The notes beneath the pieces are model-generated. The model made no database searches, had not been told where the DNA came from, and was given only the letters and a program-made list of their open reading frames with translations. The position numbers were made by a program, and so were the translations under genes. A stretch of DNA of 32,115 nt, from positions 1 through 32,115 of the IMG/VR virus record IMGVR_UViG_3300044712_001138. One strand, written 5' to 3'. The stretch is from a virus. Of the stretch, positions 1 to 32,115 are shown in pieces; the first letter of the stretch is position 1; every line of letters begins with the position of its first letter.

Positions 1-225
1 ACTCATAGGACCAGCAGCTGTTCCACCGCTCATTCCACCCATTGCACCAGCACCGCCTGCACCTGCGCCAGCTGCTCCGGCTCCAGCGCCAGCTCCTGCT
101 GCGCCCGCACCCGCTGCTCCAGCGCCTGCTGCACCCGCTCCTGCGGCCCCTGCTCCGGCTGCTCCTGCACCCGCAGCGCCTGCGCCAGCTGCGCCGCCTG
201 CGGCTCCTGCTGCTAAGAAACTCAT
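1..225 (-). CDS. Gly/Ala-repeat protein (N-terminal part, runs off the window)
   Basis: An ATG at 225-223 with AGGAG five bases upstream opens a frame that stays open for all 75 codons to the window edge. After MSFLAAGAAGG the product is almost only glycine and alanine, in GAGAA/GAG-type repeats, to about residue 60, then becomes GGAGAMGGMSGGT. The DNA is far more GC-rich than the neighbouring genes. It starts 11 bases after the stop of the tail-collar fibre gene, so it is the next gene of the late operon. Gly/Ala-rich, glycine-zipper-like N-termini occur in some phage virion or ejection proteins that contact membranes; that role here is inference. The C-terminus is not in the window, so length and function are unknown. 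Confidence 0.75.
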   Translation of the reverse strand, partial: MSFLAAGAAGGAAGAGAAGAGAAGAGAAGAGAAGAGAAGAGAAGAGAGAGAAGAGAGGAGAMGGMSGGTAAGPMS

Positions 226-236
226 AAAGACTCCTG

Positions 237-1346
237 TTACGTTTTAATGATGTAGTTAAAGACTGCTGACGGAGGCATGTTGCCTGCTGAGCCAGAGCCA
301 TTTGAATCGACTGTGTGGGTGTGTGTTCCACCAGATGGAATAGAAATTCCGGTTCCAACCGAAGATGTTAAAGCGAGATTTCCGAAGTTAGCTGTGTTGT
401 CGAAGATGGGCGTTGTATTGCCGTAAGGAGTAGTTCCAAATAAACCGTAGTTGTTAAAGTCAGCTGCTGTACCAGAAAAGTGAAGCACATGTTGATGGCC
501 AGGATCACTGACAGTGTGTGAGTGAGATCCGCTACCACTTAACGTGTGAGCATGTGATTGGAAGCTTTCATCTCCACCAGTGCTACCTAATGTATTAGCA
601 GGACCTGTAACTTGCGTTCCACCAGAACCGATAATTGTACGTCTGCGAAGATCTGGAACGTTAAACGTTGTAGTTCCGTTACCACTTCCCCACGTTGTTC
701 CGATAGCTGCGAAGAGAGTTGCATACGTTGTACGTAATACAGCACTACCATCACAGATTAAATAACCCTCAGGGATATTTGATCCTGCATAAGGAAGAGT
801 TACACCAGCTGGTATAGAGAGAAGTTCCCAACCTGCTGCCTTCTTAATGTGAACGCCCGTGAAGCGAGTAGCAGGGCTTTCTTCAATGTAAAGAATAGAA
901 CCTTGAGCAGGCGTGATGGAATCACGCTGCGTCTTCGTCTTATTTGGTAATTCAATTCTGTGCTTACCAATTTTAAAGACTGCTTCACCTGCATAGTCAG
1001 CTTGGAAGACTGGGACGGTTGAAGAGATAGAAGACATATTAAGATATACGTCTGCATCTCCTGCTGTTTGGGCAGCATTGTTAATAACTCGGATGGAGCT
1101 TTTGTTGGGGTTTAAGCTCGCACTTTGTGTGATTAGGATTGACCCATCATTACCAGAGTTAGTGATCTCAATTGCTTTAACACCAGTTGTGATAGTCCAA
1201 CTGATAGCGCCAAACATTTCGCCTAAGTTGTCATTCTGAATATTCCCAGAAGACCAGTTAATTAGGTCGATGAAGTTAGCATTAACTTCAGAGGACTTCG
1301 CAAGTGTTCCACCTACGAAGGTATTTGTTACTGAAAGAGTAGCCAT
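237..1346 (-). CDS. Tail fibre with phage tail-collar domain
   Basis: A 369-residue virion protein. The N-terminus (MATLSVTNTFVGGTLAKSSE) resembles the start of many tail proteins. A phage tail-collar domain follows at about residues 175-250, recognisable from GYLICDGSAV, an RTTYATLFAAIGTTWGSGNG-type stretch and FNVPDLRRRTIIGSGG. The C-terminus is rich in His/Ser/Gly (SHSHT, GTHTHT) and ends in MPPSAVFNYIIKT, as is usual for this family, where such His pairs often bind metal in trimeric fibre tips. GAGG lies upstream of the ATG. Its likely role is receptor binding at the tail. Family assignment is strong; receptor and position in the virion are unknown. Confidence 0.85.
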   Translation of the reverse strand: MATLSVTNTFVGGTLAKSSEVNANFIDLINWSSGNIQNDNLGEMFGAISWTITTGVKAIEITNSGNDGSILITQSASLNPNKSSIRVINNAAQTAGDADVYLNMSSISSTVPVFQADYAGEAVFKIGKHRIELPNKTKTQRDSITPAQGSILYIEESPATRFTGVHIKKAAGWELLSIPAGVTLPYAGSNIPEGYLICDGSAVLRTTYATLFAAIGTTWGSGNGTTTFNVPDLRRRTIIGSGGTQVTGPANTLGSTGGDESFQSHAHTLSGSGSHSHTVSDPGHQHVLHFSGTAADFNNYGLFGTTPYGNTTPIFDNTANFGNLALTSSVGTGISIPSGGTHTHTVDSNGSGSAGNMPPSAVFNYIIKT

Positions 1347-1366
1347 TATTGACCTCTAACCAAAGG

Positions 1367-1744
1367 TTAGTATTTTTGATTGCTTGACCAGAATTGGCAG
1401 GTAGCACCAGAGGTAGGAGCGACATCGGTCGCACGAGCTTTACTGATTGCGACTACACAACCTTTTGCGAAGTAGTGGATTGGACTGTCATTTACGTCTT
1501 TGCCCATTACTGCTCCAGAAGGAATTCTGAATGTGAATACTGGAGTCGTCGTTCCGACTGTAACGTCAACTGCTGCTGCGGCATCATAGAAAAGAATGTA
1601 TTGATCTTCGCTCGCATTTGCTTCTGCGATAAAGCCAAACAAGTTACCTTTGCCAGTAAAGACTAGCGACGGCGTGTTTGTAACACTTGGTTTATAACTG
1701 TGATCTGTGCAGATCGAAGGACTTGCTGATACTGTTGGACCCAT
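1367..1744 (-). CDS. Small predicted virion protein
   Basis: A 125-residue protein with AAGGGG seven bases before its ATG. The composition is beta-rich and low in charge, with stretches such as YILFYDAAAAVDVTVGTTTPVFTFRIPSGAV, GCVVAISKARAT and a C-terminal TCQFWSSNQKY. I do not recognise a named family with certainty. Its place between the nozzle-like gene and the collar fibre, together with the beta-sandwich look, suggests a minor virion or decoration protein of the tail or head; that is inference. Confidence 0.7.
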   Translation of the reverse strand: MGPTVSASPSICTDHSYKPSVTNTPSLVFTGKGNLFGFIAEANASEDQYILFYDAAAAVDVTVGTTTPVFTFRIPSGAVMGKDVNDSPIHYFAKGCVVAISKARATDVAPTSGATCQFWSSNQKY

Positions 1745-1754
1745 AATTTACCCC

Positions 1755-3755
1755 TTATAATCCTGAGAACATGCTGCCAGAGACTCCCCATCCTAAGAGA
1801 GTTGCAGGCGCATCTTTGTCGGTTTGCATGAAAACTAATTGCATGAACTTTGCTTTGCGGTGTGGATCGTAGGTTAGTTCTGCGAGAGCAGGACCAGCCC
1901 AGATAAGTGGATCAGATTCTGTTTCAGCATCATCCGTCCAGTTATGCTCATCCCATTTGTTACCTACTCCAGGGATGACGAAATCTTCGGCAAATTCTTC
2001 TTCTACTGAGAGATCGTAAATAGTCTTAAACTTAAGCTGATATGTTTCATCTGCTGCCTCTGCGAAGATCTTTATGTTCTTAAAGAGCTTCATTGTGAGA
2101 GGAGAGCCCATAGAATATGGGCGACTGATTAATTTGCAGTAGATTCCAACTTCAGTACCAGCATCATCATCGCTATCGCCGGTATTCATCTTGTAGTATT
2201 GGCCATCGCCATTACTGTTTCCGTAGTAGGTTTCTAATGATCCGTCAGTGTTATTAGTGAACTGAAAGAATGAACCTGCTCTAAAACCTGGATGAGTAGT
2301 TGCATTTGTACCTGCACCATAGAATGTCCATCTAAAGTCAGGATACTGTTCGTAGTTGCCAACTAGTGTGAATGTTGGCTCAGCTGCTGCTTGAGTTTCA
2401 AAAACTTGGATGTAAAGACGTTTGTATTTCGTGTCGTTAACCATCGACACTTTAGTCTTCTTACTAGGTCTAAAATCGAGGTTACGAATTGTTTGCGTGA
2501 TAAAGGAAGCGATTGGTCTGACGGTATTGCCATCGGTAGCGTAGACGTTGTCTACTCCCATGAAGCAGAGTTCATCTCTTACTTGAGATTGAGCAAAGTG
2601 CCCTACTGCTCCGATTGTTTGGCTAATTTCGCGGTACGTATAGTAGACGTTATCTTCGGCCTTTGTAATGTCAGGAAGACCTACTTCTTCAAACTTTCCG
2701 ATGCTACGTTCTTTAAGAACGACTGGGATCCCGTTTATCTGTCCTCCACCTACCACTTTGTCAGTGGAACCGTAGATACCTTCACATGGTGTGCGGTTAA
2801 GAGCTGGAAAGCTCTCGATTAACGGACCTTCTTGGCCAATCTTCGAAAAGCGGGCTTCGTTACGACTCTCGTGAAAAACAAATAACCTATTGCGAGCAAT
2901 AACTGGAAACTTCGCTTTTGTATAACCATCAAACTCTGATAGTCGTGAGTTATCCAACTCCAACTGAGTTGTAGCCAAAGCATCGTCTTCTTTGTCAGCG
3001 TTATAATCGCCAGTAGTATTAGGGATTTCATCTTCTAGGAAGAGTACAGAGCCGTTAGCTACGGTACTCCAAATTCGTATGATTAATTCACGAGTTCCTG
3101 AAACGGACTGTGAGGAGGCAACAACCCCTAGTATAGCACGATTGTCGCTCTGTGTCAATTCTAAAGTTGTGAAATCAGAGGGGCTAGATTCAGCCAGTAG
3201 TGCCCCGGTGCCTGCATCCCTAATTGCATAAGTATATGCAAATATATAGGAACCTTCGATTTTCGATCCGCCCGTAGAAGCAGTCGCGGTTGGAGCTGTA
3301 AGGGGTCTATCTAACCCAAGTTCTCTGACAGCTGCACCTTCATATACGAAGGGTGTGTTTACAGAGTCGCCGTTAAAGGCATAAAGCCTATCTTCGATCT
3401 GTGCGAATGCGAGACGCTTTGTAGCGTCTAATCCGGTCTGGATTTCATCAATCCCACCTGAAACATTTAGCTTTCCAAAAGAAGCTGTACTTAAATCATC
3501 CGTCCCATAAAAGAGCCTTTGGGTTGTCCCATCAAGCATCTTATATTCGACTCCACTTCTAATAGATAAAGTGGACCACGGAGTTGTAAGCTGTCTCACA
3601 GCGCCTTTGCGCTTAGACCATCCGCCGGTTGTTCCGACGTCTACGTTTCTTGCATCTCGTGCAAAACCCGGTTGAACTAAACTTGCGGGGCTTGTGCTAT
3701 CAACGCCCTTAGCAATGTTGTAGTCCAATTCTTCTGTGTAATTATGACGACCCAT
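1755..3755 (-). CDS. Large tail-tube/nozzle-like or stabilisation protein
   Basis: A 666-residue protein with no signal peptide or membrane segment. The N-terminus reads GVDSTSPASLVQPGFARDARNVDV and the body alternates short beta strands with motifs such as RLYAFNGDS, RNRLFVFHESRNEARFS and DELCFMGVDNVYATDGN. This is the look of the beta-propeller-like tail nozzle or head-tail stabilisation proteins that follow the adaptor gene in podoviruses. Its ATG shares one base with the stop of the adaptor gene (TAATG), so translation is probably coupled. The role as tail nozzle/stabiliser is inferred from order and fold appearance, not from a decisive motif. Confidence 0.6.
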   Translation of the reverse strand: MGRHNYTEELDYNIAKGVDSTSPASLVQPGFARDARNVDVGTTGGWSKRKGAVRQLTTPWSTLSIRSGVEYKMLDGTTQRLFYGTDDLSTASFGKLNVSGGIDEIQTGLDATKRLAFAQIEDRLYAFNGDSVNTPFVYEGAAVRELGLDRPLTAPTATASTGGSKIEGSYIFAYTYAIRDAGTGALLAESSPSDFTTLELTQSDNRAILGVVASSQSVSGTRELIIRIWSTVANGSVLFLEDEIPNTTGDYNADKEDDALATTQLELDNSRLSEFDGYTKAKFPVIARNRLFVFHESRNEARFSKIGQEGPLIESFPALNRTPCEGIYGSTDKVVGGGQINGIPVVLKERSIGKFEEVGLPDITKAEDNVYYTYREISQTIGAVGHFAQSQVRDELCFMGVDNVYATDGNTVRPIASFITQTIRNLDFRPSKKTKVSMVNDTKYKRLYIQVFETQAAAEPTFTLVGNYEQYPDFRWTFYGAGTNATTHPGFRAGSFFQFTNNTDGSLETYYGNSNGDGQYYKMNTGDSDDDAGTEVGIYCKLISRPYSMGSPLTMKLFKNIKIFAEAADETYQLKFKTIYDLSVEEEFAEDFVIPGVGNKWDEHNWTDDAETESDPLIWAGPALAELTYDPHRKAKFMQLVFMQTDKDAPATLLGWGVSGSMFSGL

Positions 3756-4483
3756 TATTCATCCCAATCAGAGAAACGGAAAGGATTAGTAGCTCCGATT
3801 CCATCATTCCGTTTTTCCATCATGCTTCGGATTCTGGGTTCGTCGTTTCCGCCGCTATTTGCTTTGTCATCTGCGATGTCAGCTTTAATAAGTTCACGAG
3901 CTTCCAATTTTTTAGCGGTCGCACGATCATCATTTTCTCGGTCCAAGGCCATACCGGTGATGTATTCAATTAAACTCTCTTGGTAACGATAAGGGACGGT
4001 TGGAAAAGTAGAGAGGTTATCCAAGGGGGTAGGAGTGATCTTTCCATCAATCTTGAGCGTTCCGGTTTTAAAAGAAGGCGGCCAAAAGCGGACCTTGTTG
4101 TCTCCTACCTCTGCCCATAGAGTTGCATTCTCAGTAGTAGATCCGTCAGCTGTTTTAGGATCAAGTCTTCTAATTTGGTTTAGGTCTACCTTCTTTAAGT
4201 AGATACCTGCTTCTTCGTCGTAGATACTTTCAATGTCTGATGCAGCTACGTAGTAGCCTACAGTTGCAGTCGAAAGTTCATACTCTGCTGTACCATTCGT
4301 GACATTTAAAGACAGCCCAGTCTTTTTTAAGAAATTCCAGTCGTGCATCTTGCAAAAGCGGTATTCGGCGAGCGGAATAGTCTGCTGCAAGTACGTAAGA
4401 AAGCTCTGGCTATAGTTACCGATGAAACTTTGAACGCGAGATACAATCTCGTTACCTGAAAATCCTGAAACTGAATTGGGCAT
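3755..4483 (-). CDS. Head-to-tail adaptor protein (SU10/gatekeeper type)
   Basis: A 242-residue protein. The start has an amphipathic helix (SRVQSFIGNYSQSFLTYLQQ), then a middle portion with WNFLKKTGLSLNVTNGTAEYEL and KVRFWPPSFKTGTLKIDGKI, then PYRYQESLIEYITGMALDRE and a long charged C-terminal helix. This is the usual arrangement of phage adaptor proteins (SU10 gp-type), which form a ring below the portal and connect it to the tail tube. Gene position, after capsid and before the nozzle-like gene, agrees. The start at 4483 is close behind the previous stop (4486). Confidence 0.65.
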   Translation of the reverse strand: MPNSVSGFSGNEIVSRVQSFIGNYSQSFLTYLQQTIPLAEYRFCKMHDWNFLKKTGLSLNVTNGTAEYELSTATVGYYVAASDIESIYDEEAGIYLKKVDLNQIRRLDPKTADGSTTENATLWAEVGDNKVRFWPPSFKTGTLKIDGKITPTPLDNLSTFPTVPYRYQESLIEYITGMALDRENDDRATAKKLEARELIKADIADDKANSGGNDEPRIRSMMEKRNDGIGATNPFRFSDWDE

Positions 4484-4485
4484 TA

Positions 4486-4977
4486 TTACTCCGTTATGCC
4501 GTCAAGTTTTTTTGCGAATTGCATCTTTGCGAAAAAGTTGAGTTTGTCGTAGTCGCTGAGACCTAGTGATGAGCAGTTAAAAACTTTACGAGCTTTATCT
4601 AGTTCGATTGCTTTGCTTTGAACGAGGCGAAGGAGAGTTGTTCTCCAGCCGGGGATTGAAATCTTTGTATATTCTTTATTGAAGATATCGAATTCAGGTA
4701 TCCATTCGATGCAGATACCGCAGAGAAACTTATCTAAGTTCCCTGATTCTAATTCTTGGAAGTAGCGTTCTACATTTACACTACCGCGACCTTTAGTGTC
4801 GTATGAAAGGCCTGCTTGTTTTACCTGCTTAAGGTATATCCCTGCGTGATGAAGTCCTTCCATCTTAGTGGAATCATCCGTCCTTACGTAAAGGTTAGGG
4901 TTAAGCTTTGCTAATTTGTATTTGAAATCACCGATGATCATAGATGCTTGTGAGGAACCAAGGAGGGTAAAAGGCAT
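4486..4977 (-). CDS. Predicted head-completion protein, family not recognised
   Basis: A 163-residue soluble protein lying between the major capsid gene and the adaptor gene. It has mixed alpha/beta composition, with a C-terminal helical part (LRLVQSKAIELDKARKVF, KLNFFAKMQFAKKLDGITE). No catalytic motif, signal or membrane segment is visible. It follows a hairpin terminator and its ATG lacks a clear Shine-Dalgarno sequence, so it may be made at a much lower level than the capsid protein. A head-completion or connector role is inferred from position only. Confidence 0.6.
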   Translation of the reverse strand: MPFTLLGSSQASMIIGDFKYKLAKLNPNLYVRTDDSTKMEGLHHAGIYLKQVKQAGLSYDTKGRGSVNVERYFQELESGNLDKFLCGICIEWIPEFDIFNKEYTKISIPGWRTTLLRLVQSKAIELDKARKVFNCSSLGLSDYDKLNFFAKMQFAKKLDGITE

Positions 4978-5010
4978 AAAAATAGTGGGGGAGAGAGAAC
5001 CCCTCCCCCG
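4978..5010 (-). terminator. Hairpin terminator/attenuator after the capsid gene
   Basis: Read on the minus strand, GGGGGAG and CTCCCCC form a perfect 7-bp GC-rich stem (arms at 5003-5009 and 4987-4993) with a 9-base loop, followed by ACTATTTTTA. It lies between the capsid stop and the next start. It probably terminates part of the late transcription, so that capsid mRNA exceeds mRNA of the downstream connector genes. Confidence 0.6.
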
Positions 5011-5016
5011 AACCTA

Positions 5017-5973
5017 TTAGGTATTTGCGCCTAATGCAGAGGAACTCTTAATGCGGATTACGCGTTTCGAGCTTGCATCAAGGAACTTCGGAACGAAGCC
5101 GTGGATTTTGTATCCCACTGTTGAATACTGATCCAAAGGATCAGCAGCACCAGCAGAACCAAGCGATTTGCGGATCATCTTAATGGCTTGACCATTTAGT
5201 TCCACAACGCCGAAGGCTTCAGCACCGATAACATAGTTGGAGATAACGTCGACAGTAGAGCTGGCACCAGCATCTTCTTCCGTTGTCATCTTATCGGAAA
5301 CGAGGAATCTCATTCCATACATACGTCCGATTTCACCCTTAAGGATGTCTTTGTTATCTGTGTATTTACGGATATCGAGCCAAGATCCACTCTGTGTATC
5401 GACTGTTAAGTCGTACTCGGCGAGAGGATGAAGAACGGAGATGTACTCTCCTTTTTCGTGAGCTTCGATATAATCAGCTTTCATGCGGATCATAGCTTCG
5501 ATGAGTTCTTTATGATTTAGAACGTCACCAGCGACGATAGCAGCATCGTTTGCACGATTGTTTACACGTTGAACGAAAGCGTTTGAATCGAGTTCGTTAA
5601 CGATAAGTTTTTCAACCGTTTTAGCTGCTGCACGACCGAATCGTTCTGCTAAGTTTTCAACAACTGGATCAATCGCAGTGTCTGACAATAAGTCAGTAAC
5701 TTTCGAGAATTGACCGTATTGCGAAACTGTTGCAGTTACGTTTGCGGTGGAAACAGACAATTCAGAAGGAGGTGTTCCTTCTGTTAATGCTGATGTTGAT
5801 TCGGCAATTGCACTGTATCTTAACCATTTAACTTGCTTGCCATTACCTTTAGGAAGCTTTTGTTTCATTCCTAATTGGTAGAGCACAAGACGGGGCTCAA
5901 GGGTTTCGAGAAGTTTCTTCTCATAATACAAGTGCAGGTTAGCGCTATTTGAGGACGTCGAGATAAACGACAT
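5017..5973 (-). CDS. Major capsid protein, N4-gp56 family
   Basis: A 318-residue HK97-fold-type coat protein. The N-terminal third carries the pattern typical of N4-gp56 capsid proteins: KLPKGNGKQVKWLRYSAIAE, then LTEGTPPSE and VTATVSQYGQFSKVTDLL. This is followed by an E-loop/spine region (AAAKTVEKLIVNELDSN) and a late conserved ISVLHPLAEYDL segment. AGGAAG precedes the ATG by six bases. It follows the scaffold gene and is followed by a hairpin terminator, which fits high expression. Family assignment is confident from the motif order. Confidence 0.85.
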   Translation of the reverse strand: MSFISTSSNSANLHLYYEKKLLETLEPRLVLYQLGMKQKLPKGNGKQVKWLRYSAIAESTSALTEGTPPSELSVSTANVTATVSQYGQFSKVTDLLSDTAIDPVVENLAERFGRAAAKTVEKLIVNELDSNAFVQRVNNRANDAAIVAGDVLNHKELIEAMIRMKADYIEAHEKGEYISVLHPLAEYDLTVDTQSGSWLDIRKYTDNKDILKGEIGRMYGMRFLVSDKMTTEEDAGASSTVDVISNYVIGAEAFGVVELNGQAIKMIRKSLGSAGAADPLDQYSTVGYKIHGFVPKFLDASSKRVIRIKSSSALGANT

Positions 5974-5990
5974 ATATTACTTCCTGTACT

Positions 5991-6797
5991 TTAATCTTCA
6001 GATCGCTTTAAGAACTTGGCCATATCTGCGGAACTCATTTTAGTGAAGTCCACAGTCTGATTTCCATCAGAGCTGCCAGATTCAGATTGCGATTTGAGTT
6101 TTTCTTGTCTCACCGAAGAACTATTCTTCGATGAAGTAGCGACAGCTTGCTTTACGTAATGATCAACATCTCGTCCCCGAGACATTAAATCTAAGGCTTC
6201 TAAAACTCTTTTGGAGTTTAGAAACTCAGGACGGATTACATCCTGGAATTCGTTTGCAAGTTGTTGCATGATTGGCTCGCGCCTTGCGTAGTCAGGATTT
6301 TCCTTTTTAGCTCTCCAATAGAAGTCTTGTGCTTCTTGCGCACGTTGCTGCATTGACTGCTGTTCCGTGCGTTTGTTTAGCAATTGAGTCTGAGCCTTGA
6401 GTGCTTCTTTCAAAGCTCTCTTTGGATCTTCGTCAAAGACTTGATCGAAAGTTTCAAATGGGTCCGGCTCCGCTACAGTTTGAGCTGGGGGAGGAACTTG
6501 AGTTGGCATTGCATTGTATCGAGCAACGGATTGCTCTAACATGCGAAACCGACTTTCCATTTCCTCGCGTTCCTTTCGAGTGCTCCCTAACTCGCTCGCA
6601 AGTCTTCCACGATCTCTCTCAAGCTCTTTGTAAGCTTGCGCGATTTCAGCGGCTGACTTTCCTGCGAACTTATCTGGTAAGTTCTCGTCACTTTGTTCAG
6701 ATTGGCCCTGAGTGGAACTCTCGGGGGTCTGTTCGAGGATTTCCTCGTTCGAGGTCGTATGTTGATTTACGATTTGCTCGTCTTGTGGTTGGCTCAC
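5991..6797 (-). CDS. Capsid scaffolding protein
   Basis: A 268-residue, highly charged, Gln/Glu-rich helical protein without hydrophobic core segments. Residues about 40-90 read LPDKFAGKSAAEIAQAYKEL and then a coiled coil (GRLASELGSTRKEREEMESR); a proline-rich linker follows (PTQVPPPAQTVAEPDPFETF) and then more helix. This layout is standard for phage scaffolds, which assemble inside the procapsid and leave before packaging. It starts with GTG at 6797, with AGGAG six bases upstream, and ends just before the capsid gene, the usual scaffold-capsid order. Confidence 0.8.
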   Translation of the reverse strand: MSQPQDEQIVNQHTTSNEEILEQTPESSTQGQSEQSDENLPDKFAGKSAAEIAQAYKELERDRGRLASELGSTRKEREEMESRFRMLEQSVARYNAMPTQVPPPAQTVAEPDPFETFDQVFDEDPKRALKEALKAQTQLLNKRTEQQSMQQRAQEAQDFYWRAKKENPDYARREPIMQQLANEFQDVIRPEFLNSKRVLEALDLMSRGRDVDHYVKQAVATSSKNSSSVRQEKLKSQSESGSSDGNQTVDFTKMSSADMAKFLKRSED

Positions 6798-6818
6798 TTT
6801 TTACTCCTAGTTGAGGGA

Positions 6819-7166
6819 TTAGCCCTGATCGGGGTCCCGTTTGGTAGATAGCGCTCGGCCTTCGTTGATCTTGTAATCAACTAAAACGAGCACATTTGTG
6901 TAAGCCTTAACGGCTTCTTGCAGCCGTCTAATCTTTCTAAAATCTTCTTCTACTGCGAGCTTTGCTTTGAGTTGCTCAATGCTCATGCTCAGATACTTTT
7001 CGATTACTTGAAAACCCCTGCTGCCCTTTAATAGTTCGAGCGCTAGGCCTTCTTCGATCATTTCTTGAATCTCAGATTCTTCCTGAGCATTTTTTAAATC
7101 TTCGTATTCGTCAGTCTCTGGATTCCACGGACGAACGTTCTCTGTGCTGTACAAGATGCGTGACAT
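6819..7166 (-). CDS. Small acidic protein between portal and scaffold
   Basis: A 115-residue, Glu-rich, mostly helical protein (EEGLALELLKGSRGFQVIEK, KLAVEEDFRKIRRLQEAVKA). AAAGGA lies upstream of the ATG at a somewhat long distance. Similar small helical proteins of unknown function often sit between portal and scaffold genes in podovirus-like late modules. No motif gives a function. Confidence 0.65.
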   Translation of the reverse strand: MSRILYSTENVRPWNPETDEYEDLKNAQEESEIQEMIEEGLALELLKGSRGFQVIEKYLSMSIEQLKAKLAVEEDFRKIRRLQEAVKAYTNVLVLVDYKINEGRALSTKRDPDQG

Positions 7167-7181
7167 GTTTTTGTTTTCCTT

Positions 7182-9077
7182 TTATCGACGAAGTCCTAGA
7201 CCAGCTAAGACATCGAGAGTAGGTGCAATGTTTTCAGGACCCTGCCCCATTGGAGCATTAGGTTGTGGGGCGTTCTGTCCCACTTGTGCATTGATAGCTT
7301 GTTCTGCTGCTAAATTTTGCTGTTGGATTCCCATGCGTTCTTCGTCAGAACGAACAAAGCGTTTTACTTGGCGTCCGAGTAATGGACGGAGAAGAGCTTC
7401 TAATAGAACGTCAGGTTTAATTGTTCCAGGTTGAGAAGCTTCAACCGCTTGTAAGATTTGCGATACAGACTGCATTTTCTGGAACTGACCTTCCGGTCCG
7501 CCATTGTCTAATGCAGTTTCAACCGTGAAATCATAGTTACGATAGAAAGCATCTGGAGGTAGCTTTTCAAATGGATTAGGTGAATTAGGATCAGAGATAC
7601 GAACCCATTCGTCATCTGTAACAAACTGACGGTTTGTCATTAACATTATCCAAGCGACTCTTTTGAAATAGAGGTCAGCTAAGATACGTGCCTTAAGTCC
7701 TAACCGAGAGGAGCTAAAGCTCTGAATAAAATTAACACCCGTTGCAGAACGACCGAATTGCTTTCCAAGTGTAGATGCAACAGGAGCAGCATTAACTAAA
7801 GCTGTAGCATTTTGGATATCATTCTGGATGAAAGCCATTTCCTCTCTAGAGCCAATGGACGGGTCGAGAGGAGGCAAAGGCTTAATTCCATTTACGTCAT
7901 TTGACCAAACAACGCCGTTAGGTCTTGCAAACAATTGCTTCGCATTGATGCCAGCATTTCTATCTGCAATCCACATAGGGTTAACAGAGAGATTGATGTT
8001 ATCTAAGCGAGCATTACGAATCTGATTAGCTTCTTTAATAAGAGAGCGAACAGCTGTTAATTCAGGAATTCCGTAGAATTCATTTTCACGTAAATAGTTA
8101 GGACAAGCGACGAAGGGCTTAAACTTATAGTCGTAGAAGTTTTCTTCTTCGCGGATGATTACGTCGCCGTTTGCAATCGTAATGATATATTCTTTGTATT
8201 CGCCGTTACCATCTGGATCGTGAAGTCCCCAATATTCCCAGATTTCAACTTTACCTTCATCTTTGATTCCAGCTTCTTCAACGCCTTGGAATTTTTCGAA
8301 TGCGTCTTTTTCGCCATCATCATTGAAGTAGTACGGAGTACCCCAAGCATCACAACCCTTTTTAGCAACGCTTAAAGCTTCAAGTTCTTTGAGGTTCTTA
8401 TAAACTCCTGCCTGTTTTAAGGCTTGCACAGTTTTACGCATACGGTGGACGCATCCACGCATAGCTGCAATATCGCCTGGCTTTTTAGCTGACCAATCTG
8501 GGAAGAAGTCATAGATGGGAACAATTTCAAGATCTGGCCCGTCAAATAGAACTTCAAAGCTTGGCTCTTTAACTGTTATCTGTGCGCCAGAGATTGGATC
8601 AACTTCTCGGCGTCTTCTGATAGTATCAACTTCCTTATAACGATAAGGAACTTTAGCGATAGCTGTTCCATCAAGAAGCATGCTCTTAATGAACACTGCT
8701 GTCTTTCCTTGGAACTGCATCTCTTCAAATTGATGGTGATGAAAATCCGTTAAGAGATCTTCCCACATTGCATCGTCAGCACCTTCACCTTTAAAGCTAA
8801 GGACGTTTCCACCTTTAAAGAAAAGGTCCATTACTTGAGGCGTTTGGGTTTCAATGATTGTGAAACCAAAGGGAAGCTTTAGATTTGCCCGTTGAATTAC
8901 AGAACGACTTAAGTTTTTCCAGTTCTCGTAAATGTCACGCGATTGCTTCGCGAGTTCCAAATGTGGCTCACGATAACGATGAGAACGAAACATGAACGAA
9001 CGAACCATAGAAATGGTTCTACGGTCGCGTTGATCTTTCGCTATATCTTCTGCGCTATACTCAAAAGGTTGGTCCAT
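7182..9077 (-). CDS. Portal protein
   Basis: About 631 residues if translation starts at the ATG at 9077, which has AGGA five bases upstream; an in-frame TTG at 9095 would add six residues and overlap terL. The sequence has the usual portal organisation: N-terminal helical part, a mixed wing with RVxWI-like strands, a central YxGIPELTAVRSLIKEANQ segment corresponding to the stem/crown region, and a Gln/Pro-rich C-terminus. The protein forms the ring at the unique capsid vertex through which DNA is packaged and released. It directly follows TerL, the classic order. Confidence 0.8.
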   Translation of the reverse strand: MDQPFEYSAEDIAKDQRDRRTISMVRSFMFRSHRYREPHLELAKQSRDIYENWKNLSRSVIQRANLKLPFGFTIIETQTPQVMDLFFKGGNVLSFKGEGADDAMWEDLLTDFHHHQFEEMQFQGKTAVFIKSMLLDGTAIAKVPYRYKEVDTIRRRREVDPISGAQITVKEPSFEVLFDGPDLEIVPIYDFFPDWSAKKPGDIAAMRGCVHRMRKTVQALKQAGVYKNLKELEALSVAKKGCDAWGTPYYFNDDGEKDAFEKFQGVEEAGIKDEGKVEIWEYWGLHDPDGNGEYKEYIITIANGDVIIREEENFYDYKFKPFVACPNYLRENEFYGIPELTAVRSLIKEANQIRNARLDNINLSVNPMWIADRNAGINAKQLFARPNGVVWSNDVNGIKPLPPLDPSIGSREEMAFIQNDIQNATALVNAAPVASTLGKQFGRSATGVNFIQSFSSSRLGLKARILADLYFKRVAWIMLMTNRQFVTDDEWVRISDPNSPNPFEKLPPDAFYRNYDFTVETALDNGGPEGQFQKMQSVSQILQAVEASQPGTIKPDVLLEALLRPLLGRQVKRFVRSDEERMGIQQQNLAAEQAINAQVGQNAPQPNAPMGQGPENIAPTLDVLAGLGLRR

Positions 9078-9084
9078 AAACTTC

Positions 9085-10788
9085 CTAGTAAACAAAGCCC
9101 GTTTCAGGATCGACCTGATAATCTTCCGTGCTATGTGCGTTCTCTTCGATACTGTCCATTGGGCGGTTAGAAGACATTTCTTCAGTTAGAGCTGCTGCCA
9201 TAACTAAGTCGTCGTGCTCTCCTGAAGCTGCTTCTCTGCGAACAGTATTTCCACTCTTACTTTGCACCTGAACGTAGGTAGACATTTCAGAGATCAAATC
9301 TCGGTCTAGAAGGATTGCTTTTCCTTCTTTTGCGGCTGTCTTAAATTTCTCAGTTAATAAAATCTTGCTTTGGCTGGTAGTTACGAAACCTAGTTTTTTG
9401 GTAGGTTTGTTTGTCTGCTCGTCTATGACCGTTCTCTTATAAAGATTGCGGTATTCCATCTGCTTTAAAATATGAAGAACAACTTGTCCGTGGTTGTTAG
9501 CTTCTACGCAGATGTGAGCGTAGTTATAAAATTTACCGAGCTTAAATAACTCTTTTGCAAAGTCAGCTGGTTCAATGTCACCCCAAATTCGAGCAACATA
9601 TTTTCCAGTCTTAGTATCTTTAACGTATGCGCCAGCTCTATCCTGCCCTACTCCACCTGCTGGATCTGCACCCATTACATAAGTTCTGGATGGGTCTGGA
9701 GATTCCCAGATTGCTAAGATCCCTTTTGGATCTTCATGAATTTCCATCTTGTTGCCGTTGGAGATTAGAAGTCCAACGAACATTGGATCGCGTGTGTTGC
9801 GATCTTGCATCTTAAGAATTGCGTTTCCAAATACTGAAGCTTCTCCTGAGAGAAAGCAGTCTTGGTCATTTGTCGGGTATTCGTTTTCGAAGACTTCTTC
9901 TTTGCCTTCGCACTTTGCTTCGATTGCATATCTACGCCAGATGAGATGAGGCTTAGTGATTTTCCCAGCGTACTGTTTAAGAAGTTCTAGTTCTTTCGCG
10001 GTCCACTGTGGTTCTTCTGACATATCCCAGCGATCAAGATCTTCTGGGTAGTATTCAAACCAGGGAACAAAGAAACCTTTATATGGAGCTACTGAACCTT
10101 TGCTGCGCCAGAGCTGCCATTGCCGATAAAACTCTCCGCCTCGTCCGTATGCGGTAGATTCTAGAGTGACTTCACAGTTATCAGGAACCCCATTAAGAGA
10201 ACCAACGAGACGATCACCTTCAATACGACTAGCTTCAGCAACGTGAAGAAAGTGGAGCGTCTTACCACGGAAATCGTGCATGACAAGAACCGAGGATTCA
10301 AGTGCCCGTCCACACCCATCGCTTTCAAAAGAGAGAGAGTTAGAGCTATCGCTCTTTTCAACAGGCCGATATAGATGTCCCCAATCTCTGAGAAAGCACG
10401 TATAAGCGAATTTGGTAATATCGTTGAAAATCGTTTTAACGGTGCCCAACTTGTGGCAAAGAATGCCAGCGCGAAAGTTAGACTCCCAAAGGGCATAATC
10501 AAGACCACGAATGCAATTAACCGTAGTGAAACCGACCTGACGGCACTTAAGAACGATGTTTCGCATTCCTCGTTCTTTGAGATAACGTTCTTGCGGTTTG
10601 TTCGCTTTGAAGAACGTCGATTTTTTCGTGAGCTTATCTTGGATGCGGTATAAGTTTTTGACTCGCTCATCGTGACCTAGCTTCAGCATTTCATCGCGAA
10701 ATGCGATCTTTCCGGCTTTTTCGCCTTGAAGAGAAATAACTTCTTTGACCACTTTCATGGCCTCTAAAAATTTAGGTGAGTAATGCAA
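9085..10788 (-). CDS. terL: Terminase large subunit (packaging ATPase/nuclease)
   Basis: About 567 residues. ATPase domain: the adenine/Walker A region is VLKCRQVGFTTV at about 79-90, the variant found in many TerL proteins in which the lysine precedes the loop; Walker B is TLHFLHVAEASR at about 177-188, with catalytic E near 185. Nuclease domain: YVMGADPAGG (D near 375), HICVEANNHG (E near 429) and EHDDLVMA (D near 526-527) supply the acidic metal ligands of the RNase H-like fold. It cuts and pumps DNA into the capsid. The start is uncertain: TTG at 10788, or ATG at 10758 (ten residues shorter), with GAGG only two bases before it. No small terminase lies beside it; a candidate is at 28320-28700. 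Confidence 0.9.
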   Translation of the reverse strand: MHYSPKFLEAMKVVKEVISLQGEKAGKIAFRDEMLKLGHDERVKNLYRIQDKLTKKSTFFKANKPQERYLKERGMRNIVLKCRQVGFTTVNCIRGLDYALWESNFRAGILCHKLGTVKTIFNDITKFAYTCFLRDWGHLYRPVEKSDSSNSLSFESDGCGRALESSVLVMHDFRGKTLHFLHVAEASRIEGDRLVGSLNGVPDNCEVTLESTAYGRGGEFYRQWQLWRSKGSVAPYKGFFVPWFEYYPEDLDRWDMSEEPQWTAKELELLKQYAGKITKPHLIWRRYAIEAKCEGKEEVFENEYPTNDQDCFLSGEASVFGNAILKMQDRNTRDPMFVGLLISNGNKMEIHEDPKGILAIWESPDPSRTYVMGADPAGGVGQDRAGAYVKDTKTGKYVARIWGDIEPADFAKELFKLGKFYNYAHICVEANNHGQVVLHILKQMEYRNLYKRTVIDEQTNKPTKKLGFVTTSQSKILLTEKFKTAAKEGKAILLDRDLISEMSTYVQVQSKSGNTVRREAASGEHDDLVMAAALTEEMSSNRPMDSIEENAHSTEDYQVDPETGFVY

Positions 10789-10790
10789 AA

Positions 10791-11045
10791 TTAATCCCAG
10801 AGGATTTCTAAAGTGGAGGAACCAGTAGCAGTCTTAAAATGTAACGTCTGGGTATTGTCGGTTGTTAACCGATCTAATTTGGACCCAGCTTTTAAAGTGT
10901 AAAAATTTGTAGTGCCAACACAGGAATCTACAGAGAACTGAATATCTTCAAGACCTACATTTTGGAGAGAAACGCTGAACGCTGTATCAGGGACGGTGTA
11001 GTCAGTACAAGTTGTATCTACCGTAATTCTCAATGGCGATAACAT
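10791..11045 (-). CDS. Small beta-rich virion protein
   Basis: An 84-residue protein starting at the ATG at 11045 (MLSPLRITVDTTC), chosen because it begins right after the previous stop; a longer frame from about 11075 would overlap that gene. The sequence alternates beta strands (AFSVSLQNVGLEDIQFSVDS, TLHFKTATGSSTLEILWD) and looks like a small Ig-like or jelly-roll domain. It is the last gene before terL in the fibre cluster. A decoration or fibre accessory role is inference. Confidence 0.6.
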   Translation of the reverse strand: MLSPLRITVDTTCTDYTVPDTAFSVSLQNVGLEDIQFSVDSCVGTTNFYTLKAGSKLDRLTTDNTQTLHFKTATGSSTLEILWD

Positions 11046-11046
11046 A

Positions 11047-11631
11047 TTAGATTTCCGTCCAAACAATCGTTGCATCAAAGTTGCGGTTATTTGACTGTGG
11101 GTCTGCTGTTATAAGAATGGACTGATTGGCCAGAAGCTTTAGATAGTTATTTGGTAACAAATTAAGAACTGTGCAGTTCTGACCATTTGTATATGAACCA
11201 AGTAAGTTTCCCGGTGAAGTAACAGTTGGAACTGTAGTAACTAATGCTACTGGAGAAACTCCGCTACCGACCGTTCGTGTATAACCATTTACCGTTGTTC
11301 CGTTGACTGTAACAGTCGGAGAAGCATAAAGACCAAAGTCTGCATAAACGCCGTTGATAGTTACGTTTATGAGAATCGCTTTTATGTAGATTGCTTTTCC
11401 ACTTCCACTTGGATTTCTAAAAAGAATAAGCGGGTTGTTATTCCCCGATGAAGGGGCATTAACGTTTTTAATTCCTGCTGAAAATACTAGATTGCTATCT
11501 AACTCTGACGTACTCGAAGTAGAACCTACATCAACCTTTAAACGATCTCCCACATTTCCGATGAGAGAATTGTCGGTATTACCTCGTAGTTTTACGATAC
11601 CGCGAACAACTTTTAAGATGCTATTTAACAT
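11047..11631 (-). CDS. Predicted virion/fibre protein
   Basis: A 194-residue protein, low in charge and rich in Asn, Thr, Val and Gly. A short helical N-terminus (LNSILKVVRGIVKLRG) precedes a beta-sandwich-like body ending NRNFDATIVWTEI, an end typical of phage jelly-roll fibre or head-spike proteins. Its ATG overlaps the preceding stop (TAATG), so translation is probably coupled. No specific family recognised. Confidence 0.6.
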   Translation of the reverse strand: MLNSILKVVRGIVKLRGNTDNSLIGNVGDRLKVDVGSTSSTSELDSNLVFSAGIKNVNAPSSGNNNPLILFRNPSGSGKAIYIKAILINVTINGVYADFGLYASPTVTVNGTTVNGYTRTVGSGVSPVALVTTVPTVTSPGNLLGSYTNGQNCTVLNLLPNNYLKLLANQSILITADPQSNNRNFDATIVWTEI

Positions 11632-12146
11632 TAAGAAGTAACCTGAGTTGTCTTAGTAAATTCACTACTGACGAATGTGTGCGTGTAAGTAACTGTCTTT
11701 AGGACTGTCGTCCCGTCAGTATCAAAGAGCTGCAAAGTTTCCGTTGTCGGGTTGAGACTTGCATCATAAGTGAACGTAACTTTTGCAATTCGATTGCCGG
11801 TCGTCTGCGTTGCACTTTTGAAATACTCAATGAAATTGACTTCGCCATTTGCAAGATAAGTCGGAAGCTCACTGTTAGTTGGTCCGAAATATTTATCTAG
11901 GATGGCTTGAGTTGTAGCTCCAACGAGAGTGTTATCTGCCGTCGTCGTATTTACATCTATTTCAGAAGCGACTTGAGGTCCTACAGTCTTCTCAACTCCT
12001 GCGCTCGTCTTCTGTTTTATTTTTCCTGATCGGGCATACGTTGATAGTTGTCCCGATGGGGGATTGGCTGGAGCGACACTTAGGTCGTCATGCTCTATTC
12101 GAGAAATCTCAATTAAAGCATCTTCATCGAATCCAGCCTTACCCAT
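11631..12146 (-). CDS. Predicted virion protein with shared N-terminal module
   Basis: A 171-residue protein with AGGAG three bases before the ATG. The first 55 residues (MGKAGFDEDALIEISRIEHD, then APANPPSGQLSTYARSGKIK) match in pattern the N-termini of the genes at 12212-13108 and 13826-14359: an M-x-K-x-G start, a short acidic stretch, a P-rich turn, then G-Q-L-x-x-Y and a K-I-x-x-K strand. The rest is beta-rich (RIAKVTFTYDASLNPTTETL, VLKTVTYTHTF). The common N-terminus may be a docking module to the same virion component. Function unknown. Confidence 0.6.
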   Translation of the reverse strand: MGKAGFDEDALIEISRIEHDDLSVAPANPPSGQLSTYARSGKIKQKTSAGVEKTVGPQVASEIDVNTTTADNTLVGATTQAILDKYFGPTNSELPTYLANGEVNFIEYFKSATQTTGNRIAKVTFTYDASLNPTTETLQLFDTDGTTVLKTVTYTHTFVSSEFTKTTQVTS

Positions 12147-12215
12147 AATCTCCTACCAGGGAGAGAGCCTGCTGCCCTCTCCCCCTGAGACAGTTCTAAG
12201 ATCGACAGATCTTAG
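12147..12215 (-). other. Two RNA hairpins in the intergenic spacer
   Basis: On the minus strand the spacer between two virion genes can form CTAAGATC-TGTC-GATCTTAG, a perfect 8-bp stem with a 4-base loop overlapping the upstream stop codon (12196-12215), and then GGGAGAG/CTCTCCC. Neither is followed by a T run, so termination is unlikely. They more probably stabilise mRNA ends or mark a processing site ahead of the AGGAG of the next gene. Confidence 0.45.
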
Positions 12216-13108
12216 TTCTGTGCAATTAGTTGAACTTGTGCTTTCCAATCAAAGGTCTGCGCTGCGATCCCTTGAACTTGCACGAGTAAATTGTTTCCAG
12301 AGACAGTAAAGTTTGCATCTAGTGCATTGTTACTCTCTGTTTTAAATTGTTGTTGTGTATTTCCCTGCTGAGTAGCCGAACCAGCAGCTGCACGGAAGAA
12401 GGCACCTTCAAGAACGTAGATACCGCGTGCTTCGCCTCCGCCATCAGTTCTGCGACCGATGATTTCAGCTCTTACGAGATAGACTGTGTCATCAGCTAGA
12501 GGGATAGTTGCAATTGTCGTAGCAGTTGCAGAAGTAGTTTGTACTTCGTGTTCGCTATGAGTTTTGCTATTGAATTCAAACTTGGAACCGTCATCGATTT
12601 TGACAGAACCTTTTGTACCGTGAGAAGTAGAACGAAGAGTTAAATTTCCACTTGCAGCAATTCCACCGTTTGCTGTTTGACCGCTAGAGCGACCAGCAAG
12701 CAATAAGTATTGCGTATGATCATCATCAGACAGACCAAGTAAAGCACCGTGGTCTAAGTCGTCGTTAATATCACTAAAGTCTACAGTTAAAGAAACTGTA
12801 TCAGTTCCTTCGACGATATCTAAACGACCGTCAGTAGAAACAAGTCTTCTAAATTCTAATTGTCCAGAAGCATTCTTCTGTTTGAAAATTTGTCCACCAG
12901 AACCGCCGCCTGGAGTTGAACCAATTGCTAACCCGTCTTCAACGATGAGAACTTCAGAGAGAGAAGGCTTCTTAATATATAAGTGGTCAGACTTGATATA
13001 TAAAAGCATTTGTCCGACATCTGCGTCAGACGGAGTACTACTTAAATTTTCTAATGCGCTTTCGCTTACGTTAAATAAACGTCGCTCATCCCAACCGAAC
13101 TTTGCCAT
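12212..13108 (-). CDS. Tail/head fibre protein with DHxQYLLLAGR motif
   Basis: A 298-residue virion protein. N-terminal module at 1-60 (MAKFGWDERRLFNVSESALE, LLYIKSDHLYIKK) as in its neighbours. The middle has DDLDHGALLGLSDDDHTQYL followed by LLAGRSSGQTANGG and NLTLRSTSHGTKGSVKI, a motif series well known from phage fibre proteins. The C-terminal domain (about 190-298) contains AEIIGRRTDG, ARGIYVLEGAF, NFTVSGNNLLVQVQGI and AQTFDWKAQVQLI and is clearly related to the C-terminus of the gene at 13110-13805. AAGG lies nine bases before the ATG. Likely a receptor-binding or capsid-fibre protein. Confidence 0.75.
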   Translation of the reverse strand: MAKFGWDERRLFNVSESALENLSSTPSDADVGQMLLYIKSDHLYIKKPSLSEVLIVEDGLAIGSTPGGGSGGQIFKQKNASGQLEFRRLVSTDGRLDIVEGTDTVSLTVDFSDINDDLDHGALLGLSDDDHTQYLLLAGRSSGQTANGGIAASGNLTLRSTSHGTKGSVKIDDGSKFEFNSKTHSEHEVQTTSATATTIATIPLADDTVYLVRAEIIGRRTDGGGEARGIYVLEGAFFRAAAGSATQQGNTQQQFKTESNNALDANFTVSGNNLLVQVQGIAAQTFDWKAQVQLIAQN

Positions 13109-13109
13109 C

Positions 13110-13805
13110 TTAAGTTACCTTTACTTGAGTTATTTTTGGCTGCCAGTCGATAGTTTTTCCATCGACGCCAATAACTATTAATTTGATTTGATTGCCTGAG
13201 ACATCCCAGTAACAATCCATTTGTGCATCATCACGCTGTGCTAAACTTTGAAATGTATGACCTGTTAATTGTGCATCGCCGAGGTCACGTCTAACTCTTT
13301 GAGTAAGTTCCCAAATTCCAGAGGCATCTAAAATGTCTGTCCGTCGTGCTGTTAATTCTGCTGTAAATTTGTATGCGCTGTTGGGATCTAAAACTGTTGT
13401 GTATGCGACTGCATTTACTGCTCCGACTGTCGTCGTCGGTGCAATTGAAACAACTGTTCCAGATGCAGCTTCTTCGATAGCTTCTTGGACGGTTTTAGCA
13501 ACGAAGCCGTTTGACCTCTCAGGAGAAGAAAGAAATCGCTCGTTAAAAGATGTGTCCGGGTACTTAAGAAAGTTAAGTGCATCTCCAACTGAGAGATCCA
13601 TTACCCCGTCATTAACTACGATATCGCCTCTAGTGATGAGAGGCGTGAACTCGTTTAATGCTGCTGTACTTCCCCACAATAAATATTCTTGAACTTCAAT
13701 TACGTGAGAAGACGTTGCAGGAATTTCAAAACCCACAGTTGCAAGAACTATTGGCGATGCAGTCGTATTTTTGATTATCTTTGCCATTAGGAGTGTTTGA
13801 TTCAC
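13110..13805 (-). CDS. Virion/fibre protein sharing a C-terminal domain with its neighbour
   Basis: A 231-residue protein if it starts at GTG 13805; an ATG at 13787 (MAKIIKNTTASPIVL) gives 225 residues and looks more natural, but the only SD-like GGAG is 17 bases before it and forms a GGAGTG-N7-CACTCC hairpin with sequence next to the start. The N-terminal half contains VIEVQEYLLWGSTAALNEFT and DLSVGDALNFLKYPDTSFNE. The C-terminal half (AELTARRTDI, SGIWELTQRVRRDLGDAQLT, YWDVSGNQIKLIVIGVDGKT, IDWQPKITQV) is homologous in pattern to the end of the 12212-13108 product. Probably a fibre-tip or baseplate component. Confidence 0.7.
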   Translation of the reverse strand: MNQTLLMAKIIKNTTASPIVLATVGFEIPATSSHVIEVQEYLLWGSTAALNEFTPLITRGDIVVNDGVMDLSVGDALNFLKYPDTSFNERFLSSPERSNGFVAKTVQEAIEEAASGTVVSIAPTTTVGAVNAVAYTTVLDPNSAYKFTAELTARRTDILDASGIWELTQRVRRDLGDAQLTGHTFQSLAQRDDAQMDCYWDVSGNQIKLIVIGVDGKTIDWQPKITQVKVT

Positions 13806-13825
13806 TCCAACTACAGGTTCGACGA

Positions 13826-14359
13826 CTAATAATTTCCGTCGAGAATTACCCCTACTACTGGGTTATCTGCTGATCCAGATGTGACCTTGATTGCTAGTTG
13901 CTTTCCTGTTGTAACAGGAATCTCAACTGAAAAAGTTGCTGTTCTCTGAGAGCTTAAACTTACGCTGGTTAAATTCGTGTAAGTGACTCCGTCATGCTCT
14001 TGTATTGTCAGAGTGAAGGTTCCAACAGAACCATTCGTAACTAAAATTTTTCTGATCGTCGGTTGGGTTAACGCGACTACTCGTCCTGAGACATTACTTG
14101 GAACATTGTCGTTTAATAAGTAAACGCCGGTTCCTACTGTACCACTCCTACCCCATGTAAAACCTGGAGAAGCGGAAGTGCCAAATCCACCGAATGCATG
14201 TTCAACGCCGTCTTCGTCTAACCAGTATGCAATTCGATCTCTAAAGTAAAACTCGATTGCACCTGCTTGAGGGGCGGTCGGAACCTTACCTTTATTTCGA
14301 AGCCTTAGCGTGTCGACAACAAAGGTTTCTCTGCTATCTCTTTGACCGCCCTTAGCCAT
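13826..14359 (-). CDS. Predicted virion protein (beta-sandwich)
   Basis: A 177-residue protein beginning MAKGGQRDSRETF. The N-terminal module (KVPTAPQAGAIEFYFRDRIA, YWLDEDGVEHAFG) shows the P-x-x-G...Y...D-G-x-E pattern seen in many phage virion proteins. The C-terminal 110 residues (RKILVTNGSVGTFTLTIQEH, LTSVSLSSQRTATFSVEIPV) look like a jelly-roll. The start lies immediately after the stop of the long fibre gene with no clear SD, so translational coupling is likely. Exact role unknown. Confidence 0.65.
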   Translation of the reverse strand: MAKGGQRDSRETFVVDTLRLRNKGKVPTAPQAGAIEFYFRDRIAYWLDEDGVEHAFGGFGTSASPGFTWGRSGTVGTGVYLLNDNVPSNVSGRVVALTQPTIRKILVTNGSVGTFTLTIQEHDGVTYTNLTSVSLSSQRTATFSVEIPVTTGKQLAIKVTSGSADNPVVGVILDGNY

Positions 14360-14360
14360 A

Positions 14361-15671
14361 TTAAGTTATCGAGTCATAAATCGGAACGAATCCGAGACTA
14401 GTCCCGTTGACAGCGAAGACTTCCATCTTCTTAACTACAGTTCCTAAAGTTGTTGCAGCAGCGGAGTTACCAACTCCGAGACCAGTCTTACCGACGACTA
14501 AATCATTCGCGGTAACTTTACCTGTTCCTCGGTTGATGGTCATAAGTGCTGTCCCGGTATCGGCATTGTAGAACACCCAAATATTTCCAGGTCCGTCGCA
14601 CACAAGATACTGACCATCTGCAAGAGATAGTAACGCATTACCTGAGCGGTAAATTTCAGCAGCTCCACCGGAGCCATCCATATGAAGTCCACGTCGTAAT
14701 GTATCGAGGTAGTAACCGTTAAGTGCAGTACTCGGTAATCGCATGAGACGAGTAGCAAAAATATCACGTGGTCGGTTACCAGATGAGGTTCCGATGTCAC
14801 CCCCGCCGTCTGTGTTCCATCTTAAGTTCGCAGCTGAGGAAGCTTTTAAAGTAAGTGTACCTGCCGACGAAACAGTTAATACTGAACTTGCACTATGTTG
14901 AAGGTCTAACAGGTCTACAGCCGTAGATCCATTGTCTATCGTTAAAGCTGTAGCTGAACCGCCAGTTATCGTTGTAGACAACGCGCCGTTAGCATCTTCA
15001 GTTAATTTACCGTTTCCAATAGTGCTAGAACCGGTTATACGCGCCATCTTGCCAGAAGTGAGGCCTGACCCTGAGACCTTAGCAGAGAACGTCGTAAAAT
15101 CGCCGCTAGACAGGTATCCATCGTGAGTAGCATCAGCTTGCTGAATGCTGAACACTCCACCGCTATAAGCGATTGGAGCTGAAGCAGATACTGCACCTTG
15201 TGCTCTCGCTGTTGTGAAGAATAGCTTTGAGCCTTCTGCTAAGTCTGTTGTACTCTTAGCTGCAAAGGCAGTATTGAATCTTGCAGCCGTGTAATAAAGA
15301 TTTGATCCTTCAGCTAAATCTGAAGTTGTCTTCAATGCTAAACGAGAATCGAATCTGGCTGTCGTGTAGTAAAGATTCGAACCTTCTGCGAGGTCACTTG
15401 TCGTCTTAAGAGCAAGTCGCTCGTCAAAGCGAGTTGTCGAGTAGTAGAGGTTTGCACCCTCTGCTAAATCGTCTGTTGAAAACGGAGCAAGGGTAACCGT
15501 CGGGGTTAAGAGATTGTTTGCATCGTCATAACTCCAACTGATACCTGTACCGTTTTGAAACAGGCCTGCAATAGCATCTTGCGATGCTTCGTCAGTAAAA
15601 TATAAATTGATGTTACCTTGAGGTAACTCATCCGTACTTTGTAAAGTCGGGGACGTTAAAATGAAGCCCAT
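14361..15671 (-). CDS. Long tail fibre with 25-residue DLAEGxNLYYTTARF repeats
   Basis: A 436-residue protein, first gene of the late module, with AAGGAG nine bases before its ATG. Residues 66-165 are four tandem 25-residue repeats (consensus T-S-D-L-A-E-G-S-N-L-Y-Y-T-T-A-R-F-D-x-R-L-A-L-K-T), with a decayed copy at 13-37; such repeats build the shaft of many phage fibres. The rest is Ser/Thr/Gly-rich and beta-prone (LTVSSAGTLTLKASSAANLR, DIGTSSGNRPRDIFATRLMR), typical of fibre bodies. No intramolecular chaperone (peptidase S74) motif is seen. It probably takes part in host recognition. Confidence 0.8.
   Translation of the reverse strand: MGFILTSPTLQSTDELPQGNINLYFTDEASQDAIAGLFQNGTGISWSYDDANNLLTPTVTLAPFSTDDLAEGANLYYSTTRFDERLALKTTSDLAEGSNLYYTTARFDSRLALKTTSDLAEGSNLYYTAARFNTAFAAKSTTDLAEGSKLFFTTARAQGAVSASAPIAYSGGVFSIQQADATHDGYLSSGDFTTFSAKVSGSGLTSGKMARITGSSTIGNGKLTEDANGALSTTITGGSATALTIDNGSTAVDLLDLQHSASSVLTVSSAGTLTLKASSAANLRWNTDGGGDIGTSSGNRPRDIFATRLMRLPSTALNGYYLDTLRRGLHMDGSGGAAEIYRSGNALLSLADGQYLVCDGPGNIWVFYNADTGTALMTINRGTGKVTANDLVVGKTGLGVGNSAAATTLGTVVKKMEVFAVNGTSLGFVPIYDSIT
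15177..15476 (-). repeat. Four tandem 75-bp coding repeats in the fibre gene
   Basis: The DNA for fibre residues 66-165 consists of four in-frame 75-bp units encoding the DLAEG-NLYY-TARF motif. Units two and three are most alike, the fourth most diverged. In-frame repeats of this size can expand or contract by recombination and so change shaft length. Confidence 0.8.
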
Positions 15672-15684
15672 TTAAAGAAACTCC

Positions 15685-15713
15685 TTGACAAGGCGCGTAA
15701 AAAATGTTATAAT
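15685..15713 (+). promoter_or_regulatory. Consensus sigma-70 promoter for a short antisense RNA
   Basis: TTGACA (15685-15690), 17-bp spacer, TATAAT (15708-15713): a perfect match to the consensus boxes. Expected start is near 15720. It points away from the late genes and overlaps the Shine-Dalgarno of the fibre gene on the other strand. The sequence between and after the boxes resembles the promoter at 29786-29814. Confidence 0.8.
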
Positions 15714-15721
15714 AGGGATAC

Positions 15722-15750
15722 TACCGCCGGGGGTAAAGTAGGGGAAGGGA
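15722..15750 (+). repeat. 29-bp G-rich repeat, copy 1 (inverted relative to copy 2)
   Basis: Twenty-nine bases starting TACCGCCGGGGG and ending GGGGAAGGGA are identical to the reverse complement of 29749-29777. Identity stops exactly at both ends. It begins nine bases after the -10 box in both places, at about +3 of the transcript. Confidence 0.9.
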
Positions 15751-15767
15751 GAGGGTTTGACTCAGCT

Positions 15768-15793
15768 GCGACACTTTTAGGTGTCGCTTTTTT
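15768..15793 (+). terminator. Intrinsic terminator of the antisense RNA
   Basis: GCGACAC (15768-15774), loop TTTTAG, GTGTCGC (15781-15787), then six T. Perfect 7-bp stem. In the other direction the stem is not followed by T, so it should not stop late transcription. Confidence 0.8.
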
Positions 15794-15945
15794 ATTTCCG
15801 TTTGCTCCGGCGAGGCCGCTAGGCCGAAGCCGGCAGTATCTAGCTGTGTCTTACTTGTTGAGTTCATGATTGATGGGAGAGGAGACGATAGTCTCCGAAT
15901 CTTGGAAGAGAAAAGCTAAAGGCATTCCCTTAGTATTATACCCCT

Positions 15946-15974
15946 ATTATACCATAAATGCTGCGCAATGTCAA
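15946..15974 (-). promoter_or_regulatory. Late-operon promoter
   Basis: On the minus strand, TTGACA (15974-15969), 17-bp spacer, TATAAT (15951-15946), followed by AGGGG and a second TATAAT 11 bases on. The expected start near 15939 gives a leader of about 268 nt before the fibre gene. The -35 lies in an inverted repeat, GTCAAG-N6-CTTGAC (15970-15987), shared with the divergent promoter at 15983, a possible operator. Confidence 0.75.
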
Positions 15975-15982
15975 GTCTTATC

Positions 15983-16011
15983 TTGACTAGATGCATTATT
16001 TGTGATATGAA
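15983..16011 (+). promoter_or_regulatory. Divergent promoter for the structured RNA
   Basis: TTGACT (15983-15988), 17-bp spacer, TATGAA (16006-16011) preceded by TG at -15/-14, an extended -10. The -35 is the second arm of the inverted repeat whose first arm is the late promoter's -35, so the two promoters are back to back. Start expected near 16018. Confidence 0.5.
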
Positions 16012-16017
16012 GCGAAC

Positions 16018-16295
16018 CTCCCCAACCGTCCACCCGCCAGGGGCAGCCAAGAACCTCAGGTATAACACCCTCTATTTTCGATTCTTTGCCTTCAAATTTT
16101 GCATTGCATCATCCAACCCAGGGGTAGATAGCGCTTTCAACTATGAAAGTGTTTAAAAGGATTCTAAAGCGCTAGCGGCGATAGACTTCCAAAATAGTGA
16201 TTACAAGCCCGGAATAGGTGGTAGGGGTGTTAAGACCACTACCCTTCAGAGCAGCTGTGCTCAGCTAAGAAGCTGGGGCAGCTGTTTTTTTTTTT
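16018..16295 (+). ncRNA. Candidate structured RNA of about 280 nt
   Basis: The stretch from a plausible extended -10 promoter to a strong intrinsic terminator carries no convincing reading frame. It can form AGCGCTTT/AAAGCGCT (16130-16137 with 16166-16173, perfect 8 bp) or, using overlapping bases, CTTTCA-ACTA-TGAAAG (16134-16149); the two exclude each other. A further stem GTGGT/ACCAC with GGTAG/CTACC alternatives lies near 16217-16243. I do not recognise a known RNA family. The terminator argues that something is transcribed here. Confidence 0.4.
16252..16295 (+). terminator. Strong intrinsic terminator
   Basis: CAGCTG (16252-16257) pairs with CAGCTG (16279-16284), enclosing an inner CAGCT-AAGA-AGCTG stem, and is followed by eleven T. 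Confidence 0.85.
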
Positions 16296-16297
16296 CT

Positions 16298-16732
16298 GGG
16301 AAATTTTTTTAGGAACCAACACGAGCCAGAGTTTTATAAAGTATCTCTGCGTCGGGGGTGCAGGGTACTTGGTCCCCTGCCCTCCAGGGGTACGGGTCTC
16401 AGCACTACTATGGCGCAGCTAAGTACTTGATATCTGGTGTGAACTACTAATACTAAGGTATACCCCAAAGGTATAGCAATGCAGCTAATGTGATTATAGA
16501 GCGTTGAAGTTACAGGCAAAAACCCAAAGGCCAGTCAACTAGACTGGTGTCTTGTTTCCAAGTGCCTGCTTTTGGGGATTGGTTTACGGTTTACGAGCTA
16601 TGAAGTTGCAGCGCTAAGTTATGAGTTGCAGCTATGTGAGTGCGGTTGCATCTCTCTTCACACACCTACCATAACATTTGGCTAAGCTGTACTCAAAGGG
16701 CTATCCAAGAAACCAGGCACCTAGGTAAAGCC
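16298..16732. other. Non-coding stretch with small repeats
   Basis: No supported gene on either strand. Visible items: a hairpin GCAGGG/CCCTGC near 16350-16372; CCAGTC-N5-GACTGG at 16531-16547, followed on the minus strand by a short T run (a weak candidate terminator for the lipoprotein gene at 16733); GGTTTAC twice in tandem at 16581-16594; and two near-copies of TATGA(A)GTTGCAGC(GC)TA at 16599-16616 and 16620-16634. No tRNA, intron core or att core was recognised. Confidence 0.5.
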
Positions 16733-17278
16733 TTAAGGCGCTTCAAAAGTGATAGGAGCGTCAGCTTCAAAGTTATATGGCTGAGCGACTTCAGTTACAG
16801 ATGCATAGTATCCGCTCGGAGCCACAGAACCCGAAAGACTCGTATTGCAAGTTGAACCCTGAACACTCGCATAAGTTATCAGTGGAAGTGAATCAGTTGA
16901 GCGGCTGCCAATGAGATAATACTTAGATTGCACAACGTCATAGTAAACTGTTTTGCCCGAAACGCCTTTACTTGAGTCGGAAATCATAACAGGTGTTCCA
17001 GTGCAGTTACCAGAACTGTAGTACATTCCCATACCGGAATGATATGCATAGCGGCCAGTTTGAAGATCTATAGTTGCGAAGCGATCAGCTGAGGGAATAT
17101 ATACGTGTGCAACGTCAGAACGAATTAGATCTATTAAGTATGAGGTTATCGTCCCGCTCTTTTTAGAGACGAGATACGGTTTACCAGTTTGAGTTGAGGC
17201 AGCATTGTCAGACTTCTTACCACACCCGACTAATGCCGAAAGAATTAGGACCGTCGTGAAAGCATTGATTTTTGTCAT
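16733..17278 (-). CDS. Predicted outer-membrane lipoprotein
   Basis: A 181-residue protein. The N-terminus MTKINAFTTVLILSALVGCG is a lipoprotein signal with lipobox LVGC and cleavage before Cys19, followed by a KKSDN linker. The mature part is beta-rich with aromatic clusters (RYAYHSGMGMYYSSGNCTGT, GKTVYYDVVQSKYYLIGS) and two spaced cysteines that could pair. No known domain is recognised. It stands alone on the minus strand, with a TATAAT at 17304-17299 and a palindrome upstream, suggesting its own regulated promoter. A role in lysogenic conversion or superinfection exclusion is possible but purely inferential. Confidence 0.75.
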   Translation of the reverse strand: MTKINAFTTVLILSALVGCGKKSDNAASTQTGKPYLVSKKSGTITSYLIDLIRSDVAHVYIPSADRFATIDLQTGRYAYHSGMGMYYSSGNCTGTPVMISDSSKGVSGKTVYYDVVQSKYYLIGSRSTDSLPLITYASVQGSTCNTSLSGSVAPSGYYASVTEVAQPYNFEADAPITFEAP

Positions 17279-17298
17279 TCATAAATTTTAGGGGCACG

Positions 17299-17335
17299 AT
17301 TATACAATTGCAAGGCTCTGAACATTTATGTTCAG
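17299..17335 (-). promoter_or_regulatory. TATAAT box with an 18-bp palindrome upstream
   Basis: CTGAACAT-TT-ATGTTCAG (17318-17335) is a perfect 8+2+8 palindrome lying where the -35 of the TATAAT at 17304-17299 should be and directly after the recombinase stop. Without a following T run it is not a terminator. It is an operator candidate; the two-base centre also resembles a serine-recombinase crossover site. Confidence 0.5.
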
Positions 17336-17908
17336 TTAAGTTTTCTTAAGTGCTTTTGCAACGCCCTGCTTCGTGATGCCGAAGTGATTACCTATTTCGC
17401 TTAGCGACTGACCAGCTGCGCGCATCTGTTTCGCTCGCGCTATATCGATAACCTGTTTTCGCCCGAGTACAACGCCACGTGACTTCGCATGTTTCAGTCC
17501 GGCCTTCACACGCTCTTTAATAAGAGCTGCTTCAAATTCACCCATTGCGCCGATGATCTGTACCATCAAACGGCCAGATGGAGTTGTGAGATCAATCTGG
17601 TCTTTTAGTGAAACTAATTCAACACCGAGAGTTTCGAATTCATGAATTGTAGTTATGAGATGTCTTAGAGATCTGAATAGACGATCGAGTTTCCATATGA
17701 GAACGCGCTTAACTCGGCCTGCTCTACAGTCAGCAAGTAAATACTGCAACTGTTGTCTGTTTCCATTAGTCCCAGTCTTTCCGTTGTCCTCATAGACCGC
17801 TATATCATCCCATCCGCGAGCCTTTGCGAGATTTAATAGGTCTTGCCTTTGAAGGTCTGTACTTTGTTCTAAAGTCGATACTCGTATGTATATAGCTGTT
17901 TTCAGCAT
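17336..17908 (-). CDS. Serine recombinase (resolvase/invertase family)
   Basis: A 190-residue protein of the usual resolvase/invertase length. Catalytic N-terminal domain: AIYIRVSTLEQ with nucleophile Ser11 and Arg9, GKTGTNGNRQQLQ, and VLIWKLDRLFRSLRHLI supplying the conserved arginines near 70-75. Then a long E-helix (MVQIIGAMGEFEAALIKERV) and a C-terminal helix-turn-helix (AAGQSLSEIGNHFGITKQGV). GAGG lies five bases before the ATG. These enzymes cut and rejoin DNA at short sites with a 2-bp centre. It may resolve multimers or invert a segment; the nearby fibre genes and the inverted 29-bp repeats that bracket it make inversion worth testing. Confidence 0.85.
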   Translation of the reverse strand: MLKTAIYIRVSTLEQSTDLQRQDLLNLAKARGWDDIAVYEDNGKTGTNGNRQQLQYLLADCRAGRVKRVLIWKLDRLFRSLRHLITTIHEFETLGVELVSLKDQIDLTTPSGRLMVQIIGAMGEFEAALIKERVKAGLKHAKSRGVVLGRKQVIDIARAKQMRAAGQSLSEIGNHFGITKQGVAKALKKT

Positions 17909-18018
17909 TGTAACCTCATTTCGTCAACTATAAGTTAACATACTGCATTATAATAATCAAGTGAATTCAGTAGTATACGCTTTGGGCCTACAGTGAACTA
18001 AATAACACAATTGAGCTA

Positions 18019-18047
18019 TTGACGCATATAGTCAGATTCGGTATTCT
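18019..18047 (+). promoter_or_regulatory. Promoter of the plus-strand accessory operon
   Basis: TTGACG (18019-18024), 17-bp spacer, TATTCT (18042-18047); start near 18054. The leader of about 55 nt contains a direct repeat, GTAACGCAGAAA (18066-18077) and GTAACGCCGAAA (18086-18097), 20 bp apart, just before the GGAG of the first gene. Confidence 0.6.
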
Positions 18048-18107
18048 AGACTCATAAACAACGTTGTAACGCAGAAAAACAGTACGTAACGCCGAAACGG
18101 AGATTAT

Positions 18108-18695
18108 ATGAATAAAAAGGACTTAGAACTAAATAAAATGTTAATAGTCGCTTCAATCTTAACCGTCCTTGCTTTAACGGCTTGTGGACCGGGCGTTGGA
18201 ATCAGAAATGCGGGCAACTCTGAAGAACCAAACGTTGTATTACTTCCAGCTGAGTTACCAGCTGAGATCGCAAATGATGATGATAACGAAGAACAAGAAA
18301 TAGTCGTTGTTCTTAATGTGGAAAACCACGCGAACGATCAAGTTATCAATGAAGCACACGAAGCAAACATTGAAGTGATCGAAGTTCAATCGGAAACACC
18401 AGTCGAAGAGATCATTGCAGCTATCGAAGAGATTGCCACAGTTGATGAAGTAACAATTCAAACTATTCAAGACGCAATTGCAGATGAAGCAGAAGTTATC
18501 ACACTCGAAGTAACTCCAGAGCCACAACACGAAGAAGCTGCTCCAGTAGTTGAAGTGGTCCCTCAAGTCGAAGTTGTAGTCATCCCTGTTATCACACCCT
18601 CGCCTACACCGACACCTACACCAGTTATCGAACTACCAAAGCATTGCAGTGATGGTCACGGCAAAGACGGTTCTAAATCTAAAGCTTGTAAATAA
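18108..18695 (+). CDS. Acidic Val/Glu-rich lipoprotein with Pro-Thr stalk
   Basis: A 195-residue protein with GGAG six bases before the ATG. The N-terminus has a signal with lipobox LTAC (Cys26). The mature part is strongly acidic and rich in Val, Glu and Ile (EEQEIVVVLNVENH, VDEVTIQTIQDAIADEAEVI), then a SPTPTPTPV stalk and a Lys/Gly/Ser tail with two cysteines (HCSDGHGKDGSKSKACK). No domain is recognised. It is the first gene of a rightward operon and may be a surface-exposed accessory lipoprotein. Confidence 0.75.
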   Translation: MNKKDLELNKMLIVASILTVLALTACGPGVGIRNAGNSEEPNVVLLPAELPAEIANDDDNEEQEIVVVLNVENHANDQVINEAHEANIEVIEVQSETPVEEIIAAIEEIATVDEVTIQTIQDAIADEAEVITLEVTPEPQHEEAAPVVEVVPQVEVVVIPVITPSPTPTPTPVIELPKHCSDGHGKDGSKSKACK

Positions 18696-18706
18696 TAGGA
18701 GTGAAT

Positions 18707-18904
18707 ATGAGTACACGAACAGTAGTTATTTTAACGTCAGACAATTTCAAAGCAACTTGCGTGAGCTTCGAAGCTTACCGCGAAATCAGACTTAGCATGA
18801 GCACTGGAGACTTTCACACTCACGAATATGAAGTTGTGGAAGTGCCAGAGAATCAGGAAGTGATCGAAGTCGATGATCTACTTTTAAACGGAGAGTTAGT
18901 ATGA
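18707..18904 (+). CDS. Small acidic protein of unknown function
   Basis: A 65-residue protein. The ATG at 18707 is preferred over the GTG two codons upstream because GGAG is then five bases away. The sequence MSTRTVVILTSDNFKATCVS continues into an acidic C-terminus (YEVVEVPENQEVIEVDDLLL). It overlaps the next gene by ATGA, so translation is coupled. No family recognised. Confidence 0.65.
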   Translation: MSTRTVVILTSDNFKATCVSFEAYREIRLSMSTGDFHTHEYEVVEVPENQEVIEVDDLLLNGELV

Positions 18905-19662
18905 ATAAGAACTACTTTAAAAAGCTATCTGAAGAACTAAACACTTGGGTAAAGAATAATAAAAACTGGAGAGAAGACCGAAGACTTATCGTTGAACAGA
19001 CGGGTTTTCGACAACTCCACGTTGCAGACCGTGGATTGAATCATAATGAATCAAAGCTATTGAGCTTCGGAACTAAAATAATTGAAGCTCAGTCTATTCA
19101 CTTAGCATATGAACCGAAATACAACTTCTTAACACTCTATGTGAAGTCAACTATTCACTCTAACGATGCAGGTACTTATTTAGAGTTAAGGAAAGACGGA
19201 AAAACTTTTTCGGTTACGTTACATGATCGTGACGAAAAACTTCCTTGGAGAATTAAAGACATTCCAGGCTTTGAGGATGTCTCGCCTAATTTATTCCAAT
19301 GTTATGCCCAAGATGATTTTAAAGAAGCCTTAACGAAAGCAGGTTATAAGATTCTAGTCTTCTTTAGATTCACGCATGTGATAGCAGCTCCGAGCTTCGC
19401 ACATACTCACGCGAGTTCAACTGAAAAAAACGGCTTTAAAAAAACTCAGCGAGGCTTTGAACTGAAAGGCCGATCATTTGGGACTTATAACAGCGTCCCA
19501 TATTTCATTGAAGTTAAGAAGGCTAAATCTCTCGGAACAATTCCATTGCAAGCTTTAGGAATTGAACAGAAGGGTTACTATTCACACGATCAACGCTGCT
19601 CAATTTTAAAATCTGAAGCATTGGAAGCTAAGCGCTTCTTCAAACGGAAGGGGTTGTTATGA
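18901..19662 (+). CDS. Unknown 253-residue protein
   Basis: A soluble, mixed-charge protein with GGAGA before its start and four-base overlaps (ATGA) with both neighbours. Visible stretches: FLTLYVKSTIHSNDAGTYLE, SVTLHDRDEKLPWRIKDIPG, a hydrophobic strand YKILVFFRFTHVIAAPSFAH with HTHAS after it, and a basic C-terminus (LEAKRFFKRKGLL). No signal peptide or membrane helix. I do not recognise the family; an intracellular phage accessory function is all that can be said. Confidence 0.7.
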   Translation: MNKNYFKKLSEELNTWVKNNKNWREDRRLIVEQTGFRQLHVADRGLNHNESKLLSFGTKIIEAQSIHLAYEPKYNFLTLYVKSTIHSNDAGTYLELRKDGKTFSVTLHDRDEKLPWRIKDIPGFEDVSPNLFQCYAQDDFKEALTKAGYKILVFFRFTHVIAAPSFAHTHASSTEKNGFKKTQRGFELKGRSFGTYNSVPYFIEVKKAKSLGTIPLQALGIEQKGYYSHDQRCSILKSEALEAKRFFKRKGLL

Positions 19663-19919
19663 GTAAACGATTCTATATCCCATTCAACATGGCGATCTAT
19701 AACAATGGCGGTTACAAGTTAGATTTAATTAAGGCTGCTATTAAAGAAGCAGGCGGGAAGAATGTACGACAAGCGAATCAGTTTGGTTGGAGTAACCAAC
19801 CCAAGGTTGTAACTTTTTCAGCTGACAGAAAAGAGCTGGTCGAAAAAATTGAACGGCACGTGGCATTCGTTTGTCGATACCCAGATTGGGCCATAATTGC
19901 AGCGAGGGTTTCAGAATGA
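19659..19919 (+). CDS. Small unknown protein
   Basis: An 86-residue protein with AAGGGG five bases before the ATG. The sequence MSKRFYIPFNMAIYNNGGYK has a basic helix (LDLIKAAIKEAGGKNVRQAN) and a C-terminal part PDWAIIAARVSE. It overlaps the CarD-like gene by ATGA, so the two are probably co-translated and may act together. Family not recognised. Confidence 0.65.
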   Translation: MSKRFYIPFNMAIYNNGGYKLDLIKAAIKEAGGKNVRQANQFGWSNQPKVVTFSADRKELVEKIERHVAFVCRYPDWAIIAARVSE

Positions 19920-20368
19920 AACCTAAATTTAAAGTTGGACAACGTGTAGTCCATAAGTCACACGGTCCTGGAATCATCACGGCAATTGAAGAGCGTCAGT
20001 TCGATCCTGACAACGTGACAACATTCTACATTATTGCCTTAAGAGATTTCGGTACTACTAAGAAGATATTCGTACCGCTAAAGTCCGCAGACGAGCGTTT
20101 ACGTCTTCCAGTTGACGACGAAGGCAAAGAACAGATTCTTGCAATGCTTTCAAGTGCTCCTGAAGATTCATTCAAAGGCTTTAGTTACAAGCAGCGATAC
20201 CACAAGATGATGGAGCGTATTCGAAGCGGTGATCTACACTGCGTTTCGGAAGTTGCAGCAATCCTATTGCAACTCAGAAAAGAAGAAAAATTAAGTTTTA
20301 TTGAGCACCGACTGCTCTTGCAGTGCCTCGAAATCATTGAGGCAGAACTACAAGTCAAAGTTTCGTAA
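19916..20368 (+). CDS. CarD/CdnL-like RNA polymerase-binding regulator
   Basis: A 150-residue protein starting at the ATG that overlaps the previous stop; GAGGG lies upstream, and a longer in-frame start at 19871 lies inside the previous gene. Residues 5-65 have the CarD/TRCF RNA polymerase-interacting domain pattern: FKVGQRVVHKSHGPGIITAI, FYIIALRD, IFVPLKSADERLRLP. Residues 90-146 match the helical C-terminal domain: YKQRYHKMMERIRSGDLHCV, SEVAAILLQL, then KLSFIEHRLLLQCLEIIEAE. Known CarD/CdnL proteins bind the RNAP beta lobe and stabilise the open complex. In a phage this suggests control of host or phage promoters; that is inference. I do not see the C-terminal tryptophan wedge at its usual place. 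Confidence 0.75.
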   Translation: MKPKFKVGQRVVHKSHGPGIITAIEERQFDPDNVTTFYIIALRDFGTTKKIFVPLKSADERLRLPVDDEGKEQILAMLSSAPEDSFKGFSYKQRYHKMMERIRSGDLHCVSEVAAILLQLRKEEKLSFIEHRLLLQCLEIIEAELQVKVS

Positions 20369-20400
20369 ACAGAAAAACATGGGAACAAAGGGGAACGTGT

Positions 20401-20589
20401 ATGCAGAACATCAAACTAGTCGTGTCTTGTCTTGAGTGTGAAGACTCTCAATTCGTTGAGGGCGAACCTTGTCAGGAATGCTGCCCACATAATGAATTTG
20501 AGCACTTCACGTGTCTCGACTGTGGCTATGAGAAGTGCCCTGGAGACTGTATAGACCGTGCCGAATACTACATCGATCCAGAAAGATAG
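20401..20589 (+). CDS. Cys-rich zinc-finger-like miniprotein
   Basis: A 62-residue acidic protein with GGGGA before its ATG. Cysteines are arranged as CLEC, CQECC, then CLDCGYEKCPGDC, enough for one or two zinc sites. Such miniproteins are common phage early products of unknown function. It is separated from the integrase by a repeat-rich spacer. Confidence 0.65.
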   Translation: MQNIKLVVSCLECEDSQFVEGEPCQECCPHNEFEHFTCLDCGYEKCPGDCIDRAEYYIDPER

Positions 20590-20775
20590 GAGATTGCAAA
20601 CGCCTGAAAATTCAGGCATATAGGGCTTCTTCACACGGGTGCATCATCCGTTGGGGACGCCAATTTAAGCCTTAAAGCTAATGATTTCAGGTACTTAACT
20701 GTGGTGACCGTGTGATAACTTCACACGTTCACACGGTGCTATTAACCCCGTGTGGCGTATAACCGATGAGGCTAT
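20590..20775. promoter_or_regulatory. CACACGG-box region before the integrase (att/arm-site or operator candidate)
   Basis: A gene-free spacer with five copies of CACACG(G): 20632-20638 (+), 20708-20714 (-), 20722-20727 (+), 20730-20736 (+) and 20748-20754 (-), plus GCCTGAA-AA-TTCAGGC at 20602-20617. Phage integrases usually have attP, with short arm-type repeats, beside int. The same layout could be operators for an unidentified regulator. Confidence 0.5.
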
Positions 20776-21864
20776 ATGGGTTACACAGTACGAAAGAAGT
20801 CTGGCCGCTGGTATGTTCAGTATGAAACATACCCTGACGGCAAACGAACAGCGAAAACAGTTGCCGGTGAGGATCTTGCAAGGCTTGGCATTCAAGATCA
20901 CATGTCTATCGAAGACGTGAAACTGATCATCAAAGACGTTAACCGTCACGAGAGAAAAACGCGATGGGATGCTAAGCGCTTCCGCATTCAAGAACGGATG
21001 GAAGCTGACGCCGTTGTTACGGTAAAGACTTTGCCACGAACTTTTGTGTCCGAGTTTGAAGACGAACTCCACTCCTATCCAAATTGGAAGAAGCTCCTCT
21101 CTAATTGGAATAGAGCTAAGAAGCTCATTGCCACGCTAAACATCCCCAGTGACCAGTGGAAGCGACGCAAGCAAGCAATCTATAACTACTTCGAAGAGAA
21201 TAGACTTTCGGATGCATATGCCAAAAAGGTGATACGCGTCATGAATCTATGGGGTGACTTCTATTCCCAGAAGACAGGTACTGCCTTTAGTATCTTGCCG
21301 ACGCCGAAAGGCCACGCGAAGAGTCGCATTCGAAAGAAGTATGAAAGTTCCCGTAAAGTTGCAAAGGCCTCCGAAGGATTGACGGAAGATCTACTGCGAA
21401 GCATCAAGCAGACGATGATGCCCCTGCAATACAATTGGCTCTTTATAAGTCTCTGGTTTGGCTTGCGCCCCAATGAAATGCGCAATCTAGACAAAGCTCA
21501 ACTAACTTATGTGACTTATGATCCCGATAAGAAGTTGTACTTCCTAAACATAAAGCAGACCAAGCTTTCAAACTTGTCGGATGATTTACAGTGGAAAATA
21601 ATCCCAGTTCTTTATCCAGAACAGAAAGCAGCACTGGAATTAATAAATAGTAAGTCCTACGACGAGCCGCTGCCTAAGACAGTGCGTCTACACTCTAAAG
21701 GGAACTATAAGTTGTATGCTGGTCGAAAAGGTTTCGGCCCTTTAATGTGGGACAAAGGCCATGATATTGTTGAGGTTAGTAGTTGGCTTGGCCACAAGTC
21801 CATTGACAGAACCTATGCTGACTATATGAATTGGAAGAAACTTAAACTAAGATTTGTGGCATAA
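20776..21864 (+). CDS. Tyrosine-recombinase integrase
   Basis: A 362-residue protein. The N-terminus (MGYTVRKKSGRWYVQYETYP, DGKRTAKTV) is an arm-binding-like beta domain; residues about 85-165 form the core-binding helical domain. Catalytic domain: FGLRPNEMRNL with Arg231, a lysine at NIKQTK (260-263), YAGRKGF with Arg317 in box II (Tyr in place of the usual His), WLGHKSIDRT with His340, and the nucleophile probably Tyr350 (alternatively Tyr347) in TYADYMNW. GAGG is four bases before the ATG. It would integrate the genome into the host chromosome and marks the phage as temperate. The preceding repeat region is a natural place for attP. Confidence 0.8.
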   Translation: MGYTVRKKSGRWYVQYETYPDGKRTAKTVAGEDLARLGIQDHMSIEDVKLIIKDVNRHERKTRWDAKRFRIQERMEADAVVTVKTLPRTFVSEFEDELHSYPNWKKLLSNWNRAKKLIATLNIPSDQWKRRKQAIYNYFEENRLSDAYAKKVIRVMNLWGDFYSQKTGTAFSILPTPKGHAKSRIRKKYESSRKVAKASEGLTEDLLRSIKQTMMPLQYNWLFISLWFGLRPNEMRNLDKAQLTYVTYDPDKKLYFLNIKQTKLSNLSDDLQWKIIPVLYPEQKAALELINSKSYDEPLPKTVRLHSKGNYKLYAGRKGFGPLMWDKGHDIVEVSSWLGHKSIDRTYADYMNWKKLKLRFVA

Positions 21865-21934
21865 CGAAAGTTGATGCCGAGCTTGGCAGAATGATTGCAT
21901 GTCATAATGCCTGGTTACATAGGAGAATATTAAA

Positions 21935-22249
21935 ATGTCTACTTCAAAAGGTAAATCTATTGTTAGAAAAAATGTTACAGCTACAGATACCGCTGAGGAA
22001 GCGCCAAAGCGCAGATATGGTAAGCGTTTCATAACGATACGTGGTCGTTCCATCATCGCAGACTATCACCCAGATGATACAGTTAGCCTGTATGTTACAG
22101 AAGAACAGTCTAAGACTCTATTGCCGGTTGTAGCAGGGGTTCCACGCGAGAAAGCTAAGGAAACTGCCAAACTTATTGCCGGTTTGATGGATTCTTATGA
22201 AGGTTTGCTCACTAAAGGTGCCGTTACTATTGATTTAACAGTCAAATAG
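21935..22249 (+). CDS. Small basic protein of unknown function
   Basis: A 104-residue protein with AGGAG nine bases before the ATG. A Ser/Thr/Lys-rich N-terminus, then RRYGKRFITIRGRSIIADYH and a C-terminal part with VAGVPREKAKETAKLIAGLM. It has no membrane segment and looks like a small nucleic-acid-binding or regulatory protein, but no family is recognised. It follows the integrase by 70 bases. Confidence 0.6.
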   Translation: MSTSKGKSIVRKNVTATDTAEEAPKRRYGKRFITIRGRSIIADYHPDDTVSLYVTEEQSKTLLPVVAGVPREKAKETAKLIAGLMDSYEGLLTKGAVTIDLTVK

Positions 22250-22277
22250 CGTATTCCCCTAGCATACAAGCCGAAAT

Positions 22278-22308
22278 TTGACACTACACGTCAAAAAAGT
22301 GTTATACT
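22278..22308 (+). promoter_or_regulatory. Promoter with start site at or next to an ATG
   Basis: TTGACA (22278-22283) and TATACT (22303-22308), spacing 19 bp, followed by AGGGG. The -35 lies in an inverted repeat TTGAC-N7-GTCAA. The start is expected at 22315-22316, the A of the next ATG, so the mRNA would be leaderless or nearly so. Confidence 0.45.
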
Positions 22309-22315
22309 AGGGGAC

Positions 22316-22468
22316 ATGTACACAATAATATATCTCATAGCAAACGATGAATTCATCACTGAAGTATTATTTTCTGCATTAGAAGCTCAAAATCGATACT
22401 ACAACCTAAAAATACAGCCTGAAATAGTGGCTATCGCATTACCGGTTAAAAAAACTCTTTACAACTGA
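22316..22468 (+). CDS. 50-residue ORF with a leaderless start
   Basis: MYTIIYLIANDEF continues through ITEVLFSALEAQ to VKKTLYN, 50 residues and a TGA. The promoter's predicted start coincides with the ATG; AGGGGAC just before the ATG would be only partly in the RNA. The peptide has a plausible alpha/beta pattern. Its 3' end overlaps the -35 of the next promoter. No family recognised. Confidence 0.5.
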   Translation: MYTIIYLIANDEFITEVLFSALEAQNRYYNLKIQPEIVAIALPVKKTLYN

Positions 22469-22486
22469 CTATACGCGTTATATAAT
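22458..22486 (+). promoter_or_regulatory. Promoter of the collagen-like lipoprotein unit
   Basis: TTTACA (22458-22463), 17-bp spacer, TATAAT (22481-22486). Seven bases after the -10 is the A of ATG 22493, so the transcript should begin at the start codon. Confidence 0.65.
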
Positions 22487-22492
22487 GTATTT

Positions 22493-22669
22493 ATGATGTA
22501 CGTTAGTAAACGCGCTAGTATAGCACTTAAATCCATCAAGTACATTCATGACGGCCTTGAACAAGCTACTCGTGAACAGAATCTGAAAGCATTTTTCAAA
22601 CTGCTTCAGGTGCTCTGTTACGAGACTAAGCAATTGGCCCTTGAGATGGACAAACGTAAGGAGTCCCGT
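22493..22669 (+). other. In-frame leaderless N-terminal extension upstream of the lipoprotein
   Basis: From ATG 22493 the frame stays open without a stop into the lipoprotein gene. These 59 codons encode a basic, helical segment ([40 protein letters not shown]). A product starting here would carry the lipoprotein signal internally and would not be lipidated normally; alternatively the region is a short N-terminal ORF fused in frame. Both starts look usable. Confidence 0.5.
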
Positions 22670-23242
22670 ATGAAAACAGTAGCAATGATTGCCCTAGGTT
22701 TATTTCTCATTGGTTGTTCTAATCACGACCACTTTGTGGGAAGTGCTTCATGCACTGTAACGGGAACAGGTGCTCTCACCTGCCCTGACGGATCTAGTTA
22801 TCAAGTTAACAGTGGCATCGACGGTAAAGACGGTTTAAATGGTGCTCAAGGTGCAACGGGTCCGCAAGGACCGCAAGGCCTTCAAGGCAACGATGGTCCT
22901 CAAGGTCCAACCGGCGCTACAGGTGCGACTGGAGCCACGGGTGCAACTGGAGCACAAGGTCCCCAAGGCGCTCAAGGACCACAAGGCATTGCAGGGACCA
23001 ATGGCACGAATGGTACCAACGGGATTGATGCAACTCCTACCTCGGTAGTGCAACTATGTGGAAGCTGTACAGCAGCTTATCCAAACGTGTTTCCTGAGAT
23101 TGGTCTTTGTCTTGCTGGCAAACTCTATGGAGTTTACTCAGCCAATAATGGTTTCTTAGTTTACTTATCAAATGGCACATACAATTCGAACGGCATCAAC
23201 TGTAGCTGCTCATTCGTAGTTAACGGATGCAATATTCAGTAA
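22670..23242 (+). CDS. Collagen-like lipoprotein
   Basis: 190 residues from the ATG at 22670, with AAGGAG six bases upstream; chosen because [16 protein letters not shown] is a lipoprotein signal with lipobox LIGC (Cys16). A short domain ([19 protein letters not shown]) leads into 24 consecutive Gly-X-Y triplets ([15 protein letters not shown], four GAT, three GTN), then a Cys-containing C-terminal globular part ([32 protein letters not shown]). Collagen-like triplets form trimeric rods; in phages they occur in fibres, in bacteria in surface lipoproteins. The lipobox favours a surface lipoprotein made in the infected or lysogenic cell. An in-frame upstream start exists at 22493. Confidence 0.8.
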
Positions 23243-23280
23243 CTCTTTCTAGCTGACCGTAAATTAACAGGGAGAAAAAC

Positions 23281-23679
23281 ATGGGTAACTTAACTACCGC
23301 TAATGCGGGCTCGTATCATATTGCCAAAATTTTAGCCGGACGTTATGCGCCTCCGCCGGTAAATAAAAGTTTGAGACTGCTTCTAGCATTTATCATCCTA
23401 GCAAGTCTCTTCTGTGGGTACGCGAAAGCTGACGAGATTGGCGTTGATAAATTAGAACACTTCACTGTCAGCTTCGCACTCACTAAAGGAATGCAATGGT
23501 TCTCTACCCGAGGCCTAACTTTAAAGCCTATAGATGCGAAGATCTTTTCAGCGTTCACAGTTCTTTTTGTCGGAACACTTAAAGAATATACCGACCGCGA
23601 ATTTGATTCCGGCGACATGCTCGCAAACGTTGCAGGGGTAGTCTCTGCATCATTCATAAACCTAAGTCTAGATTTCTAA
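23281..23679 (+). CDS. Small membrane/exported protein, YfiM/VanZ-like
   Basis: A 132-residue protein with GGGAG before the ATG. A hydrophobic segment at about 33-50 (LLLAFIILASLFCGYAKADE) looks like a signal peptide set inside an N-terminal extension. The motif DKLEHFTVSFALTKG, and later LKEYTDREFDSGDMLANVAG and a hydrophobic end, resembles the YfiM/DUF2279 and VanZ-like family of small membrane-associated proteins. Function unknown; possibly linked to the lysis or envelope genes that follow. Confidence 0.6.
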   Translation: MGNLTTANAGSYHIAKILAGRYAPPPVNKSLRLLLAFIILASLFCGYAKADEIGVDKLEHFTVSFALTKGMQWFSTRGLTLKPIDAKIFSAFTVLFVGTLKEYTDREFDSGDMLANVAGVVSASFINLSLDF

Positions 23680-23693
23680 GAAAGAAGGAAACA

Positions 23694-23855
23694 ATGCACG
23701 TTTATAAGATCCCTACTCTTGGAGGTTACATTGAAACACGCAACAAATTTGAAGCCCTTAGATTTGCCAGAGAATACTACGGAGCAAGCTTACAAGTGCA
23801 GAGAGCGTTCTTGCTCAGAATGTTTCGAGGACTACGAGCAAATGGTTTTGCATGA
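23694..23855 (+). CDS. Short ORF overlapping the next gene in another frame
   Basis: 53 residues from an ATG with AAGGA four bases upstream. MHVYKIPTLGGYIETRNKFE and ALRFAREYYGAS look like real protein, but the C-terminal half (RAFLLRMFRGLRANGF) may be out-of-frame reading of the overlapping zinc-ribbon gene. It overlaps that gene by about 125 bases. Either this is a small gene in its own right or a frameshift joins the two. Confidence 0.4.
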   Translation: MHVYKIPTLGGYIETRNKFEALRFAREYYGASLQVQRAFLLRMFRGLRANGFA

Positions 23856-23970
23856 GGCAATTGATTATCACTGCCCGATGTGTGGAACAAGCAACGGTGA
23901 AGTCCTAAGTAAAGAAAACCAAAATCGCATCTGCGGTGAATGCGAAGAGTTGAGACTGAAAGGTATCTAA
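23731..23970 (+). CDS. Zinc-ribbon miniprotein, TTG start
   Basis: 79 residues if it starts at TTG 23731, which has GGAGG five bases upstream. Cysteines: CRERSCSEC, then HCPMCG and CGECEEL, consistent with one or two zinc sites. It overlaps the 53-residue frame before it. Function unknown. Confidence 0.55.
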   Translation: MKHATNLKPLDLPENTTEQAYKCRERSCSECFEDYEQMVLHEAIDYHCPMCGTSNGEVLSKENQNRICGECEELRLKGI

Positions 23971-23972
23971 GT

Positions 23973-24185
23973 ATGAACTTACATTATTACATCATTGGTG
24001 CGCTCTCAATCTTCGTAGTCTTTCGTGAATGGTGGAATGGCAGAAAGACACATCAACTAACTCAAGCTGTCTTAGAGAAGTCACGTCAAGTGACTGACTA
24101 TAAGATCAGAGAGATCACTGAAAGCAGTAAAAGCAAAAAGGAGCAGTATGAAAAAGATAAGTCTGATTATCCTCCTAAGTCTTAA
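23973..24185 (+). CDS. Membrane-anchored coiled-coil protein, possible inner spanin
   Basis: 70 residues from the ATG at 23973. A single N-terminal membrane segment (YYIIGALSIFVVFREWW) is followed by a charged helix (HQLTQAVLEKSRQV, SKSKKEQYEKDKSDYPPKS). It overlaps the following gene by 38 bases in another frame, an arrangement seen for Rz/Rz1-type spanin pairs. However, the positive charges right after the membrane segment would favour a cytoplasmic C-terminus, which argues against a classical i-spanin. Confidence 0.55.
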   Translation: MNLHYYIIGALSIFVVFREWWNGRKTHQLTQAVLEKSRQVTDYKIREITESSKSKKEQYEKDKSDYPPKS

Positions 24186-24399
24186 TATTGCGATTGCAGA
24201 CTGCGATGCAACTCTTAAGTCTTGCGATGCATATGTGAAAGAACTTGAGGGCTCCAATGCAAAGCTTGTTGAGCTAGTGAAAGAAAAAGACAAAGAGATA
24301 GCTGAAGTCACAGATAAGCAATCTCCATCTACACCTTGGTTCATGTGGTTCTTAACAGGGATGGCAGCAGGTGTGATTACGCGGGAGTTGGTAAAATGA
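24148..24399 (+). CDS. Exported coiled-coil protein with C-terminal membrane helix (u-spanin-like?)
   Basis: 83 residues with AAGGAG four bases before the ATG. The signal peptide MKKISLIILLSLNIAIA is followed by DC, a periplasmic coiled coil (AYVKELEGSNAKLVELVKEK) and a C-terminal transmembrane helix (PWFMWFLTGMAAGVITREL). This order, with N-terminal export signal and C-terminal inner-membrane anchor, is that of unimolecular spanins, which fuse inner and outer membranes at lysis. The residue before Cys19 is Asp rather than Gly/Ala/Ser, so lipidation is doubtful. No holin or endolysin was recognised nearby. Confidence 0.6.
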   Translation: MKKISLIILLSLNIAIADCDATLKSCDAYVKELEGSNAKLVELVKEKDKEIAEVTDKQSPSTPWFMWFLTGMAAGVITRELVK

Positions 24400-24710
24400 G
24401 TCAACCAATTAAGGCGGATTATCAATGGCAGTGCAGAAACTGCGGAGTGCAATACAGGGCGGATGAATCGCTCTTCCTCTGTGCAATGCAAGCAGGACTT
24501 TGTGACATTGTTGAGATTGGACATCCAGCTGTAGCAGCATACGGCAAGTCAATAAATGTAAATTGGCATGATATGGAACTGCCAATCACGAATGAGTTCG
24601 AAACACTCTCAGCACGTTCTAATACCGGCGAATGTAGATGTGACATTACAGACCTAATGAAAGCTGGTTGTAACTGCGGAGCAATAACACGGTTCGGAGG
24701 TTCCCCATGA
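24396..24710 (+). CDS. Cys-rich putative zinc-binding protein
   Basis: 104 residues from the ATG that overlaps the previous stop by ATGA; the frame is open further upstream, but that part lies inside the previous gene. Cysteine pairs at WQCRNCGVQY, FLCAMQAGLC and near the end (ECRCDITDLMKAGCNCGA) suggest two metal sites. Unknown function. Confidence 0.6.
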   Translation: MSQPIKADYQWQCRNCGVQYRADESLFLCAMQAGLCDIVEIGHPAVAAYGKSINVNWHDMELPITNEFETLSARSNTGECRCDITDLMKAGCNCGAITRFGGSP

Positions 24711-24865
24711 AGTTCACATTCATATCAAGTGATGTCGAGAATAACCAAAAGATTATCTACAAGTCTGAGGAAGTTGTTCTTTCAGAAGTGATTATACATT
24801 TCGAAAACTTTCTTAAGGCAGTCGGCTTTAAGTTCGGCGCAATCGTAATCGAAGACGAAGAATAA
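24707..24865 (+). CDS. 52-residue ORF of unknown function
   Basis: Starts with an ATGA overlap and encodes MKFTFISSDVENNQK, then VLSEVIIHFENFLKAVGFKF and an acidic end. It has an alternating beta/helix pattern like small phage early proteins, and it fills the gap between two supported genes on the same strand without spare bases. Confidence 0.6.
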   Translation: MKFTFISSDVENNQKIIYKSEEVVLSEVIIHFENFLKAVGFKFGAIVIEDEE

Positions 24866-24877
24866 AAGGAACGAAGG

Positions 24878-25087
24878 ATGCCTACATACGACGCTACATG
24901 TGAGCAGTGCGGAGCTACGTCCGAATACTTTTGCAAGATCTCAGAGAGGGAGAGCGCGCTACCTGACTGTCCTACTTGCAAGACAGATAGCGGGGAGCCA
25001 TTGAAGATGGTCCCCGCCTTCACGGCAAACAGTCAAGGTGCTTTCATTCTTAAAGGTCACGGTTGGTTCAAGAAGGGCGGATACTGA
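24878..25087 (+). CDS. FmdB-type zinc-ribbon protein
   Basis: 69 residues. MPTYDATCEQCGATSEYFCK matches the FmdB/regulatory zinc-ribbon start, CPTCK supplies the second cysteine pair, and the end (GAFILKGHGWFKKGGY) matches the FmdB C-terminus. Members bind one zinc through two CxxC knuckles; some regulate transcription, and phage copies are of unknown role. Confidence 0.75.
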   Translation: MPTYDATCEQCGATSEYFCKISERESALPDCPTCKTDSGEPLKMVPAFTANSQGAFILKGHGWFKKGGY

Positions 25088-25088
25088 G

Positions 25089-25292
25089 ATGATCAGACTC
25101 TGCACACATTGCAAAAAGGTTGATACCGAGGATCTGGAAAACAAATACTGCTCTCGGTGCTACACGAAACTTCAACAGTGGTTAGACAACGGAGCACATA
25201 AAGAACCTGCCAACTTAGCTCGTAAAGATAGGACTGGCAGAGAGATCGTTAAAGAAGGTGTCAGAGACCTTCACTATGGAAGGAAAAAATGA
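25089..25292 (+). CDS. Zinc-ribbon miniprotein
   Basis: 67 residues from the ATG at 25089, right after the FmdB-like stop; the frame is open upstream but would overlap that gene. CTHCKK and CSRC, 15 residues apart, form a likely zinc knuckle; the rest is basic (NLARKDRTGREIVKEGVRDL). It overlaps the next start by ATGA. Confidence 0.6.
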   Translation: MIRLCTHCKKVDTEDLENKYCSRCYTKLQQWLDNGAHKEPANLARKDRTGREIVKEGVRDLHYGRKK

Positions 25293-25528
25293 AGATCAAA
25301 CTTACACGCATCAAGTCTACACACGATGAACTAAAGGCAGCCGTAGTTGAGGGAACTGCACCCTACTTACCTGAAGTAGGTTACCGCTTTGAGATGTTAG
25401 CTGAACCCCTTGATAACACCATGAGTGCTCGCGTCGTTGTTACTACTCCTATCGTTGCAGTCGAACAAATTGATTCTACTTATCGTTTCAAAACTAAGCA
25501 CAGCGAATACCAGCTGGAGATTTTATGA
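25289..25528 (+). CDS. Small unknown protein
   Basis: 79 residues with AAGGA before the ATG and ATGA overlaps with both neighbours. MKIKLTRIKSTHDELKAAVV and beta-rich RVVVTTPIVAVEQID, TYRFKTKHSEYQLEIL. No family recognised. Confidence 0.65.
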   Translation: MKIKLTRIKSTHDELKAAVVEGTAPYLPEVGYRFEMLAEPLDNTMSARVVVTTPIVAVEQIDSTYRFKTKHSEYQLEIL

Positions 25529-25782
25529 GTATTAATAACCTATTCGCATTCTGCCAAAACATTGTCGTCGAAGGTAATCACGACATTGAAGAGATTGCAG
25601 AACTCTTAATGCTCAAAGTTGAAACTGGTTCCTCATGGGATCAGAAGTGGGCATGGGATTTACTTCGTGAAGCAGGTTCCCCTCTCATACATAGACAAGG
25701 CTTCTTAGATGCTGCTCGCTTAGCTATTGAGCTTGTACAGGAAACTGACCCTAACCCGCCTAAGAGAAAGCGCGTTGCATGA
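25525..25782 (+). CDS. Small helical protein of unknown function
   Basis: 85 residues with GGAG five bases before the ATG. Mostly helical (IEEIAELLMLKVETGSSWDQ, FLDAARLAIELVQETD) with a basic end (PKRKRVA). It overlaps the methyltransferase gene by ATGA. No family recognised. Confidence 0.65.
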   Translation: MSINNLFAFCQNIVVEGNHDIEEIAELLMLKVETGSSWDQKWAWDLLREAGSPLIHRQGFLDAARLAIELVQETDPNPPKRKRVA

Positions 25783-26246
25783 GCAAGATGAAAGTACATT
25801 TTAGCTCTGCTACCGACGACTGGGCAACGCCTCAAGCTTTCTTTGATGAAATGAATAAAGAGTTTGGTCCCTTTATATTTGATGTCTGTGCTTCTAGTAC
25901 TAACACTAAATGCAGAGAATATTTTGGCAAAGGTTCTCCTTTGTCTGAAGATGGATTGAGTGTTCCCTGGCGAATAATAGATACAAAAACTAAATGTTGG
26001 ATGAATCCACCCTATGGCAGAACAATTGGCCTATGGGTTAAGAAAGCTTTTGAAGAGTCAGCGAAGGGCTGCACTGTCGTTTGTCTTCTCCCTGCTCGAA
26101 CAGATACTAAATGGTTTCATAACTACATCTATAACAATCCCAGAGCCGAGATTCGCTTTATAAAGGGACGCCTTAAGTTCGGTGGAGCTAAGAATGCAGC
26201 TCCCTTCCCTTCAATGGTTGTTATCTTTCATAGTGAGCAGGCCTAA
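25779..26246 (+). CDS. Phage N6-adenine DNA methyltransferase (Dam type)
   Basis: 155 residues, the length of the short phage N6A methyltransferases. Residues 13-20 (DDWATPQA), FDVCASS at 34-40 (SAM-binding region), CREYFGKG, the catalytic WMNPPYG at 75-80, and CTVVCLLPARTDTKWFHNY mark this family. It methylates adenine in DNA, probably to protect phage DNA from restriction. It is an orphan: no cognate endonuclease is next to it. Confidence 0.85.
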   Translation: MSKMKVHFSSATDDWATPQAFFDEMNKEFGPFIFDVCASSTNTKCREYFGKGSPLSEDGLSVPWRIIDTKTKCWMNPPYGRTIGLWVKKAFEESAKGCTVVCLLPARTDTKWFHNYIYNNPRAEIRFIKGRLKFGGAKNAAPFPSMVVIFHSEQA

Positions 26247-26719
26247 TGCTTGTCATCTTTGACATAGATGGAACGCTTGCATGCATTAAGAAGCGTCTTG
26301 AGTTAGCAGGTGATGCACCTGATAGAAATGACCGCAAGGCATTTCAAGCTTGGCTTGACCGTCTACAAGATCCAGAAATATTAAAACAAGATAAGAAAAT
26401 TGAACATGTTTGTGCAATAGCCTGGGCTCTCACACAGTCCGGGCATAGTCTTGTTTACCTCACGGGTAGGAGTAGACAGTACCGGGAAGTTACACGCGAC
26501 TGGCTTAACACTCACTGCCCTATTGCCCCTCTCTTCATGCGTCCTGAGAATGACCGTAGACCTGCTGCCCTATACAAGGAAGAGCAGATAAAAAAAATCC
26601 TGGCTGACTATGGAGTCGAACCAGGAAAAGTGCTTACTATTGATGATGACTATGACGGCGATTGCTCTGCTATGTATCTCCGTCTTGGGATTGTCCACTT
26701 GAAGGTTTACTCCCCTTAA
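26246..26719 (+). CDS. HAD phosphatase, polynucleotide 3'-phosphatase-like
   Basis: 157 residues. HAD motif I FDIDGTLA at 5-12 (Asp6 nucleophile, Asp8), motif II LTGRS near 72, LFMRPENDRRPA and Lys111 for motif III, and DDDYDGD near 133-139 for motif IV. The TGR...WL...MRP...DxRPA...YKEE series is that of the phosphatase half of T4 polynucleotide kinase. The kinase half is absent. It probably removes 3' phosphates at nucleic-acid ends for repair. Its start shares a base with the methyltransferase stop (TAATG), and its last 50 bases overlap a convergent gene. Confidence 0.75.
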   Translation: MLVIFDIDGTLACIKKRLELAGDAPDRNDRKAFQAWLDRLQDPEILKQDKKIEHVCAIAWALTQSGHSLVYLTGRSRQYREVTRDWLNTHCPIAPLFMRPENDRRPAALYKEEQIKKILADYGVEPGKVLTIDDDYDGDCSAMYLRLGIVHLKVYSP

Positions 26720-26933
26720 TCCGCGAATAGAGATTCATCTTCTTAGTTAGTAATGGGGTTGTATTGATAAGAGATTCATACAACGTCACAGTACAGTCTC
26801 TACCCTCTGCATCTGCAAAGTTAAAGTTAATACCCGTCTTAAAGCCTTCAATCCAATCGATGTCGATAAGTTCAGGACCTTCTTTTGCTAGGTACTGCAT
26901 GAGCAAGTCGATGTCTTTTTTCTTAATCTTCAT
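26670..26933 (-). CDS. Small unknown protein, last gene of the leftward early operon
   Basis: 87 residues with GGAGG four bases before the ATG. Residues 1-62 look genuine (KKKDIDLLMQYLAKEGPELI, FKTGINFNFADAEGRDCTVT); the C-terminal 15 or so residues overlap the convergent phosphatase gene. It overlaps the preceding gene by ATGA. Family not recognised. Confidence 0.6.
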   Translation of the reverse strand: MKIKKKDIDLLMQYLAKEGPELIDIDWIEGFKTGINFNFADAEGRDCTVTLYESLINTTPLLTKKMNLYSRIKGSKPSSGQSQDGDT

Positions 26934-27133
26934 TTTTCCTCCATCAAAACGTCGAGTTGTTGGTGAATGCTATCTACAATATGCTCTCGCACGTATCCGT
27001 CATCCGTATCCATGTGTAACGCCTCCTCCAACATCTGAATCAAAGTTAAATAGTCATTGCAGGCTTGGGTTATAAATTGTGAATCAGACTTCTTCTTCGC
27101 AATCTCTCGTGCTTTTTCAAAATATTTGTGCAC
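26930..27133 (-). CDS. Small helical protein, GTG start
   Basis: 67 residues starting at GTG 27133 with a GGGGGA stretch a few bases upstream. Entirely helical and charged (FEKAREIAKKKSDSQFITQA, HIVDSIHQQLDVLMEEK). Coupled to the next gene by ATGA overlap. Unknown function. Confidence 0.6.
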   Translation of the reverse strand: MHKYFEKAREIAKKKSDSQFITQACNDYLTLIQMLEEALHMDTDDGYVREHIVDSIHQQLDVLMEEK

Positions 27134-27214
27134 TTATTCCCCCTATGGAATATTCTCCGTTTAATCTTTGAAAGGAATAATCAGGTCACTATTCAGGTCG
27201 TCTTATGACCCGAT

Positions 27215-27727
27215 TTAAGCAACCTTAGATTGGACAGCAGATAGTTTCTTGTAGCAGGCGAGAAGAATTTCATTACGAAGTTTTCCCTCGTATTTGACTG
27301 AGCGGATAAGATGTCCTTCTTGCTTGTAGCCGAAGGCTTTTAAACGCTCGATGAGTTTTGTGCGATGATCAAGAACTCGCATCATAACTTTCTGGTATTC
27401 CATTTTATCGAATACGTAGTTAATCATTTGCCGGTGAGCTTCGTCAGAAGCATCGTAGCGGTTCTTAGTTGCATCGAGATCAATAAGCATTCCCATCTCA
27501 ACTGTTTTTGAAACGAGATTAGGATAGTAAAGCTGACAGATGCCAACAAGAACACCGTCTTCATAAATGCCATATGACCAATCAAGACGTTGAACAATTA
27601 AGTCTTGTCTGTTCCAGTCTTGAAGTGCTGGCCATGAACGAAAGTATTCTGATAGCTCAGGCTTTAGAGCCCATTTAGGCAATGCTTCAACGAGATCGGG
27701 ACCGGGTGGTTTTAATTCGATATGCAT
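27215..27727 (-). CDS. GNAT-family N-acetyltransferase
   Basis: 170 residues. It has the RimJ/RimL-like GNAT layout: SYGIYEDGVLVGICQLYYPN (strand hairpin), VEMGMLIDLDATKNRYDASD (strand 4 and acetyl-CoA approach), MINYVFDKMEYQKVMMRVLD and a C-terminal FGYKQEGHLIRSVKYEGK motif. The canonical acetyl-CoA loop (Q/R-x-x-G-x-G/A) is replaced by NRYDAS, so binding may be altered. The substrate may be a protein or an antibiotic-like amine, not deducible from sequence. Confidence 0.75.
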   Translation of the reverse strand: MHIELKPPGPDLVEALPKWALKPELSEYFRSWPALQDWNRQDLIVQRLDWSYGIYEDGVLVGICQLYYPNLVSKTVEMGMLIDLDATKNRYDASDEAHRQMINYVFDKMEYQKVMMRVLDHRTKLIERLKAFGYKQEGHLIRSVKYEGKLRNEILLACYKKLSAVQSKVA

Positions 27728-27730
27728 GCT

Positions 27731-28117
27731 TCACCGTTTGTAACTGTTTAAGATGCTGCCAAGGACTGGAGCAGAGTCTTCTACTTGCTCAACGACTTTC
27801 GACACCGAAGGTGGAGAATAGCGGTCGTCTAGTTCTTGATGTGTTTTAGAATACTCAAGCAAAAACATAAGCCCACAACTAGCATGAGCCAGATGGGAGA
27901 TCCCAGTTTCAGGATCATTCGTCTCGCCATCATTCCAAGCAAGGAGATGCCTTTGCACAGCTGCAAATATTCGAGACCACTTAATACCTTCGCGCCAATT
28001 TTCTGAGCCGTACTTATTCGCGCCAAACGTCATTACCCTTGCAATCTCAATAAGCGCTTTAGAGGAGAGAAGATTGAGTTGAACTTTTTCTTGGTCGAAT
28101 TTTTTACCGCCGGACAT
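27731..28117 (-). CDS. dATP/dGTP diphosphohydrolase-like domain protein (DUF5664 type)
   Basis: 128 residues. KKFDQEKVQLNLLSSKALIE, ARVMTFGANKYGSENWREGI, FAAVQRHLLAWNDGETNDPE and TGISHLAHASCGLMFLLEYS follow the conserved order of the phage dATP/dGTP diphosphohydrolase N-terminal (DUF5664) family, including the paired E/D and HxxHA residues expected of all-alpha NTP pyrophosphohydrolases. It may alter dNTP pools. In Z-genome phages related enzymes work with PurZ, which is not seen here. Its start lies inside the preceding gene. Confidence 0.75.
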   Translation of the reverse strand: MSGGKKFDQEKVQLNLLSSKALIEIARVMTFGANKYGSENWREGIKWSRIFAAVQRHLLAWNDGETNDPETGISHLAHASCGLMFLLEYSKTHQELDDRYSPPSVSKVVEQVEDSAPVLGSILNSYKR

Positions 28118-28317
28118 GGAACGTGTTCCTCCCTATAAGTATTGATAAGGTCAGGTATGACCTTCGAATAAAAGATCGATAGACATGGATGGCATGTGTA
28201 GGCTTCAAATGCCGAGCCATCTGTTTTCTTAATCATCATGGAGAACCGATTAAAATAGATCGGCGTCTCAGTGGAATGAGGTTCACCACAAGTGCCGCAC
28301 TTAATTTCATTTGCCAT
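28033..28317 (-). CDS. Putative zinc-binding miniprotein
   Basis: 94 residues from the ATG at 28317 with AGGAG five bases upstream. CGTCGEPH and YTCHPCLSIFY form a likely zinc ribbon. The last 28 residues (TKKKFNSIFSPLKRLLRL) overlap the next gene in another frame and may be functionally unimportant. Function unknown. Confidence 0.6.
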   Translation of the reverse strand: MANEIKCGTCGEPHSTETPIYFNRFSMMIKKTDGSAFEAYTCHPCLSIFYSKVIPDLINTYREEHVPCPAVKNSTKKKFNSIFSPLKRLLRLQG

Positions 28318-28319
28318 TG

Positions 28320-28700
28320 TCACTCCTCTGGAAGTTTGAAGTCGCCTTTAAGGTTAATGCTTGCGTGCTTAGATGCCGGTTCCCAATTCATGTACTTGGC
28401 AATCAGCTCCGCTGCCTTAAGACGTTCCATTGGTCGATTATTTCTATCAGTCATGATCTCGTAGAATGTATCGCCAGTTTCTTGTGCAATAGTTGCATAG
28501 CGTTCTTTGATCGCATCCTGTAATGCACTTTGAACTCTTGGGCGACTCATCACTTCGTGAGCCATGTTAGTTAAACTCTTAGGTGTGGTAGGGTGGTAAT
28601 CCGCCATGAGAAGAGCTTCTTCATTAGTCTTAGCAGCGCCCGATGCAAGCGCTTCTACAACCTTCATCTCTTTGACTGTAAGTTTTTTATTTTCACTCAT
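28320..28700 (-). CDS. Candidate terminase small subunit / helix-turn-helix protein
   Basis: 126 residues. LTVKEMKVVEALASGAAKTN, EEALLMADYHPTTPKSLTNM and AHEVMSRPRVQSALQDAIKE follow the homeodomain-like layout of small terminase subunits (a start helix, repeated helix-turn-helix, then ...RPxVQxAL). The C-terminal MERLKAAELIAKYMNW is an oligomerisation-type helix. If so, it would recognise the packaging site and work with TerL, whose gene lies about 18 kb away on the same strand. Other DNA-binding roles are possible. ATGA overlap with the preceding gene. Confidence 0.55.
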   Translation of the reverse strand: MSENKKLTVKEMKVVEALASGAAKTNEEALLMADYHPTTPKSLTNMAHEVMSRPRVQSALQDAIKERYATIAQETGDTFYEIMTDRNNRPMERLKAAELIAKYMNWEPASKHASINLKGDFKLPEE

Positions 28701-28897
28701 GCGTGAGCCATTAATCCGTTATTGTTGAATGCTGACGAGGCGATAGCTTCAACCATCTTCTCGTGAGTTTCTTTAGAGTGTTCCTTGGTATTAATAATCC
28801 AACCCATGATAAGCACTGCTTCTAAGCAGCCTTCTTCATGTTTTGTGCAAGGACCTTTCTTTAAGATCACGACACAGGTTGGCTTTTTATGCTCCAA
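28697..28897 (-). CDS. Small unknown protein, probable TTG start
   Basis: 66 residues if started at TTG 28897, which has AGGA five bases upstream; an in-frame TTG at 28909 is less well placed. EHKKPTCVVILKKGPCTKHE and GCLEAVLIMGWIINTKEHS; two or three cysteines and a histidine could bind metal. Overlaps its neighbours on both sides. Function unknown. Confidence 0.5.
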   Translation of the reverse strand: MEHKKPTCVVILKKGPCTKHEEGCLEAVLIMGWIINTKEHSKETHEKMVEAIASSAFNNNGLMAHA

Positions 28898-29384
28898 AGA
28901 CTTCCTCAATTAGCTGTGAGATTGCTTCAATCTTAATGTCGAGTTCGCGCTGGTTCTTCTTGCTTGCGTATTCGCGAGCAGTTTTGAGACGCTTAAGAAT
29001 TTCTAGCGACAACTCTTTTGAACTCTGACTCCTACCCGCCTTCGGTAGCTCTTCATCTGTCTCAACAGAATGAACTACTGTCCTTTGATGTGTGGACGGT
29101 GTGGGAGAGGAAACGCCTGCCTTTTGCATCAGGTCACTAACTTTACGTTGCAGGTCAGCCGACAGCGGTTGCACAACTTTTTCAGGTGGACGCGGCTTTT
29201 CTAAAAAGTGGAACTCGCGACCTGGGAATGCACCACGCAACTCAGGTAAACTTGTGAAGGTCATCATGAATGCGCCAGCTGGTTCATCATCATGCGAGGC
29301 CAGCGCCATAGGAGTACTGCTCCCAGGGTCTACGGCGACTCGATAAATGTCGCCTTGTTTTGAAACCAAGATCTTCCCCAACAT
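28887..29384 (-). CDS. Unknown 165-residue early protein
   Basis: AAGGAG is seven bases before the ATG. N-terminal beta-rich domain (MLGKILVSKQGDIYRVAVDP, GAFMMTFTSLPELRGAFPGR), a Pro/Ser/Thr-rich linker (GVSSPTPSTHQRTVVHSVET), then a C-terminal helix of Lys/Glu (SLEILKRLKTAREYASKKNQ). No family recognised. Confidence 0.65.
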   Translation of the reverse strand: MLGKILVSKQGDIYRVAVDPGSSTPMALASHDDEPAGAFMMTFTSLPELRGAFPGREFHFLEKPRPPEKVVQPLSADLQRKVSDLMQKAGVSSPTPSTHQRTVVHSVETDEELPKAGRSQSSKELSLEILKRLKTAREYASKKNQRELDIKIEAISQLIEEVFGA

Positions 29385-29586
29385 GTTGTAGCTCCTTAAG
29401 CCATTCTTGTTTGTCTTTTGTTTTCCAGCGAGAGATTAGCCGTGGATAGCGAGCGATGAGCACGAGAGCTTCTTCATAAATATCGTGAGCCTCATCTCCT
29501 GGATCTAAACCGTCCAGGGGCAGATCAAGTTCATAGCTGAGAATGTCTTTTAAGGCCTGTAGTAGAACCTGTAGTTGAAGTAACAT
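29290..29586 (-). CDS. First gene of the leftward early operon, unknown
   Basis: 98 residues from the ATG at 29586, chosen because an upstream in-frame ATG overlaps the promoter's -10; GGGG and AGG lie 3-11 bases before it. Helical protein (LLQLQVLLQALKDILSYELD, DIYEEALVLIARYPRLISRW). The C-terminal 30 residues, basic (KTRRHLSSRRRPWEQY), overlap the next gene by 95 bases. No family recognised. Confidence 0.6.
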   Translation of the reverse strand: MLLQLQVLLQALKDILSYELDLPLDGLDPGDEAHDIYEEALVLIARYPRLISRWKTKDKQEWLKELQHVGEDLGFKTRRHLSSRRRPWEQYSYGAGLA

Positions 29587-29606
29587 TGACCTGCCCCATG
29601 AATATA

Positions 29607-29635
29607 ATAATACCATATGTAACGCTGAAAGTCAA
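29607..29635 (-). promoter_or_regulatory. Promoter close to the leftward early operon
   Basis: Minus strand: TTGACT (29635-29630), 17-bp spacer, TATTAT (29612-29607). Start near 29600, only about 14 bases before the ATG at 29586, giving a very short leader with a GGGGCAGG Shine-Dalgarno. Confidence 0.65.
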
Positions 29636-29748
29636 TCTGTAAGTGTATTTTCTGCTCTATAAGTTAGAATTTGCACTTGTAAGCTGTATTGTCGCGCCCC
29701 TAATATAAGGGGTAGAAACTTTACCTGGGCAGGATGCCTACGCATCCG

Positions 29749-29777
29749 TCCCTTCCCCTACTTTACCCCCGGCGGTA
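29749..29777 (-). repeat. 29-bp G-rich repeat, copy 2
   Basis: The exact reverse complement of 15722-15750. It occupies about +3 to +31 of the transcript from the promoter at 29786-29814. Downstream in the same leader are hairpins GGATGC-GTAG-GCATCC (29746-29731) and CCCCT-N6-AGGGG (about 29700-29715). Confidence 0.9.
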
Positions 29778-29785
29778 ACTTCCCC

Positions 29786-29814
29786 ATTATAGCACGTATA
29801 ATGCGTTTTGTCAA
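29786..29814 (-). promoter_or_regulatory. Consensus promoter with 180-nt leader for the leftward operon
   Basis: Minus strand: TTGACA (29814-29809), 17-bp spacer, TATAAT (29791-29786), then GGGGAAG and the 29-bp repeat. Start near 29779. It resembles the promoter at 15685-15713 also in the spacer (CGC shortly after the -35, TGY before the -10). It reads through the second promoter at 29607 into the operon. Confidence 0.8.
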
Positions 29815-29829
29815 CGTGTATCTCTTATA

Positions 29830-29858
29830 TTGACTTGTAGCGTCGTTTCTGCTATTAT
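29830..29858 (+). promoter_or_regulatory. Divergent promoter giving a leaderless nuclease mRNA
   Basis: TTGACT (29830-29835), 17-bp spacer, TATTAT (29853-29858). Seven bases after the -10 is the A of ATG 29865, and no Shine-Dalgarno is present upstream, so the mRNA should start at the initiation codon. Confidence 0.65.
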
Positions 29859-29864
29859 ATACTC

Positions 29865-30803
29865 ATGATTAACGATTTAATGCAAAAAATGCGTTCTATA
29901 CTCGAACGCGGCGATAGAGTTAATTTTCGTGACCGTAGAGGTCATTACGCTAGCGGTAACCTAGCCTGTCTTAGGGATCAGTATTGGGGATGGAAAAAGG
30001 AACCCGAGACCAACCCTACTGACATTAAGGGTGCGATGAAGATGCTGATCGGCTCTGCCATTGAAGACGGTCTAGTTAAAGCAGTCTTAAGTAAGCTTTC
30101 ATTTTTTGGTTATCACCTTCGTGGGACTCAGGTTCCAGTCGGCGGTTCCAACCCTGCTTGGGATGGATACCTCGACGGCTTACTCGCAAAGCAAAACGAG
30201 GACGGCAAGTGGGAACAATTTGTTGTCGAAATTAAAACTAAGTCAGGCTTCGGTGCTGACTTGTTCTATCGCAATCCAGAGCCATCACCTGAGTACATGA
30301 CTCAGATTGGCCTTTACTTAAAGGACTGTCATGAAAAGGGTGTTACTAACAAAGGTCTTTTCGTATTTGTTCTTCTCTCTGATAGCACTATTGGGAACAT
30401 TGTTCTTATTAACGTTCATTATGACGCTAGTACTAACACAGCTCACGCGACTGATTGGATCAACTCTGATCTTCAGACTGGCAATCTTAACACTTCTATT
30501 GATCTTACTGTTTCACTAGAGCGTTGGAATCGCCTTAACCGACACATTGCTGAAGGCACAGTTCCAGCTCCTGAATATAAATACAAGTACCCACTCACTG
30601 AAGAATCAGTTCGTGAATTATCAGACGCAAAACTTAAAAAGATTATTGAAGGCGCAATCGTTCACGGAGATTGGCAGCCGCTCTACTCTCGTTACAAGAA
30701 TAAGCAACTTGAAGCTGACGGTTTAACCCCTGAGAGAACTGAAGAAGAGTTACAGGTCGCACGGTCTGAATATAAGCGCCGTCACCCGCGTTCCAAAATC
30801 TAA
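29865..30803 (+). CDS. PD-(D/E)XK nuclease, Cas4/RecB-like
   Basis: 312 residues. LIGSAIEDGLVK (about 61-72) is the first motif; WDGYLDGLLAK (Asp104), EQFVVEIKTKSG (Glu122 and Lys124, the E-x-K) and YMTQIGLYLKD (Gln147) give the RecB/Cas4-type catalytic order. Only one cysteine (Cys35) lies in the N-terminal part, so the Fe-S cluster of true Cas4 is not expected. It probably acts as an exonuclease in phage recombination or replication. It heads the rightward replication module and has a leaderless promoter. Confidence 0.75.
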   Translation: MINDLMQKMRSILERGDRVNFRDRRGHYASGNLACLRDQYWGWKKEPETNPTDIKGAMKMLIGSAIEDGLVKAVLSKLSFFGYHLRGTQVPVGGSNPAWDGYLDGLLAKQNEDGKWEQFVVEIKTKSGFGADLFYRNPEPSPEYMTQIGLYLKDCHEKGVTNKGLFVFVLLSDSTIGNIVLINVHYDASTNTAHATDWINSDLQTGNLNTSIDLTVSLERWNRLNRHIAEGTVPAPEYKYKYPLTEESVRELSDAKLKKIIEGAIVHGDWQPLYSRYKNKQLEADGLTPERTEEELQVARSEYKRRHPRSKI

Positions 30804-30832
30804 ACGGAGCTAACGCTCAAAAGGAGAAACCC

Positions 30833-31147
30833 ATGTACAACAAAAACAATAATAGCCAACGCCCAAAAGATTTAGGTATCGGCTATCGCAAATCATACAA
30901 AGACAAGAAAACTGGTCAAGACGTGAGCTACTTAAAAATCTCTCTTCGTCCAGAAATCTTGGCAACTGCTATCCCTGGAAAAACCGGCATGATCGAACTC
31001 GTCGTTTTCCCGAATAGCGGACCAAAGAAAAGCGACAAGAGCCCAGACGTAACAGTGAAACTCTCCGAAACAAAGGCAGCAGGTGGAACAAATGCGACAG
31101 CTACTCCAAAAGCAGCAGGCGGAGCTTCATCTGGATTCCCTTTCTAA
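30833..31147 (+). CDS. Small basic protein of the replication module
   Basis: 104 residues with AGGAG six bases before the ATG. GIGYRKSYKDKKTGQDVSYL, KISLRPEIL and IELVVFPNSGPKKSDKSPDV resemble the small DUF736-like proteins, followed by an Ala/Gly/Thr-rich linker and a C-terminal SSGFPF, which recalls the protein-binding tail of SSB although the acidic residues are missing. It may bind single-stranded DNA; that is inference from location and composition. Confidence 0.6.
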   Translation: MYNKNNNSQRPKDLGIGYRKSYKDKKTGQDVSYLKISLRPEILATAIPGKTGMIELVVFPNSGPKKSDKSPDVTVKLSETKAAGGTNATATPKAAGGASSGFPF

Positions 31148-31961
31148 ATTTCGCTTAGGCAGAGAAGAAGATCTGGAGGGCTTTCTTGCTTCGACCAGCG
31201 ATGAAATTCGCGGTGTCCAATCAGGACTGCCCAACCTAGATCGAGAGCTTAAAGGATTGCAGGGTATCGTCGGGATTCTCGGCGGACCTAAATCCTGTAA
31301 GAGCACACTCGCTCTACAGATTGCACTCTATAACGCTTCGATTGGTAATCCTGTTCTCTTTATTGACCGTGAGAACGGTTTAATGCACATGCGAGAGCGG
31401 ATCATCTGCTCCTATCACAACATGCCTTGGATAGACTTTTGTAAGCGTTCCGATGCTCACAAGCAGAAGGCCTTCGAAAGTCTAAACAAGCTTCCAATGT
31501 TGCTCGTTAACTCGATGTTCACAATGGAACAGTTGGAAGAATGGGTAGACCTTCTCGTTGCAAGTGCAAAAGATAAAGCTGTCTTAGTTTTAGATAGTCT
31601 TCATAAGCTTCCGATGGACATGGATAACATGCGCTCATCGGTAGATAAGTGGTTACTTTTTCTTGACCACTTAAAGCTTAAGTACAACCGGAAGTTAACC
31701 ATCATCACTACCTGCGAAAAAGGTAGAGGCAAGTACGAAGGTGCTTTTAAAGATGGAGCTAAAGAGTCGGGCCGTATCGAATATACCTTAGAGCAGCAAC
31801 TCGATATGCGACAAGAAGACGGCCAGATAATTCTTGAATGCACTTACAACCGCCATGGGCCAACCGGCGACCGGATTTATTTTGAGCAAGTTTATTCTAG
31901 GAGCGGAGACCGCTGGTCTTTTCTCTTCAAACTTAAAGAAAAAGAAGTGATTAACTTATGA
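31092..31961 (+). CDS. RecA/DnaB-fold ATPase (RepA-like helicase or recombinase)
   Basis: 289 residues from ATG 31092, with AGGTGG upstream; the start is uncertain because it lies inside the previous gene. Walker A GGPKSCKST at 64-72, where the usual Gly before Lys is Cys; Walker B AVLVLDS ending at Asp168; TIITTCEKGRGKYEGAFKDG near 205-225 may be the sensor region. The sequence is like hexameric RepA/DnaB C-terminal domains or Sak4-type recombinases. It probably drives phage DNA replication or recombination together with the nuclease upstream. Confidence 0.7.
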   Translation: MRQLLQKQQAELHLDSLSKFRLGREEDLEGFLASTSDEIRGVQSGLPNLDRELKGLQGIVGILGGPKSCKSTLALQIALYNASIGNPVLFIDRENGLMHMRERIICSYHNMPWIDFCKRSDAHKQKAFESLNKLPMLLVNSMFTMEQLEEWVDLLVASAKDKAVLVLDSLHKLPMDMDNMRSSVDKWLLFLDHLKLKYNRKLTIITTCEKGRGKYEGAFKDGAKESGRIEYTLEQQLDMRQEDGQIILECTYNRHGPTGDRIYFEQVYSRSGDRWSFLFKLKEKEVINL

Positions 31962-32115
31962 GCGATCCAAATCGAAAAGGTTTACAAGCAGCCAAGCGTT
32001 ACCTCGATGCATTGGCACTGATTAAGAAGGCCTGCCAGATGAATGGCTGGTCCGCAGTTAAATTGGATGACGGCATCTTTGCAGTCGGAAAACCTGCGAT
32101 GGCTCTCTACGTTCA
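31958..32115 (+). CDS. Partial CDS following the ATPase
   Basis: Starts with an ATGA overlap and runs 52 codons to the window edge: MSDPNRKGLQAAKRYLDALA, then IKKACQMNGWSAVKLDDGIF. A short helical beginning; too little for assignment. Confidence 0.55.
   Translation, partial: MSDPNRKGLQAAKRYLDALALIKKACQMNGWSAVKLDDGIFAVGKPAMALYV

Follow-up and report, generated by a model that had tools for sequence, protein, structure and literature searches.

Matched leader elements at two convergent promoters of an uncultured phage family: a probable common control element

Two convergent promoters and a repeated block

The window analysed here is the whole of virus record IMGVR_UViG_3300044712_001138 (32,115 nt), from a phage of freshwater type. 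The contig is incomplete, since the sequence of its relatives runs on past the right end with more genes, one of which is by our reading DNA-polymerase-like. Terminase searches of bacterial genomes for a host, in two runs, gave no match. The features on which the analysis draws are as follows.

Leftward from 15671, minus strand: terminase, portal, major head and tail genes, the late (structural) operon
14361 to 15671, minus strand: first gene of the late operon, reached by predicted transcript C
15685 to 15713, plus strand: promoter A, TTGACA-N17-TATAAT, directed away from the late operon
15722 to 15750, plus strand: copy A of the 29-bp block, spanning about +3 to +31 of the predicted RNA
15768 to 15793, plus strand: intrinsic terminator past block A, stem GCGACACT/GGTGTCGC, then TTTTTT
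15881 to 15933, minus strand: two-hairpin leader of transcript C, hairpins at 15933-15916 and 15896-15881
15946 to 15974, minus strand: promoter C, TTGACA-N17-TATAAT, converging on A
17336 to 17908, minus strand: serine recombinase gene, near promoter A
20776 to 21864, plus strand: weak tyrosine-integrase-like gene
28320 to 29384, minus strand: following genes of the B operon (a protein of ~165 aa, a small ORF and a terminase-small-subunit-like protein), conserved
29290 to 29616, minus strand: protein 1, first gene of the B operon; an internal start at 29586 agrees better with relatives
29607 to 29635, minus strand: second promoter-like site, TTGACT-N17-TATTAT, ahead of the protein 1 gene
29732 to 29747, minus strand: hairpin GGATGC/GCATCC directly after block B, with no T run
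29749 to 29777, minus strand: 29-bp block, copy B, downstream of promoter B
29786 to 29814, minus strand: promoter B, TTGACA-N17-TATAAT, facing promoter A and leading into the B operon
Right end of the window: DnaB-like gene

Promoters A and B each match sigma-70 at 12/12 positions, with a 17-nt spacer and a TG ahead of the -10. A sequence-only reading had placed the same 29 bases behind two TTGACA-N17-TATAAT promoters, and this was borne out: the block, TACCGCCGGGGGTAAAGTAGGGGAAGGGA in both copies, occurs exactly twice in the window, each time at one of these promoters, with no third copy at three or fewer mismatches and none in 100 dinucleotide shuffles. Eight bases lie between the -10 and the block, which begins at the ninth, a position of about +3 if transcription is taken to start 7 nt past the -10. 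The abrupt end of the identity on both sides, also claimed in that reading, held up as well, with 4/8 positions identical between the -10 and the block and 10/30 after it. The promoters were likewise found to be similar and not identical, as had been stated, their spacers agreeing at 9/17 positions and the 75-nt arms that include them being 80% alike. Promoter C (15974, minus strand), the third perfect promoter of the window, is without the block. If the terminator past block A is not read through, RNA A would be ~75 nt long. Among 2.9 million viral contigs, an exact search for the block gave no match outside the window, a DNA search of phage records returned only promoter-like chance matches (E = 0.1), and Rfam had no match at the block.

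Among the other genes of the window, three were judged by eye to be lipoprotein-like (16733-17278, minus strand; 18108-18695 and 22493-23242, plus strand), one of them with a collagen-like repeat, and these are possibly of host origin. A gene for a CarD/CdnL-like RNA-polymerase-binding protein (19871-20368, plus strand) recurs in one relative only, at G017:30516-30701 (L052:11008-11505).

Matched pairs in related phages

A terminase search gathered 36 related viral contigs, with 61-77% identity in the terminase, and nine relatives were compared as whole or nearly whole contigs. Equivalents of both A and B are present in G001, G005, G020 and G004, and in each the two share a common leader unlike that of the window: GCTATACGTATAGCTATCG in G001 and G005, and CCGnnnAATAGTGTATACGTATATAG in G020 with a similar sequence in G004. 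A weak fifth relative, G017, carries CCCCCCCGG at both promoters, with a score at noise level. A type-2 element stands at A in G009, G011 and L006, and L024 has a looser version of it there; in these four records B lies outside the contig or was not found. Because G001/G005 and G020/G004 are near relatives, the lineages with both copies amount to only about four independent ones. The B operon itself is recognisable across the comparison. Protein 1 is small and helical and is kept behind element B in 6/6 genomes, with no known family and no match in a fold search; the second promoter-like site before its gene has the same layout in G001, G005, G020 and G004. The call of a terminase-small-subunit-like protein further on comes from a Pfam match below its cut-off.

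The pairing was quantified by scoring every leader at A against every leader at B in six genomes (the window, G001, G005, G020, G004 and G017). The true pairing was the best of the 720 possible assignments, whereas the promoters alone placed it at rank 246 of 720. Leader A of the window scored 58 against its own leader B, compared with 11-16 for the window against other genomes. When all promoter-like pairs within a genome were scored, A/B came first in the window, G001, G020 and G004 (58, 54, 47 and 50, respectively; next best 23-30). In G001, G005 and G020, TATACGTATA is confined to A and B, apart from one further match in G020, which is the terminal repeat of A; in G004 and G009 it is confined to A. 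The element always lies downstream of the presumed start, in constant orientation to transcription and never over the promoter. The expectation that related phages would always have the block at +3 of a promoter is thus upheld for the element, though not for the exact 29-base sequence, of which the searches gave no copy outside the window.

Leader A of G001 and G005 is identical over ~68 nt (+15 to +82), save for a one-base loop indel, and this stretch contains the hairpin GCAGGTC-AATAA-GACCTGC; the promoter and flanks of A diverge between the two, being ~75% alike. Leader B differs at two positions over about +5 to +58. Since leaders match within a genome and promoters do not, and since leader A is kept while its flanks have diverged, selection appears to act on an element at the 5′ end of both transcripts.

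The resemblance of A and B could also be mere history, with one duplicated promoter region kept alike by recombination between inverted copies, or with the block serving as a recombinase site. The blocks are indeed inverted repeats 14 kb apart, a serine recombinase gene (17336-17908) lies near A, and an inversion between the copies would merely exchange the two promoters. Gene conversion should homogenise the promoters too, yet these are no more alike within genomes than between them; the cores shared by A and B in relatives also stand at unequal distances from the two promoters, which counts against a recombination site. The matched pairs of other sequence in relatives argue against recent duplication alone, and we regard the historical account as very improbable. 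Because such pairs recur at the same two places in relatives, the A/B pair is probably a common control element for two phage gene sets and not a chance copy. Matched pairs whose sequence changes jointly from one related phage to the next are the hallmark of a target with a dedicated reader; if that reader were found, the family would allow comparative study, on a small scale, of the coupling of separate transcription units by phages.

Reading of the element as RNA or as DNA

The reading we prefer, at a shade under an even chance, is that the leader element is read on nascent RNA by a common phage-specific factor, in the manner of put or nut, which switches two transcription units together. 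The block would be the window's version of a leader element carried twice per genome in its family, so placed that each of two transcripts from strong convergent promoters has a copy at its 5′ end, and both copies would be targets of the one factor. In the least certain step, this factor would act on the nascent 5′ RNA while elongation is at an early stage, in the way known for lambda nut and HK022 put, and its action would switch both units together; at copy A, the directly downstream intrinsic terminator would be the obstacle to overcome. A single reader for both copies is the simplest account of elements that match within phages and differ between them while the promoters do not. The placement after the start, the constant orientation and the conservation over tens of nucleotides, hairpin included, favour RNA, and leader A of G001 and G005 is conserved for longer than an operator requires. 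A strong hairpin is present in most leaders at about +28 to +90, its energy typically -10 to -19 kcal/mol (median of random windows, -6.7), and the stem sequence of this post-core hairpin varies between lineages.

Several results argue against action as RNA. Consensus folding of the type-2 leaders gave no helix common to the core, and the 5′ module paired with its own downstream part no better than when swapped with that of another phage (p 0.13-0.95). The first 60 nt of RNA A in the window are less structured than shuffles (z +1.6), and a terminator directly after A was not found in most relatives, G009 having a possible one. Downstream of A in relatives, moreover, the antisense of a conserved gene comes before any same-strand gene. 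The independent lineages with both copies are few, and G017 is weak. The earlier proposal of a selected element at the 5′ end of RNA is supported in part: selection gains from the promoter-tied matched pairs whose sequence differs between phages, and action as RNA, by pausing, antitermination or RNA-RNA pairing, stays a candidate, with no helix conserved in the core. The palindromes of several cores also speak against RNA, in that they favour DNA.

On the DNA reading, the block would be an operator in the initially transcribed region; at A and B alike, one bound phage regulator would hinder or tune promoter escape, as with paired operators at two early promoters. We consider this unlikely, if by no means negligible. 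Perfect palindromes occur in the relatives (GCTATACGTATAGC in G001 and G005; TATACGTATA in G020, at A in G004, and in G009), and the window's block contains TACCGCCGGGGGTA, symmetric at 12/14 positions by direct reading. The absence of a conserved helix in the core fits an operator, and the match within and difference between phages resembles heterospecific repressor/operator pairs (PMC6550527). However, the element overlaps the promoter at no site, its orientation to transcription is constant, and the conservation of leader A spans ~68 nt and takes in a hairpin. In ten records (the window and the nine relatives, whose contigs are possibly incomplete), searches gave no HTH_3 regulator; nor was a PF00589 phage integrase detected at E 0.01.

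A G-quadruplex was also considered. Copy A has four G-runs, predicted over 45 nt to be ~4 kcal/mol better than the plain fold; as a shared function it was rejected, because copy B lacks the fourth run and gains no energy.

RNA leader-based control is best known from lambdoid phages, to which the phage family of the window appears to be unrelated. HK022 put is an RNA of ~70 nt with two stem-loops and conserved structure, and gives terminator readthrough without a phage protein. The two early transcripts of HK022 carry putL and putR; putL comes directly after its promoter and spans nucleotides 2-74, its base pairing begins at nucleotide 3, and put acts via the β′ zinc-binding domain (PMC9378689). 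The A/B pair is similar in that there are two similar elements, one per transcript, where transcription in the window is deduced from the promoters, and its layout is analogous enough for put membership to be entertained as a candidate only. As to structure, most A/B leaders show one strong hairpin after the core, folding gave no helix conserved in the core, and a fixed two-stem form was not demonstrable for A and B. The element sequences, unlike put, diverge fast between related phages.

In the lambdoid phages, lambda nutL and nutR, which act with the arginine-rich N protein, are two near-identical transcribed elements per phage, of phage-specific sequence. A and B are likewise two near-identical elements of phage-specific sequence; their promoters converge, whereas those of lambda diverge, and no N-like protein was recognised. 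Inspection of both leaders of the window revealed no GCTCTT-like boxA, and no 15-nt boxB-like hairpin in the block, and the A/B element is therefore not a nut site as defined. Mycobacteriophage stoperators are numerous, lie for the most part at a distance from promoters and are oriented with transcription (PMC6550527). With these and with paired operators, the A/B element has in common a phage-specific recognition sequence at early promoters. Measured against the 20-30 asymmetric, genome-wide sites that we took as the stoperator criterion, the window's block differs in having two sites only, both just past a start and none inside genes. The palindromes of some cores recall paired operators, yet the element is always downstream of the start and not over the promoter, and the HTH_3 search produced no repressor match in the ten records.

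A broader claim, which we hold to be doubtful, is that this uncultured phage family has a new, fast-evolving class of paired promoter-proximal leaders, outside put, nut and Q, each pair with a cognate phage factor of its own that would couple two convergent operons and possibly the late switch as well.

Transcript C and possible pairing between leaders

Promoters C and A of the window face each other 290 bp apart, and transcript C would, as predicted, run antisense across block A into the late operon, with the complement of block A occupying the stretch 51-79 nt ahead of the first gene's start. RNA-RNA pairing is a real alternative to a factor-read leader because the predicted transcript C carries this exact complement, which is itself forced by the geometry: RNA B, acting in trans, and RNA A, acting in cis, could pair with the late leader of transcript C over 29 nt. 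Relatives keep promoter C, and in the same direction. In five of five genomes, once its own opposite strand is left aside, RNA B has its strongest target in the core complement at A, at about -41 to -65 kcal/mol; the palindromic core itself is nearly as strong a target in G001 and G005. The complement is, however, an unavoidable result of the likeness of A and B, and pairing leaves unexplained why A has an element at +3 of its own promoter. Several relatives also have a second late promoter beyond A, whose transcripts are without the complement. Across five genomes, no other RNA target of the core within the phage was clearly above shuffled cores. Overall, we judge pairing to be distinctly unlikely. 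Antisense control by the CI RNA of satellite phage P4 or by P1 c4 combines short leader RNAs with complementary sequences of the same element, whereas the complement in the window is just the opposite strand of copy A.

Between promoters C and A, relatives have a DUF6321 gene, absent from the window, that is antisense to the A transcript (G001:18764-19156, also L040:765-1157, by Pfam; G020:39486-39872, by sequence likeness of the ORF). Judged by sequence, the start of transcript C itself resembles a structured leader RNA. Two hairpins begin this transcript in the window, L006, L024, G001, G005, G009, G011, G017, G020 and G004; their stems vary in sequence between phages, many have a pyrimidine-rich, UCUUMCC-like spacer between the hairpins, and a GCGTCACCTGC motif lies downstream of the hairpins in relatives.

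Follow-up and report, generated by a model that had tools for sequence, protein, structure and literature searches.

Candidate shared control element in the leaders of two operons of an uncultured podovirus-like phage

Two operons of an uncultured phage, apparently podovirus-like, start with the same leader sequence of 29 nt, and matched pairs of leaders recur at the same two loci in five relatives. In the 32,115-base virus record studied here (the window, that is, the whole stretch of DNA analysed), one of these leaders follows a perfect promoter at 15685 that points away from the late structural genes. On balance, it seems probable from sequence comparison that the 15685 promoter is the outer promoter of a rightward gene block and that its leader is a control element shared with the leftward operon, with one factor serving both. 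In a first-pass annotation, the short RNA from this promoter had been proposed to hold down late expression by pairing with the late leader. Antisense control is not the best reading, and any restraint of the late structural genes is probably secondary.

The minus-strand structural genes of the window (portal, terminase and major head protein) span 237 to 15671. The gene at 14361-15671 matches the phage structural-protein family phrog_697 (E 9e-23), and its "fibre" label is putative. No named phage was matched in a megablast search with the window, none being close in DNA. The main blocks are the following:

14361-15671, minus strand: first late structural gene, with a phrog_697 match
18108-27075, plus strand: rightward gene block from the ORF map, mostly plus-strand, toward which the 15685 promoter points
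27215-29616, minus strand: leftward operon from the ORF map, with a first gene syntenic with relatives
29865-30803, plus strand: gene for 312 amino acids (phrog_1706), divergent from the leftward promoter and a conserved neighbour in relatives

The rightward-block layout of the window is also found in G001, G003, G004 and G010. These belong to the relatives (labelled G or L here) that were retrieved via portal and head proteins, several of which are fragments. Matches to a serine recombinase (17336-17908, minus strand), to a tyrosine integrase (weak; 20776-21864, plus strand) and to a collagen-like tail-fibre protein (22493-23242, plus strand) were observed in the rightward region, so that the phage may be temperate or may switch fibres. 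The stretch of about 760 nt at 15975-16732 holds no convincing gene, and a terminator-like hairpin with a T-run lies on its plus strand at 16271-16296. It has a fold z of about -1.2 and matches no Rfam family, and it is a possible non-coding RNA.

Three sites in the window carry the arrangement TTGACA-17-TATAAT, each with 12/12 matches and a TG before the -10. No 12/12 promoter was obtained in 40 Markov-simulated windows, and sites with at least 11/12 matches number five in the window versus 0.68 expected. Transcript starts were placed from the promoter positions. The features of the control regions are the following:

15685-15713, plus strand: perfect sigma70 promoter (12/12, 17-nt spacer) of the outward, rightward transcript, with a counterpart in ten relatives
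15946-15974, minus strand: perfect promoter (12/12) facing the leader and reading toward the late structural genes, with a convergent counterpart in relatives
29786-29814, minus strand: perfect promoter (12/12) of the leftward operon
15720-15793, plus strand: short leader RNA, with start and end predicted from the promoter and terminator positions
15768-15787, plus strand: intrinsic terminator hairpin, then TTTTTT; relatives' leaders mostly have a hairpin without a T-run
15722-15750, plus strand: rightward copy of the 29-nt element, an exact match to 29777-29749 on the minus strand
29749-29777, minus strand: second, exactly matching copy, at the start of the leader of the leftward operon

The promoter and terminator positions bear out a short, terminated plus-strand RNA that is convergent with the late transcript. 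The terminator reads GCGACACTTTTAGGTGTCGC then TTTTTTATTT. The minus-strand late leader, with a predicted start at about 15939, does cover 15720-15793 as had been described. The overlap claimed between the plus-strand promoter and the ribosome-binding site of the late gene exists, but it amounts to merely 2 nt (AAGGAG at 15686-15681 on the minus strand, -35 from 15685). Apart from the terminator hairpin, the stability of the whole short RNA is not unusual (z -0.58). In Rfam, no family was found at the gathering threshold in the window and none in the relatives, and a relaxed threshold gave only weak matches at chance level. For the G-rich leader, a G-quadruplex was rejected, as the G-runs are not retained in G003, G004 and G005.

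The 29-mer TACCGCCGGGGGTAAAGTAGGGGAAGGGA is present at 15722-15750 (plus strand) and 29777-29749 (minus strand), confirming that the 29779 transcript carries the same 29 nt in its leader. It has an identical orientation relative to transcription in both leaders and shows no dyad symmetry on inspection. Allowing up to 9 mismatches yields no further copy in the window, and exact pattern scans with 26 nt of the element gave none in viral and genome collections, which may omit close copies of this record. A 75-nt inverted repeat with 80% complementarity has the 29-mer as its core.

An outward promoter lies just upstream of the first late gene in ten relatives (L073, L075, L076, L077, L078, L080, L088, L095, L096 and L106). 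It is weaker, about 10/12, in L077, L078 and L095, and the near-identical L077 and L078 are both counted among the ten. In all ten, the outward promoter and the late ATG flank a separate late promoter with 9-12/12 matches, and most have a convergent promoter further upstream that is the counterpart of the one at 15974. In the window, the separate late promoter is missing, and its sole remnant is a weak 9/12 site (15737-15709, minus strand). L088 is the same record as G004; the two ends of this contig of 39,973 bases share an overlap of about 100 nt at 98%, and it is therefore probably a complete genome.

Matched leader pairs within one contig were found in G001, G002, G003, G004 and G010. The second copies at the early operon of G001-G004 were found by searching contigs with the outward leaders, and the G010 pair by reading its early locus. 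The longest run of identical nucleotides in the two leaders measures 29 nt in the window, 19 in G001, 19 in G002, 13 in G003, 20 in G004 and 9 in G010, where it is C-rich, versus 5-10 nt for leaders of distinct lineages; the close pairs G001/G002 and G003/G004 also match each other. In the two copies, the shared stretch has similar offsets from the -10 (8/8 in the window, 43/36 in G001 and G002, 20/20 in G003, 18/17 in G004 and 10/10 in G010). In G001, G002 and G004, the palindrome TATACGTATA is confined to the two leaders, a third match in G004 falling where the contig ends overlap. In G001-G004, a promoter lies ahead of the second copy, and after it come a second promoter and a small first gene, at about 150 nt; a conserved gene for 312-324 amino acids diverges from the copy, as in the window. 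Gene maps of the window, G001, G003, G004 and G010 all show two inward promoters and converging operons. The shared block is conserved in sequence with little covariation; a hairpin of at least 7 bp is found in 12 of 15 leaders, with differing stem sequences and in some cases not after the element. Because the element differs so much between lineages, its homology between them would rest on position.

Two further features were observed at the late loci of relatives. A structured RNA motif, consisting of a stem with loop GUCACCU, a UCACC/GGUGA pseudoknot and a hairpin with loop nGGCUA, occurs in their late leaders and before tail-like genes of other phages (L075 1699, L076 1225, L077 384, L078 276, L080 756, L095 168, L096 1257, L106 548, L073 16 and L261 989; also L192-L195, L197-L202 and L205). 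In the motif, 92.8% of cells pair and seven pairs are changed on both sides, slid controls being far lower; no Rfam match was found, and it is possibly an undescribed phage RNA class. The late leader of the window was considered as a copy of this conserved RNA and rejected, as the covariance model has no match there. Also, a basic protein of 103-105 amino acids (..KRRKSFCARMSGVKGPTSKDGKLTPKGAALRRWKC; phrog_4689/10346) is encoded near the late promoter in L075 (1789-2106), L076 (1341-1652), L078 (348-659), L106 (666-977) and L080 (1012-1329). Its relatives are encoded in over 500 viral stretches, and it is absent from the window.

The link from the short RNA to the 29779 transcript, made in the first-pass annotation from the window, is strengthened by the recurrence of matched leaders at both loci. 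As the paired, matched leaders are conserved, the site is read as the beginning of the rightward operon, carrying a common control element; the 15685 promoter is more simply an operon start, because a same-strand block lies ahead of it in the window and in the relatives mapped. In the window and G001, the outward promoter is the only site with at least 11/12 matches upstream of the first part of the block that it reads into. The first 30 nt or so of the 15685 transcript form one copy of the element; the second copy is at the beginning of the leftward operon, at 29779. It is most likely that a single phage factor recognizes the element just after transcription start, whether in the form of a DNA operator or of nascent RNA, and would thereby control the two operons together. 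Given the leader terminator of the window, the strong 15685 promoter would yield only an RNA of 70-75 nt without the factor, and with it transcription would read through past the terminator. The overlap with the late leader may, as a secondary effect, interfere somewhat with late transcription.

Several observations count against shared control. G001 has a 10/12 promoter nearer the block, and read-through from 15793 to 18108 in the window would need to get past two further plus-strand terminator-like sites (16271-16283, with a T-run, and 16530-16548). The short, C-rich match in G010 and the sequence differences between lineages, which leave position as the basis of homology, weaken the case as well. 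Two minus-strand genes intervene before the first plus-strand gene at 18108, which has its own weak promoter at 18019 (9/12). No phage repressor or regulator gene was recognized among the 20 window ORFs scanned with Pfam. As to the form in which the element would be recognized, the palindromes and the conservation of the shared block in sequence rather than structure point to DNA, whereas the fixed distance from the start, the same orientation and the stable hairpin in most leaders (the terminator in the window) point to RNA.

Multiple known phage systems resemble this arrangement, and the element may work like put, OL/OR or L5-type sites, with membership in none of them claimed. In lambda, the same operator site, OL/OR, is present at two early promoters. 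Likewise, the same site is found here at both promoters and nowhere else, with a perfect palindrome core in G001, G002 and G004; unlike OL/OR, it lies downstream of the start rather than over the promoter, and the window copy is not palindromic. The lambda pR' leader (6S RNA), which acts with Q, combines a strong promoter with a short terminated RNA beside the late genes; the window shares the promoter strength and the short terminated RNA, but its promoter points away from the late genes. In HK022, the leaders of two early transcripts each contain one of the similar RNA antitermination elements putL and putR; the put RNAs measure about 70 nt and have two stem-loops (PMC9378689). Two similar leader elements are also found in the window, where a terminator follows, and in the five relatives, their transcripts being presumed early. 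The shared block differs from put in being 9-29 nt with a structure that has little covariation support, and antitermination is putative here. The promoters here also face inward, unlike the divergent PL and PR. L5-type repressor sites are asymmetric with an orientation that follows transcription (PMC9283540). The window 29-mer is oriented alike in both leaders, as in mycobacteriophage L5 operators and stoperators; L5 has more than 20 sites over its genome, in contrast to two here, one per operon start.

Transcription interference would explain the facing promoters in another way. Polymerases at or leaving the 15685 promoter could obstruct those from 15974, so that the promoter, not the RNA, would restrain the late genes until it is shut off. 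The predicted starts of these two facing 12/12 promoters are separated by about 220 nt. Promoters of this kind could plausibly form very stable open complexes, and convergent promoters are known to give rise to sitting-duck interference (PMC6593788). A phage CarD-like protein could further stabilize the open complexes, and CarD is able to repress promoters whose open complexes are stable (PMC10232725). A CarD-like RNA polymerase-binding protein is encoded at 19871-20368 on the plus strand of the window (PF02559 and PF21095, E about 1e-10) and in G010 near 30516-30701, with none in the 13 other related records searched; a connection with the perfect promoters is possible. However, late transcription in the relatives can start between the sites without crossing the outward promoter, and the matched leader pair is left unexplained. 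Interference as the main role is thus considered unlikely.

Cis-antisense control is judged distinctly improbable. In this reading, late expression would be reduced, through mRNA stability or termination, by pairing of the 70-75-nt RNA with the late leader, and the 29779 leader would act likewise in trans. P22 sar is a phage cis-antisense RNA, short and terminated, opposite a leader. The short RNA of the window resembles it, having its own promoter and terminator and full complementarity to the late leader, with predicted duplex energies of -156.6 kcal/mol in cis and -80.6 kcal/mol with the early leader. The window lacks the relatives' separate late promoter, and therefore its late mRNA probably contains the complement. 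Unlike in P22 sar, the antisense overlap is not conserved: in the ten relatives, late mRNA started at the separate late promoter, which lies downstream of the outward promoter site on the way to the late ATG, would lack the complement. The window's duplex would have its near end 49 nt upstream of the late AUG, beyond what a 30S subunit usually covers, and the predicted unpaired fraction of the Shine-Dalgarno sequence hardly changes (0.31 free, 0.34 with the leader bound). RNA pairing as a conserved means of holding down late expression was not sustained.

A recent promoter-leader duplication without regulatory meaning would fit a repeat that takes in the promoters (75 nt, 80%), but it is very unlikely, as five relatives have a pair of differing sequence at the same two loci and the two copies in the window are alike only in the shared stretch and the promoter hexamers. 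The serine recombinase might have inverted the DNA between the two repeats, but this idea was set aside, as the relatives pair likewise with other sequences.

Under shared control of the two operons, an isolated "antisense RNA" becomes a testable rule: the leader element is the same within a genome and different between lineages. A phage-specific recognition system, for immunity or antitermination, would be expected to show this combination. It is tentatively suggested, as a rather doubtful extension, that the fast-evolving, lineage-specific leader pairs of this uncultured podovirus-like family might be what a so far undescribed antitermination or immunity system recognizes, with specificity changing in step at both loci. 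In metagenomic phages that nobody has cultured, the rule could help locate both the regulator and the blocks of early genes.

Follow-up and report, generated by a model that had tools for sequence, protein, structure and literature searches.

Introduction

CarD is a bacterial protein that acts on RNA polymerase (RNAP) and keeps promoters open, and phages take over RNAP with inhibitors of their own or with DksA homologues. In M. xanthus CdnL, residues F36, M49 and P51 contact the RNAP beta subunit; joint replacement of R90, R91 and R93 with alanine abolishes open-complex stabilisation, and W88A is nearly silent (PMC4182748). A tryptophan wedge (W85/W86) present in more than 95% of CarDs holds the upstream fork open, and partial activation remains after a Trp-to-Tyr replacement in T. 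thermophilus CarD (PMC4593161). Phage lambda encodes a DksA homologue, Orf73, an inhibitor of rRNA promoters that increases the yield of phage three- to four-fold (PMC9239242).

The protein described here, P0001, is encoded in a 32-kb IMG/VR virus record without end repeats (32,115 nucleotides, IMGVR_UViG_3300044712_001138), hereafter called the window. P0001 resembles the cellular CarD/CdnL proteins of M. tuberculosis, M. xanthus and T. thermophilus in the order of its RNA polymerase interaction domain (RID) and C-terminal domain (CTD, CarD_C), in its beta-contact positions, hydrophobic core and length class. It differs from them in being phage-encoded, in having tyrosine at the wedge and Gln and His at the R90 and R93 equivalents, in lacking about 15 C-terminal residues, and in a CTD that is less conserved than the RID. 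Like TraR and lambda Orf73, it is a mobile-element homologue of a host initiation factor that binds RNAP independently of DNA sequence (PMC9239242), and its gene lies near an integrase gene as orf73 lies near excision/integration genes. However, TraR and Orf73 belong to another protein family and use the RNAP secondary channel rather than the beta lobe; the effects of Orf73 have been demonstrated, whereas P0001 is a proposed functional analogue.

A CarD/CdnL gene in an apparent operon beside an integrase gene

The gene and its two domains are placed as follows.

19916-20368, + strand: CarD/CdnL homologue P0001, 150 aa, ATG to TAA
19928-20104, + strand: RID, aa 5-63 (Pfam), with F37, F52 and P54 kept and clade-specific indels
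20138-20353, + strand: CTD, aa 75-146 (Pfam), with SYKQRYHKM at aa 90-98

Both Pfam matches lie well above their cut-offs: CarD_TRCF_RID (PF02559) with E 2.8e-10 and 40.6 bits against 23, and CarD_C (PF21095) with E 9.9e-11 and 41.9 bits against 23.1. All PDB matches are CarD/CdnL (best E 2.9e-10), and a profile-profile comparison by hhalign with 17 cellular and phage CarDs, P0001 itself left out, gave 99.4% over aa 4-144. The preliminary description of this DNA, which had proposed a phage-encoded CarD/CdnL-like protein here and profile-profile comparison as a check, is thus borne out. It had also described both domains as near full length, which holds with one reservation: the CarD_C profile is matched over positions 3-72 of 87, and its last approximately 15 positions are missing. 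Searches of NCBIfam and PHROGs with P0001 gave no match, and the DksA/TraR family was not matched in Pfam, PHROG or NCBIfam. No TRCF/Mfd translocase/helicase domain accompanies the RID, since RID and CarD_C are the only Pfam domains found in the 150 aa. These matches make P0001 a clear member of the family even though it differs at the wedge tryptophan and the arginines; the wedge tryptophan is typical of CarD membership, not a strict requirement.

The reading frame is not a chance ORF. When a host CarD gene was allowed to drift neutrally in simulation to 36% identity, the frame stayed open in just 0.2% of runs and acquired 5.6 stops on average, indicating that P0001 has been maintained as a protein.

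The gene sits in a tight + strand gene cluster (starts 18701, 18901, 19659, 19916 and 20401) with ATGA overlaps, an apparent operon that adjoins a tyrosine integrase gene.

18701-18904, + strand: first small cistron, 67 aa, no assigned function
18901-19662, + strand: cistron of 253 aa, no family, 4-bp overlap with the next gene; no match in 368 Bdellovibrionota genomes
19659-19919, + strand: cistron of 86 aa, weak match to PHROG 32873 (function unknown), 4-bp overlap (ATGA) with the CarD start
20401-20589, + strand: downstream cistron, 62 aa, Cys-rich, with homologues in the CarD-less relatives G004 and G005
20776-21864, + strand: tyrosine integrase (PHROG integrase)

The P0001 start codon overlaps the upstream stop and a Shine-Dalgarno-like GAGGG motif is present, features with which the annotated start appears plausible. 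The block of approximately 16.7-23.2 kb that includes the CarD gene has almost no counterpart in related phage contigs. A serine recombinase gene (17336-17908, - strand) and the tyrosine integrase gene share one module with putative lipoprotein genes at 16733-17278 and 18108-18695, and a collagen-like gene follows at 22493-23242. Several copies of CACACGG or CCGTGTG were noted by eye at 20600-20775, just 5' of the integrase gene; these might serve as arm sites for the integrase, as attP or as operators.

Phage relatives and the search for other phage CarDs

The window portal is 53-80% identical to the portals of 50 other IMG/VR contigs (L004-L053), and less than 28% identical to deposited phages among the matches listed. 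These contigs form a big group of uncultured phages that have a common portal and to which no deposited isolate is close. The relatives have kept the portal, terminase and capsid-region genes, and CarD is present in one of the 50, IMGVR_UViG_3300003890_000037 (hereafter G034), the closest relative of the window by gene content among those found. CarD was not found in the other 49 contigs, most of which are fragments; six of the 50 exceed 30 kb, and five of these six lack CarD.

With MT836417.1 removed, a search of 50,697 deposited phage records gave no true phage CarD match. This sole match (L003, labelled "Bacteriophage sp." in GenBank) is a mislabelled bacterial chromosome fragment, and the neighbours of its CarD gene look like ispD, ispH-rpsA and other genes. 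When IMG/VR was scanned with the single sequences of P0001 and the integrase, a method that can miss relatives, nothing was returned. Broader CarD pattern scans, with the same weakness, returned only G034 and L139 (IMGVR 3300044836_000085); the CarD of the latter lies beside an M13-family peptidase gene at a GC-rich prophage edge and was judged to be host flank. More phage CarDs may therefore exist than the scans reveal. The papers searched contained no report of one, and PHROGs hold no CarD family matching P0001.

Probable donor clade of the phage CarD

The best matches of P0001 among the 368 Bdellovibrionota genomes are exactly the 14 genomes of one clade of freshwater and groundwater Bdellovibrionota (L058-L070, L153), with E values of 1e-24 to 1e-27; the best match outside this set has 2e-16. 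The CarDs of this clade, which are also the best database matches, are 34-37% identical to P0001 and, unlike P0001, fully canonical. Two indels in the RID of P0001 occur in 14/14 of these genomes and in 0/78 other scoreable CarDs; outside this clade they are found only in the CarD of G034. Moreover, the best integrase match among the 368 genomes falls in one of the same 14 (G336). P0001 sits on a long branch, saturated at a length of 10, that the tree fails to place (AU test p 0.54), and the donor assignment therefore rests on the indels and the jump in match scores.

P0001 was most likely captured from this clade, and the capture appears to be old, the copy having diverged strongly since. We conclude that both this phage and G034 infect, or infected, the donor clade and took CarD from there. 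The window phage probably infects Bdellovibrio-type bacteria, and the two CarD genes captured within the L004-L053 group and the window make Bdellovibrionota the probable hosts of that group. A prophage of this kind was sought by portal protein in the 368 Bdellovibrionota genomes in a search run without a positive control, and none was found.

A probable separate capture in G034

The CarD of G034 has 165 aa, shares 81-87% identity with its chromosomal counterparts in the same clade and nests with the host-clade CarDs in the tree with 99% support. It is canonical at the fork motif (TWNRRYRDY). Its site differs from that in the window, lying in the packaging region beside a small-terminase-like gene, where a host CarD gene with its upstream DNA has been inserted (L054, 1094-2080). 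A 77-bp direct repeat, 97% identical, bounds the insert and is a duplication of the first part of the gene that follows. A homologue of the window's integrase was not found in G034. Unless the assembly is chimeric, this CarD would be a fresh and independent capture of a host gene, and the two phages are most simply read as having captured CarD on two occasions. The independent second capture suggests that CarD is useful for these phages.

Divergence of the two CarD domains

P0001 is 49% identical to the host clade in the RID and 28% in the CTD. In cellular CarDs the CTD is the better conserved domain (69% versus 50%), and the ratio is never under 1.05; P0001 reverses this pattern. The M. xanthus beta-contact positions F36, M49 and P51 align to F37, F52 and P54 of P0001, and the host clade has F, F and P. 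Since these contact positions are kept, there is good support for the prediction that P0001 docks on the beta lobe of RNAP, and the suggestion of the preliminary description that the protein could act on host transcription is plausible.

In the CTD, P0001 has SYKQRYHKM where 97 cellular sequences show TWNRRYREY with little or no variation. The wedge tryptophan, present in 97/97 aligned cellular CarDs, is Tyr91, and the M. xanthus R90-R91-R93 stretch corresponds to Q93-R94-H96, with one of the three arginines kept. The fork patch stays basic, as K92 and K97 are gained where R93 and R96 are lost. Conserved hydrophobic positions of the CTD keep their class in 20 of 23 cases, and conserved polar or glycine positions are kept in 13 of 23. 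Comparison of the two domains thus places the selective rewriting on the DNA-facing domain. The preliminary description did not notice the rewritten DNA-fork motif.

With this motif rewritten (Trp to Tyr, R..R to Q..H), canonical activity of P0001 is not to be assumed. On the other hand, its activity could be near normal, because the patch is basic and W88A in M. xanthus is nearly silent. The residue changes are those of a single sequence, the only one of the divergent P0001 type that was found.

Promoters and leader elements

The window contains three perfect TTGACA-N17-TATAAT promoters (0.01 expected), all of which carry TGn and a 17-bp spacer and continue with [AG]GGG, G-rich from -6 to -3, in agreement with the G-rich discriminator that had been noted before.

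15685-15717, + strand: perfect extended -10 promoter, AGGG discriminator
15942-15974, - strand: perfect extended -10 promoter, AGGG, upstream of the late (structural) operon
29782-29814, - strand: perfect extended -10 promoter, GGGG

RGGG occurs in 0/8 perfect promoters of CarD-less relatives, whose promoters in the place equivalent to the third, upstream of the 29.3-29.6 kb gene, differ at the discriminator and lack GGGG. G034, the other CarD-bearing phage, has no such perfect RGGG promoters. An association of RGGG with CarD in a Fisher test (3/3 versus 0/8, p 0.006) was set aside, because all three promoters belong to one genome and two of them have a leader in common.

This leader, TACCGCCGGGGGTAAAGTAGGGGAAGGGA, is an identical 29-nt sequence after two opposing perfect promoters (15722-15750, + strand; 29749-29777, - strand). 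Hairpins follow both copies, in one case a terminator at 15768-15787. Relatives G004, G005, G009 and G021 carry an inverted pair of leader-like repeats that is genome-specific in sequence, and in G004 and G005 these sit downstream of such promoters. The paired repeats resemble put/nut-type antitermination elements, and the G-rich start of two promoters may belong to the leader element. An Rfam search gave no match.

The promoter ending at 15974 is likely the late promoter. At 15974-15916 (- strand) a second TATAAT was observed 11 nt 3' of the -10 element, like a sigma-dependent pause signal, with a hairpin just past the start; this arrangement suggests Q-like control of the late genes.

The analysis does not bear out the view that a G-rich discriminator renders these promoters difficult and dependent on CarD. 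Their full architecture matches that of the engineered M. tuberculosis promoter AP3Stable (TG, GGGA and 17 bp), whose open complex is extra-stable and which CarD represses (PMC10232725). This likeness is not clean, because the same paper (PMC10232725) describes a promoter series in which more G+C across the discriminator makes complexes less stable and strengthens activation by CarD. The sign of a CarD effect on the three phage promoters is therefore uncertain, but difficult promoters are not what their complete architecture points to.

Possible roles of the phage CarD

P0001 is an intact two-domain CarD, most likely from this donor clade, with its DNA-facing domain rewritten. We propose, with the chances about evenly balanced in our estimate, that an ancient capture of the host-clade CarD has been kept functional and competes with or replaces host CarD, retuning initiation. 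P0001 would be made together with its small operon beside the integrase gene and would bind the beta lobe of host RNAP through the conserved RID. It would then compete with or replace host CarD at the stage of the promoter open complex, where the wedge tyrosine and the re-arranged basic fork patch would give open-complex lifetimes different from those with host CarD. Unstable CarD-dependent host promoters of the rRNA type would receive less help and very stable phage promoters would be relieved of CarD repression, both directions being presumed. More tentatively, and at less than even odds, phages of one Bdellovibrionota clade may repeatedly capture host CarD and make of it a protein that sits on RNAP and antagonises or retunes the host factor, with the wedge surface rewritten and the docking domain kept. 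Such a protein would be the CarD-derived equivalent of TraR and Orf73, which derive from DksA and of which Orf73 serves as a precedent. Against a model with an altered CarD stands the canonical CarD of G034, so that at least this phage is without an altered version.

The role favoured by the preliminary description, a canonical activator that stabilises open complexes and boosts phage promoters with G-rich discriminators, is unlikely in our judgement. Both domains are present, a wedge tyrosine retains partial activity (PMC4593161) and the fork patch is still basic; three strong RGGG promoters stand here against none of eight in CarD-less relatives, the equivalent place included, and higher discriminator G+C goes with more CarD activation in one promoter series (PMC10232725). 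However, the fork motif is rewritten, CarD represses promoters with TGn, GGGA and 17 bp (PMC10232725), a common leader means that two of the three are not independent, and G034 carries CarD without such promoters. That the gene is instead a moron next to the integrase gene, tuning the transcription of the host during lysogeny, for example under starvation, with no lytic role, seems quite improbable: the portal search, lacking a positive control, found no such prophage, and the CarD of G034 lies in the packaging region of a phage in which the window's integrase homologue was not found, even though the module is absent from relatives and adjoins integrase, serine recombinase and putative lipoprotein genes.

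A very improbable use of the RID would be to occupy the TRCF/Mfd site and keep repair or termination factors off RNAP transcribing the phage. The RID family is common to TRCF, which binds the same beta region (PMC4182748), and the RID is better kept than the CTD, but an intact-looking C-terminal domain would then be needless and nothing separates Mfd from CarD as the target. Least probable is a decaying, functionless passenger gene. The very long branch, the loss of many otherwise invariant residues and the lack of a homologue in the related contigs, 49 in all once G034 with its independent copy is set aside, are what such a gene would leave; the rarity of open frames in the neutral simulations, the kept hydrophobic core classes and RNAP contact positions and the apparent translational coupling to the upstream cistron argue against it.

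If docking is kept while the wedge surface is rewritten, P0001 is a natural CarD mutant in which binding to RNAP would be uncoupled from stabilisation of the bubble, and the fresh copy in G034 and the diverged P0001 make a before-and-after pair. P0001 would also show which promoters need CarD in predatory-type bacteria, a dependence that to our knowledge is unstudied. By taking over CarD, these viruses may be better able to direct the expression of host genes.
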